Shown: positions 1 to 40,467 of the stretch, one piece after another
Position numbering within the stretch: position 1 is the stretch's first letter
Layout: each line of letters opens with the position of its first letter
Assembly (NCBI GenBank): GCA_003165335.1
Contig: PLTD01000021.1
Coordinates: 1 to 40,467, forward strand
Origin: Rhodospirillales bacterium
Lineage (GTDB): Bacteria; Pseudomonadota; Alphaproteobacteria; BOG-932; Roseiterribacteraceae
Direction: 5' to 3'
DNA length: 40,467 nucleotides
The notes under the pieces: model-generated
Told to the model about the DNA's origin: nothing
The model's database searches: none
The model's input: only the letters and a program-made list of their open reading frames with translations
Position numbers and translations under genes: made by a program

Positions 1-32
1 CCGTTTATGGACGGAAACTAGCTAGTGATCGC

Positions 33-3000
33 TTACCGGAAATCCCGTGACTTCGGCACCACGCCGCCGCCGCGTCCGCTAACAGGCCGGTTGGAGCCGC
101 CCGTTTTGGCTTCGTCAGCGCGGGACAGCATGTCGGCATAGGGGCGGGCGGGGTCGCCGAGCGCGTGCAGATGGGCCGACATGTCGGTCATGTCCTTGGC
201 GATCACATGGATCACATGGCCGCTTTCGTCGCGCTGAACCAGGCCGGTGACGCAGAGCAGCTGGCTGCCCAGCACCTCGCGGCGGAACTGCTGAAACATC
301 GCGGGCCAGACGACGATATTGGCGACGCCGGTTTCATCCTCCAGCGTCATGAAGATCACGCCGCTGGCGGTGCCCGGCTGCTGGCGGATCAGGACGATGC
401 CCGCCACCCGCGCCTTGGCGCCGTCGCGCATCTGCCCCAGCCGCGCGCTGGGCACGATGCCCTGGGTCCCCAGCATATCGCGCAGCAAGGCCACCGGATG
501 GCATTTGAGCGACAGGCGCAGATGCCGGTAATCCTCCGTCACCTCCTGCCCCAGCGACATGGCGGGGAGCGTCACGGCGGGTTCCGCGGCCTGCGCCCTG
601 TCGGCGGCGGCGAAGAGCGGCAGCGGCCGCACACCCAGCCCCTTGGCCGCCCACAAGGCGCCCCGCCTATTCAGCGCGACCGACCGCCAGGCATCGCCTT
701 TGGCCAAGGTTTCCAGCGCCCGCGCACCCAAGCCCGCGCGCAGCCAGACTGAGCGTAGAGTCGCGAAATCTCCTTGTTTGCGGGCGGCGACCAGGGCCTT
801 GGCGTCTTCTTCCCTGAAGCCCTTGAGCTGGCGGAATCCGAGACGCAGAGCGAAGGTCTTTTCCGCAACTGTCTCCAGCGTGCAATCCCAGTCACTGTGC
901 ATCACATCGACCGGACGCACCTCGACGCCGTGTTCCTTGGCGTCGCGGACCAGTTGGGCGGGAGCGTAAAAGCCCAGGGGCTGGCTGTTCAGGATGGCGC
1001 AGGCGAACACGTCGGAGTAATGGCATTTGAGCCATGACGAGGCATAGACCAGCAAGGCAAAGCTGGCGGCGTGGCTTTCGGGGAAACCGTAATCGCCGAA
1101 GCCTTCGATCTGACGAAAGCAGCGCTCGGCAAAATCCCGCTCATACTCATTATTCACCATGCCTTCGATGAAGCGTTCCTTCAGCGTGCCGATGGTGCCG
1201 GTATGGCGGAAGGTGGCCATCGCGCGGCGAAGCCTGTCGGCCTCACCCGGGGTGAATTTGGCGGCCACGATGGCGATTTCCATCGCCTGTTCCTGGAACA
1301 AAGGCACGCCGCAGGTGCGCGCCAGAACCTCGCGCAATTCCTCCTTGGGATAGATGGGTTTTTCCTTTCCCGATCGCCGCGCCAGATAGGGGTGCACCAT
1401 ATCGCCCTGGATCGGGCCGGGCCGCACGATGGCGACCTCGATCACCAGGTCGTAAAATTCGCGGGGACGGAGTCTCGGCAGCATTGTCATCTGCGCCCGG
1501 CTTTCCACCTGGAAGACGCCGACCGAATCCGCCCGGCACAGCATGTCATAAACCGCCGGATCCTCATCCATATCGTAGAGATGCCGTTCAACCCCGTAAT
1601 GGGTTTTCAGCAGCTCGAAACCCTTGCGCAGGCAGGTCAGCATGCCCAGCGCCAGAACGTCGATCTTCAGCATTTTCAGCGTATCGAGATCGTCCTTGTC
1701 CCACTCGATCACCGTGCGCTTGTCCATCGCCGCATTCTCGATCGGCACCACCTCAGACAGCTTGCCGCGGGTAATGACGAAACCGCCGGTATGCTGCGAC
1801 AGGTGGCGGGGGAAACCCATCAGCTGCCGCGCCAATATCAGGGCGTGGCGCAGATTGGGTTCGCCCGGGTCGAGCCCGGCCTCGCGGATATAATCCTCGT
1901 TGATCCCTTCCCGCCCCCAGCCCCATAGAGTCTTGGACAGGATGCCGATGACGTCGGCGGACAGGCCCAGCGCCTTGCCGACATCGCGGATCGCGCTCTT
2001 GGGCCGATAGGTAACCAGCGTGGCGACGATGCCGGCGCGCTCGCGGCCGTATTTGTTGAAGATATACTGCATCACCTCCTCGCGCCGCTCATGCTCGAAA
2101 TCGACGTCGATGTCGGGCGGCTCGCGGCGTTCCTCGGACAGGAAGCGTTCGAACAGCAGCGCAGTCGTGTCGGGATTGACCGCAGTGATGCCCAGCACAT
2201 AGCAGACGGCGGAATTGGCGGCCGATCCGCGCCCCTGACACAGAATGTCCCTGCCCCGCGCGAAATTCACGATATCGTGGACGGTCAGGAAATAGCGCGC
2301 GTAATCCAGCTTTTCGATCAGCGCCAATTCCTTTTCCAGCAGGGCCTCAACCTTGGGCGGAGCGCCACTGGGATAGCGGTCGGGCGTGTGCAGCCGGACC
2401 AGCCGGGCAAGCTCCTCCTGCGGCGTACGGCCTTCCGGCACCGGTTCTGCGGGATATTCGTATTTGAGCTCGTCCAGCGAAAATCTGCATTCCTCCAATA
2501 TTTCCAGCGTCCGGGCGACGGCGTCGGGCCGGCGGCGGTACAGGCGGGCCATTTCCTGCGGTGATTTCAGATGGCGCTCGGCATTGGCGTTCAGCCGGAA
2601 CCCGGCCTCGGCGATCGTGCAGCCCTCGCGGATGCAGGTCAGCACATCCTGTAAGGGACGGCGCGCGGCGACATGGGCATGGACATCGTTGGTGGCGACC
2701 AGCGGCACGCCCGCCGCCTCAGCCAAGCCACCCAGCAGGGCCAAGCGCTTGGCGTCGTCGCCGCGATAGAGATGATGAGCGGCCAGATGAAGCGATGTTC
2801 CGAACCGCCGTTTCAGCATCTTCAGATGTTCGGCGAAAGGCGCGTCCGGCTGCTCGACCGGCAGCGCCACCAAACGCTGCCCGTCGCCATAGGCGAACAG
2901 ATCGTCCAGCGTCAGGCTGCAGCTGCCTTTTTCCGACCGCATCTTGCCGTCGGTCAGCATCTGCGACAGCCGACCATAGGCGGCGCGATTCTCAGGAAAG

Positions 3001-3251
3001 CACAGCAGACTGGGCGCATCGGTGAAATCGAGCCGCGCCCCGATGACGAGACGCAAGCCCACCTCCTTCGCCGCCTGATGAGCGCGCACGACACCGGCCA
3101 GCGTATTGCGGTCGGCGATGGCAATCCCCGACAATCCGAGTTCGGCCGCCCTTTCCACCAGATCCTTCGGGCTCGATGCGCCGCGCAGGAAGCTGAAATG
3201 GCTGGTGACCTGCAATTCGGCATAGTTTGCATGTGACGTGGGAGCCGTCAT
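33..3251 (-). CDS. dnaE2: Error-prone DNA polymerase DnaE2 (ImuC)
   Basis: This is a C-family DNA polymerase of 1072 residues, the catalytic subunit of the damage-inducible ImuA-ImuB-DnaE2 translesion mutasome. It starts with an N-terminal PHP domain (TSHFSFLRGASSP near residue 17). The polymerase core carries QGRGSAANSAVCYVLG and the catalytic acidic motif PDIDVDFEH. A C-terminal OB-fold (GVIFMTLEDETGVANIVVWP) follows. Length and motif order match DnaE2 rather than replicative DnaE1, which is longer. An in-frame upstream extension exists, but the ATG at 3251 is preferred because it overlaps the imuB stop as ATGA, indicating translational coupling. It is the last gene of the cassette and should be under LexA control through the box upstream of imuA. 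The stop lies at 33; bases 1-32 hold nothing recognisable. Confidence 0.95.
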   Translation of the reverse strand: MTAPTSHANYAELQVTSHFSFLRGASSPKDLVERAAELGLSGIAIADRNTLAGVVRAHQAAKEVGLRLVIGARLDFTDAPSLLCFPENRAAYGRLSQMLTDGKMRSEKGSCSLTLDDLFAYGDGQRLVALPVEQPDAPFAEHLKMLKRRFGTSLHLAAHHLYRGDDAKRLALLGGLAEAAGVPLVATNDVHAHVAARRPLQDVLTCIREGCTIAEAGFRLNANAERHLKSPQEMARLYRRRPDAVARTLEILEECRFSLDELKYEYPAEPVPEGRTPQEELARLVRLHTPDRYPSGAPPKVEALLEKELALIEKLDYARYFLTVHDIVNFARGRDILCQGRGSAANSAVCYVLGITAVNPDTTALLFERFLSEERREPPDIDVDFEHERREEVMQYIFNKYGRERAGIVATLVTYRPKSAIRDVGKALGLSADVIGILSKTLWGWGREGINEDYIREAGLDPGEPNLRHALILARQLMGFPRHLSQHTGGFVITRGKLSEVVPIENAAMDKRTVIEWDKDDLDTLKMLKIDVLALGMLTCLRKGFELLKTHYGVERHLYDMDEDPAVYDMLCRADSVGVFQVESRAQMTMLPRLRPREFYDLVIEVAIVRPGPIQGDMVHPYLARRSGKEKPIYPKEELREVLARTCGVPLFQEQAMEIAIVAAKFTPGEADRLRRAMATFRHTGTIGTLKERFIEGMVNNEYERDFAERCFRQIEGFGDYGFPESHAASFALLVYASSWLKCHYSDVFACAILNSQPLGFYAPAQLVRDAKEHGVEVRPVDVMHSDWDCTLETVAEKTFALRLGFRQLKGFREEDAKALVAARKQGDFATLRSVWLRAGLGARALETLAKGDAWRSVALNRRGALWAAKGLGVRPLPLFAAADRAQAAEPAVTLPAMSLGQEVTEDYRHLRLSLKCHPVALLRDMLGTQGIVPSARLGQMRDGAKARVAGIVLIRQQPGTASGVIFMTLEDETGVANIVVWPAMFQQFRREVLGSQLLCVTGLVQRDESGHVIHVIAKDMTDMSAHLHALGDPARPYADMLSRADEAKTGGSNRPVSGRGGGVVPKSRDFR

Positions 3252-4795
3252 GGAAAGAACCCATGCAGGAACCAGCGTGGCGGCTCGACCGCGCCGTAGA
3301 GGCCTTCGCGGTAAAGCCAGAAGCGCCGACCGGCGGCATCCTCGACCCGATAATAGTCTCGCGCCCTGCCCTGCTGCCCCGGCAGCCACCATTCCGGGCC
3401 GATCCGCTCAGGCCCGTCGGCAAAGGCGACCCGGTGAAGATTACGCCGCCAGCGGAACGTCAAGGGTGGATCGTCCGGCACCGGCGCAATCGCCTCGATC
3501 GGCTCAGGAATGGGAAGCAGGCTAAGCGGGCGGGCTGATCGCCCCTGTTTATAAAACGCCTCCGCCATTGAGAGGGATGCGCTTTTACGGTGCTTACGGG
3601 GAGAAGAATCCTCTACCGAAGCAGGCTTCTGCCGCTCCGCCCGTTCCGGCATATGGCTTTCGATCGGAATCAATTGGACGACCCGGTGTGAGCCCAAGCG
3701 GTTTTGCAGGCGGTCGATCAGGGCGGCGAGCGCGGCGGGATCGGCTTGGCCGGCGGAGGAGAAGGCGCTTTGCCGGGACAGCAGCGGTTCGGTTTCGCTC
3801 GCCCGCAGCACCATCGCCTCGATGCCGAAGCCGGGCGCAACCGTTCCCAGACGTTCGGCGAAGAGGCGCAGAATATGATCGGGGCTGTGGGTCGGGCTGC
3901 TGGTGCCGATAGCGATATGCTGGACCCCGCCGTCGACGCGGTAGAAGCCCAATTCCAGACGCCGCGCGCCCTGCCCCTTGAGGGACATCCCGGCGCATAG
4001 ATGGCCGACCAGCCGGTGCGCCGCCGCGTCGATATCTTCCCACCGGCCGATCGCCTCGGGGAAGATCATACGGCTGATCAAGGGTTCGGCCACAGGCCGG
4101 GGCGTGATCGGCTCTGCCAGCCGGCCGAACAGCCTGTCCAGACGCTCGAGCACCGCCTCACCCAGGCGCTGGCTGAGTGGGCCACGCGGCAAGGCAGCGA
4201 CTGCGCCCACGCTGGCTAGACCCAGCACCGCAAGCGTATCGAGACTGGCGACGTCGAGGCGCAAGGCAGCGACCGGCAGAGACAGCAGAAGGTCAGTTTG
4301 CCCGGTTTCCAGAACCGGCGGCCGGTTCCTGCCCCTATAGCGTGCCCATCCCCAGGCGGCGGCCGGCGTATCGGCGACCGCCCCCCGCGCCGCGAAGCCG
4401 AACCCCCGCAAACGCCGTTCCATATCCCTCAGCATTGCAGCCTCGCCGCCGAACAGATGGGCGCAGCCGGTGATGTCGAGACGGATGCCATCCGCCCCAT
4501 CCACCGCGCACCAGGGACCATAGCGGGTGCACCAATCGGCTAAGGCGGCCAGAGCTTTGGCGTCGTCCTGCGGCGCGGCATCGGCGACGTTGAGACCGGG
4601 GACAAGCGCCCGCGCATCTGCCAACGGCATACCGGCGGAAAGCCCCAACCGGGCTGCCGCGCCGTCCACGGCGGTCAGCCGGATACCGCCCTGCCCCGAG
4701 CCCGTGAGAACCAAAGGGCCGAGGCAGGCATCAACCTGTCGCCGCCAGCGGTCGGTCGGCCATCTGGGTAACCACAGACAAAGAAAGCGCCGCAT
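3248..4795 (-). CDS. imuB: ImuB, Y-family polymerase-like mutasome subunit
   Basis: This 515-residue protein belongs to the ImuB (DinB/UmuC-like) family. ImuB is an inactive Y-family polymerase homologue that bridges DnaE2 and the beta clamp during translesion synthesis. The start MRRFLCLWLPRWPTDR is typical, and the acidic residues that begin catalytic Y-family proteins (DMDAFF-type) are replaced by LPRWPTD, as expected for ImuB. A palm-like stretch with CAHLFGGE and an HhH-like region (LDTLAVLGLASVGAVAALP) are visible. The ATG at 4795 is chosen over an upstream extension because family members begin at this motif. It overlaps imuA by 65 bases and dnaE2 by 4, so the three genes form one operon. 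Confidence 0.93.
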   Translation of the reverse strand: MRRFLCLWLPRWPTDRWRRQVDACLGPLVLTGSGQGGIRLTAVDGAAARLGLSAGMPLADARALVPGLNVADAAPQDDAKALAALADWCTRYGPWCAVDGADGIRLDITGCAHLFGGEAAMLRDMERRLRGFGFAARGAVADTPAAAWGWARYRGRNRPPVLETGQTDLLLSLPVAALRLDVASLDTLAVLGLASVGAVAALPRGPLSQRLGEAVLERLDRLFGRLAEPITPRPVAEPLISRMIFPEAIGRWEDIDAAAHRLVGHLCAGMSLKGQGARRLELGFYRVDGGVQHIAIGTSSPTHSPDHILRLFAERLGTVAPGFGIEAMVLRASETEPLLSRQSAFSSAGQADPAALAALIDRLQNRLGSHRVVQLIPIESHMPERAERQKPASVEDSSPRKHRKSASLSMAEAFYKQGRSARPLSLLPIPEPIEAIAPVPDDPPLTFRWRRNLHRVAFADGPERIGPEWWLPGQQGRARDYYRVEDAAGRRFWLYREGLYGAVEPPRWFLHGFFP

Positions 4796-5468
4796 CGTCC
4801 CACTCCACCATCCAGTCTTGCGGCCGGCCGCCGCCTCGGCAGCGCCACAGTTCGAGTTTCCAGCAGGGCCGCCCCGGCCCGCCCGCCTCAGGCAGGCTGG
4901 GTATGGAGGCGACAAACCAGCGGGTGAGTGCCGATGACGGAACAATCTGCCTGCCCGATTGCAGCAGTAAGATCAGCCCATCCCCCGCCTCGGCCGCCAG
5001 TTGCAACCGGCGGCCGGCGGTGAGGTCGGGCGTCACCCCCTCGGCGACCACGGCGGCCAGACCCTTGGTCCGTGCGCCCTCCTCCATCGCCCACAGTAGA
5101 TCGGCGGGTTTTGCCGCCTCAACCATGATCAACCGGGCGGGCTCAATCCCCAGTTCGGCGATCCCGGGGCCATAGGGGTCGCCCGCATCGAGCGCGACCC
5201 GGCGCGGCCGGCACCACAAGATCGGCCCGCGTGATGGACGACGGCCGATCAGGGCGGCGACGAAACCGGCCCCGGCGGCGTCTGCGGCGGACATGGCAAT
5301 TTCATGCAGGCCGCGCGGCAACCCGCCCCAGGGCAGGGCAGCATCGATCTCAACCGCGCCCGTGCCCGAGCATGGCCGGGTTTCGACCTCTGTCGTGAGG
5401 CCGCCGCGGATCAAGGCTGCGGCTCGAGCAATGCGCTCAGCCGGTAGAGAATTAATGTGCGATTGCAT
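4731..5468 (-). CDS. imuA: ImuA, RecA-like mutasome accessory protein
   Basis: This 245-residue RecA/SulA-like protein is the first gene of the imuA-imuB-dnaE2 cassette. ImuA works with ImuB and DnaE2 in SOS mutagenesis. The family pattern is visible: an N-terminal LPAERIARAAALIRGG, a GLPRGLHEIA segment, and PILWCRPRRVALDAGDPYGPG followed by AELGIEPARLIMVEA. The ATG at 5468 has no Shine-Dalgarno sequence, and a LexA box ends only 9-10 bases before it, so the mRNA leader must be very short or absent. No alternative in-frame start lies nearby. The neighbours support the assignment strongly. Confidence 0.92.
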   Translation of the reverse strand: MQSHINSLPAERIARAAALIRGGLTTEVETRPCSGTGAVEIDAALPWGGLPRGLHEIAMSAADAAGAGFVAALIGRRPSRGPILWCRPRRVALDAGDPYGPGIAELGIEPARLIMVEAAKPADLLWAMEEGARTKGLAAVVAEGVTPDLTAGRRLQLAAEAGDGLILLLQSGRQIVPSSALTRWFVASIPSLPEAGGPGRPCWKLELWRCRGGGRPQDWMVEWDDAALSLSVVTQMADRPLAATG

Positions 5469-5477
5469 GGCATCTAT

Positions 5478-5492
5478 GTTCGGTATTTGTTC
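5478..5492 (-). promoter_or_regulatory. LexA (SOS) box of imuA-imuB-dnaE2
   Basis: GTTC-GGTATTT-GTTC is an exact match to the alphaproteobacterial LexA operator GTTC-N7-GTTC. It lies 10 bases upstream of the imuA start codon. LexA bound here would cover the transcription start region and repress the operon until DNA damage. Confidence 0.85.
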
Positions 5493-5495
5493 TTA

Positions 5496-5524
5496 TTGAT
5501 TCCCGAACATGAACAGAGAGTCAA
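5496..5524 (-). promoter_or_regulatory. Candidate sigma70 promoter of imuA
   Basis: On the minus strand a TTGACT -35 element (5524-5519) is followed after 17 bases by a poor -10 (AATCAA, 5501-5496). The predicted transcription start falls inside the LexA box, which would explain repression. The -35 is convincing and the -10 is weak. Confidence 0.4.
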
Positions 5525-5810
5525 CAGGTGGAGTCGAATCAGCCTTGATCTATCCGCTCTTAAATTCGGCGGCTAAACGGCCGACACCGATTTCATCCCT
5601 ATGCAATAAAAGCGGGACAGGCTTCTGCATCCTGGGCAACAGAGTAACAAAAGATCACCAAAAGCCTTCCCAGGGTTTGAAAAAAGAAGAACGGGAATGA
5701 TTCGTGATAATTTTTTGCAATGCACCTAACTTATAGATGATAAGGGCATTTTTCTTTGGATTTCTGCGGTTCTTCGCCTTGTCAATCATTCGCAGTTGCG
5801 ATAGCCTGAC
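5525..5810. other. Intergenic stretch without a gene
   Basis: This stretch between the imu promoter and the sRNA is AT-richer than its surroundings. A short plus-strand ORF at 5509-5700 has neither a ribosome site nor family resemblance and is judged non-coding. A TTGTCA hexamer at 5779-5784 could be the -35 of the sRNA that follows. Confidence 0.5.
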
Positions 5811-5901
5811 TTCCGATATGGCATCTTCCCCGCCATATCCGACGCCTTTTGAGGCGTTTCCTCCCTAAACTCGGGCCGCCACTGAGCGGCCCGTTTTTTT
5901 T
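5811..5901 (+). ncRNA. suhB/MmgR-like small RNA (candidate)
   Basis: A segment of about 90 bases folds into three successive hairpins. The first pairs GATATGGC (5815-5822) with GCCATATC (5832-5839). The second pairs ACGCCT (5842-5847) with AGGCGT (5852-5857). The third is a GC-rich terminator stem followed by eight T. Between the second and third stems lies single-stranded TTCCTCCCT (5858-5866), which could pair with Shine-Dalgarno sequences. This architecture, and the CCTCCCTAAACTCGGGCC junction, resemble from memory the alphaproteobacterial suhB (MmgR, alpha-r8) trans-acting sRNA family. The 5' end is estimated from a possible promoter at 5779-5806. The fold is seen in the sequence; the family name is inference. 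Confidence 0.6.
5873..5901 (+). terminator. Rho-independent terminator of the sRNA
   Basis: GGGCCGC (5873-5879) pairs with GCGGCCC (5886-5892) around a six-base loop, followed by G and eight T. An outer repeat ACTCGGGC (5869-5876) / GCCCGAGT (5902-5909) could form a competing stem. Confidence 0.85.
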
Positions 5902-5939
5902 GCCCGAGTTCAGGGGCCGGACAGGGAACCGGCCATCTT

Positions 5940-6587
5940 TCAGGCGTCTCCATTTCTCCAGTCGCTTAAACCTTCGCGCTCGTTGAGCGCAATAAACGAC
6001 GGTAAGGCGCGAAGCCGTTCGATATAGGGCCCAAGATGAGGCCAGGTCGTTGCCGGCCGGGGCATGTTACGAGACCATCGCATCAGCATGACAGCCAAAA
6101 GATCGGCAGTGGTCAGGTGCGTTCCGACGAGATAACGGCGACTATCGGACAGCCGATTATCCAGCCGATCCCAGGCGCCTTCGATCCGCCGCCGGGCCAA
6201 GGCCCGAACCGCGTCGGCGCCGGATGGATCGCCATCGCTGTCGGCATAGAACCAATCGCGCATGGCGGGCAGCAACGTATTGGCCAGAAAAACCATCTTC
6301 TCCAGCCAATCCGCGCGATCCGGTGCACCCGGTGCGGGGGCCAGACCGGCCTCAGGGTGACGCTCCGTCAAAAGCATCAGAAGAGCGGCGGATTCACTAT
6401 GCGGAACGCCGTCGATCACCAGCGTGGGAACCCTGCCGGCGGGGTTCAGGCGCAGATAGTCCGGGGTGTGCTGCATTCCGGCCTCGAAATCGACGAGGCG
6501 GGTCTCGAACGGGACACCCAACTCGATCAGCATCCAATGCACGCACATGCTGGCCGTGCCAGGTGAATAATAAAGGATATAGTTCAT
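5940..6587 (-). CDS. Glutathione S-transferase family protein
   Basis: This 215-residue protein has the two-domain GST architecture. Residues 1-80 form a thioredoxin-like glutathione-binding domain (YSPGTASMCVHW, RVPTLVIDG, then the SES motif that binds the glutamyl group). An all-helical C-terminal domain carries LVGTHLTTADLLAVMLMRW, the usual N-capping and hydrophobic-staple region. It is cytosolic and probably conjugates glutathione to electrophiles or reduces them; the substrate is unknown. It lies 30 bases downstream of the SDR gene at 6618-7322 on the same strand, so the two are probably co-transcribed. No clear ribosome site precedes the ATG. Confidence 0.88.
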   Translation of the reverse strand: MNYILYYSPGTASMCVHWMLIELGVPFETRLVDFEAGMQHTPDYLRLNPAGRVPTLVIDGVPHSESAALLMLLTERHPEAGLAPAPGAPDRADWLEKMVFLANTLLPAMRDWFYADSDGDPSGADAVRALARRRIEGAWDRLDNRLSDSRRYLVGTHLTTADLLAVMLMRWSRNMPRPATTWPHLGPYIERLRALPSFIALNEREGLSDWRNGDA

Positions 6588-6617
6588 CGAAGCCCATGTG
6601 GCCGGGTAGATGCTTTC

Positions 6618-7322
6618 TTAGCTCAACCCGACGACCGGCACCGACGCGCCATGAATGGCCCGGGCCTTGTCCGACGCCAGGAACAGGATCACATCGGCCA
6701 GCGCGGCGGGGGAAACCCAGCGGGCCGGGTCGGCATCCGGCATATCGGCACGATTGGCCGGGCTGTCGATGATGCTGGGCATGACGCAATTGACGTTGAT
6801 ACCCTTTTCCCGCAATTCCGCGCTGAGACTCTCGGTCAGGCGGTGGACGACGCTTTTGGAAGCCGAATAGGCGCCCATATTGCCCTTGCCGGTCACACCG
6901 CCCATCGCCCCGATATTGACGATCTTGCCGAAACCTGCGGCCAGCATGCCCGGTACGACGGCACGCACCACATTCAGGACAGAGCCGGCATTCAAATCCA
7001 TCAGACCGTTCCAGAATTCATCGGTCGTTTCATGAATGGCCGGCCCCATATTGAAGCCACCGGCGATGTTACAAACGATCTGGACCCCGCCGAATTTCGA
7101 TTTGGCCTTGCCGACTGCAGCCTCAATCGCCGCGCGGTCCGCCAGATCGACGACCAGAGGCAGCTTCGTATCGCTCTCGGCACCGAAAGCGGCCTCCAGG
7201 CCCTTGGCCGCGATATCGACCAGCACCAGCTTGGCGCCGGCGCCCGCGAAGGCTGCGGCAACCGCCCGCCCCAAGGTTCCGGCCGCCCCAGTAATCAAAA
7301 CAACCCGCCCTGCGATATCCAT
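6618..7322 (-). CDS. Short-chain dehydrogenase/reductase
   Basis: This classical SDR of 234 residues has a Rossmann glycine motif (TGAAGTLG, near residue 11), a CNIAGG variant of the NNAG motif and the catalytic YSASK. It would oxidise or reduce a carbonyl/alcohol with NAD(P)H in the cytosol. VLVDIA at the end of beta-strand 2 has an acidic residue, which favours NAD(H). It is shorter than most SDRs because the C-terminal substrate loop is reduced. It heads a two-gene operon with the GST. The substrate cannot be read from the sequence. Confidence 0.87.
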   Translation of the reverse strand: MDIAGRVVLITGAAGTLGRAVAAAFAGAGAKLVLVDIAAKGLEAAFGAESDTKLPLVVDLADRAAIEAAVGKAKSKFGGVQIVCNIAGGFNMGPAIHETTDEFWNGLMDLNAGSVLNVVRAVVPGMLAAGFGKIVNIGAMGGVTGKGNMGAYSASKSVVHRLTESLSAELREKGINVNCVMPSIIDSPANRADMPDADPARWVSPAALADVILFLASDKARAIHGASVPVVGLS

Positions 7323-7419
7323 CCTGAAACGCTCCGCTCAAAAATGATCGGGGGAACATGACGCCTGAGCAAGCTGTGGGCAAGCATGTGCTGCGGACAA
7401 GGACCAGACGGCCCGAACG

Positions 7420-7450
7420 AAAAAGCGCCCACTCCGATGGAGGGGCGCTT
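7420..7450 (-). terminator. Rho-independent terminator of the small gene at 7466-7690
   Basis: On the minus strand AAGCGCCC (7450-7443) pairs with GGGCGCTT (7430-7423) and is followed by a run of T (7424-7420). It lies just after the stop of the small gene. Confidence 0.8.
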
Positions 7451-7465
7451 GACCGCAGAAGGTCT

Positions 7466-7690
7466 CTAACGCTTGGGGCCGCCTCTCAGCGCCGGGTCTT
7501 CGCCGTGGCTGTGGCTTTTGCCGATTTCTTCGGCCCTTTTCAATTCCTCCGCCTCCGGTCCCTTCAGCGCGTCAGCCGCCTCACGGGCCTTTTTCTCGAC
7601 CTGGCCGGTCTTCTCGAAATCCTGAACGCCCTTGTTATAGGCGCGTGCCGCAGTACGGTTACCTTCGCCTTCGTTGGCTTGATTAGCCAT
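7466..7690 (-). CDS. Small hydrophilic conserved hypothetical protein
   Basis: This 74-residue highly charged protein has no membrane segment or signal peptide. It begins MANQANEGEGNRTAARAYN, continues with a Lys/Glu/Ala-rich helix (residues about 25-55) and ends in a His-containing tail (GKSHSHGEDP). The ATG at 7690 has a good ribosome site (AAGGAG) and is preferred over an ORF start 36 bases upstream. Similar small proteins are common in alphaproteobacteria and may be stress-linked, but no function is established here. It is a single-gene unit with its own terminator. Confidence 0.7.
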   Translation of the reverse strand: MANQANEGEGNRTAARAYNKGVQDFEKTGQVEKKAREAADALKGPEAEELKRAEEIGKSHSHGEDPALRGGPKR

Positions 7691-7755
7691 ATCGCTGCTC
7701 CTTGGAATGGACGTGAAAATGCTCATGCCTAACTAAGGAACGCCCGAGTCGGAAT

Positions 7756-9765
7756 TTATGATCCGCTGTTTTTGCTGTAGGCGACGCGCCGATAGATGTC
7801 GGCGCAGGCCAGAAGGAAAAAGAGTCCGGCCAACCATTGGGCGATCGGCAGAAAATTATCGCCGACGAGGGCAAGGGGCGCCTGATTGTCGGCGGCGACG
7901 ATCAGTCCCGCGATCAGCACCCCGACAAGGCTTTCGCCGACGATGAGTCCCGAGGCCAGCAAGGTGCCGCGCCGTCTCGGCGATTCGGCGAAAGTTTCGA
8001 AACTCTGCCCCGCCTTCGCTGCCCGGGCTTTCAGATGCCGATCGGCGAGCCAGGCGACAAAGGCGCCGGCTGTGACCGGGGTGGTCACAGCCGATGGCAG
8101 GTAAATGCCGAGCCCGACGGCAAGCGGCGGCAGTCGCGCCTTGCCGCCGAGCATTTTCAGTACCTCGTCGATCACGATGAGGACCACACCTGCCGCGACA
8201 CCGATACCGATCATCGTCCAGTCCAGCTTGCCCGACAGGATACCGATCGCCAGCGTCGACATCAGCGTCGCCTGCGGCGCACCCAGCGCCTTGTTCGGGT
8301 CCATGCCCGCATGCGGCAGGGCGCCGGCAAAACCATAGGCCTGATAGACCAGTTCCAGGATCGGCGGGATGACGATAGCACCGGCGATGACGCCGACGAT
8401 CAGTGCCAGCTGCTGTTTGGCTGGCGTCGCACCGACCAGCTGTCCTGTCTTCAGGTCCTGGAGATTGTCGTTGGAGATGGTGGCGATCGCCAGCACCACC
8501 GCTGTCACGAACAGGGCGACGGCGATTGCCTGTTTCTGGATATCCGAATCGGCCAGCCGGCCGCCGCCCAACAGCAGGCTGAGCAGCAACCCGGCTGAGA
8601 CGACCGCCAATATGCCGATGCCCGAAATCGGGCTGTTGGATGAGCCGATCAGCCCGGCCATGTAACCGCATGCGGTCGCCACAACGAAGCCTATGATGTA
8701 GCAGAAGATCGTTCCCGCGATGACCAGAACCCAGAGCAGGCCGCCGCTGAACACGCCCGACTGGCCGATGAAATAATAGAGAATGCCGGCCAAAGGCAGC
8801 ATCAGCGCAAGGCTGGTCGCGACGACATAATCGAAGGGCAGATCGCGCTCGGTCTCGGGCACCGTGCCGCCTTTGCCGGAGCGCACGGCTGCGAGCGCAG
8901 CCAAAGACGCCTTCATCCCCTCGACCATCGGCATGAACAATTGGATCAAGGTCCAGATTGCGGCCACGCCGATTGCGCCGGCGCCCATCAGACGCACGTT
9001 ATGACGCCACAGGCCCGTGGCGTAGGCGGCAGTGTCGAGCCCGGTCGTATCGGGATACAGATGCGACAGGATCGGCACGGCGACACCCCAGGCGAGCAAC
9101 ACGCCCACCAGCATCGCAATTCCGACGACGATGCCGACCAGATAGCCCGCGCCGACTAGTGCCAGCGACATGCTGGCGCCGATGCCGGTCGCGAGCCCGC
9201 CAAAGCGCCAAAAGCCGTTGAGTTCTGTCGCGAATATACCAAAGCCGCTGCTGATCATGCTGAAGCCGGCCGACAGGACGCTGCCGACCACCACGTCGCG
9301 CAATCCTGGCTGGCCAGGTTCAGGCGGCGGCGCATCCTCGGCCGGACTGCCGACTTTGAGGATCTCGGCAGCGGCGACACCCTCCGGGTAGGGCAGGTCG
9401 CTTTCCACCACCATGGCGCGACGCAACGGCACGGTGAACATGACGCCCAAAATACCGCCCAGCGCGCAGATGCCGGACGTCTGCCAAAAGGGAAAACCGG
9501 CCCAGTAGCCAACCATCACCAGCCCGGGCAGCACGAAGATGATCGAGGAAAGCGTGCCCGCAGCCGAAGCGATGGTCTGGACGATATTATTTTCAAGAAT
9601 GTTGGAGCCCTTCACCAGCCTGAGCACCGCCATCGATATGACGGCCGCGGGAATCGAGGAGGCGAAGGTGAGGCCGACTTTCAGGCCGAGATAGATATTT
9701 GCGGCGGTGAAGACGACGGTGATGAGCACGCCGAGAATAACGCCGCGCAGCGTGAACTCGCGCAT
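7756..9765 (-). CDS. OPT-family oligopeptide/metal-chelate transporter
   Basis: This large inner-membrane protein (669 residues, about 14-16 hydrophobic helices) is of the oligopeptide transporter (OPT/YSL) family. Typical family segments are present: FTLRGVILGVLITVVFTAAN and YLGLKVGLTFASSIPAAV at the N-terminus, LPYPEGVAAAEIL after the fourth helix, GSSNSPISGIGI in the middle, and PPLAVGLGIYLPSA near the C-terminus. OPT proteins import small peptides or metal-nicotianamine-type complexes with protons; the substrate here is unknown. The ATG at 9765 is favoured because family proteins begin just before this first helix, although an in-frame start exists at 9819. It appears to be transcribed alone. 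Confidence 0.9.
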   Translation of the reverse strand: MREFTLRGVILGVLITVVFTAANIYLGLKVGLTFASSIPAAVISMAVLRLVKGSNILENNIVQTIASAAGTLSSIIFVLPGLVMVGYWAGFPFWQTSGICALGGILGVMFTVPLRRAMVVESDLPYPEGVAAAEILKVGSPAEDAPPPEPGQPGLRDVVVGSVLSAGFSMISSGFGIFATELNGFWRFGGLATGIGASMSLALVGAGYLVGIVVGIAMLVGVLLAWGVAVPILSHLYPDTTGLDTAAYATGLWRHNVRLMGAGAIGVAAIWTLIQLFMPMVEGMKASLAALAAVRSGKGGTVPETERDLPFDYVVATSLALMLPLAGILYYFIGQSGVFSGGLLWVLVIAGTIFCYIIGFVVATACGYMAGLIGSSNSPISGIGILAVVSAGLLLSLLLGGGRLADSDIQKQAIAVALFVTAVVLAIATISNDNLQDLKTGQLVGATPAKQQLALIVGVIAGAIVIPPILELVYQAYGFAGALPHAGMDPNKALGAPQATLMSTLAIGILSGKLDWTMIGIGVAAGVVLIVIDEVLKMLGGKARLPPLAVGLGIYLPSAVTTPVTAGAFVAWLADRHLKARAAKAGQSFETFAESPRRRGTLLASGLIVGESLVGVLIAGLIVAADNQAPLALVGDNFLPIAQWLAGLFFLLACADIYRRVAYSKNSGS

Positions 9766-9950
9766 CGAATGCTTCAATCCGTCTCTCCACGCCCGGGATG
9801 ATCTGCAATGGGCGCTCACCCTGGCCCATATCGAACGGACCTGTCCAGCGGAACCGCCCCGGAGGAAATATTGTCGCCGAATCGAAGGCTATTTCGAGCG
9901 CCGCGTCCTACTGTCCGGCGAGCCCGGTTACGGCAGCAAGCCGTCAGACC

Positions 9951-10409
9951 TTAATGCTGCCCCGAGATGGTGATGGTCTTCAGGTCGGGGCTGTCGGCTT
10001 TCAGTTCGGTGTTGCCGGATTTGAACCCGTTGGCGTCGATGATGAAGGCGATCACATCGATATATTGATCGTGGGTCAGCGATCCCGGCTTGCCCTGGGG
10101 CATGGTGGTAGAGACGCGGGTGAACAGCTCACCCACATTATGGTTCAGCCAATGGGCTAGCCACTTGTCGCCCGCCAGTTCCGGCACCGGCTCTTTGCCG
10201 CCCAGGTCGGGCTGATGGCACATGGCGCAGTTGGCGTTGTAGATCGCCTCGCCGCGCTTGGATTGGTCGGTGGTGAATATCCCGTCGCCGGCGGCCTTGC
10301 CGGCCGGAGTGGCATCCGCGGCCGACGCCGGGACGCAGGCGCCGGAGACGGCAAATCCGCCCGCCAATACCGCGGCGAACAAAGCGACTGCCGTAAATCT
10401 CGTGACCAT
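9951..10409 (-). CDS. Periplasmic monoheme cytochrome c
   Basis: This 152-residue secreted class I cytochrome c has a signal peptide in residues 1-31 (cleavage near ASAADA). A single CAMCH heme site lies at residues 61-65, with a probable axial methionine at 103 (TTMPQGKPGS). The ATG at 10409 gives a clean signal sequence, while the longer ORF does not. It lies beside a TetR gene and a divergent PQQ dehydrogenase module. It is therefore a plausible electron acceptor for that enzyme, though it is on the opposite strand and could serve other oxidases. Confidence 0.87.
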   Translation of the reverse strand: MVTRFTAVALFAAVLAGGFAVSGACVPASAADATPAGKAAGDGIFTTDQSKRGEAIYNANCAMCHQPDLGGKEPVPELAGDKWLAHWLNHNVGELFTRVSTTMPQGKPGSLTHDQYIDVIAFIIDANGFKSGNTELKADSPDLKTITISGQH

Positions 10410-10526
10410 TCCGATAACCCTTCTTCTGATGATCCGCCCGAACTGGGCAGGGTGGTAACGCAAAGCTAGATTAAAATCGAGCCACACCCAGGCTCATCTG
10501 CAATCTTGTCTCAAGGATGGCGGAAC

Positions 10527-11192
10527 TCAGCGTCCGATGAAGGCGCGAAACTGTTCGCCCAGCACCAGCACCGTGGCGGCACGGTCCGCGGCGGGGTTGA
10601 AGGACAGGTCGAACAAGCAGAGTTCCAGTTGGATCATCAGCAGGCGCACGCGGATGCGCGAATCGGCCGGGGCATCGGCCGCCGAGGCGCGGGCGAAGGC
10701 CGGATTCCTTTCACCCAGCAGACGGATCACCTCCTGCCGGATGGTTTCCTCCCAACGCACGCCTTCGGGCTCGAGCACGCCGATCTGGACGATGATGTCG
10801 AACAGCGGCCGGTTCGGGCGATAAAAGCCGATCAGCCCATCCAGCCAGCGGTCGATCTCGGCGTCGGTCGGCGCGGCCGCCGGTGAAAAAGATCGATATT
10901 CCGCGAATAGACGCGGCCAGAACTGATCGAACAGCGCCTTGGCGATCGCGAATTTACTGTCGAAATGGCGGTAGAAGGTGCTGCGGTTGACGCCGGCGCG
11001 CTTCACGATGTCGTCGATCGCCGCACCGGCATAGGACGACTGGGCAAAGGCCTCGCGCGCCGCGGCCAGAAGCTTTTCCCGGCTGCTTTGCTTTTGCCTT
11101 TGCTGAAGTTCGGTGCGCCCCCCGATCCGCGGCTGCGGCGGCACGAGAAGCGGCGGTATCTGGGATTCGTCCAAGGCCGGCGTGGTGCTCAT
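10527..11192 (-). CDS. TetR/AcrR-family transcriptional regulator
   Basis: This 221-residue protein has an N-terminal TetR helix-turn-helix after a proline-rich lead of about 35 residues. The HTH reads AAIDDIVKRAGVNRSTFYRH with the following FDSKFAIAKALF helix. The variable C-terminal domain (about residues 90-221) binds an unknown ligand. The gene is divergent from the cytochrome c and PQQ dehydrogenase operon. A direct repeat overlaps the promoter between them, so it probably controls that operon. Whether it acts as repressor and what it senses are inferred. Confidence 0.88.
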   Translation of the reverse strand: MSTTPALDESQIPPLLVPPQPRIGGRTELQQRQKQSSREKLLAAAREAFAQSSYAGAAIDDIVKRAGVNRSTFYRHFDSKFAIAKALFDQFWPRLFAEYRSFSPAAAPTDAEIDRWLDGLIGFYRPNRPLFDIIVQIGVLEPEGVRWEETIRQEVIRLLGERNPAFARASAADAPADSRIRVRLLMIQLELCLFDLSFNPAADRAATVLVLGEQFRAFIGR

Positions 11193-11243
11193 GATTCCGA
11201 TTGGTGATGCGGTTCAAATCGACAAAGCAGTACGATCTGACAG

Positions 11244-11269
11244 CAATTCGTTGACGCGACAATTTGTTG
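11244..11269. promoter_or_regulatory. Direct repeat, candidate TetR operator
   Basis: CAATTCGTTG (11244-11253) and CAATTTGTTG (11260-11269) match at nine of ten positions with starts 16 bases apart. They flank and overlap the -35 element of the cytochrome c promoter in the TetR/cytochrome divergent region. Confidence 0.5.
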
Positions 11270-11280
11270 CATCATATGAT
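11251..11280 (+). promoter_or_regulatory. Sigma70-like promoter for cytochrome c - PQQ dehydrogenase
   Basis: TTGACG (11251-11256), an 18-base spacer, then TATGAT (11275-11280). The implied mRNA leader before the cytochrome start at 11432 is about 145 bases. The -35 overlaps the direct repeat that may bind the divergent TetR protein. Confidence 0.6.
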
Positions 11281-11431
11281 TTAGCCATCAGAGCTGCAAG
11301 TACCGCGCGCCAGAACACCCTTGACCCTTCGTTCGGCGGCGCACATCAAGTATGTTCATGTCGTTCGCACGCCCGACAGCCTTGGGCGGCCCGACTGTCG
11401 GATCGTCTCACCTGCAAATTCGAGGACAAAT

Positions 11432-11821
11432 ATGCTTCGCGTTTCCCTTCTGGCCTCTGCCCTTCTAGCCCTTCCCCTTGCCTCTCTGGTGGCCCCGATT
11501 GCGCGCGCCGACGGCGACCCGGACATGGGCAAGCGGCAATTCGCGCCCTGTAGTGCCTGCCACACCGTCGAAGACGGCGGCGCAGACAAGCTGGGCCCGA
11601 ACCTGCACGGCGTCTTTGGTCGCAAGGCCGGAACCAAAGCGGGCTTCGCCTATTCCGACGCGCTTAAGAATTCCGGCATCACCTGGGACGCCGACAAGAT
11701 CAACACCTGGATCACCAAGCCGGCGGCGCTGGTCCCGGGCACCAAGATGGCGTTCCTGGGCATCTCAAACGATGCCGTCCGCGCCAATATCATCGCCTAT
11801 CTGCAAGCCGCGACGAAGTAA
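11432..11821 (+). CDS. Small periplasmic cytochrome c (c2/c550-like)
   Basis: This 129-residue class I cytochrome c has a signal peptide ending near residue 26 (PIARADG). The CSACH heme site lies at residues 40-44. The c2-type landmarks [14 protein letters not shown] and PGTKMAFLG follow, the latter with the axial methionine. It is periplasmic and carries electrons. It sits 141 bases upstream of the PQQ dehydrogenase on the same strand and is the natural acceptor of electrons from its PQQH2. The ATG at 11432 follows GAGGACAAAT and begins the signal sequence; an upstream in-frame extension does not look coding. Confidence 0.9.
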
Positions 11822-11849
11822 CAACCGTCGCTGCCGGCGCCCTGACGCG

Positions 11850-11886
11850 GCAATCCGGAACATCCCCGCCCGGGACTCCGGATTGC
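11850..11886 (+). repeat. Inverted repeat between cytochrome c and PQQ dehydrogenase
   Basis: GCAATCCGGA (11850-11859) pairs perfectly with TCCGGATTGC (11877-11886) across a 17-base loop. No T-run follows, so it is more likely an mRNA-stabilising or attenuating hairpin setting cytochrome/dehydrogenase ratio than a full terminator. Confidence 0.5.
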
Positions 11887-11962
11887 TGTGCTCCGCCATC
11901 AATGACGCTAGACTGACGTTAACAATCGCCCAAAAGGGCAAAGACATACCGGGAGGACCTGA

Positions 11963-13996
11963 ATGCTTAAGCATAAGCTTATGACCGCCGCTGCCTTGAT
12001 TGCGCTGAGTTCGTCGATCGCGGCGATGGCGGCAAACGACCTGACCAAGCCGGCCGGCAAAGATTGGCCTGCCGTCGGCGGCGACTGGAACAACAGCCGC
12101 TTTTCCACTCTGACCAAGATCAACCCCACCAATGTGAAAAGCCTGGGCGGCGCCTGGGTGAAGAAGTTCGAGGGCGCCTATTCGCGCATCACCCCCGTTG
12201 TGGCGGACGGCATGATGTTCGTGACCGCGGGTCCCTACGTCTATGCGTTGAACCCCAAGACCGGCGAAGAAATTTGGAAATACAAGCCTGACGTCCCGGC
12301 CTCCATGCTGTTCAAGGGCGTGGCCGTCGGCGAGGGCAAGGTGTTCGTCGGCACCGCCGACGCCAGCATCTTCGCGCTGGACGCCAAGACCGGCAAATTC
12401 CTGTGGAACACGCTGATCGGCGACAAGCTGCCGCCGCGCGACGCCGGCCCCGGCGGTGCCAACGCATCGGCGCTGACCACCACCGGCCAATATGTTTCCG
12501 GCGCGCCGATCTATGTGAACGGCAAGGTCATCAGCGGCATGGCCAACGGCGACTTCCTGATCGTCGGCCGTCTGACCGCGCTGGACGCCAAGACCGGCAA
12601 GGAAGCCTGGCGGTTCGACTCTGTGCAGGGTCCGGGCGGGGAGGGCCATGACACCTGGCAGCAGGACAATGACGTGTGGAAGCACGGCGGCGGCGGCATG
12701 TGGGTGACCCCAGTGGCAGACCCCAAGTTGAACCTGGTCTATGTCGGCACCGGCAACCCGATTCCGCAATGGGCGGGCGAGACGCGCGGCGGCGACAATC
12801 TTTATACCGACACCGCTCTGGCGTTGGACATTAATACCGGCAAGTTGAAATGGCATTTCCAGGCGATCCACCACGACATCTGGGAAGGCGACCTGGGCAC
12901 GCCCTTCGTGCTGTACGATGCGAAGAAGGACGGCAAGACGACACCGGCGATCGGCATTATGCGGACCGATGGCAACCTGTTCCTGCTGGACCGCGCCAAC
13001 GGTAAGCCGGTCTTCCCGATCGAGGAGCGGCCGGTGCCGCAGAACGCGCGTCTGAAGACTTCGCCCACCCAGCCCTTCCCGGTCGGCGCCGACCAGATCG
13101 GCCCGCCCTGCACGCCGAAGGAACTGATCCCCGCGGGATTCAAGCCGATCTGCTATTTCGACCCGATCGACTATGACATGCCCAATGCGATGATCTTGCT
13201 GAACAAGACGCGGTCCGCGCCTTTGTCATACAGCCCCGCCACCGGCATGTTTTATGCGACCGCCCATATCTCGCCCTTCTGGATCAGCCGGGCGCAGGAC
13301 CCCGACGTGTTCGTGCCGCCGGGCAACGCCCCGGGCATGAAGTCCTATGGGTTGATCACCGCGATCGACGCCAAGACCAACAAGATCGTCTGGCAGGATA
13401 AATCGCCCTATCGCATCGAGAACGGCAGCGGCGCCACGACCACGGCGGGCGATCTGCTGTTCCATGGCGAGCCGGACGGCAATCTGCAGGCCTATAACGC
13501 CAAGACCGGCGAGAAATTGTGGGAGTTCCAGACCGGCGCAGACGAAGGCGGATCGGCCGCGGTTTACGAGGTTGACGGCGAACAGTATGTCGCCGTGATG
13601 GCCTCGAGCAATCTGTGGGCCTTCAAACTGGGCGGCACCGTCGCCCCGCTGCCGGCGCCCCCGGCGCCCGCCACGGAAACCACCTTCCGCGGTCGGGTGG
13701 AGAGTGCCGACCATATCGGCATCAGCGCGACCTTGAACGACATGGGCCTGGACAAGACCCGGACCTATTACGACGAAAATGTCTTCAAGCCGCTGCGCGC
13801 CAAGGTGAAGGCCGGCGCTGTCACCTTCACCAACGACGGCAAGGAACCGCACAATGTCGCCGAAGTGAACGGCGCCTGGACCACCGGCGAAATCGCACCC
13901 GGCAAATCCGCCACGGTGACGATCAGCACGCCCGGAACCTATGTGTACAGCGATAAGCTGCACCCGTGGAGTTACGGACAGCTGGTCGTGCAGTAA
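11963..13996 (+). CDS. PQQ-dependent dehydrogenase with C-terminal cupredoxin-like domain
   Basis: This periplasmic quinoprotein of 677 residues has a signal peptide (residues 1-23, AAMAAND). An eight-bladed PQQ propeller follows at about 30-555, with repeated ALDAKTGK-type blade motifs, the metal-binding GTGNP (Asn265) and GGDNLYTDT. A Pro/Ala linker (561-571) leads to a cupredoxin-like domain at about 575-677. PQQ dehydrogenases oxidise alcohols, aldoses or related compounds and pass electrons to cytochrome c. Two oddities stand out. The usual W-D-x-D active-site motif reads W307-E308-G309-D310. The cupredoxin domain keeps both histidines (630, 667) but has Asp664 where the copper cysteine should be. 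There is no vicinal Cys pair. GGGAGG precedes the ATG. The partners are the upstream cytochrome c and the downstream SDR. The substrate is unknown. Confidence 0.9.
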   Translation: MLKHKLMTAAALIALSSSIAAMAANDLTKPAGKDWPAVGGDWNNSRFSTLTKINPTNVKSLGGAWVKKFEGAYSRITPVVADGMMFVTAGPYVYALNPKTGEEIWKYKPDVPASMLFKGVAVGEGKVFVGTADASIFALDAKTGKFLWNTLIGDKLPPRDAGPGGANASALTTTGQYVSGAPIYVNGKVISGMANGDFLIVGRLTALDAKTGKEAWRFDSVQGPGGEGHDTWQQDNDVWKHGGGGMWVTPVADPKLNLVYVGTGNPIPQWAGETRGGDNLYTDTALALDINTGKLKWHFQAIHHDIWEGDLGTPFVLYDAKKDGKTTPAIGIMRTDGNLFLLDRANGKPVFPIEERPVPQNARLKTSPTQPFPVGADQIGPPCTPKELIPAGFKPICYFDPIDYDMPNAMILLNKTRSAPLSYSPATGMFYATAHISPFWISRAQDPDVFVPPGNAPGMKSYGLITAIDAKTNKIVWQDKSPYRIENGSGATTTAGDLLFHGEPDGNLQAYNAKTGEKLWEFQTGADEGGSAAVYEVDGEQYVAVMASSNLWAFKLGGTVAPLPAPPAPATETTFRGRVESADHIGISATLNDMGLDKTRTYYDENVFKPLRAKVKAGAVTFTNDGKEPHNVAEVNGAWTTGEIAPGKSATVTISTPGTYVYSDKLHPWSYGQLVVQ

Positions 13997-14012
13997 GCGA
14001 CTCTCGACTCCC

Positions 14013-14047
14013 ATAAGCGCCTCCCCAGGTGATGGGGAGGCGCTTAT
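14013..14047 (+). terminator. Strong hairpin after the PQQ dehydrogenase
   Basis: ATAAGCGCCTCCCC (14013-14026) and GGGGAGGCGCTTAT (14034-14047) form a perfect 14-bp stem with a seven-base loop, 17 bases after the dehydrogenase stop. There is no T-run, so termination may be partial or the stem may protect the mRNA 3' end. Confidence 0.6.
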
Positions 14048-14080
14048 AATGGGTGCTCCCCTTCCTGAAGGACGCGCCCC

Positions 14081-14935
14081 ATGAAACCCTCCGCGCTTTT
14101 GCCTGACTCCGTCGCAGTGATCACCGGCGGGGCGTCCGGCATTGGGCTGGCCGCCGCCAAGCGGTTCGCCGCAAGAGGGTTCGCGGTCTGCATCGCCGAC
14201 CTGGGCGCCGATCGTCTTGCCAAGGCGGCGGCGGAGATTGCCGCAGTCTCACCGCATGGCGGCGGGCGCGTGATGACCGCAGAGACGGATGTCGCCAGCG
14301 TCGAGGCTCTGCGGCGCCTGGAACGATCGGTGCAGGAGCGGTTCGGCGGCACGGATATTCTGATGAATAATGCCGGCATCCAGCCGGGCAGCGGCCTGTT
14401 CGGGCCGGCGGAGAACTGGCAGCGGGTTCTCAGCGTCAATCTGATGGGCACGATTAACGGTACGCAGGCTTTCGTCCCCGGCATGATCGCCCGCGGGCGG
14501 CCCGGGCTGGTGATCAACACCGGATCGAAACAGGGCATCACCACGCCACCGGGCGACCCTGCCTATAATGTCGCCAAGGCAGGGCTGAAGGTCTTCACCG
14601 AGGCTCTGCAGCATGAGTTGCGCAACACGGCGGACTGCGAATTGTCAGCCCATCTGTTGATCCCCGGGTTCGTGTTCACGACGCTGACAGCCTATGGCCG
14701 CAGCGAAAAGCCCGCCGCCGCCTGGACGCCCGAACAGACCATCGATTTCATGCTGGAGCGGCTGGAGCAGGAGGATTTCTATATACTGTGTCCTGATAAC
14801 GACGTTTCGCGCGCTTTAGACGAACGCCGCATCGCCTGGGCGGCGGGCGACATCATCGAGAACCGCCCGCCGTTGTCACGCTGGCACCCGGACTGGAAGG
14901 ACAAGTTCGAGGCGTTTGCGAAAGATGCCGGTTAG
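14081..14935 (+). CDS. Short-chain dehydrogenase/reductase
   Basis: This classical SDR of 284 residues has the glycine motif TGGASGIG near residue 16, NNAGIQPGSG, and the catalytic YNVAK. The C-terminus is longer than usual, ending in a Trp-rich segment (LSRWHPDWKDKFEAF). It is cytosolic and NAD(P)-dependent. An AAGGA ribosome site precedes the ATG. It follows the PQQ dehydrogenase by 84 bases, beyond a strong hairpin, so co-transcription is possible but not certain. It could act on a product of the quinoprotein after uptake. The substrate is unknown. Confidence 0.86.
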   Translation: MKPSALLPDSVAVITGGASGIGLAAAKRFAARGFAVCIADLGADRLAKAAAEIAAVSPHGGGRVMTAETDVASVEALRRLERSVQERFGGTDILMNNAGIQPGSGLFGPAENWQRVLSVNLMGTINGTQAFVPGMIARGRPGLVINTGSKQGITTPPGDPAYNVAKAGLKVFTEALQHELRNTADCELSAHLLIPGFVFTTLTAYGRSEKPAAAWTPEQTIDFMLERLEQEDFYILCPDNDVSRALDERRIAWAAGDIIENRPPLSRWHPDWKDKFEAFAKDAG

Positions 14936-15035
14936 CGGCACCTATTCCGGCTTGACCACCGTCCAGCCGGCGGGCGTCCGGCAAATCCCTGGAACCAGCC
15001 TGTGTCGGCGGGGTTGGGCTAGCGGAGGGTCTATC

Positions 15036-15269
15036 ATGCAATCCGCCGACTATTACCGAGAGCAAGCAAAAGAGGCCGATGGTCTGGGGTTGACCGAGGG
15101 CAACCCGGAGATACGCCGAATTTTGCGACAACGCGCGCGCGACTATGTCGACATCGCCGCCGATCTCGAAGGCGGCTCAATCAAAATCGTTCATGAGGCA
15201 GAGCTGCCTCGACAAAGACACATCGGTCCCATCAAGATGAGTGACGTAGCGCGACCTGCGCATAAATGA
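15036..15269 (+). CDS. Small helical hypothetical protein
   Basis: This 77-residue cytosolic protein of unknown function starts MQSADYYREQAKEADGLG. It has amphipathic helices in residues 1-45 (EIRRILRQRARDYVDIAADL) and a basic C-terminal tail. A GGAGGG ribosome site lies six bases before the ATG at 15036 and settles the start against a longer ORF. Many alphaproteobacteria carry short proteins that begin with a similar YYREQA pattern and are of unknown role. It is not in an obvious operon. Confidence 0.62.
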   Translation: MQSADYYREQAKEADGLGLTEGNPEIRRILRQRARDYVDIAADLEGGSIKIVHEAELPRQRHIGPIKMSDVARPAHK

Positions 15270-15346
15270 TGTTCGGCCGGGAATAAGGTCACCGCGACCC
15301 GCCCCTGGAGCAGGTCGGCAAAGTCCGACCTGCGGCGCGGCGACGG

Positions 15347-15583
15347 TCAGGCGCTCGATATCTCGGCCTTCATCTGGAGGTAGATTTCGCGTGTGATCTC
15401 GCCGTTTGCATATCGTTCGTTCAAAATATCCAAGGCCTCTTTCCGAGGCTGCCGATCGAATTTCCGGTGGGCCTGATAGGTGTAGCCCCAGGTTCCAATG
15501 TTCGAAAACATTAGAAAAATGAAGCCGAACCAGAGAATCCAACCCCAGCCGAAGAACCAATCGTTCCAATAATTATGATTCAT
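15347..15583 (-). CDS. Small membrane protein with SHOCT-like C-terminus
   Basis: This 78-residue protein starts with a Trp-rich stretch and one strong transmembrane helix (residues about 10-30, ILWFGFIFLMFSNIG). It ends with a SHOCT-type short helical motif (EALDILNERYANGEITREIY). SHOCT motifs are thought to mediate oligomerisation or protein contacts in small membrane proteins. An AGGGAA ribosome site precedes the ATG. It is transcribed alone, toward the convergent small gene at 15036-15269. The biological role is unknown. Confidence 0.78.
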   Translation of the reverse strand: MNHNYWNDWFFGWGWILWFGFIFLMFSNIGTWGYTYQAHRKFDRQPRKEALDILNERYANGEITREIYLQMKAEISSA

Positions 15584-15725
15584 CTGAATTCCCTATCGTT
15601 AATTCTTGCAACAACAAGTTTCGGTCAGACGAATTGTTCCGATAACGAACGAGAACGGCGAGACCTATTCCAGCTTTTACCCCCACCCAGCCTCCCCCCA
15701 TTGGGGGTTAATGGATAGGAAATGC

Positions 15726-16004
15726 TTAGCCCCTGACGCAGGTCAGCACTGTGCCGACCGAGGGCATTTGGCGGAAGCAGGCGGCGATATGGGATGCAAT
15801 GTCGGGGTCGAGGCCGCGGACCTGGAGGTCGATCGACATCTCCCGCCCAGCGGCGCGGCTGCAGCAATAGCTGGGCGTCAGTCCGCGTTTGGCGAACAGG
15901 TCCAAAACCCGGGGCAGGATGCCGGGTTCAAGTCGGGCGGTAACTGAGAAGCAGGTGGTTGTTTGCGGATCAACTGCGGAAAGGGTCGCGGCGAAGGGCG
16001 ACAT
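15726..16004 (-). CDS. Stand-alone ACT-domain protein
   Basis: This 92-residue protein consists of a single ACT-like fold. It has a beta strand (TTTCFSVTARL), the helix start EPGILPRVLDLFAKRGLTP, a second strand (EMSIDLQVRG), a helix with DPDIASHIAACFRQM and a final strand (VGTVLTCV). ACT domains bind amino acids and regulate enzymes. The closest look-alikes are the small regulatory subunits of acetolactate synthase (IlvM/IlvH-like). No catalytic partner gene is adjacent, so its target is unknown. It is cytosolic and probably a single-gene unit. Confidence 0.72.
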   Translation of the reverse strand: MSPFAATLSAVDPQTTTCFSVTARLEPGILPRVLDLFAKRGLTPSYCCSRAAGREMSIDLQVRGLDPDIASHIAACFRQMPSVGTVLTCVRG

Positions 16005-16745
16005 GGGCGAAGTCCTCGATGGCGGTCATTGGGCGAAAAGCGAAATTCCGGCTCTCTGCGATGAGAGCCAGGGTGCTAATTCGCCGAATAATTCGGCCAT
16101 TAAGGCGGGTTGCGCACATGGACTAAGGCTAAGCGTGCGATAGCCTGAGGTCAATGTGGACAATCTGGTGGTCGCCAAAGGCGGCGGAGCAGGGTCGAGT
16201 TGGGTGAAGTCTCCCCAAATTTTTCGTCCTGTTCGGGAAGAGATTGCGGTCAGTCGCTCGATGAAGGCGTTTCAGACTGACCGAGGGGCTCATCGCTTAT
16301 GGTCCGGTCCGGCTTATGCGGGCTCTTTTTGATCTCGGCAAACGGCTGTTTGGAGACCTTCTTCACGGTCTTGAGCAGTAGACGCAAATCTTTATCGAAG
16401 CCCATTTCCAGGCACCCCCGGTCAATCAGGCGGTGCCGCGACCCGAGCGCAAGCGTCTTTCGGGGGCGGTGGCAAAGCCACAAGCCCCAAGACTAACACC
16501 TAAGCAATGGCGGACATATCAATCATTTATCTGCGAATGTTCGACTGCCTGGGCATTGGGCATGGAAAGGAACCGCGGGCAAAATGGATCAGACACATTT
16601 AGCGTCGATTGGCGGTCGCGTCCGGCAAACAATAATGAGTCGGGCATCGTTTTCGAAGTGCACAATCTACTTTCCAATGCGCCTTGTCTGTGCACTGATT
16701 GTGCCCGTTGCGCCCCAAACGGGCGGTTTAAAGGGAGAATGAGAG
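16005..16745. other. Gene-poor stretch upstream of the secreted LEH-like gene
   Basis: This 740-base stretch holds one doubtful small ORF on the minus strand (16250-16405). It also has a repeat cluster before the next gene. AGTGCACA (16657-16664) pairs with TGTGCACT (16689-16696), and GCACAATC (16660-16667) pairs with GATTGTGC (16697-16704). These nested palindromes lie 40-90 bases before the ATG at 16746 and may be a regulatory site. Nothing else was recognised. Confidence 0.45.
16250..16405 (-). CDS. Doubtful small hypothetical protein
   Basis: This is a possible 51-residue, lysine-rich polar protein starting MGFDKDLRLLLKTVKKVSKQ. Third codon positions are mostly G or C, in keeping with a coding frame, but no clear ribosome site, homologous motif or operon supports it. 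The ATG at 16405 is one of two choices; a longer start at 16483 adds residues with no pattern. It may be spurious. Confidence 0.3.
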   Translation of the reverse strand: MGFDKDLRLLLKTVKKVSKQPFAEIKKSPHKPDRTISDEPLGQSETPSSSD

Positions 16746-17201
16746 ATGAAAACTGTCGGCACATTCGGCCAGGGTAAAATGTTGTACGCAGGCGTGGTCT
16801 GCGCTCTTTTCGTTACCGGCCTGGCAGGCCCGGCGCGTGCAGAGGAGAGCGCGGCCGACAAGGCCAAGATCAAGGTCGTCAACGACTTCATCGCAGCCTG
16901 GAACGAGCCGGACAAAGCCGTCACCTATGTGTCGGACAAGTCATCGGTGCGCATGGTTGAAGGCCAGCCAGCCGTGATCGGCCCGGCGGCCCTGGATGCG
17001 ATGCTGAAATCCATCCTGACGTCGGGAACCACGGTCAGCGTGAAGACGCTGAACACGACCGTGCGTGGACCGGTCGTCGTGAACAAGCGTGTCGACACGA
17101 TCAAGTCGCCCGGCAAGCCCGATCAGGCCTTTCCGGTGGTCGGCGTCTTCCTGGTCAGGGACGGCAAAATCGCGGAATGGATCGACTATCTCGATAAGTA
17201 A
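16746..17201 (+). CDS. Secreted limonene-1,2-epoxide-hydrolase-like (NTF2-fold) protein
   Basis: This 151-residue protein has a signal peptide (residues 1-32, ending GPARAEE) and an NTF2-like domain of the limonene-epoxide hydrolase (LEH) type. The LEH catalytic Asp-Arg-Asp set can be placed at Arg115 and Asp117 (NKRVDTI) and Asp147 (AEWIDYLD), with the family segment VGVFLVRDGKIAEW between them. The Tyr/Asn pair that holds the catalytic water in known LEH is not evident. Exported LEH-like proteins are less common than cytosolic ones. A GGGAGAATGAGAG leader gives a good ribosome site. It might open an epoxide in the periplasm or be a non-enzymatic NTF2-fold protein. Confidence 0.72.
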   Translation: MKTVGTFGQGKMLYAGVVCALFVTGLAGPARAEESAADKAKIKVVNDFIAAWNEPDKAVTYVSDKSSVRMVEGQPAVIGPAALDAMLKSILTSGTTVSVKTLNTTVRGPVVVNKRVDTIKSPGKPDQAFPVVGVFLVRDGKIAEWIDYLDK

Positions 17202-17315
17202 TCCCGACCGACTTGGCCGCCATATTTGGTATTGGTATTTTCCAGAGAGAACAGGCGCCTGACCCGACCTTCCTAGGCGACCCGACGGCCGGACTTTGAA
17301 AGATCACCCAACCCA

Positions 17316-18209
17316 ATGACCTTGTTTCGCGGCCTCGTGGCCTTTCCCATTACGCCGATGAATGCCGACGGTCATGTGGACACGGCGGCGCTGAGCCGGC
17401 TGGTGCGGCGGCTGGTTGAGGCCGGGGTCGATTCCATCGGCGTGCTGGGCAGCACCGGATCGTACCCCTATCTATCCCGGGCGGAACGCCGACGCGCGAT
17501 CGAGGCGGCGGTGGCCGAGGCCGGCGGGCGTGTGCCGGTGATGGCGGGCATCGGCGCCCTGCGGACCGACGAGGCTGTGCTGTGCGCGCAGGACGCCAAG
17601 GCCGCAGGAGCCGGTGCGGGATTGCTGGCCCCGGTATCCTATACCCCGCTGACCGAGGGTGAGGTGTTCACCCATTTCGAGACGGTGGCGGGGGCCACCG
17701 ACCTGCCGATCTGCATCTACAACAACCCGGGCACCACCCATTTCACCTTTGGCGACGCGCTGATCGGCCGGTTGAGCCGCCTGCCCAACGTGGGCGGGGT
17801 GAAAAACCCGGCGCCGGAAACCGCCGCAGCCGCCGCCATCTCGGCGCTCCGCGTTCTGACGCCGACCGGATTTTCAGTCGGCTATAGCACCGACTGGAAC
17901 GCGACCGAGGTCCTGATTGCCGGCGGCGATGCCTGGTACAGCGTATTGGCCGGGTTGTTTCCGGGCGTGTGTAAGGAGATTCACAGCGCGGTCGCGCAAG
18001 GCGACCATGCCAAGGCCCGCCAAAGAAACGAACATCTGTCGTCCTTATGGCAACTCTTCAGAAATTTCAGCAGCCTGCGGGTGATCTATGCCGCCGCGAA
18101 CCTGATCGGCATTTGTGACGCCGTCCCGCCCCTGCCAATACAGCCCCTGGCCGAGCCCGCACGGCGTCAGGTTGCCGAAACACTGGATAGGCTTGGACTG
18201 GCGACCTGA
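17316..18209 (+). CDS. Dihydrodipicolinate-synthase-family aldolase/lyase
   Basis: This 297-residue TIM-barrel enzyme of the DapA/NAL family forms a Schiff base through a lysine. Family marks are GSTGSYPYLSRAERR (residues 45-59; the GTTGE loop of DapA is altered), IYNNPGTT with the catalytic Tyr135, and GGVKNPAPE with the Schiff-base Lys163. The changed GTTGE motif and the isolated position argue against a role as the lysine-pathway DapA. A keto-acid aldolase, hydratase or related lyase is more likely. Cytosolic, transcribed alone as far as can be seen. Confidence 0.85.
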   Translation: MTLFRGLVAFPITPMNADGHVDTAALSRLVRRLVEAGVDSIGVLGSTGSYPYLSRAERRRAIEAAVAEAGGRVPVMAGIGALRTDEAVLCAQDAKAAGAGAGLLAPVSYTPLTEGEVFTHFETVAGATDLPICIYNNPGTTHFTFGDALIGRLSRLPNVGGVKNPAPETAAAAAISALRVLTPTGFSVGYSTDWNATEVLIAGGDAWYSVLAGLFPGVCKEIHSAVAQGDHAKARQRNEHLSSLWQLFRNFSSLRVIYAAANLIGICDAVPPLPIQPLAEPARRQVAETLDRLGLAT

Positions 18210-18357
18210 GTGCGATGTTCGGGCTCGAAATGCTATGCAAGACCGCCAGCGCCCGGGCGGCACTCAACTAGATTCCGTAAATTGCGAAAATTTAAGGATT
18301 AAACACGCTCGATTGCCTCTGACCGCTTTTCCATGAATGCGAACCACGGCCATCCGA

Positions 18358-18519
18358 TCAAATCCGGTTACGGGCGACCACCTGAGCAGCAGTCAGCGGG
18401 GTGTAGGAAGACTCTGGCGCGGCGAACGCATGGGCGAGCTCGGCTTTCAGGCGGTCTAACGCTTTCATTCCGACCCGTCCTTTATCGCAACGGATAAGGC
18501 CCCGGATGTACTCGCTCAT
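18358..18519 (-). CDS. N-terminally truncated ParD-like antitoxin remnant
   Basis: This 53-residue ORF begins MSEYIRGLIRCDKGRVG. That matches the second helix of the ribbon-helix-helix fold of ParD antitoxins (usual pattern SEYVRxLIRRD). The remaining sequence is the tail helix (ALDRLKAELAHAF). The DNA-binding beta strand and first helix that should precede it are missing. A strong ribosome site (GGGAGGGGG, about six bases before the ATG at 18519) suggests it is still translated. The upstream DHA2 gene ends at 18537, only 18 bases away. No ParE toxin is nearby. It is best read as an orphan remnant left by deletion. Confidence 0.5.
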   Translation of the reverse strand: MSEYIRGLIRCDKGRVGMKALDRLKAELAHAFAAPESSYTPLTAAQVVARNRI

Positions 18520-18536
18520 TTTTACCCCCTCCCACC

Positions 18537-20186
18537 TCACTCCAGGTGCGCGACCGGTTGGGGGCCGGGGGGCGGCAGGTTTCGGCCGCTGCTTCTCAGC
18601 AGGAGCAGCAGCGGCGCGCTGGCGACCATGGCGATCAGGAACAGTTTGAAATCGTCGATATAGGCGATCATCGCGGCTTGGCGGTTGATCTGGGCGTTCA
18701 GCGCGGCAAGGCCCAGCCTGCTGTGCAGGTTATAGAATCCGCCGGTGCCGGCGCGATTGAGCATGCGGTTGAACATGGTCGCATGCACCGTGATGTCGCT
18801 GTGCGCCACCTGGATATTGCGGGCCAGCATCGTGGTGCCGATGGAGATTCCGATGCTGCCGGCAAGGCTGCGCACGAGGGAGAAAAGGCCCATCGCCTCC
18901 GTCCTCAACGACACCGGCAGAGACGCGAACAGATGCACGTTGAGCGGGATGAATGTCATCATCACGCCGATGCCCTGGATGAAACCGGTCGAGATGATGA
19001 GGCGCCTGTCCATATCCAGCGAAAAGCCCAGCATCTGCCACATCGACAGGCTGACCAGCCCCATGCCGGCCAGCATGATGATGCGCCGATCGAAATATTT
19101 GGAGAGCCTGGGCACCATCAGCGACCCCAAAATCGAACCGAGGCCGCGCGGCATGGAGAGCATTCCGGCCGTAAACACCGGATAGCCCAGAAGATTTTGC
19201 AATAGTTGCGGCATCAGCGCGGTCGAGGAGAACATCAGCGCGAAGGTGACGAAGGCAATGGAGACGCTGCTGACGAAGACGCGGTCGCCCAGAAGACGCG
19301 CGCTGAAGAAAGGTTTTGCCGCCGTGGCCGAGTGCACGGCGAACATCCAGAGGCCCGAAAAGGTCAATCCGGCCTCGATCAGAATTTCGTTGGAGTTCAG
19401 CCAATCCAACTGCTGCCCGCGGTCCAGCATCAGTTGCAGCGACCCGATGGCAACCGACAGGACGCCGAAACCGAAAAAATCGAAGGGTATTCCGCGCAAT
19501 TGGCGGTCTTCGGGAAGAAAGCTGACCAGGCCGGCAAAGGCGATGACCCCGACCGGCACGTTGACGAAGAAGCACCAGCGCCAGCTATATTCGTCGGTCA
19601 GCCAGCCGCCGAGGGCGGGCGCCACCAGCGGCCCCAGAATGGTGCCGATGCTCCATACGGCCATCGATTGAATCTGCTGCCCGGGCGGCGACAGATCGAA
19701 CATGATCGATTGCGACAGCGGGCCCAGCATCGCGCCCAGCGCGCCCTGCAGCACGCGGAACAGGACCATCTGCTCAAGATTTTGCGCCCATCCGCACATC
19801 ATGGAGGCGATGGTGAAACCGACGATGCCGGCCAGAAAAACATGCTTGCGGCCGAACCTGGACGACAGCCAACCGATGAGCGGGGTCGCGATCGCCGTCG
19901 CCAGAATATAGGAGGTCAGAACCCAGCTGATCTGATCCAATGCCGCCGAAAAGCTGGCTTGCATATGGGGCAGCGCGACATTGGCGATGGTGGTATCGAC
20001 CATCTGCATCATGGTCGCCATCATCACGCAGACCATGATGATGCGCGGGTGTTTCGCGACGAGCGCGGGACCCGGCGCAGAACTGGGCGCCGGGGTCGTT
20101 TGGGCCGGCTCTACGCGCGAAACGCCCTTGGCGGCGACATGGCCGCCAGCCTCAGCGATTTCCGGATCCAGGGAACGCGCCGCCAT
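18537..20186 (-). CDS. DHA2-family MFS drug exporter (EmrB/QacA type)
   Basis: This 549-residue inner-membrane transporter has 14 predicted helices, the DHA2 arrangement. The N-terminus is cytosolic (residues 1-48). Motifs include the helix-1 Asp of QMVDTTIANVALPHMQ, the loop GWLSSRFGRKHVFLAG between helices 2 and 3, and QGALGAMLGPLSQ of motif C type. These proteins export drugs or other amphipathic compounds using the proton gradient. No HlyD/EmrA-type periplasmic adaptor gene or regulator is adjacent. It is therefore likely to act alone or pair with a protein encoded elsewhere. Confidence 0.9.
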   Translation of the reverse strand: MAARSLDPEIAEAGGHVAAKGVSRVEPAQTTPAPSSAPGPALVAKHPRIIMVCVMMATMMQMVDTTIANVALPHMQASFSAALDQISWVLTSYILATAIATPLIGWLSSRFGRKHVFLAGIVGFTIASMMCGWAQNLEQMVLFRVLQGALGAMLGPLSQSIMFDLSPPGQQIQSMAVWSIGTILGPLVAPALGGWLTDEYSWRWCFFVNVPVGVIAFAGLVSFLPEDRQLRGIPFDFFGFGVLSVAIGSLQLMLDRGQQLDWLNSNEILIEAGLTFSGLWMFAVHSATAAKPFFSARLLGDRVFVSSVSIAFVTFALMFSSTALMPQLLQNLLGYPVFTAGMLSMPRGLGSILGSLMVPRLSKYFDRRIIMLAGMGLVSLSMWQMLGFSLDMDRRLIISTGFIQGIGVMMTFIPLNVHLFASLPVSLRTEAMGLFSLVRSLAGSIGISIGTTMLARNIQVAHSDITVHATMFNRMLNRAGTGGFYNLHSRLGLAALNAQINRQAAMIAYIDDFKLFLIAMVASAPLLLLLRSSGRNLPPPGPQPVAHLE

Positions 20187-20271
20187 AGTCTATCCGCTTT
20201 CCGCGTTTTTATCGTTCAGGCGCAATTTCCACCCACTTCTCCCCACAAGGCGAACCTGATGACCTATCCCC

Positions 20272-21147
20272 TCACCATGCCGCCACTTCCGGTATCACGT
20301 CCCGCCCGAAGGTCTCAAGCGGCGTGATGTCCTGAACATTCGGCATGTTGAAAATGGCGTGGTCCACGCCGATGGCGGAGAGCGCCTTGCAGTGGGCGAT
20401 CAGATCCTTCGCGGTCATCTGCCCCGGGGCCAGATGGGCGGTGCCAATGGTGGTTTTTTCGATCGTCGCATAATCGCGACCCTGCGCATCACAGTGGTGT
20501 TTCAGCACATCCAGCTTGGGCGACACCGTCGCCGCATCGCCGAACAGGTTGCAGGCGTCGGCATATTGCGCGACCAGGCGCAGCGTCTTCTTCTCCCCGC
20601 CGCCGGCGACCAGGATCGGCGGGTGGGGCCGCGACAAGGGCTGCGGGACGCAGAGCGTTTCATCCAGCCGGTTGTGACGGCCGTGATAGGGGCCGTTGTC
20701 GGCAGACCACATCTGCCTGACGATCTGCAACGCCTCTTCCAGCAGTTCAAAGCGGGTTGAGAGCGCGGGAAAGGGCACGCCCAGGCCCAGCGCCTCGCGT
20801 TCAAACCAGGCGGCGCCGATGCCCAGATAGGCGCGGCCGCCCGACAGAACGTCCAGGGTCGTGACCGTCTTTACCAATATGCCGGGGTGGCGATAGACCA
20901 CGCCGGTCGCCATCGTGCCCAGCCTGACTTTTTTGGTCAGCGCCGCCAGGAAGCTCAGCGTACTGTAACCTTCCAGCATGTCGGTTTCGGCGGGGCCGAC
21001 CGGCGGGATCTGGAAGAAATGATCCATCACCCACAGGCTGGAAAAACCGGCATCGTCTGCGGTGCGAGCGATATCGGCCAAAGTGCCGCCGATTTTCTCA
21101 GGCCCGCCCGGCCAAGTGAAATTGGGTATCTGCAGGCCGATTTTCAT
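20272..21147 (-). CDS. LLM-class F420-dependent oxidoreductase
   Basis: This 291-residue TIM-barrel protein of the luciferase-like monooxygenase class resembles the F420-dependent group. Visible segments are MKIGLQIPNFTWPGG, SLWVMDHFFQIP, GYSTLSFLAALTKKVRLGTM and RHPGILVKTVTTLDVLSGGRA, typical of the family core. It would bind F420 or FMN; which one is not decided by sequence alone. The gene is cytosolic, and the nearby genes (DHA2 exporter, VapBC) give no clue to the substrate. The ORF start (ATG at 21147) matches the usual family start. Confidence 0.85.
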   Translation of the reverse strand: MKIGLQIPNFTWPGGPEKIGGTLADIARTADDAGFSSLWVMDHFFQIPPVGPAETDMLEGYSTLSFLAALTKKVRLGTMATGVVYRHPGILVKTVTTLDVLSGGRAYLGIGAAWFEREALGLGVPFPALSTRFELLEEALQIVRQMWSADNGPYHGRHNRLDETLCVPQPLSRPHPPILVAGGGEKKTLRLVAQYADACNLFGDAATVSPKLDVLKHHCDAQGRDYATIEKTTIGTAHLAPGQMTAKDLIAHCKALSAIGVDHAIFNMPNVQDITPLETFGRDVIPEVAAW

Positions 21148-21214
21148 GATGGCACCCTCCCCGGTTCAAGCTTCTCGGTTCCGCCGCGGCCTTCACGCCG
21201 AAGGTCGGACGCGA

Positions 21215-21604
21215 TTAAAGACTATAGACCGGTACCACGCCGACGCCATCGGCGCGCTTGACGAAACCCTCATCGAATGTTGCAAGCCGATCCGCACCCC
21301 CTGCCGATGCCAAGTGCAGCGCATCTGCGAAATCCATACCTTGCCGCGCCCAAGTCAGCGCATCGAAAATAGCGCCATCGTCTTCGCATCGGACATTGGG
21401 AAGGGCAGCCAGGCCGGCGAGAGCGTCCAGAGTTTCGGTTCGACCGACGCGGTAGAGGCGCCGTAACACCCATTCGGTCTCAAGCAAGACCGTCTTGGGC
21501 AGGTATATCACCTCGGTCGCGAACAATGCGCGGGCGCGTTTTGCCTGGGCCGGGTCGTCACCGGTCAAGAGGCGGATAACGACGTTAGTATCGGCCGCGA
21601 TCAT
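21215..21604 (-). CDS. vapC: VapC-like PIN-domain toxin
   Basis: This 129-residue PIN-domain ribonuclease has all four acidic metal-binding positions: Asp5 (AADTNVV), Glu42 (LLETEWVL), Asp94 (DFADALHL) and Asp111 (TFDEGF). VapC toxins cleave RNA until bound by VapB. The ATG at 21604 is preferred; a GTG start at 21613 would add three residues. The coding region overlaps the end of vapB by 20 bases, the usual order of antitoxin then toxin. Confidence 0.88.
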   Translation of the reverse strand: MIAADTNVVIRLLTGDDPAQAKRARALFATEVIYLPKTVLLETEWVLRRLYRVGRTETLDALAGLAALPNVRCEDDGAIFDALTWARQGMDFADALHLASAGGADRLATFDEGFVKRADGVGVVPVYSL

Positions 21605-21851
21605 GCCGGGCACGGACTTCGTCGTCGATCGCCTGATTCATCTCCTCGATCGATCGGGGAGCGCCGGTCGTCCGCAGGCACCCTGCGACGTCTTCAAGGC
21701 GGGAGCCGGCAAGAGATTTGACCGCGCGCAGTAGCACGCCTTCCGCCGTGTCTTCGACCGTGAATTGCGTGCCCACCGGCCAGCGATGCGCGTCACGAAC
21801 CGCCTTGGGCAGGATAATCTGCCCCTTTGAAGATAGCTTGGTAACTGCCAT
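21585..21851 (-). CDS. vapB: VapB-like AbrB-type antitoxin
   Basis: This 88-residue antitoxin has an N-terminal AbrB/SpoVT swapped-hairpin DNA-binding domain (KLSSKGQIILPKAVRD, residues 5-20). The C-terminal tail (residues about 50-88) should wrap and inhibit VapC. It overlaps vapC and is expected to autoregulate through the repeats just upstream (21863-21887). The ATG at 21851 is the better of two in-frame starts. Confidence 0.88.
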   Translation of the reverse strand: MAVTKLSSKGQIILPKAVRDAHRWPVGTQFTVEDTAEGVLLRAVKSLAGSRLEDVAGCLRTTGAPRSIEEMNQAIDDEVRARHDRGRY

Positions 21852-21862
21852 GACCGTCATTC

Positions 21863-21887
21863 GGTAAGATTAGGTAAGACATAATCT
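21863..21887 (-). promoter_or_regulatory. Candidate VapB operator
   Basis: Direct repeats GGTAAGA at 21863-21869 and 21873-21879 (10-bp period) overlap an inverted repeat AGATTA (21867-21872) / TAATCT (21882-21887). The site lies 12 bases upstream of vapB, where an autoregulatory operator is expected. A separate hairpin TGCGGCG (21891-21897) / CGCCGCA (21904-21910) follows. Confidence 0.5.
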
Positions 21888-22080
21888 AGGTGCGGCGGGC
21901 GAGCGCCGCAAGCCGCTCGCTGAGATTTCAGCGGTTCGTGCTGTTTCCGCGGTTTCAAATTCGCCGCAACAGGATGGCCAAAGGGGCGCCTGCTGCTTGT
22001 ATCGGGCGGATTTCAGAGCATATTGAACATAGCCGTCACTGCGCATCGCGCCGTTCCCTGCTCAAGCCCGAAGGGTCGCC

Positions 22081-22746
22081 ATGCCGTCGTCTCGCACACT
22101 GTTCCCCGATTACACGATTACCGAACGCTGGGTCGACGGCGCGATCCATATATTCGGGCTCGTCGCCGCACCGCTGGCCGTCGTGTGGCTGTTCCTGCAG
22201 GCCGGGCCGGAGCTGACGGCCGGGCGGATCGTCACCGGTTCAATCTATTCCTTCGGGCTGGTGGGCATGCTGACCGCATCGGCCCTGTATAATCTGACGC
22301 GACCCGGGCGGCTCAAATCTGCATTCCGGCGGCTGGACCATGCGATGATCTATGTGATGATCGCGGGCACCTATACGCCGCTGTCGCTGACGGCGCTGCG
22401 CCCGGGTTTGGGCATTCCACTGTGCGTTACGGTTTGGACGCTGGCGGCGGTGGGCATCGCGCTCAAGCTGGCGCGGCCGCGTCGGCATGAGCGGCTGGCG
22501 CTGTTCCTCTATCTGGGCATGGGCTGGCTGCTGGTGCCGCTGTTACCGCCGCTGATCGCCGCCCTGCCGGTCGGCATCATGGTGCTGATCCTGGCCGGCG
22601 CCCTGGTCTATTCAGCGGGGTCTTTCGTCCATACGCGGGTCGCCCTGCCGTTCCATAATGCGGTATGGCACGCCATGGTCATCGTCGCCGCGGGGCTTCA
22701 TCTGGCGGCCATCGCGCAGGTCATTTCACTGCCGGTATTGCCCTAA
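22081..22746 (+). CDS. Hemolysin III / PAQR-family membrane protein
   Basis: This 221-residue inner-membrane protein has seven predicted helices and fits the hemolysin III (YqfA, PAQR/CREST-like) family. Conserved positions that coordinate metal in the superfamily are visible. These are Ser/Asn in ASALYNLT (usual S...YH), Asp-His in RRLDHAMIYVMIAGTYTP, and the paired histidines of FHNAVWHAMVIVAAGLHL. The usual histidine after the Tyr in the first motif is replaced by Asn. The family is suspected to have hydrolase activity on lipids, and the hemolytic label is historical. It appears to be transcribed alone or with the small gene 32 bases downstream. Confidence 0.85.
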   Translation: MPSSRTLFPDYTITERWVDGAIHIFGLVAAPLAVVWLFLQAGPELTAGRIVTGSIYSFGLVGMLTASALYNLTRPGRLKSAFRRLDHAMIYVMIAGTYTPLSLTALRPGLGIPLCVTVWTLAAVGIALKLARPRRHERLALFLYLGMGWLLVPLLPPLIAALPVGIMVLILAGALVYSAGSFVHTRVALPFHNAVWHAMVIVAAGLHLAAIAQVISLPVLP

Positions 22747-22778
22747 ACATACTGGCGCCCGGGCGAAGCCGGCCTTAT

Positions 22779-23030
22779 ATGCCCCGCATGGCTGACGATG
22801 CGGCGCAAACCATTCTGGAACTGGAGCGGCTGGGCGACGCGGAATACGACGCGATGTACGAGGACGCCCCGCATTGGGTGAAAACGCGCCATGAAAATGC
22901 TCATAGATATTTTTCCAAAGCCGTAGCCGCGGCGGAGCAGGCCGGGCTGATGGACGAGGTGCTGCGGCTCAGCGCCCGGCGGAACCATATCGATGCGGTC
23001 TATAACCACCAGTTCCGGTGGATGCGATGA
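22779..23030 (+). CDS. Small hypothetical protein
   Basis: This 83-residue cytosolic protein of unknown function is acidic at the start (ILELERLGDAEYDAMYEDAP) and then mostly helical with Ala/Arg-rich segments. It may begin at the ATG at 22779 or at 22788. It lies 32 bases after the hemolysin III-like gene and 9 bases before another small ORF in the same reading frame, so the three may share an mRNA. No family was recognised. Confidence 0.6.
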   Translation: MPRMADDAAQTILELERLGDAEYDAMYEDAPHWVKTRHENAHRYFSKAVAAAEQAGLMDEVLRLSARRNHIDAVYNHQFRWMR

Positions 23031-23039
23031 CCGGCGACG

Positions 23040-23312
23040 GTGACGCGGACGGCGAACGGCAGGTTCGTGACCACCTATCGCTGCAACGGCTGCTGGCGGC
23101 AGGCGCTGGATGAAACCCGGACGCGGCTTGAGGCGAGCGACGACGATGCCGAGATCGCCTCGGCCGCCGACGTCTTCGAACGGCACGGCATCGTCATCCA
23201 CGAACACCGGCGCGGCGACCCGGCCCCGGTGGTGCGACACATACTGATCCGCCTGATCGGCATGCTGGCTTCGGGCCTGGTGCAACTTTCGATCGGCGCC
23301 GTCGCCTCCTGA
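23040..23312 (+). CDS. Small hypothetical protein with hydrophobic C-terminus
   Basis: This ORF of 90 residues has a soluble first part (RCNGCWRQALDETRTRLEAS) and a hydrophobic tail (HILIRLIGMLASGLVQLSIG). The tail could anchor it in the membrane. It starts with GTG at 23040, in the same frame as the gene upstream and separated from it by a single TGA (23028-23030) plus nine bases. High GC at third positions supports coding. It ends 4 bases from the convergent gene at 23317. No family was recognised. Confidence 0.5.
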   Translation: MTRTANGRFVTTYRCNGCWRQALDETRTRLEASDDDAEIASAADVFERHGIVIHEHRRGDPAPVVRHILIRLIGMLASGLVQLSIGAVAS

Positions 23313-23316
23313 AGCG

Positions 23317-23700
23317 CTATTGCGCCTGGACGGCCTTCTGCGGCGGCGTGTAGGGGACGAACTCGCCCAACATGCAGGTCTCATGCGTGTCGTTGACGTG
23401 GATCGTCACCAGGTTCGAGCAGATCTCGTCGCTGCCCGGGGAGGTCGGCTCATAGGAAAAGCCCTGGCTGCTGACCGAAAGGGTGCTGCAGTTATTGATG
23501 GGCGTGTTCTTCCACACTTTGTGGTTGCGCATATAGAACAGGATCGAGCTGTCGTGCAGAACCTGAGTATGGTCGATCTGATAGGCAGGCAGACAGACCG
23601 ACTTTGCCGCAATCGCGGCCACCGGGGTAAAGAACGCAGCCGCTGCCAGGCTGCAGCCCAAGACGCCGATCGCAACATTACGCCGTTCAAAAGAACTCAT
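23317..23700 (-). CDS. Secreted DUF6491-like protein
   Basis: This 127-residue protein has an N-terminal signal peptide (to about residue 32, VAAIAAKS). The mature part contains four to five cysteines and the segment SSILFYMRNHKVWKNT. That pattern, a strand-rich core with paired Cys and a SILFYMRNHKVWKN-like stretch, matches from memory the DUF6491 family, whose function is unknown. The ATG at 23700 starts the signal peptide; the longer ORF is rejected. It probably acts in the periplasm or cell envelope. Confidence 0.65.
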   Translation of the reverse strand: MSSFERRNVAIGVLGCSLAAAAFFTPVAAIAAKSVCLPAYQIDHTQVLHDSSILFYMRNHKVWKNTPINNCSTLSVSSQGFSYEPTSPGSDEICSNLVTIHVNDTHETCMLGEFVPYTPPQKAVQAQ

Positions 23701-23936
23701 CGTTCCCTCCCGCTCAAAAACTGGTTCAAGTGACCCTATGCCGCCCGACCCCGGCCGTTGCCGATCGCGGGCTTTTATTATACGCATCGGCCGCGTGTTT
23801 TCCGGCGACCCTAAGTATTTTGCATATGGGGAGCGGAGGCGCCATCGGAAGGGCTTTGGCGACGGCCACGCGATTCGATAGCCTGAAGCGGGCAAAGCGA
23901 ATAGATTGCCGCCGGTGACCGCAACTGGAGACGATC

Positions 23937-24338
23937 ATGCCGTTGGATATGACCGGTGAGCGGGGGCGCAGCCCATCCTTGAATGTGCTGGGCGGGACGC
24001 TGGAGACCTGTTCGATCCGCCCGATGACGGGATTTTTCCGTGAGGGATGCTGCGATACCGGTCCGGGCGACCTGGGCAGCCATACGGTGTGCGTGGTGAT
24101 GACCGAGAAGTTCCTGCAATTCTCGAAGCTGGCCGGCAACGACCTGTCGACGCCGATTCCGGCTGCGGGATTTTCGGGGCTGAAACCAGGCGACCGCTGG
24201 TGCCTGTGCGCCCCGCGCTGGCAGGAGGCCCTGGAGAACAACAGCGCGCCGCGGGTCGTGCTGCGCGCAACCCATCTCGAGGCACTGGAATATTGTGCTC
24301 TGGAAGATTTGAAGCGCTTCGCGATCGATCTGGCCTGA
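23937..24338 (+). CDS. DUF2237-family protein
   Basis: This 133-residue protein has the compact Cys-rich DUF2237 pattern. Its motifs are NVLGGTLETCSIRPMTGFF, GCCDTGPGDLGSHTVC, VMTEKFLQFSKLAGNDLSTP and PGDRWCLCAPRWQEALE. The family is small, cytosolic and of unknown function. The start at 23937 lies in ATCATG; a second ATG four codons on is possible. The gene is apparently transcribed alone. Confidence 0.88.
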   Translation: MPLDMTGERGRSPSLNVLGGTLETCSIRPMTGFFREGCCDTGPGDLGSHTVCVVMTEKFLQFSKLAGNDLSTPIPAAGFSGLKPGDRWCLCAPRWQEALENNSAPRVVLRATHLEALEYCALEDLKRFAIDLA

Positions 24339-24396
24339 TTTCGGCCCGACTGTCATTCCGCAATTCGAAACCGTACCCGCTTGGCGCATCGCGCGG

Positions 24397-24801
24397 TTGC
24401 GGCGCGCGCTGGAGGATGCGCAGGCGCGGGGACAGGACCTGAACGACGTGGGTGGCGACCTTAGTCACCGCGCGTTGACGCGGCGTTTTGCGCGGGGCCG
24501 GCGGGGTGCGGAACAGGTGGCGGCCAACCCGCCGCGGCGTATCAAAACCACCCGAAAGGGGCGCAATTTCCCCCTGGCGAAACGGGTCGCGATCTGGCGG
24601 GCGATCCTCGCAACCCGGCCCCAGGGCTGGAAACAGGGGGACCGTGCGCCCTTCGGCGCCATCGTCGAGGCTCATCGCCTGGCCGCCGCCGAATGTGCCG
24701 AACTCGGTCTGGCGGCACCGCGCTATCGCAGCGTCTATATGCTGTGGCACCGCGGGGTGCCGGGTCCCGATGTCCTGAAAGCGCTTCGCCCAGCTCCCTG
24801 A
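24397..24801 (+). CDS. Basic hypothetical protein, possible nucleic-acid binder
   Basis: This ORF of 134 residues is very rich in Arg and Lys (LTRRFARGRRGAEQ, RIKTTRKGRNFPLAKR). It has a hydrophobic C-terminal half (RSVYMLWHRGVPGPDVLKAL). It begins with TTG at 24397 and lacks an obvious ribosome site. The basic composition suggests nucleic-acid contact. It follows the DUF2237 gene by 58 bases in the same direction. No family was recognised. Confidence 0.5.
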   Translation: MRRALEDAQARGQDLNDVGGDLSHRALTRRFARGRRGAEQVAANPPRRIKTTRKGRNFPLAKRVAIWRAILATRPQGWKQGDRAPFGAIVEAHRLAAAECAELGLAAPRYRSVYMLWHRGVPGPDVLKALRPAP

Positions 24802-24974
24802 TTCAGGCTGCATTTCGTCGATGCCGGTACGCCGTTCGTAGGCCCTGCCGGTCGTTCGCCGAGCCCTGCCCGCCTTCGGTCGAAGCCCGAGCGACAAGCC
24901 TCATCAGCCAGCATAACGTCCCCTCAACCGGCAGGACGCCGAACGACATCACGTTGATTTGAAGGGAGATTTTT

Positions 24975-25337
24975 ATGCTCAACAACACCAGCCGCCTTAT
25001 GGTCTTAACGATCGCCGCTGCGGTGATCGCCGTTTCGGCCGCCGCTCCGGCAGGCGCGGCCGACCTCGTCACCAACAGCAAATCGGTCGTCTACCGTGAC
25101 ATCGACCTCAGCAGCAGCGCTGGCGCAGAAATACTGAAGCAGCGCGTTGTCAGGGCGGCCAAGGATGTCTGCTGGCAGGCGGACGGCCCAACGCTGGAAG
25201 AACAGGCCCGGTACGACGCGTGCCGCGCCGATGCCATCGCGAATGCATCGTCTCAGATGAACGCCGTCATAGCCTCCGCGCGTTCTGAAAATCGCTATGC
25301 GATGAATGACAATGCAATCGGGGTGCACGGCCGCTAA
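24975..25337 (+). CDS. UrcA-family protein
   Basis: This 120-residue protein has an N-terminal signal peptide (residues 1-28, ending PAGAAD) and the UrcA-family core. VVYRDIDLSSSAGAEILKQR is followed by AKDVCWQA and a second cysteine in RYDACRADAIANAS. UrcA proteins are small exported proteins of unknown function, common in Sphingomonadales and Caulobacterales, and often duplicated. AAGGGAGA is a good ribosome site. The downstream convergent gene is separated by a hairpin terminator. Confidence 0.85.
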   Translation: MLNNTSRLMVLTIAAAVIAVSAAAPAGAADLVTNSKSVVYRDIDLSSSAGAEILKQRVVRAAKDVCWQADGPTLEEQARYDACRADAIANASSQMNAVIASARSENRYAMNDNAIGVHGR

Positions 25338-25359
25338 CTCCCAGTCGCGGTCAGGCATG

Positions 25360-25397
25360 GATGGACGGGCGGCCGAAAAGGCTTCCCGTCCATCTTT
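25360..25397 (+). terminator. Hairpin between convergent UrcA and response-regulator genes
   Basis: GATGGACGGG (25360-25369) pairs perfectly with CCCGTCCATC (25385-25394), followed by TTT. The loop holds a small inner GCC/GGC stem. It lies 23 bases after the UrcA stop and probably ends that transcript. Confidence 0.7.
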
Positions 25398-25407
25398 GCT
25401 ATTGATA

Positions 25408-26148
25408 TCAGCGCCCGGCTATCGCCCGGACATCGGCCAAATAAGTACGGCCGACACGGACCTCGCGCCCATCTCGCATTTGCGCCATCCAGGTTCCCAT
25501 ACCGTCATGTTTAAAGCCGGCAATCCGGTCGCGCTGAGCGATTGTCGAGCGGTGAAGGCGAACGAAGTTCTGCGGGTCTAGACGGCGCTCCAACTCGCTG
25601 ATGGTCTGATGCAGAAGATAGGAGCGCAGCCCGACATGCAGCCGCATATAATCCCTCTCCGCCTCGATCAGATCGATGTCGCGCGCCGCTATCCGCACGA
25701 TTTCAGCCCGATGGGGCACCCAGAATTCCTGTGTGAATCTCGTGTCATCCGGCTTACCGGCGGTTACTTCTGGCGTCACCGCCAATTGGGTGCGGACCCT
25801 GGCAATCGCCCGTTCCAGCCGGGCCGGCTCGACCGGCTTCAACAGATAATCCACCGCAGAAACGTCGAAGGCTGCAACCGCAAACTGATCGAACGCGGTG
25901 ATGAAAATGATTGCCGGCCGCGGCGCGAACCCCTCAAGCGTCCGGGCTACGGCCATACCGTCAAGACCAGGCATCGCGATATCGAGCAGCAACAGGGTCG
26001 GCTTTAAAGCCTCGACCAATCTGAGCGCCGCTGCCCCGTCCGATGCCGCACCCACAAGATGAACGTCGGGGATACGGGCGCAGAGGATCTGCAGTCGCTC
26101 GATTGCCAGCGGCTCATCATCGACGATCAGCGTCTTGAACGGCGCCAT
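25408..26148 (-). CDS. LytTR-family response regulator
   Basis: This 246-residue two-component response regulator has a receiver domain (residues 1-120) with the acidic pair Asp10-Asp11, the phosphorylation site Asp56 (LLLLDIAMPGLDG) and the conserved Thr/Lys positions. A LytTR DNA-binding domain follows at about 140-245 (IVRIAARDIDLIEAERDYMR, SISELERRLD-like segment and FVRLHRSTIAQRDRI). It starts 5 bases after the kinase stop, so the pair is co-transcribed. It probably activates genes in the PQQ alcohol cluster next to it; target sites were not identified. Confidence 0.93.
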   Translation of the reverse strand: MAPFKTLIVDDEPLAIERLQILCARIPDVHLVGAASDGAAALRLVEALKPTLLLLDIAMPGLDGMAVARTLEGFAPRPAIIFITAFDQFAVAAFDVSAVDYLLKPVEPARLERAIARVRTQLAVTPEVTAGKPDDTRFTQEFWVPHRAEIVRIAARDIDLIEAERDYMRLHVGLRSYLLHQTISELERRLDPQNFVRLHRSTIAQRDRIAGFKHDGMGTWMAQMRDGREVRVGRTYLADVRAIAGR

Positions 26149-26153
26149 CCCGT

Positions 26154-27374
26154 TCAGGCCGCCCTAACAATGCAAATCTTGAGCGGCATCGACAATAACA
26201 CGCGGTAACCGCCGTCCGACCGCGGCCCATAGTGGCAACCGGCATCCGCGCCGAACCGCGCCAACAGCCGGTCGCAGACATTGCGAAGCCCGACGCCGCT
26301 GCCGGGCAGTTTCTCGGGAGGCGGTGGCCCGCCCACCTCAATCCTACCGTCGTCTTCGACGATCAAATTGAGACGACCATCTTCGCTGCGGGCACGGATA
26401 GTGACGGTAACCGGACGCATGCTGCGCGCCACACCGTATTTTATCGCGTTCTCGACGATCGGCTGCAGGATCATGCCTGGAACCGCCGCATTTTCCAGTT
26501 CGGACGGCACGTCGAGCACGACCTTCAGCCGCTCGGGGAACCTGATCTGTTCGATATCGAGATAGAGCCGCTGCATCCGGATTTCATCGATAAGCGCGAC
26601 ATCTTCAGTGGGATCCACGGTCAGGCTTGTGCGAAAGAAATTCGAAAGATTGAGAATCATCTGCTCCGCCTCGTCGCCCTGCTTGCGCATGACGAGGGTC
26701 GAGAGCGAGTTCAGCGTGTTGAAGAGGAAATGCGGATTGACCTGATAGCGCAACGCCCGCAGCTGCGCGCTCTGCGCCTCCGCCCTGTACATAGCGGCGT
26801 TGCGCTCGGCGAAACGCACCTTCCCGGCATAGGACATGGCGATATAGAGCACGGCCCAAGCGACAATGAAAAAATACCAGTTCAATGCCGAATCCGCGAT
26901 AACGTGCCAGGGAGCAAACTTGCTCTGGTCCATATCCTTGCGAAGTTCCTGAAGCTCGTAATCCGTCGGATGCACCACATAGAAAGCCCAGAAATTGACT
27001 GCGGCATAGGCAAACGACACCGGTAACGAGGCCAGAAAGGCGATCGACACCAGATTGCGCATCGGCTTGCCGTCCAGCCGGCGCAACAGCAGGCACAACA
27101 GCCCGGTCAGCAGCATACCGATCAAGCTGACTGCCAACCGCCGTGGCAGCATGCCCAGCTGCCCCGGCGCCTCGACTGCCGCCATTCGGATCGTATTCAT
27201 GACGAAATAGAAGGCCCAAAACCCGACGATCGACATGATGGCGGCACGCGGCGACAGGCATTCCCCAGCCTGTGCGGATTCGACAGATGCGGACGGGGTA
27301 GGCTCCGCGCCGGCATCTGATGGAGAAACCGGCGTCTCCAGAACGATATTAGCCATCGCCATTAGATACCGCAT
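26154..27374 (-). CDS. LytS/YehU-type sensor histidine kinase
   Basis: This 406-residue kinase has four transmembrane helices (about residues 45-65, 80-97, 108-132, 160-183). The His_kinase domain holds the phospho-accepting His215 in YQVNPHFLFNTLNSLS. A GHKL ATPase domain follows (NAIKYGV, VEDDGRIEVGG and GSGVGLRNVCDRLLARFG). The N-terminal ATG is uncertain; 27374, 27362 and 27356 are all possible. It precedes the response regulator and follows the ABC permease gene by about 77 bases. It is therefore the likely sensor for the alcohol-oxidation locus, perhaps through a membrane-embedded signal. Confidence 0.9.
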   Translation of the reverse strand: MRYLMAMANIVLETPVSPSDAGAEPTPSASVESAQAGECLSPRAAIMSIVGFWAFYFVMNTIRMAAVEAPGQLGMLPRRLAVSLIGMLLTGLLCLLLRRLDGKPMRNLVSIAFLASLPVSFAYAAVNFWAFYVVHPTDYELQELRKDMDQSKFAPWHVIADSALNWYFFIVAWAVLYIAMSYAGKVRFAERNAAMYRAEAQSAQLRALRYQVNPHFLFNTLNSLSTLVMRKQGDEAEQMILNLSNFFRTSLTVDPTEDVALIDEIRMQRLYLDIEQIRFPERLKVVLDVPSELENAAVPGMILQPIVENAIKYGVARSMRPVTVTIRARSEDGRLNLIVEDDGRIEVGGPPPPEKLPGSGVGLRNVCDRLLARFGADAGCHYGPRSDGGYRVLLSMPLKICIVRAA

Positions 27375-27451
27375 TCACCGGCGGAAAGGTTTAACAGACT
27401 TTGACCCCGGTCGAAACGAGCCGGCTGTTCGTCGAATTCACAAGCCGAGCA

Positions 27452-28261
27452 TTATTCCGGTGGACCACCGCGCTTGGCGATCAGGCCACGGCCGGGGTCG
27501 TAACCCCAAACGGCCAGGATCATGAAGAAAACGAAGAACCCGCCGACGACGGCTGCAGCCTGCGCATTGAACTTGCCATACATCGAGAAACGGATCAGCT
27601 CGACAGCATGGGTGAAGGGATTCACCGAATAGATGCGGTAGAGCCATAGGCTGGATTCTTTTACGCGCCAGAGCGGGTTCAGCGCCGAGGATGCAAAAAA
27701 CATCGGGAAGATGACGAAATTCATCACCCCGGCAAAATTCTCGAGCTGCTTGATGAAAGAAGACAGGACCAAACCCAGAGCCCCGAGCATCAACCCCGCC
27801 AGGATCATCGCCGGCAACATTTCGATATAGCCGAGCGGCGGCGGCTCAACGTCCCAGATTAGCGCGATCGCCAGAAACATATAGACCTGGACGATGGAAA
27901 CGGCGACGCCGGCCATCAGCTTCGACAGCAGCAGAAACCAGCGCGGAAAAGGGCTGATCATAAGCGTTTTCATACTGCCCATCTCGCGGTCATAGACCAT
28001 CGACAACGAACTTTGCATCCCATTGAAAAGCTGAATCATCGCAACCAAGCCGGGCGCGATGTAGACCTCATAGGGGATATAGGTGTCGTAGGGCTCGATG
28101 ATCGACAGGCCCAGCGTAAAGCGGAAGCCGGCCGCGAAGATGCCGAGCCAGACCAATGGGCGAACCAGAGCCGATATGAACCGACTTCGCTGATTTAACC
28201 AGCGCAGCGCCTCGCGGTTCAGAATACCGAGAAAGGCGCGCAGATATTGAGCCGCCCTCAT
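27452..28261 (-). CDS. ABC-2-type permease (PedC-like) linked to PQQ alcohol oxidation
   Basis: This 269-residue integral membrane protein of the ABC-2 permease type has about six helices. Typical regions are LVRPLVWLGIFAAGFRF, SLSMVYDREMGSMKTLM and VIFPMFFASSALNPLWRV. It resembles the PedC permeases found beside PQQ alcohol dehydrogenases in pseudomonads and relatives. The start ATG at 28261 overlaps the ATPase stop as ATGA. With the ATPase it would form an export-type ABC transporter, perhaps moving a product or signal related to alcohol oxidation. The real substrate is unknown. Confidence 0.85.
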   Translation of the reverse strand: MRAAQYLRAFLGILNREALRWLNQRSRFISALVRPLVWLGIFAAGFRFTLGLSIIEPYDTYIPYEVYIAPGLVAMIQLFNGMQSSLSMVYDREMGSMKTLMISPFPRWFLLLSKLMAGVAVSIVQVYMFLAIALIWDVEPPPLGYIEMLPAMILAGLMLGALGLVLSSFIKQLENFAGVMNFVIFPMFFASSALNPLWRVKESSLWLYRIYSVNPFTHAVELIRFSMYGKFNAQAAAVVGGFFVFFMILAVWGYDPGRGLIAKRGGPPE

Positions 28262-29019
28262 GGTTTACCCTTCCCGCCCGGTGCGCCCTGAGTGAGCTTG
28301 TCGAACGCGCCGCGCAAATTGGACTCGCCCGAAGACTGAATGACAGCGGTCGCTGTGCCCGTCGCGAGGACTTTTCCTTTATGCAAAACGACGACCTTGG
28401 AATTGTCGTCCGCCTCGTCAATCAGGTGGGTTGCCCACAAAACCGCCATACCGCGCTCTGCACAAAGGCCGCGCACATGGTCCAGCAAGAACTGTCGGCT
28501 ATCAATATCCAGGCCAACAGTCGGCTCATCGAGAAGCAACAAATGCGGGTTGTGAATCAACGCACGCGCCAGTTCGACACGTCGCCGTTGACCGCCGGAC
28601 AATTGTCTCGCCCTGTCCCGCCGTCGATCGTTCAACCCGATCCGTTCCAACTCGGCAGTGATGCGTGGACCGGCGACCGATTTGGCCATGCCGTGCAGGG
28701 CGGCATGGTAGAACATGTTCTGCTCGACCGTCAGGTCGAGATCGAGTGTCGACTGCTGAAAAACCGCCCCGATCTTGGCCAGCGCCTTAAGATATTTCGT
28801 CCGCAAGTCGGCGCCGTAGACCGAAATCGACCCGTAACGGCTATGATAAAGCCCTGTCACCAGCGCGAACAGTGTCGTCTTGCCTGCCCCGTTGAGCCCA
28901 AGCAGTACGGTAAAGTCACCCGCCGCGATATCGAAGCTGACATCGTCGAGCGCCTTGCGGGCATCAAAACTGTGGCTGACATTACGCACCGCGAGGGCCA
29001 GTGAGGCATCATCCGTCAT
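28258..29019 (-). CDS. ABC-transporter ATP-binding protein (PedB-like)
   Basis: This 253-residue ATPase has Walker A GLNGAGKTT (residues 41-49), Q-loop FQQS (near 87), signature LSGGQRRRVELARAL (140-154), Walker B LLLLDEPTVGLD (near 160-171) and the H-loop His198. It matches ABC-2-type ATPases, and the neighbourhood points to the PedB group tied to PQQ dehydrogenases. It overlaps its neighbours by ATGA at both ends, so translation is coupled with the upstream propeller gene and the permease. Cytosolic face of the inner membrane. Confidence 0.93.
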   Translation of the reverse strand: MTDDASLALAVRNVSHSFDARKALDDVSFDIAAGDFTVLLGLNGAGKTTLFALVTGLYHSRYGSISVYGADLRTKYLKALAKIGAVFQQSTLDLDLTVEQNMFYHAALHGMAKSVAGPRITAELERIGLNDRRRDRARQLSGGQRRRVELARALIHNPHLLLLDEPTVGLDIDSRQFLLDHVRGLCAERGMAVLWATHLIDEADDNSKVVVLHKGKVLATGTATAVIQSSGESNLRGAFDKLTQGAPGGKGKP

Positions 29020-29987
29020 GGCGCAACCGCCACGCCCCAGGGCGAACGGCCGACCGGTACAGACTTGGTCGCCTTTTCATCGGCTACATCGATGACGGTA
29101 ATGTCGTTACTGACACCATTGGCGGTAAACAACCGCTTCTGGTCGGGAGAGAAGGCCATGTTCCATACACGCTGGCCGACCAATATATATTTCTGCACTT
29201 CGAAGCTTTTCGTGTCGATGACAGCAACCCTATTGGCGGGCCCCAAAGCCACAAAGGCGACTTTCCCGTCTTTCGTGATTTTGATGTCGACCGGCTGAGC
29301 CTGAGCCGAGGTCAAGCCCGGTATGTCGAACTTGATCTTCTTGACGATCGAATGAGTCGCGGCATCGATCACCGCGACCGCGCCGCCGACTTCTGATGAA
29401 ACCCATACCTGCCGACCGTCGGGCGACCAGGTGGCAACCCTGGGGCGACTGTCGACCAGCACATTGGCAACGACTTTGTTCGTCGCGGTATCAATGAAAT
29501 GGGCCATGCTGGTGGTCTCGGACGTATCAACGACCGTCTTGCCATCCGGGCTCATTGCCATGCCCTCTGGCTCGATCCCCACCGGCGTCTCGGCAACAAT
29601 CTTGGCCGCCGCAATGTCGAGCACGGAAACCTTGTTGTCGTTTTCGTTGGCGATATAGAGCAGCTTGCCATCAGGGCTGGTATCGAACCGTTCCGGGTCA
29701 GGACCGCTTGGGAGGGTCCGCACGATTTTCAGCGTCGTGAGGTCGAGCACTTCGATACGGTCGGAATCGCTGGCACAAATATAGAGGCTCTTGCCATCTA
29801 CCGAGAGCAGTATGGCGCGCGGTCTCTGTCCGACCTTGATCGTATTGGTGATGGCGAGCGACTGGCCGTCCAGGACCGTGATTGTATTGTCCTTTTCGTT
29901 GGAGACGAATATGCGGTCGGCCAGGGCTGGCTCGGCGAAGATGACGCCGGTGACAAGGGCCGCGGCGAAGATTATTCTCGGCGTCAT
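29016..29987 (-). CDS. YVTN-type beta-propeller protein of the PQQ-alcohol system
   Basis: This 323-residue exported protein has a signal peptide ending near residue 22 (EPALADR) and a seven-bladed YVTN propeller. The repeated unit is a short segment ending in VxVID or VLD (for example NTITVLDGQS, DRIEVLDLTT, NKVSVLDIAA, GAVAVIDAAT, NRVAVIDTKS, NDITVIDVAD). This type accompanies PQQ alcohol-oxidation clusters as a PedA-like component. The ATG at 29987 overlaps the upstream gene stop (TGA at 29986-29984) as ATGA. The exact role (scaffold, binding, assembly) is unknown. Confidence 0.9.
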   Translation of the reverse strand: MTPRIIFAAALVTGVIFAEPALADRIFVSNEKDNTITVLDGQSLAITNTIKVGQRPRAILLSVDGKSLYICASDSDRIEVLDLTTLKIVRTLPSGPDPERFDTSPDGKLLYIANENDNKVSVLDIAAAKIVAETPVGIEPEGMAMSPDGKTVVDTSETTSMAHFIDTATNKVVANVLVDSRPRVATWSPDGRQVWVSSEVGGAVAVIDAATHSIVKKIKFDIPGLTSAQAQPVDIKITKDGKVAFVALGPANRVAVIDTKSFEVQKYILVGQRVWNMAFSPDQKRLFTANGVSNDITVIDVADEKATKSVPVGRSPWGVAVAP

Positions 29988-31237
29988 GGCATATGGCACT
30001 TCGTTTCGGGGCGGTCGACACCAAGCGTGTCGAGTTCTGAGAATTGATGTAGGAAGCCCGGCTGCGGCGACACCGACACCAGCGAACGTGCATCGGCAAG
30101 CAAGACTGGCTGACGCAATTGTCCATCCCACTCTCGGAATGTCAATTTTGTTCCCTTGAATCCGGCGAGGTCGAAATCTTTCCCCCGCATAAAATCTCCG
30201 ATTTTTGCCGGGTCAACAGTTGAACCGCGCGTCGCCGCCTCGCCCACCGCGCGAACGGCCAACCAAGCGCCATAATCATTGTCGGTCATCCAACGATTGG
30301 CCTGCTTCTCAAACCTGCTTTGCAGTTGCGTCGCACCCCATTGTTCGAACGGCCGCGCCCATGCGGACGGCACGAGCCCTTGAGTGCCGGCGATCGGCCT
30401 GGATAAAGTGGTGCGATAGGCCAGATCGTCCCCGAAATTACCGGCTTCATCAGCAACCACGAGAAGATCGTAGTCCTTAACGTCCTGGGTCACGCGTGCG
30501 ACTTCGGCTTCGACAGCATAATGACCGGTATCGGTACGCCGGGACCCTGGGTCGAAGGTCCAGGGAATTTCCTGGACGATTTTAATACGAAATTTATGAG
30601 CAGAGTTGCGGATTGCGTCGGCATAATCTTTGTCGGCGGGATCTGCGCCAATCACCAGAGCGATGCTGCTCCACTTCTTGATCATCATATATTGCATCAG
30701 AGCGTCGGCCAGCATCGCTCGACTTGGCAAAGTGTGAAGCACATTGCGGCGACAACTCTCCGCCCGAAGCGCATCGTCATGCGTCGTAGCGTCCAGAATT
30801 GTAACGGCTTTGGCTTCGGGCAGGTCGGCTACCTGGAGCAACACTGGCGCGGGCAGATCGGCAACGAACAGCTTATCGCCGGCCGCAATGCGCCTCTTAA
30901 ACGCGTCGACCACGCCAGCGGCATCGGGAGCAATCTCTTCGTTCAATCGAAAATTCTGACCGAGAAACTGACCGGTCGTTTGATTATCGCTGAGAGCCAG
31001 TCTCGCTCCTTGCAGCCCCTCATCCTGCGGCGGTTGATCCAGATAGAATGCCGGCAAGACCCGTTCAACTTTCAGGCCGATATAGGTAACGTCGATCGGC
31101 GCAGAGATTGCTGCTGTTTGCGCCAATGCGGGACCGCTACAGGCCAAAAGCCCAATAACCCAGGCAACGGCGACCCAGTCTCGACATAACGTGGCGGAAA
31201 TCACCCGAATTGAATTCGAATCGCGTCTTCGCCTCAT
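29984..31237 (-). CDS. Periplasmic binding protein of the PQQ-alcohol ABC system
   Basis: This 417-residue exported protein has a long basic N-terminus followed by a signal helix (WVAVAWVIGLLACSGPALAQ, cleavage near residue 39). The binding fold is of the branched-chain-amino-acid (Leu/Ile/Val) receptor type, with two alpha/beta lobes. It resembles the binding proteins attached to PQQ alcohol-dehydrogenase gene sets. The start at 31237 (ATG) has GGGAGG a few bases upstream and is preferred to an adjacent GTG. It heads the chain of four ATGA-coupled genes in the left arm. The ligand is unknown. Confidence 0.85.
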   Translation of the reverse strand: MRRRRDSNSIRVISATLCRDWVAVAWVIGLLACSGPALAQTAAISAPIDVTYIGLKVERVLPAFYLDQPPQDEGLQGARLALSDNQTTGQFLGQNFRLNEEIAPDAAGVVDAFKRRIAAGDKLFVADLPAPVLLQVADLPEAKAVTILDATTHDDALRAESCRRNVLHTLPSRAMLADALMQYMMIKKWSSIALVIGADPADKDYADAIRNSAHKFRIKIVQEIPWTFDPGSRRTDTGHYAVEAEVARVTQDVKDYDLLVVADEAGNFGDDLAYRTTLSRPIAGTQGLVPSAWARPFEQWGATQLQSRFEKQANRWMTDNDYGAWLAVRAVGEAATRGSTVDPAKIGDFMRGKDFDLAGFKGTKLTFREWDGQLRQPVLLADARSLVSVSPQPGFLHQFSELDTLGVDRPETKCHMP

Positions 31238-31300
31238 CACATCCTCCCATACGCAATACGCCGGCCAGCGTCATTGCCCGCATGCCGACGTCGGAGATAT

Positions 31301-31330
31301 TTGCTCGCGCTAGCGACGATTCGCTATAAT
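31301..31330 (+). promoter_or_regulatory. Promoter for the right arm, nearly leaderless
   Basis: TTGCTC (31301-31306), an 18-base spacer and a perfect TATAAT (31325-31330). The likely start point lies about four bases before the ATG at 31341, so the first gene would have a very short or no leader, and no Shine-Dalgarno is visible. It lies in the 103-base divergent gap between the two arms. Confidence 0.6.
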
Positions 31331-31340
31331 AAACGCACCT

Positions 31341-32315
31341 ATGCCGTTTTCCCGTCGAACTGTTTTATCAACCGTCCTGACCGGCGCACTGTCGAGTGCG
31401 CTCGCCGGACCTCTCGCGCGAGCTGCAGACGCGACCGTCCGCATAGGAATATTGCCGTTCGGCACTGCCGCTTGGGAACTTGATGTCATTCGACGCAACG
31501 GCTTCGACAAGGCGCAGAATGTGGCGATTGAGGTGATCGAGTTCGAATCGTCACCAGCCACGCAAGCAGCGTTGCAGGCTGGGCGGGTGGACATGATCGT
31601 CCTCGATTGGCTTTGGGTCGTTGGCCGAAGGGCGGAAGGCGCAGATTGGACCTTCGCCCCGGTTTCCAGCGCAGCTGGCGGATTAGTAGCGCGACCGGGA
31701 CGTACAAAAATCATCGCGGATCTCCCCGGCACGAAACTGGGCATTGTCGGCCCACTGGACAAAAATTGGCTGATCCTCCAGGCCTATGCCAAGCACAAGT
31801 TCGACATCGATCTCGATCAGACAATCGAGAAAGTTGTCGCGCCGCCGCCCGAACTGCTTCGCAAACTGAGCGCGGGACAAGTCGAAGCAATGGTGACGTT
31901 CTGGCCCTTCGCCGCCAAAGCCGAAGCTCAAGGCATGCAGCACGTCATCAGCGTTCAAGAAGCTGTACGCGAGTTAGGCGTCGTGACCAGCGTGCCCTTT
32001 TCCGGATTCGTCTTCTCCAGAGGATGGGCAGTGAACAACCGATCATTGGTCGACGGATTTCTGGCGGCGGGCGCCCAGGCCCGCGCCTTGATGGAGGCTT
32101 CCGATGACGAGTGGCTTCGCTTGAAACCGATTCTGAATGCTGAAGACGAAGTTGAATTTAAGCAGCTTAAGAATGCCTACCGGCAAGGCATTATCGGGCA
32201 GCCCAGCAACATCCAGCGCGCCGCGATGGCGCAGCTTTACCGCATTCTGGCAGAGATCGGCGGGTTTGGAATGGTCGGCGCCACCACGGAGATTCCGCCG
32301 GGTACATTCTGGTAG
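31341..32315 (+). CDS. NitT/TauT-type substrate-binding protein
   Basis: This 324-residue exported protein has a twin-arginine-like signal sequence (SRRTVLSTVLTGALSSALAG, then ARAADA). It folds as an SsuA/NitT/TauT-type binding protein: strand-start TVRIGILPFGTA, LQAGRVDMIVLDWLWVVGRR, the PGTKLGIVGPLDKNWLIL turn and FSRGWAVNNR. Such proteins deliver a ligand to an ABC importer, yet no matching importer permease or ATPase is adjacent. It may be a sensor or chaperone for alcohol substrates. It opens the right arm of the locus and is followed by PQQ dehydrogenase genes. Confidence 0.82.
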   Translation: MPFSRRTVLSTVLTGALSSALAGPLARAADATVRIGILPFGTAAWELDVIRRNGFDKAQNVAIEVIEFESSPATQAALQAGRVDMIVLDWLWVVGRRAEGADWTFAPVSSAAGGLVARPGRTKIIADLPGTKLGIVGPLDKNWLILQAYAKHKFDIDLDQTIEKVVAPPPELLRKLSAGQVEAMVTFWPFAAKAEAQGMQHVISVQEAVRELGVVTSVPFSGFVFSRGWAVNNRSLVDGFLAAGAQARALMEASDDEWLRLKPILNAEDEVEFKQLKNAYRQGIIGQPSNIQRAAMAQLYRILAEIGGFGMVGATTEIPPGTFW

Positions 32316-32325
32316 CACATAAACA

Positions 32326-32341
32326 TTATAATGCATTATAA
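32326..32341. promoter_or_regulatory. 16-bp perfect palindrome before PQQ dehydrogenase
   Basis: TTATAATGCATTATAA is a perfect palindrome in an AT-rich gap 10 bases after the binding-protein stop and 85 before the dehydrogenase ATG. It contains TATAAT on each strand, so it may act as a -10 element, a regulator site, or both. Confidence 0.5.
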
Positions 32342-32425
32342 AGCGCCGCATCGAGCAGACATATGCTGCTTGCCTCGACGACGGAAGACTATAAGAGCAG
32401 GGCTTGGAATTCGAAGGGACTGGGG

Positions 32426-34117
32426 ATGATCCGATACAGACAGGCAAAGAGCCTCTTCGCCGCCGTGACGTTAGGCGCAACATTTGCGATTTGCCTTTTC
32501 AATTCGGCGCAAAATGGGGCGTCAGCGGCAGAATCGTCGTCGAACTGGCCTTCTTTCTTCGGCAACGACCAAGCTTGGAGCTATAGTCCGCTCGATCAAA
32601 TCAACCGTGACAACGTTAAGCGTCTATCGGTGGCCTGGGCTTTTTCTACTGGCGAAAAAGGGCTTGGCGCGACGCCATTGGTCGTCGATGGAACCATGTA
32701 TCTGGTGGCGCCGAGCAATCGCCTCTTCGCTCTCGACGCTGCAACCGGCCGCCAGATTTGGAGCTATTCGCGCGAGGCACCTCAGGGACAACTTGGTGGC
32801 CTCGGCGGTGCTACCGGACTTGCAATGGGGTTCGGCCTGGTTTTTGAAGGAACACTCGACAACCACATGGTTGCGATCGACGCAAAGACGGGGCACCAGG
32901 TCTGGGACGTGCAGATCGAGGATTACCGCCAGTGCAAATGTACTACGTCTTTCACGCCGATCCTGGCAGGCGATAAAGTTGTGGTCGGCGCACGCGGCGA
33001 CATCGCGCATCGCGCCTATATTACCGCCTATGACGCAAAAACGGGGAAACAGGCTTGGCGATTCTGGGCCATCCCAGGCAAAGGCGAACCCGGCAACGAC
33101 ACCTGGAAGGACGATCAGTGGAAATTGGGCGGCGGTTCGACTTGGCTGGGCGGCTCATACGATCCGAAGCTTAATCTCATCTATTGGGGCGTGGGCAACC
33201 CGCAGCCGATGCTGAATGCCAAGGCCCGCCCGGGCGACAATCTTTACACCGATTCGGTTGTCGCGCTGGACGCCAATACCGGCAAAATTAAATGGTACTT
33301 CCAAGAAAATCCTAACGATTCTCTCGATTACGACGCGACGCCCGAGCCCATACTCATCGATATCGAGCGCAACGGTAAGATGGAACCGCTGCTGCTGCAT
33401 CCCAATAAGTCGGGTTACACGTACCTTCTGAATCGCGAAACCGGGAAATTTGTCGCCGGCTGGTCGCATGTCGATCTGCTGAACTGGTCGAAGGGATTGG
33501 ACAAGGACGGCAAACCGATTGATCCCGTACAGACGGAAATCGGTATCGATAAGCTGATCTGTCCGTCGCTTTACGGCTCACGAGCCGGCAATCACTCCAC
33601 CTACAGCCCGAAAACCGGCTGGTGGTATAATACTTCTTTCGAGGTCTGCGCCCAGACAAAGGCAATACCGCCGATGGCGGCCAAAGAGGGCGACATGTTC
33701 ATGGGTGGATATATCAGACCTGTGCGTTCCACCAGCACCAAACCGTTTATCGCGGCCTTCGATCCGCTCACGGGTGCGCGGAAATGGACTCACGAGACCG
33801 AAATATTGACCACGTCGGCGCTTACCGCGACGGCCGGAGACCTGATTTTCGGCGGCGACCCGTTCGGGATGGCCTGGGCGTTGGACGCGAGAACAGGCAA
33901 GACCTTGTGGAGTTTTTCCACCGGCGGCGGCATATCGAGCTCTCCAATCAGCTATGGCGTGAGCGGCAAGCAATATGTCGCGATCGCGACCGGCTTGACG
34001 GGCGCCCCCGGGACTTTGGTCGCGCCGCTTTGGCCGGAATTCAAAGACCGCGTACCGCCAGTCGGCTCTACCTTGTTCGTCTTCGCGCTTCCGGAGGCAG
34101 CTGCCAATGCGCAATAA
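32426..34117 (+). CDS. PQQ-dependent alcohol dehydrogenase
   Basis: This periplasmic quinoprotein of 563 residues has an N-terminal signal segment (residues 7-35) and an eight-bladed PQQ propeller. Visible active-site elements are GVGNP (Asn258, metal ligand), GDNLYTDS and the LDYD motif (Asp301, Asp303). The extra Asp303 is a feature of lanthanide-type alcohol dehydrogenases (XoxF/PedH pattern), but sequence alone does not prove it. The usual vicinal Cys pair in the blade-1 loop is replaced by GGLGGATGLAMG. The ATG at 32426 has a GGG-rich ribosome site. It overlaps the cytochrome c gene by 11 bases and passes electrons to it. The substrate is probably a primary or secondary alcohol. Confidence 0.9.
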   Translation: MIRYRQAKSLFAAVTLGATFAICLFNSAQNGASAAESSSNWPSFFGNDQAWSYSPLDQINRDNVKRLSVAWAFSTGEKGLGATPLVVDGTMYLVAPSNRLFALDAATGRQIWSYSREAPQGQLGGLGGATGLAMGFGLVFEGTLDNHMVAIDAKTGHQVWDVQIEDYRQCKCTTSFTPILAGDKVVVGARGDIAHRAYITAYDAKTGKQAWRFWAIPGKGEPGNDTWKDDQWKLGGGSTWLGGSYDPKLNLIYWGVGNPQPMLNAKARPGDNLYTDSVVALDANTGKIKWYFQENPNDSLDYDATPEPILIDIERNGKMEPLLLHPNKSGYTYLLNRETGKFVAGWSHVDLLNWSKGLDKDGKPIDPVQTEIGIDKLICPSLYGSRAGNHSTYSPKTGWWYNTSFEVCAQTKAIPPMAAKEGDMFMGGYIRPVRSTSTKPFIAAFDPLTGARKWTHETEILTTSALTATAGDLIFGGDPFGMAWALDARTGKTLWSFSTGGGISSSPISYGVSGKQYVAIATGLTGAPGTLVAPLWPEFKDRVPPVGSTLFVFALPEAAANAQ

Positions 34118-34952
34118 TGCTTTTGCCATTGCGCTGATCTGTGCAGCGGCTACCACCTCGACAGGCAATGCAGCGCCGTCAGCAGCAGCGCTGGAAGCAG
34201 GTGGAAATCTTTTCGCCATTACATGCAGCAGTTCCTTCTGTCACGGCGACGCGGGGATTGGCGCGCGCGGACCTTCACTGCGCAACCGTAATTTTCCGCC
34301 GGATTTCGTCCGCAACACGATGCTGAATGGCCGATCCGGCACGCCGATGCCAGCCTTCAAGGATGCGCTGACCCCGGTTGAAGTAGCGATGATCGTCAAT
34401 TATGTGATGTCGCTATCACCGGGAAACCACCAGGAAGATGGGGGCACGGCAGCGGCGGCCACATCCGCGCCGATTGATTTGAGCAATCAGGCGATACGAG
34501 GTTCAGATTTGTTTTTCGGCGCCGTTCACCCTGCCGGATGCGCTCTCTGCCACAGCTACGGCGGCAAAGGCGGACCGATAGGTCCCGATCTTTCTGCGGT
34601 GGCCGCAAAAACCCCGAGCGCACTCTATCGGAGCATCACGCAGCCTGCGCCGTCGAACGACGGTTATGCTGCTGTAACCGTGACCACCAAAGACGGCAGC
34701 AAGTTTGCCGGTCTCAAACACGATCAAACAGATCAGCAAGTCGGACTTTTCGACGTCTCCACGACGCCGCCGGTTTTGCGCAGCTTTTACTTCGCCGACG
34801 GCATCAAAACTGAGGCCTACGCCGGCGCAGCGCTCTATCGACATGATTTGAGCGGTTACTCTAAATCAGATGTCACGGATATCATTGCGTTCCTGAAATC
34901 CGCCACTGGCGAAGGGAAAGCCGTGACCCCGCAAGAACTCGGTTTGCAATAG
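34107..34952 (+). CDS. Diheme periplasmic cytochrome c with CX4CH and CXXCH
   Basis: This 281-residue exported protein (signal peptide residues 1-22) has two heme sites. The first reads C40-SSSF-C45-H46, with four residues between the cysteines rather than two; the second is ordinary CALCH (145-149). A GTPMPAF segment (axial Met81) follows the first heme. The second heme lies in a domain of the putative heme-binding type (GKGGPIGPDLSAVAAKTP and VTVTTKDGSKFAGL). It overlaps the dehydrogenase gene by 11 bases and is the likely electron acceptor for PQQH2. Confidence 0.85.
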   Translation: MRNNAFAIALICAAATTSTGNAAPSAAALEAGGNLFAITCSSSFCHGDAGIGARGPSLRNRNFPPDFVRNTMLNGRSGTPMPAFKDALTPVEVAMIVNYVMSLSPGNHQEDGGTAAAATSAPIDLSNQAIRGSDLFFGAVHPAGCALCHSYGGKGGPIGPDLSAVAAKTPSALYRSITQPAPSNDGYAAVTVTTKDGSKFAGLKHDQTDQQVGLFDVSTTPPVLRSFYFADGIKTEAYAGAALYRHDLSGYSKSDVTDIIAFLKSATGEGKAVTPQELGLQ

Positions 34953-34961
34953 GACTAGACG

Positions 34962-35600
34962 ATGAGCGAGAGCACCCAGAATCGGAGCGACCTCTTAGCC
35001 CGGATCGATAGGCTGGAGTCGATCGATGAAATTCGCCAACTGGCAGCCAAATATTCGTTGGCGCTGGACATGCGCGATTCCGATGCCTGGGTCGGATTGT
35101 TTCCCGAGGACGTGAAGGTCAGCGAGAGCGAGAGCGGCAGAGCGGCGCTCAAGCGTTGGTTCGACGACACGATGCGGCAGCAGTTTAATGGTACTTCCCA
35201 CCACATCGGCGGCCATATCATCGAGTTCATCGATCCGGATAATGCACAGGGTGTGCTTTATTCCAAGAACGAGCACGAAACCGGCCCCGAATGGGTCATC
35301 ATGCAAATGATGTATTTCGACCGCTATCAGCGGATTGGCGGGCGTTGGTATTTCCGCCGCCGTTTACCACTTTATTGGTACGCCACAGACCTCAATAAGC
35401 CGCCGATTGGCGACCGCAAAATGCGCTGGCCCGGCAGGGAGCCCTATGAGGGCGGATTTCACGATCTTTTCCCGTCATGGCGCGAGTTCTGGGCGCAAGG
35501 CGCGCCGGTCCATTCGCCGGTTGCCGATCCGGCGCCGTTGGACAAATTCATCGACACAATGCGGCGCGGACAAAAAGCACCGTCGGTTAGGGTCCGCTGA
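34962..35600 (+). CDS. SnoaL-like (NTF2-fold) protein
   Basis: This 212-residue cytosolic protein has a SnoaL-like/NTF2-type fold. A starting helix (SIDEIRQLAAKYSLALDMRD) with the Asp of FPEDV is followed by a strand pattern ending in GGRWYFRRRLPLYWYATDL. The family includes small-molecule isomerases, dehydratases and aldol-type catalysts acting on alicyclic compounds. It starts 10 bases after the cytochrome stop and touches the next gene by one base (TGATG), so it belongs to the same operon. The reaction is unknown. Confidence 0.78.
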   Translation: MSESTQNRSDLLARIDRLESIDEIRQLAAKYSLALDMRDSDAWVGLFPEDVKVSESESGRAALKRWFDDTMRQQFNGTSHHIGGHIIEFIDPDNAQGVLYSKNEHETGPEWVIMQMMYFDRYQRIGGRWYFRRRLPLYWYATDLNKPPIGDRKMRWPGREPYEGGFHDLFPSWREFWAQGAPVHSPVADPAPLDKFIDTMRRGQKAPSVRVR

Positions 35601-36664
35601 TGACCAACCTGTTCGACCCGGTTCGGCTGGGCGATATCGATCTGGCCAACCGTGTCGTTATGGCGCCAATGACCCGCAGTCGGGCAGGCGCAGGAGACGC
35701 CCCGACGGATCTTAATGTCGAATATTACCGCCAGAGAGCTTCAGCCGGTCTGATCGTCAGTGAGGGCACACAACCGAGCGCAGACGGCAAAGGATATTGT
35801 CGTACACCCGGGATCCACAGTGTCGCGCAGATCGCCGGTTGGCGAAAGGTAACCGAAGCTGTCCATGGTGAAGGCGGCAAGATCGTCCTGCAAATCATGC
35901 ACTGCGGCCGTATCGGCGCCAAACTGAACAAAGACCCCGACGCAGAGACGATTGCGCCATCGGCAATTCGCGCAGCGGGACAGATGTTTACCGATGCCGC
36001 AGGCATGGTTGACTTCGATGAGCCCCGCGCGCTGGAAACTGACGAAGTTCCGGGCGTAATTGCCGAATTCGGTCAAGCGACGGCGAATGCCTTGGAGGCC
36101 GGGTTCGATGGCGTCGAATTGCACGCAGCGAGCGGCTACCTGCCGATGCAGTTTCTTTCCACAGGAACCAACAAGCGCACGGACCGTTATGGCGGGTCCG
36201 CTGAGAATCGGATTCGTGCCGTAGTCGAAATGCTCGAAGCAATGGCGAAGGTTGCCGGTCCGGGTCGTGTCGGCATCCGCATCTGTCCGGGTGTCCTGTT
36301 CAACGATATTCACGACGATGACCCTAGGGAAACCTATAGTGCCTTGCTGAAGACGATCGACCCGATGAAGTTGGCCTATTTGCATCTGATCCTGCTGCAG
36401 ACGCCCCAGGTCGACGGATTTGCGGTTGCGCAGGCCAATTATACCGGCCCGATGATCCTGAACGACAGCATCACCTTGGAGCGCGCTAACCAATTGATCG
36501 ATACCGGTGTCGCTGCGGCCGTATCATTTGCCCGTCATTTCCTGGCAAACCCGGACTTGGTGCATCGATTGAGATCGGGCGCCGAACTGGCTCGTTTCGA
36601 CCGAAAAACCCTCTATACGCCAGGCTCGGCCGGCTATACCGACTATCCGATGATTTATAAATAG
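35600..36664 (+). CDS. Old Yellow Enzyme-family alkene reductase
   Basis: This 354-residue FMN enzyme of the OYE/NemA group reduces activated C=C bonds with NAD(P)H. Family marks are PMTRSRAGAGDAPTD, HGEGGKIVLQIMHCGRIG, GFDGVELHAASGYL (usual HxxN or HxxH catalytic pair: His175 is present but position 178 is Ser), TGTNKRTDRYGGSAENR, and Tyr180. The His-Ser pair may change substrate preference. The start codon overlaps the SnoaL-like stop as TGATG. It would act on an enone or enal made earlier in the pathway. Confidence 0.9.
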   Translation: MTNLFDPVRLGDIDLANRVVMAPMTRSRAGAGDAPTDLNVEYYRQRASAGLIVSEGTQPSADGKGYCRTPGIHSVAQIAGWRKVTEAVHGEGGKIVLQIMHCGRIGAKLNKDPDAETIAPSAIRAAGQMFTDAAGMVDFDEPRALETDEVPGVIAEFGQATANALEAGFDGVELHAASGYLPMQFLSTGTNKRTDRYGGSAENRIRAVVEMLEAMAKVAGPGRVGIRICPGVLFNDIHDDDPRETYSALLKTIDPMKLAYLHLILLQTPQVDGFAVAQANYTGPMILNDSITLERANQLIDTGVAAAVSFARHFLANPDLVHRLRSGAELARFDRKTLYTPGSAGYTDYPMIYK

Positions 36665-36763
36665 ACCGTAGTGTGGAGTTTCGGCAGACAAACAACCGGG
36701 CCGGCTATCGCTGGATAACCCCGAGACAATAAACATTTCGACGACAAATGAAGGATAGGAAGC

Positions 36764-37537
36764 ATGGGCGATAGGATGAAAGGGAAGGTCGCGTTCATCA
36801 CCGGCGGTAGCGACGGGATTGGACGGGCAACAGGGATCAGACTGGCTGAGGAAGGCGCGCATGTGATCATTTGCGCCCGCAGACCGGAGAATCTTGCCGA
36901 TGCCGAAGCAGCGATCAAGGCTGTAGGCGGTTCCGTTGAGGCTCTGCAGTTGGATGTCGGAGACACGGATGCCTATGCCAAAGCTATAAACGACGCAGCC
37001 AAACGTCACGGCCGGTTGGACGCCTTGGTCAATAACGCCATGTCGGTCCACTATTCCTCGATCCTCGATACCTCGCTCGAAGACTGGCGCGCCGATTTTC
37101 TGGTCAATGCCGATGCGGTGTTCGTCGGCACCAAGACCGCTTTAAAAATCATGTACGGACAGCGGAGCGGTTCGATCGTCAACATATCGTCGACCAATGG
37201 TCTATTGGCCATGATCGGGATGAGCAGTTATTCGGCGTCGAAGGCAGCTTTGATTCAATTCAGCGCTGTCGCCGCAATGGAAGCGGCGGAGCATAATGTC
37301 CGAGTCAACGTGATCGCCCCCGGCCAAATCTTGACCCCCGCCGTAGAAAATTTCGCCAAATACGATCCGGACCGCGCGTCCAAGGCGACTGCTGCGATCC
37401 CGATGAAACGCGGCGGACAGCCTAAAGAATTGGCGGATGCCGTGCTTTTTTTAGTATCCGACGAATCGACTTTCGTGACCGGCGTATGCCTGCCCGTCGA
37501 CGGCGGCAAATCCGTCCAGATGAATATTCCAAGCTAA
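36764..37537 (+). CDS. Short-chain dehydrogenase/reductase
   Basis: This classical SDR of 257 residues has glycine motif TGGSDGIG (residues 13-20), NNAM instead of the usual NNAG (90-93), and the catalytic Ser143, Tyr156 and Lys160 (YSASK). The short spacing and co-direction put it in the same operon as the OYE and the next SDR. It is cytosolic and NAD(P)-dependent, probably converting an alcohol and a ketone in the pathway. AGGAAGC precedes the ATG. Confidence 0.9.
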   Translation: MGDRMKGKVAFITGGSDGIGRATGIRLAEEGAHVIICARRPENLADAEAAIKAVGGSVEALQLDVGDTDAYAKAINDAAKRHGRLDALVNNAMSVHYSSILDTSLEDWRADFLVNADAVFVGTKTALKIMYGQRSGSIVNISSTNGLLAMIGMSSYSASKAALIQFSAVAAMEAAEHNVRVNVIAPGQILTPAVENFAKYDPDRASKATAAIPMKRGGQPKELADAVLFLVSDESTFVTGVCLPVDGGKSVQMNIPS

Positions 37538-37550
37538 GGGGACAGAGATC

Positions 37551-38375
37551 ATGCTTCTGAAAGACAAGCGCGCGGTCGTAACCGGCGCGGCGCAGGGAAT
37601 CGGACGAGCAATTGCATTGCGTCTGGCCGCCGAAGGCGCGCGCGTCGCCGTATTAGATATCCACGAAGCCGCTGCAAAGGCAGTATGGGCAGACAGCGAA
37701 CCAGGAAGACACCTGGGATTCGCCTGCGATATCGCGGACAGCAAAGCAGTTGACGCGGTGTTCGCCAAAATCAGTGAAGCGTTCGGTGGTGTGGATATTC
37801 TGGTCAACAATGCCGGCATCGGGCGCGGTCCGAACGACGGCAGCGATCAGATGTACGCCGGAATCGCCGAACGCAGCGGGCAACTTGCCCGCGGAGAGAA
37901 GCCGACAGCCCACCCAGACCAGATGATCCATATGTCAGATGAAGGTTGGGCACGCGTATTGGGCGTCAATCTGACCGGCCAGTTCTATTGTGCGCGCGCG
38001 GCTGTACGGCTGATGGTTGCGGAAAATGTCGTCGGCAATATCGTCAATATCGCCTCCACATCAGCGGCTTCAGGTGAAGGCCCTCTGCACTATGTAACCA
38101 GCAAGGCCGCCGTCGTCGGCTTTACTAGAGGGTTGGCCCGGGAACTTTCGACTCGCGGAATTCGGGTTAACGCGGTTCACCCTGGCGCGACCAATACACC
38201 GATCATGGGCAATCTGCCCGACGAAATGGTCAAGGCGATGGAGGCCGCCATCCCCTTGGGAAGGATGGCGCGCCCCGACGAAGTTGCTGCAGCAGTCGCC
38301 TTTCTGGCGAGCGATCAAGCGAGTTACGCAACCGGAAGCGTGTTGACCGTGAACGGTGGACAATACTTCGCCTGA
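37551..38375 (+). CDS. Short-chain dehydrogenase/reductase with insertion
   Basis: This SDR of 274 residues has TGAAQGIG (residues 11-18), NNAGIGRG (87-94), catalytic Ser169, Tyr181 and Lys185 (YVTSK) and TDTPIMG-type C-terminal segment (TPIMGNLPDE). About 30 extra residues (about 95-127, RSGQLARGEKPTAHPDQ) lie between NNAG and the MSDEGWARVLGVN helix. Such insertions occur in some alicyclic-alcohol SDRs. It starts 13 bases after the previous stop with a GGGGACAGAG ribosome site, so it is in the operon. The substrate is likely a ring alcohol or a diol. Confidence 0.88.
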   Translation: MLLKDKRAVVTGAAQGIGRAIALRLAAEGARVAVLDIHEAAAKAVWADSEPGRHLGFACDIADSKAVDAVFAKISEAFGGVDILVNNAGIGRGPNDGSDQMYAGIAERSGQLARGEKPTAHPDQMIHMSDEGWARVLGVNLTGQFYCARAAVRLMVAENVVGNIVNIASTSAASGEGPLHYVTSKAAVVGFTRGLARELSTRGIRVNAVHPGATNTPIMGNLPDEMVKAMEAAIPLGRMARPDEVAAAVAFLASDQASYATGSVLTVNGGQYFA

Positions 38376-38385
38376 GGTAACTAGG

Positions 38386-39546
38386 ATGAGGGATGTTTTC
38401 GACGCCGAACCCTTCCGCGTCGCGGTACCCGACGCGGTGCTGGACGACCTGAAAGACCGGCTGGCGCGAACGCGCTGGCCGATTGAGGCAAATGCGCCCC
38501 CTTGGTTTTACGGCACCGACCTCACCTACCTCAAAGCGGTCGTCGCGCACTGGCACGACAACTACGACTGGCGGAAATGGGAAGCGAAGCTAAACCGCTT
38601 TCCCCAATACAAGGCGACTGTCGGCGGTCGGCAGTTGCACTTCATTCTCGAGCGAGGATCCGGTGACAATCCCCTGCCCCTTATACTGACTCACGGCTGG
38701 CCCGGATCGGTTGTCGAATTCCTCGATGTGATTGAACCTTTAGCCCACCCGGAACGGTTCGGCGGCGACGCAAAAGACGCCTTTACGGTCATCGTTCCCA
38801 GCCTGCCGGGTTATGGATTTTCGGACCCGCCCGACGCGCCGATAACGCCGCGAGATATCGGCGCACTATGGCGAGAACTGATGGTCGATGTTCTGGGTTG
38901 CGAGCGCTATGTCGCTCAAGGCGGCGACTGGGGCGCATGCATCACCTCATGGCTGGCATTCGACCACCCCGAGCATCTGGCAGCCATCCACCTGAATATG
39001 CTGGGCCTTTTGCCATTTCGCGGCGAAGGGGTTCCTTCGATGACCGAGGAGGAGATGGACTGGCTGAAAGCTGCCCAGGAGAAATCACTCCTGGAGTCGG
39101 CCTATCAGCAGATTCAAGGCACAAAGCCTCAGACCCTAGCCTACGGCCTTACCGATTCACCGGCCGGTCTTGCAGGCTGGATTTTGGAAAAATTTCACGG
39201 TTGGACGATTCCCGGTTCGCCCGAAGCACCGCCCTTCGATACGGATGATTTGCTGACCAACGTCATGCTCTATTGGCTGAACGGCATCAACGCTTCGACT
39301 TGGCTGTATGTTGCACTGGTCAATGGCAATGCGTTTTTCCTGAATCCCGGCGAGCGCATCGGGATACCCACCGGCCTCTTCCTTTTCCCGAACGACTTGC
39401 TTCCTCCGCCGCCCGAAAGTTGGTCCCGTCGTGTCTATAACGTTACCCACCGGCGCGTCAGTGCCGACGGCGGACATTTCGCTGCGTTCGAAAAGGGGAA
39501 TTTGCTCGTTGACGATATGCGACGATTCTTCCGATCTTATCGGTAA
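38386..39546 (+). CDS. Epoxide hydrolase (alpha/beta fold, EHN type)
   Basis: This 386-residue alpha/beta hydrolase has an N-terminal epoxide-hydrolase segment (FRVAVPDAVLDDLKDRLART). The oxyanion loop HGWPGS lies at residues 103-108, the nucleophile Asp181 in GGDWGACIT and the catalytic His364 in ADGGHFAAFE. The enzyme would open an epoxide to a diol. The ATG at 38386 follows GAGGTAACTAGG, partly over the previous stop; the longer GTG start at 38356 is rejected. It is the last gene of the right arm. An epoxide intermediate or detoxification of an epoxidised substrate is implied. Confidence 0.92.
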   Translation: MRDVFDAEPFRVAVPDAVLDDLKDRLARTRWPIEANAPPWFYGTDLTYLKAVVAHWHDNYDWRKWEAKLNRFPQYKATVGGRQLHFILERGSGDNPLPLILTHGWPGSVVEFLDVIEPLAHPERFGGDAKDAFTVIVPSLPGYGFSDPPDAPITPRDIGALWRELMVDVLGCERYVAQGGDWGACITSWLAFDHPEHLAAIHLNMLGLLPFRGEGVPSMTEEEMDWLKAAQEKSLLESAYQQIQGTKPQTLAYGLTDSPAGLAGWILEKFHGWTIPGSPEAPPFDTDDLLTNVMLYWLNGINASTWLYVALVNGNAFFLNPGERIGIPTGLFLFPNDLLPPPPESWSRRVYNVTHRRVSADGGHFAAFEKGNLLVDDMRRFFRSYR

Positions 39547-39584
39547 CGCTGACGCAGGCTCAGCATGCCGGTTGTCCAACGCGA

Positions 39585-39929
39585 TTATTGGCTACGGATC
39601 GGCGCGGATCTACGGAGCCGTTTGAGCTCTCTTTGAAATTGCTTTTTTCTTGGGCTCGAGGACTTAAGCGCTTCGAATACCTTCTGAGGGCCCAGTCGCT
39701 CAATCAAACGTGCAATTTCCGGATGCCAGATCTGCCCAGTAGCGAGACGGTCGACAGCCGCGTCCCAGCTGCCCGGATAGAGATTTCCGCACAGAATTTC
39801 ATGAAACCGCGCCGGGTTGGCCCCGAAGATGCGGGTTAGCTCGCTGAAAATTACGCCTTGTGCCCGAAGCACATGCACCGTCATCGCATCTTCGAATGTC
39901 AGTCGGGGCGGAAGCAATGAATTTGGCAT
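39585..39929 (-). CDS. Small HTH-like protein of unknown function
   Basis: This 114-residue protein has an N-terminal helix-turn-helix-like segment (residues 10-48: LTFEDAMTVHVLRAQGVIF and FGANPARFHEILCG). A basic C-terminal tail (PRKKQFQRELKRLRR) follows. The pattern F-x-x-I-x-R-x-x-G-x-N-x-x-R-x-x-E-x-L resembles small DNA-binding proteins seen in alphaproteobacteria. GGAGGAGG gives a strong ribosome site before the ATG at 39929. It is convergent with the epoxide hydrolase gene; its targets are unknown. Confidence 0.65.
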   Translation of the reverse strand: MPNSLLPPRLTFEDAMTVHVLRAQGVIFSELTRIFGANPARFHEILCGNLYPGSWDAAVDRLATGQIWHPEIARLIERLGPQKVFEALKSSSPRKKQFQRELKRLRRSAPIRSQ

Positions 39930-40037
39930 ATTATCCTCCTCCGGCTACCTCCGAAACACGCGGCCGTGACCTACACCCTGCGCACCCTCACGAGAACGCG
40001 TCCAAGTGTCGCCCACCGGATGACCACCATTGGGCAT

Positions 40038-40074
40038 AAAAAAAGCTCGGCGGACGATCTCTCATCCGCCGAGC
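40038..40074 (-). terminator. Rho-independent terminator of the OmpA-family gene
   Basis: On the minus strand GCTCGGCGGA (40074-40065) pairs with TCCGCCGAGC (40054-40045) around a ten-base loop, followed by seven T (40044-40038). It lies about 57 bases after the OmpA-family stop. Confidence 0.9.
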
Positions 40075-40131
40075 CGGTGACTGAATAGCGACAACGCGGA
40101 ACCGATTTTCGGTCCCGCGCCGACGTTATCG

Positions 40132-40467
40132 TTACGAAGTCATACCGTTGTCATAGACGATCTGGACCCGGCGGTTCTGGGGTTCCTTCACGCCGTCCTT
40201 GGTCGGAACCAGCAGGTCGCGCTTGCCCTTGGCGACGATCTCGATCTCAGACGACGCGATGCCGTCCTTCTCGAGCTCTGCCGCGACCGATTCCGCACGG
40301 CGGCGGCTGAGACGCATATTGTAGGCGTCCGAGCCGACTGTATCCGTGTGGCCTGTCACGGTCAGTTGAGTGACCTTGGCCGGGCCGGCATTCTTGGCGG
40401 CTTGATCGACGATAGTCGTCGCGTCGGCCGTCAGATCAGACTTGTTGAAGTCGAAGAACACCAGATA
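40132..40467 (-). CDS. OmpA-family protein, C-terminal part (cut by window end)
   Basis: The visible C-terminal domain of about 111 residues is the peptidoglycan-binding OmpA-like fold. It contains VFFDFNKSDLT and the peptidoglycan-contact signature TVTGHTDTVGSDAYN (conserved Asp) with RLSRRRAESVAAEL (conserved Arg). Such proteins anchor the outer membrane to the cell wall. The 5' part lies beyond 40467, so length and the N-terminal domain (beta barrel or lipoprotein) are unknown. A strong terminator lies downstream. Confidence 0.9.
   Translation of the reverse strand, partial: YLVFFDFNKSDLTADATTIVDQAAKNAGPAKVTQLTVTGHTDTVGSDAYNMRLSRRRAESVAAELEKDGIASSEIEIVAKGKRDLLVPTKDGVKEPQNRRVQIVYDNGMTS

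Follow-up and report, generated by a model that had tools for sequence, protein, structure and literature searches.

A quinoprotein-type propeller fused to a cupredoxin tail in which aspartate occupies the copper-cysteine position, in a family with repeated changes at that position

Results

The window, i.e. the whole 40,467-bp stretch of DNA analysed here (contig PLTD01000021.1 of a Rhodospirillales bacterium), carries a gene in which a quinoprotein-type beta-propeller is fused to a C-terminal cupredoxin whose copper-ligand Cys is replaced by Asp. The replacement is shared with the orthologue from another genome, the Cys state has changed repeatedly within a family of paralogues, and the tails that are without Cys remain under purifying selection. 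The product is predicted to be a quinoprotein-type enzyme of the periplasm whose tail is a domain of the blue-copper-protein kind. Cupredoxins with Asp in place of Cys are already known; the literature searched contained neither a description of a quinoprotein propeller-cupredoxin fusion nor a fusion family with repeated loss of the copper Cys.

Architecture of the fused protein

The open reading frame starts with an ATG preceded by GGGAGG just 5′ of it (Table 1). Its propeller part matches PF01011 (PQQ propeller) with 307 bits, has 1kb0 as its top PDB sequence match, and gives VIA Z scores of 31.8–33.3 with the type II quinohemoprotein alcohol dehydrogenases 1kb0 and 1kv9 (33.3 for 1kv9). These enzymes resemble the window protein in propeller fold and in having a one-electron carrier position at the C-terminus; this position is however filled there by heme c and here by a cupredoxin, and the CxxCH motif of a heme c domain is absent from the window protein. 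The cupredoxin family PF13473 (Cupredoxin_1) matches residues 603–676 above its gathering score of 27 bits, with 29.6 bits for the whole protein and 34.4 bits for the tail alone, and a profile of the tail family retrieves amicyanins, plastocyanins and the C-terminal cupredoxin of the NirK-type protein 9cck from the PDB.

The full-length AlphaFold model (10 sequences) had a mean pLDDT of 63, and of about 40 in the tail, which is too poor for reading a propeller-to-tail distance. Modelling of the tail alone, which had been proposed as a check of the domain, gave one good model out of five (64.8 versus 30–36) with a confident core (pLDDT 71–86) that is clearly a cupredoxin, with a VIA Z of 12.1 over 92 residues against 9cck.

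Table 1. Positions of the fused gene, its domains and residues, and the neighbouring genes in the window
Feature	Position	Strand	Basis
Quinoprotein-type beta-propeller and C-terminal cupredoxin, fused gene, 677 aa	11963..13996	+	ORF, Pfam, 1kb0 alignment
Probable signal peptide, residues 1–24	11963..12034	+	Hydrophobic stretch ending AMA/AN, judged by eye
PQQ-type eight-bladed propeller, residues ~31–556	12053..13630	+	PF01011, 1kb0, 1kv9
Cupredoxin domain, residues ~575–677	13685..13993	+	PF13473, profile alignment, model core, VIA Z
Asp197, at Ca-ligand Glu (E185 of 1kb0)	12551..12553	+	1kb0 alignment
Glu308, at catalytic Asp (D308 of 1kb0)	12884..12886	+	1kb0 alignment
Asn624, invariant Asn preceding first His ligand	13832..13834	+	Alignment, invariant
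His630 (CAC), first copper-ligand position, retained	13850..13852	+	Alignment, codon
Asp664 (GAT), copper-Cys column	13952..13954	+	Profile alignment, codon
His667 (CAC), second copper-ligand position, retained	13961..13963	+	Profile alignment, codon
Ser670 (AGT), axial-Met column	13970..13972	+	Profile alignment, codon
c550-like cytochrome c (CSACH)	11321..11821	+	PF00034; NF043008 below its cut-off
Second cytochrome c (CAMCH), divergent	9951..10487	-	PF13442
TetR-family regulator, between both cytochrome genes	10527..11192	-	PF00440

Aspartate occupies the copper-cysteine column

A preliminary description of this gene had noted that both copper-ligand His are kept, that Asp stands in place of the Cys and that the usual Met is missing. 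Codons and the profile alignment to amicyanin and 9cck bear out all three statements, residue numbers included: Asp664, His667 and Ser670 fall in the Cys, His and Met columns, respectively. The tail thus shares fold and both His positions with amicyanin, plastocyanin and 9cck, but is without their Cys and Met ligands, and D664-K-L-H667 forms Asp-x-x-His where type-1 proteins have Cys-x-x-His. An axial Met is often, though not always, present in type-1 copper cupredoxins. The exchange of Cys for Asp probably rules out the tail as a blue-copper electron carrier.

The loss of the type-1 site is genuine. The true orthologue of the window gene, in a sister genome of the same genus (L021/L011), is 90% identical and carries the same DKLHPWSYG, so that the orthologue comparison, on which the earlier claim had been made to depend, finds Asp and not Cys. 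Two bases must change to turn a Cys codon into an Asp codon, and Asp stands at this position in the orthologue from the other genome too, so that a base error or a lone mutation at position 664 is rejected.

Repeated changes of the Cys state in a paralogous family

Intact fused copies number seven in the window genome, six in the sister genome and eight in a third genome, a draft labelled a Rhodospirillaceae MAG (G744), where five of the eight lie inside 14 kb. The sister genome has in addition a seventh, broken tail (L046, contig C239), in which one stop is accompanied by a shifted stretch; this tail resembles the Asp-type tail of the window (YNDKLHQWSY). Among the 21 alphaproteobacterial copies, the Cys column holds Cys in 11, Asp in six and Ser in four. 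In the 11 Cys copies, without exception, both His are present and the Met column holds Ser or Thr, so that loss of Met is a family trait rather than part of the change in the window copy: the Met is indeed missing here, as had been described, but its absence is not specific to this copy. One Cys-bearing lineage (L005 and L022, contigs C214 of the window genome and C137 of the sister genome) shows a short gap in the region of the Ca-ligand Asp197, with its Cys-His-His tail intact.

The tail domain is intact in every full-length copy and His630 is retained in 24 of 25 rows of the alignment. His667 is lost in 8 of 14 Cys-less rows versus none of 11 Cys rows (Fisher 0.003, with rows that are not independent). 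Six distant fused homologues, from Streptomyces, Nonomuraea, Variovorax (two) and further Actinomycetota (two), all have Asp at the Cys column, and all have kept His630 and lost His667. These fusions (L062, L063, L064, L065, L080 and L081) read Y-F/Y-F/Y-N-D at the Cys position; none is annotated in the plasmid gene tables examined. Searches of samples from the class (385 genomes) and the phylum (398 genomes) yielded no more close fused members; for the phylum, the threshold of 1e-20 was too stringent to pick up distant ones, among them those of Variovorax, whose source was the plasmid collection. Scans of viral contigs for further family sequences gave no matches.

In the maximum-likelihood tree built from propeller columns only, four changes between Cys and non-Cys fall inside the alphaproteobacterial clade. 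These data reject a single origin of Asp (p-AU 8e-66) and likewise a single clade of all non-Cys copies, i.e. one ancient loss of Cys (p-AU 2e-8). The tree of the tail only, with ligand columns removed, also has four changes, and outside the window orthologue pair its nearest tails are Cys-bearing. The tail data are weaker, a single Asp clade being rejected (p 0.011) and a single non-Cys clade not quite (p 0.056). We read this history as that of an ancestral Cys that would have been lost repeatedly, with parsimony alone leaving room for some regains; Cys is taken as ancestral because the domain derives from type-1 cupredoxins and because the non-fusion cupredoxin domains that we inspected nearly all carry it.

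These states bear on whether the Asp-His-His site may still bind copper (or Zn or Fe) in a non-blue form and may still relay electrons, a reading by analogy that is the main rival to the one we prefer and that we hold to be a possible one, with the chances against it. The natural cupredoxin FtrB has Asp-x-x-His (D118/H121), the same spacing as in the window tail, instead of the HHC type-1 set; it binds Cu2+ through D118, and its D118A mutant does not (PMC11966278). Type zero azurin, the engineered C112D/M121L variant (PMC8915257), parallels the window tail in its Cys to Asp change, its lost axial Met and its two kept His, but is a designed, free-standing azurin with an axial Leu instead of Ser. 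Asp and both His are kept together in the window orthologue pair, in L075/L026 and in L070, and Asp arose more than once despite the two base changes required from Cys. On the other side, Asp occurs without His667 in L071 and in all the distant fused homologues, so that Asp need not go together with a His-His-Asp set, and its persistence there without the second His argues against a strict site of this kind as the only reason for its retention. Work on azurin holds that functional Cu(II/I) electron flow cannot do without the native Cys and Met (PMC8915257). Structural matches of the tail model include FtrB (8vuk, Z 8.4) and EfeO (7wgu, Z 8.6), but such matches are ordinary for any cupredoxin. 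FtrB and EfeO are iron-transport proteins without a quinoprotein fusion. The scanned neighbours of the window gene encode cytochromes, an SDR and a TetR regulator, with no iron permease genes among them.

The tails remain under purifying selection

Between the window gene and its orthologue, at a dS of about 0.4–0.5, dN/dS is 0.165 in the tail and 0.094 in the propeller, which indicates that the tail is not drifting freely. In the tails of other orthologue pairs it is 0.10 (the other Asp pair), 0.15 (a Ser pair), and 0.14 and 0.03 (two Cys pairs); the Asp paralogues L070 and L071 give 0.26. The range of 0.10–0.26 in Cys-less pairs is far below 1, and these tails remain under purifying selection. 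The ratio of tail to propeller dN/dS, 1.3–2.1 in four Cys-less pairs versus 0.9–1.2 in two Cys pairs, suggests a mild relaxation of the Cys-less tails, six pairs being too few for more.

This relaxation, together with an erosion of ligands that appears staged across paralogues (Cys first, then His667 to Phe or Glu), could be expected of a vestigial tail, a cupredoxin in decay that no longer serves any role in the window copy. We find this rather improbable given the low dN/dS, the intact domain in all full-length copies and the near-invariance of His630.

The propeller active site and PQQ supply

Propeller residues were mapped to 1kb0 by hand from the sequence alignment. Several cofactor contacts differ: the catalytic Asp is Glu308, the Ca-binding Glu is Asp197, E70 corresponds to Arg75 and K335 to Thr335, and C116-C117 faces an alignment gap, i.e. 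the vicinal disulfide is absent. Trp247 and Asn265 are kept, with Ser for Asn265 in one lineage of the family. The Glu308 column holds Glu in 21 of 21 alphaproteobacterial copies and Asp in the four outgroup rows. The protein has the PQQ-type propeller fold of the PQQ-dependent alcohol dehydrogenases, without their catalytic Asp and vicinal Cys-Cys, and scores 340 bits with TIGR03075, under the cut-off of 480.

The propeller might accordingly be an “empty quinoprotein”, the NCBIfam name for a group in Acidobacteria, that makes no use of PQQ and binds or senses something instead, which we consider unlikely. It would account for the changes at E70, C116-C117, K335 and D308, and the protein has a related propeller, scoring 322 bits with TIGR04528 (“acido-empty-quinoprotein group A”), though this is far below the cut-off of 650 and slightly under its TIGR03075 score. 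Moreover, searches for pqqB and pqqE were negative in the window genome (a draft MAG about 96% complete) and in G744, despite its eight copies. The apparent lack of PQQ synthesis genes in these two drafts is only suggestive, and the sister genome makes PQQ, with pqqB and pqqE present. Trp247 and Asn265 are also kept, the metal-ligand positions remain acidic, and cytochrome c genes lie alongside. As for Glu308, the D303E methanol dehydrogenase reportedly retains some activity. The structure of that enzyme has been solved (1h4j).

The window genome has some 20 places resembling quinoprotein dehydrogenases, though neither pqqB nor pqqE turned up in the draft. A second quinoprotein-type dehydrogenase gene in the window (32363–34117, plus strand) has no cupredoxin tail; its product is 35% identical to the first, has Asp in the catalytic region and scores 467 bits with TIGR03075. 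A cytochrome c gene (CALCH; 34107–34952, plus strand) overlaps it.

Cytochrome c genes conserved beside the fusions

The upstream cytochrome c mentioned in the preliminary description is c550-like, its true start lying probably near 11432. Both cytochrome c genes have orthologues in the same arrangement in the sister locus (L011) and beside a Cys-bearing cluster in L066, so that they are conserved next to family members at three loci, of which two are orthologues of each other. The same cytochromes beside Asp and Cys copies fit a shared acceptor, without a copper relay being required in every copy. Of the initial interpretation, which also envisaged that the tail may dock this cytochrome or bind another metal, site loss next to a c-type cytochrome is upheld, but not as the oddity of a lone copy, since it recurs in a paralogous family in which other members still have Cys.

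Fused genes also have large proteins encoded next to them that carry a single heme motif (CLFCH or CMFCH), in L066 (3792–5927 and 10293–12479, minus strand) and in L072 (3120–4997, minus strand). The two from L066 match a carboxypeptidase-regulatory-like domain; the three proteins gave no other Pfam match.

Discussion

We infer that the window protein is a quinoprotein-type dehydrogenase whose tail, formerly a type-1 copper relay, is now retained as a non-blue cap or docking domain while electrons pass directly to cytochrome c, a reading to which we give about an even chance. The enzyme would be a member of the superfamily of PQQ alcohol/sugar dehydrogenases, its fused cupredoxin taking the place of the heme c domain of type II quinohemoprotein alcohol dehydrogenases. 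In the ancestral protein, as in the paralogues that have Cys, the tail would probably bear a Met-less type-1 copper through which a small c-type cytochrome receives electrons from the cofactor of the propeller. With Cys changed to Asp, the type-1 relay of the window copy would be gone, its tail would persist in folded form as a cap or a module for docking, and the enzyme would deliver electrons directly to the cytochromes c encoded by adjacent genes, as in type I quinoprotein dehydrogenases. Two observations count against this reading: neither orthologue has lost Asp664, His630 or His667, a pattern that a functional metal site would explain as well, and the use of PQQ is uncertain, given the differing cofactor contacts and the pqqB/pqqE findings.

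More speculatively, the tail could hold a natural “type zero”-like copper centre, made up of His-His-Asp without an axial Met, which would have arisen several times in the family and would go on passing electrons from propeller to cytochrome c, at a potential different from that of its Cys sisters; we regard this as a long shot.

The three genomes with their closely related Cys, Asp and Ser fusions form a natural series for the fate of a cupredoxin after loss of type-1 copper, and one in which to ask whether nature uses the Asp-for-Cys site that has been engineered in azurin.

Follow-up and report, generated by a model that had tools for sequence, protein, structure and literature searches.

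A predicted 12-hydroxysteroid module adjoining a candidate lanthanide-type quinoprotein and a Ped-type ABC set in an alphaproteobacterial genome

Degradation of bile-acid-type steroids involves the ste/hsh1-sor1 genes (PMC8399759, PMC4810484, PMC13101464), to which the genes described here were matched by family, position and linkage. The products of steA, steB, steC (hsh1) and steD (sor1) invert and then remove the 12-hydroxyl group of these steroids, and sor1 and hsh1 are needed for steroids bearing a C12 hydroxyl. SteC is a SnoaL/NTF2 protein with approximately 28% identity to BaiE. In Comamonas testosteroni CNB-2, SteA, SteB, ORF7 (Hsh1) and ORF6 (Sor1) have consecutive locus tags. In Pseudomonas putida, PedA1A2BC serves lanthanide uptake and has no involvement in the uptake of carbon substrates (PMC6839425). 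The substrates of PedH include short-chain alcohols and aldehydes (PMC11996626).

The window, i.e. the whole stretch of 40,467 nucleotides analysed here, contains relatives of both systems in one two-armed locus (Table 1). All genes named in the sequence-only reading were confirmed in the order described by gene calls and family profiles. Joints between the right-arm genes, computed from their coordinates, are 47, -11, 9, -1, 99, 13 and -20 bases long, with minus denoting overlap. Synteny extends over both arms in G001, a related MAG in which they lie on two contigs, each ending within SnoaL. In G002 a contig of 5.8 kb carries a partial ATPase gene followed by genes for the propeller, the substrate-binding protein, the PQQ dehydrogenase, the cytochrome and SnoaL, and is syntenic over that reach. 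The cytochrome-SnoaL junction and the gene order are maintained in both relatives. The earlier description of a two-armed and tightly packed locus thus agrees with gene calls, families, joints and synteny, and the locus is real and conserved within its small genus. Conservation of the right-arm block as a unit was likewise borne out, in G001 and, as far as the contig reaches, in G002, with the exception of the NMT1-like binding protein. This protein is not a core member of the locus, as G001 has only a remnant of it and G002 has no match.

Table 1. Features of the locus (coordinates refer to the window; percentages are identities to the G001 counterpart; SDR activities are predictions from gene position).
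Feature	Coordinates	Strand	Supporting match
LytTR-type response regulator	25408..26148	-	PF00072 + PF04397; 78% in G001
LytS/BtsS-type membrane histidine kinase	26154..27374	-	PF06580 + PF02518; 71% in G001
PedC-like ABC permease, lanthanide-importer type	27452..28261	-	TIGR03861 398 bits (cut-off 241); 95% in G001
PedB-like ABC ATPase	28258..29019	-	TIGR03864 335 bits (cut-off 302)
PedA2-like periplasmic beta-propeller	29016..29999	-	TIGR03866 489 bits (cut-off 287)
PedA1-like substrate-binding protein	29984..31240	-	TIGR03863 478 bits (cut-off 414)
NMT1/SsuA-like periplasmic binding protein, accessory	31341..32315	+	PF13379
PQQ alcohol dehydrogenase, lanthanide-type D-x-D (D322, D324)	32363..34117	+	PF01011 275 bits; TIGR03075 467 bits (cut-off 480)
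Diheme cytochrome c, CX4CH + CXXCH motifs	34107..34952	+	PF13442, PF00034
SnoaL_4/NTF2 dehydratase, SteC/Hsh1-like	34962..35600	+	PF13577
Old Yellow Enzyme (OYE), HxxS, SteD/Sor1-like alkene reductase	35600..36664	+	PF00724
SDR1, SteB-like by position (12-ketosteroid -> 12-beta-hydroxy)	36764..37537	+	PF13561
SDR2, SteA-like by position (12-alpha-hydroxy -> 12-keto)	37551..38375	+	PF13561
Microsomal-type (EHN) epoxide hydrolase	38356..39546	+	PF06441 + PF00561

All four proteins of the ABC set exceed the curated Ped cut-offs, and the left arm is therefore predicted to encode a lanthanide importer of the PedA1A2BC type. The sequence-only reading had taken the ABC set to be part of alcohol handling. 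A role as alcohol importer or exporter was set aside because the P. putida counterpart serves lanthanides (PMC6839425), and the locus, if it is read correctly here, speaks against interpreting ABC genes of the Ped type as carriers of alcohols.

The score of the PQQ dehydrogenase falls just below the threshold of TIGR03075, a model for methanol/ethanol-type PQQ dehydrogenases. Among solved structures its closest relatives are the ethanol dehydrogenases 6zcv and 6zcw, of which 6zcw is PedH. The D-x-D motif, which consists of the catalytic Asp and a second Asp, is present in all three sequences from the genus. At the metal site, Asn is retained and the Glu of PedH is replaced by Asp in the same three sequences; Glu is retained in 27 out of 27 PQQ dehydrogenase rows from other genera. 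As a consequence of this replacement, metal use of the enzyme could differ from that of PedH. No match with more than 42% identity was found outside the genus (385 class genomes, up to three candidates per genome scored, E≤1e-80), and by sequence comparison the enzyme forms a separate clade. Loss of a Cys-Cys pair was dropped as a mark of this clade since the pair is also absent from several other rows. Taken together, the protein is a candidate lanthanide-dependent PQQ alcohol dehydrogenase which would use lanthanides, and its true start may be located near position 32426, where a signal-like sequence was read by eye. The motifs of the diheme cytochrome c are conserved in all three genus sequences, and the cytochrome is the likely electron acceptor of the quinoprotein. 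The assembly from which the window derives contains no PqqE above the cut-off; G001 has one. A tendency of PQQ dehydrogenases to occur with KshA/KstD relatives in the same genome was looked for by eye, and no such association is claimed.

The SnoaL protein gave a profile match to BaiE (4l8p, E=8e-6). When its predicted model (mean pLDDT of 71; residues 165-212 below 50) was compared with the pdb library using Foldseek, BaiE was retrieved at ranks 2-4 and 6, a putative scytalone dehydratase ranked first, and the fold score of LinA was similar to that of BaiE. Residues Y31, D36 and H80 are invariant across 14 aligned rows. The OYE belongs to the 354-aa type, and its HxxS signature is found in the OYEs of all 12 genomes having an OYE with at least 50% identity. 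Genomes G477, G460 and G701 have the order SDR2-SDR1-SnoaL-OYE, which parallels steA-B-C-D; on account of gene position and order, SDR1 was designated SteB-like and SDR2 SteA-like. The SnoaL-OYE-SDR-SDR set matches a steC-steD-steB-steA-like module in gene family, in position and in being repeatedly linked to genes of steroid ring cleavage; the specificity of the module would be for the 12-position. The proposed orthology is based on family, gene order and linkage.

This SnoaL is also present in 12 genomes from six other genera, six of these genomes being from a single genus (g146), and it is accompanied by the OYE in 11 of the 12. A relative of HsaC/TesB lies in the same examined stretch as SnoaL in 10 of the 12 genomes (five genera), and SDR1 (at least 39% identity) occurs together with SDR2 (at least 45%) in nine. 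In g146, each of the six genomes examined carries SnoaL-OYE within a stretch that also encodes HsaC, HsaD and HsaA relatives. Four of these clusters include the SDR1-SDR2 pair; those of G389 and G391 are cut off earlier by the contig end. A search of 398 genomes of the phylum revealed six module genomes besides the window's own. Within the examined approximately 70 kb, G477, G683, G701 and G680 contain HsaC plus an scd-type block (ECH, NMO, ECH, ACAD, thiolase), and the gene order in G477 agrees with the steA-tesR cluster listed for C. testosteroni. The linkage varies in quality: the set is scattered over about 33 kb in G683, no HsaC was found within approximately 70 kb in G460, no close OYE was found in the examined stretch of G680, and SnoaL identity is only 38% in G533. 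In a contrast set of four genomes with SnoaL relatives of 30-35% identity (G272, G177, G197, G341; 8-18 kb examined), neither an OYE nor Hsa genes (E≤1e-15, 60% coverage) were found in any. At a weaker threshold, G341 gave a 22% HsaA-like match.

Genes for the PQQ dehydrogenase, the cytochrome, the epoxide hydrolase and the Ped proteins were found in none of the examined stretches of the 12 other module genomes. Among the genomes examined, quinoprotein, diheme cytochrome and epoxide hydrolase were thus seen joined to the 12-hydroxysteroid module only in the genus of the window. Within this scope, the result is in line with the earlier remark that such a combination of enzymes is not known from Ped loci; what connects the arms is chiefly their adjacency in this single genus.

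Steroid ring-cleavage genes were absent from the examined stretches beside the locus both in the window's own genome and in G001. In the own genome, relatives of such genes are located on other contigs: KshA relatives at 58% and 55%, a KstD relative at 47% and an HsaC relative at 48%. The KshA relative at 55% adjoins Amido2 and AMPb1, as in the cluster of G152, whose steroid assignment itself rests on domain and order. In G152 the HsaA, HsaB, HsaC and HsaD relatives are all under the HsaA-D cut-offs, and those of HsaB and HsaC reach higher scores with non-steroid models; a general FAD-protein model is the only one that the KstD relative passes, and KshA has no NCBIfam match at E≤1e-30.

The epoxide hydrolase resembles 5f4z/4i19, with Asp and His conserved in GGD and GGHF motifs. 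Contig C146 of G001 carries a paralogue (64%), and with it a PQQ dehydrogenase, KshA and HsaA relatives, and a thiolase that shares 68% identity with the one in the G152 steroid cluster. The enzyme was not adopted as a steroid marker, as no module gene at module-level identity was found around its relatives of 51-62% identity in seven other genomes. The surroundings of these relatives include an OYE and an SDR at 34% in G196, and weak ECH, ACAD, NMO or SDR matches in the others. A role of the epoxide hydrolase in the steroid pathway is conceivable.

Taken as a whole, the locus is interpreted as a steroid-catabolic one which combines a 12-hydroxyl module, candidate lanthanide-PQQ oxidation and lanthanide import, with a probability of roughly 0.6. 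This interpretation is based on gene families, synteny, the repeated linkage of the cytosolic set of four to 9,10-seco-type steroid genes, the BaiE-like fold and the D-x-D motif. In the cytosol, a bile-acid-type steroid would have its 12-alpha-hydroxyl inverted via the 12-ketone by SDR2 and SDR1. SnoaL would then dehydrate the 12-beta-hydroxy product, and the OYE would reduce the double bond left behind. In the periplasm, the candidate lanthanide-PQQ dehydrogenase and the diheme cytochrome would oxidize an alcohol group of the same substrate class, possibly a side-chain or ring hydroxyl, e.g. of a bile alcohol, with lanthanide imported by the PedA1A2BC-type system. The LytS/LytTR pair may regulate the locus. 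Two elements of the pathway proposed in the sequence-only reading are kept, a PQQ system in the periplasm and enzymes in the cytosol whose probable target is an alicyclic ring; the reaction order given there omitted the dehydration by SnoaL which would create the double bond for the OYE.

An unlikely, though serious, alternative is that the left arm, the PQQ dehydrogenase and the cytochrome form an ordinary lanthanide/PQQ system for small alcohols, and that the steroid module was inserted downstream as a chance or historical neighbour. The lack of linkage between the two parts in the 12 other module genomes would fit such a scenario, as would the ethanol dehydrogenases among the quinoprotein's relatives and the short-chain substrates given for PedH in PMC11996626. 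However, the junction between cytochrome and SnoaL is retained in G001 and G002, the PQQ dehydrogenase is separate in clade and metal site, and a further G001 contig (C146) again unites a PQQ dehydrogenase with steroid-type relatives and the epoxide hydrolase paralogue.

With regard to the module itself, SnoaL might be a 7-hydroxysteroid dehydratase similar to Hsh2 or BaiE, given the rank of BaiE among its best solved relatives. This is improbable since the OYE and SDR pair linked to SnoaL in the order of steA-B-C-D fit SteABCD, and since the product of Hsh2, as far as it is described, is a diene that undergoes further degradation without prior reduction, so that an OYE would not be needed. 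Deoxynivalenol is an epoxide-bearing terpenoid. PQQ dehydrogenases can oxidize bulky compounds, deoxynivalenol being the example in PMC10301637, and an epoxide hydrolase is part of the locus; catabolism of a terpenoid or other alicyclic alcohol (geraniol, carveol etc.) or of a trichothecene-like epoxide alcohol might thus be considered. This idea, which in the form of terpenoid or other alicyclic alcohols had been suggested earlier, is very improbable and was set aside because the four-gene set is repeatedly linked to steroid genes in five other genera.

If this reading of the locus holds, rare-earth metals would serve steroid breakdown as well as the oxidation of small alcohols; the predicted 12-hydroxysteroid degraders would be joined by an alphaproteobacterial lineage that has been little sampled and of which one member is deposited as a Rhodospirillales MAG; and a catabolic module would sit in a metal-dependent periplasmic oxidation operon outside its usual cluster. 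Among the papers searched, none combines steroid degradation with lanthanides, and the 12 matches listed out of 1,048 contained nothing direct on bile alcohols. It is a tentative proposal, with the odds somewhat against it, that the lanthanide quinoprotein is dedicated to a bile-acid or bile-alcohol steroid and, with its own importer and in one operon with 12-hydroxyl removal, provides a rare-earth-dependent entry into steroid catabolism. The steroid as substrate of the quinoprotein is likewise put forward conditionally.

Among known systems, the bai operon of 7-dehydroxylating Clostridium likewise has a SnoaL_4 dehydratase (BaiE) and OYE-family enzymes (BaiCD, BaiH), and in addition the SDR BaiA. 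It acts at C7 on a CoA-linked substrate, its hosts are anaerobes, and BaiCD is by its family model a long Fe-S flavoenzyme, in contrast to the shorter OYE of the window. With the ped cluster of P. putida KT2440 (PedA1A2BC, PedH, PedS2/R2) the locus shares permease, ATPase, YVTN propeller and binding protein, and both have a D-x-D quinoprotein and a two-component pair; unlike that cluster, it has regulators of the LytS/LytTR type, a diheme cytochrome instead of PedF, and steroid-type enzymes downstream. The steABCD or hsh1-sor1-steA-steB genes of C. testosteroni and Pseudomonas stutzeri Chol1, which are tied to degradation of bile-acid-type steroids, likewise link a SnoaL/NTF2 dehydratase, an alkene reductase and two dehydrogenases. 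Compared to these, the module in the window has the order C-D-B-A with none of the ring-cleavage genes found adjoining, and its neighbours are a PQQ dehydrogenase and a cytochrome on the upstream side and an epoxide hydrolase on the downstream side.

Gene calls and family models bore out both the positions and the named families of the 14 genes that the sequence-only reading had assigned to the two-armed locus, and all four left-arm ABC proteins scored above the curated cut-offs of a PQQ-alcohol-dehydrogenase-associated set. The window takes up 40 kb of the 51-kb contig C161, part of a 5.2-Mb assembly of 265 contigs. Its family and its order are represented in the collection by the same five genomes, three of which belong to its genus (g1). 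Conservation within the genus extends to both arms but not to every gene. Both arms have the same gene order in G001, a second g1 genome, where they are split over contigs C315 and C97 and both contig ends fall inside SnoaL. A 5.8-kb contig of the third, G002, carries a partial ATPase gene and genes for the propeller, binding protein, PQQ dehydrogenase, cytochrome and SnoaL. Of the NMT1-like binding protein gene, G001 retains a remnant and G002 has no match, so this gene is not core. Relatives of its product are encoded near PQQ dehydrogenases in G134 (1 kb away) and G361 (6 kb away), so the pairing recurs despite the gene decay in G001 and the missing match in G002. Searches of G003 and G004, from the family's other genus, turned up no PQQ dehydrogenase at E≤1e-60, nor any KshA, KstD or HsaC relative at the thresholds applied. 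The TonB-dependent receptor gene beside the locus is convergent to the epoxide hydrolase gene, and a 1100-aa frame occupies the same place in G001; a role of the receptor in steroid or metal uptake is possible.

Features of the window and related loci
Feature	Location	Strand	Remarks
mmgR/suhB small RNA	window 5837-5907	+	RF00519, 55 bits
Second PQQ dehydrogenase	window 11963-13996	+	677 aa
SDR-like frame	window 14081-14935		downstream of second PQQ dehydrogenase
Left arm	window 25408-31240	-	regulator, kinase, ABC set
Right arm	window 31341-39546	+	binding protein to epoxide hydrolase
Diheme cytochrome c	window 34107-34952	+	unusual CX4CH haem motif (CSSSFCH) plus ordinary CXXCH; kept in 3/3
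SDR1	window 36764-37537	+	SteB-like by position
SDR2	window 37551-38375	+	SteA-like by position
TonB-dependent receptor with OmpA domain	L052 8733-12068 (contig C161 40132-43467)		1111 aa
NMT1-like binding protein relatives	L104 7036-7917 (43%); L096 419-1297 (37%)		in G134 and G361

SnoaL of at least 66% identity was found in four of 385 genomes of the class, namely the three g1 genomes and G152 of another family; this draw was non-exhaustive, as G680 of the same class surfaced only in the phylum draw. In G152, SnoaL adjoins OYE, and SDR1 adjoins SDR2 about 12 kb off. The stretches between and outside these two pairs hold genes whose Pfam domains fit KstD, KshA, HsaA, HsaB, HsaC, HsaD, acyl-CoA dehydrogenases, an ScdK/IpdC-type NMO and a thiolase. 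In NCBIfam, HsaA and HsaD were the best models for two proteins, both below cut-off. For the HsaC relative, HsaC was a close second after biphenyl-diol dioxygenase, below cut-off; for the flavin reductase, hydroxyphenylacetate hydroxylase reductase came top and HsaB third. The KstD relative passed only a general FAD-protein model, and at E≤1e-30 no NCBIfam model matched KshA. Among solved structures, the HsaC relative came closest to 2zi8, M. tuberculosis HsaC; another best relative found for the cluster proteins was 4at0, a 3-ketosteroid delta4-5alpha-dehydrogenase. All six genomes of G152's genus in the collection have SnoaL-OYE in such a steroid-type cluster.

A profile search of 398 phylum genomes added six further genomes besides the window's own, with SnoaL identities of 66-68% (G477, G460, G683, G701, G680) and 39% (G533). 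The 12 non-g1 genomes tabulated (E≤1e-15, 60% coverage; stretches unequal, 13 to 71 kb) represent six genera, with six genomes in one genus and G460 and G533 sharing another. OYE was present in 11 of the 12 (exception G680). An HsaC relative was present in ten, or five of the six genera (exceptions G460 and G533), at distances from SnoaL of about 1 to 30 kb. SDR1 (at least 39%) plus SDR2 (at least 45%) occurred in nine; the others were G389 and G391, whose contigs end short of the expected SDR pair position, and G533, with SDRs of 34-35%. The order SDR2-SDR1-SnoaL-OYE was seen in G477, in G460 (with one additional SDR-like frame) and in G701. PQQ dehydrogenase, cytochrome, epoxide hydrolase and Ped genes (propeller, SBP, permease) were found in none of the 12 within these stretches. 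In a contrast set of four SnoaL relatives at 30-35% identity, none had OYE nearby.

According to PMC13101464, SteC removes the C12-beta hydroxyl, was suggested to be a SnoaL/NTF2 member, is about 28% identical to BaiE and resembles it in its AlphaFold model, while SteD reduces the double bond. The SteD model, with eight helices in a ring, was likened overall to the flavin oxidoreductase ScdK, though the pair was unalignable; such a ring fits an OYE barrel. ORF6 and ORF7, homologues of sor1 and hsh1, are tied to cholate rather than testosterone degradation in PMC4810484, where ORF6 is nevertheless noted to be induced by both. In a profile search with the window SnoaL, BaiE ranked second behind a putative scytalone dehydratase, and Foldseek with its predicted model placed BaiE at ranks 2, 3, 4 and 6, with LinA close behind. 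Residues Y31, D36 and H80 were invariant across 14 aligned sequences. Y31 and D36 align to Tyr and Asp of BaiE, whereas the BaiE His aligns to H81, not H80; this Tyr, Asp and His are the catalytic residues of BaiE. HxxS was common to the OYEs of all 12 genomes with OYE of at least 50% identity, in contrast to HxxN in two aligned solved OYEs.

The window's own genome has KshA relatives on C41 (58%) and C156 (55%), the latter adjoining Amido2 (62%) and AMPb1 (39%) in the G152 order, a KstD relative (47%, C116), an HsaC relative (48%, C132) and more HsaA/HsaC/HsaD relatives on C95 and C67. It is therefore plausible that the organism degrades steroids, the module being sited apart from these genes. 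The same genome has ten Rieske oxygenase genes whose KshA_C domain scores above the cut-off. The epoxide hydrolase retains Asp and His of the GGD and GGHF motifs of solved relatives. Its 64% paralogue in G001 shares a contig with a thiolase that has 68% identity to its counterpart in the G152 cluster, with ACADs and relatives of HsaA and KshA, and with a further PQQ dehydrogenase.

The top solved structures for the window quinoprotein were 6zcv and 6zcw, the latter being PedH. Both D-x-D positions of the window quinoprotein are Asp, a motif that PMC11996626 assumes to mark lanthanide use, with verification needed for unknown enzymes. All three genus sequences have Asp in place of the metal-site Glu, together with a CKC motif. 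In an alignment of 47 rows, one duplicating the window's, Glu was kept in 27 of 27 rows of other genera, and Asp took its place in 14 of the 16 genus paralogues. In the second PQQ dehydrogenase the metal-site Glu is replaced by Asp and the catalytic Asp by Glu (IWExD), an exchange also seen in several own-genome paralogues; PQQ-family matches occur on 19 contigs of this genome. No PqqE over cut-off was found in the window's assembly, which is 95.6% complete, so its absence may be an assembly gap. G001 does encode a PqqE over cut-off (562 bits) on C287, with a D-x-D PQQ dehydrogenase about 3 kb away.

In the most likely scheme, lanthanide would enter through the left arm, by analogy with P. putida. 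The quinoprotein and diheme cytochrome may oxidize, in the periplasm, an alcohol on a 12-hydroxylated steroid. Judged by family, order and linkage, SDR2 and SDR1 would invert the 12-hydroxyl in the cytosol, SnoaL would then catalyze dehydration, and OYE a subsequent reduction. In the literature searched, no paper was found on both steroid degradation and lanthanide, and broader searches gave, among the matches listed, none coupling the two in the title or abstract start. The joining of the two halves is unreported in the literature searched, whereas both halves are already known. PedA1A2BC of P. putida, made up of the same four protein kinds as the left-arm ABC set, is required at low La3+ for growth that depends on lanthanide, and was found to take no part in carbon substrate uptake (PMC6839425, PMC12997753). 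The gene order in G477 (SDR2, SDR1, SnoaL, OYE, HsaC, a 1.8-kb gap, ECH, NMO, ECH, two ACADs, thiolase) matches the steA-tesR cluster as given for C. testosteroni in a legend that does not place tesB.
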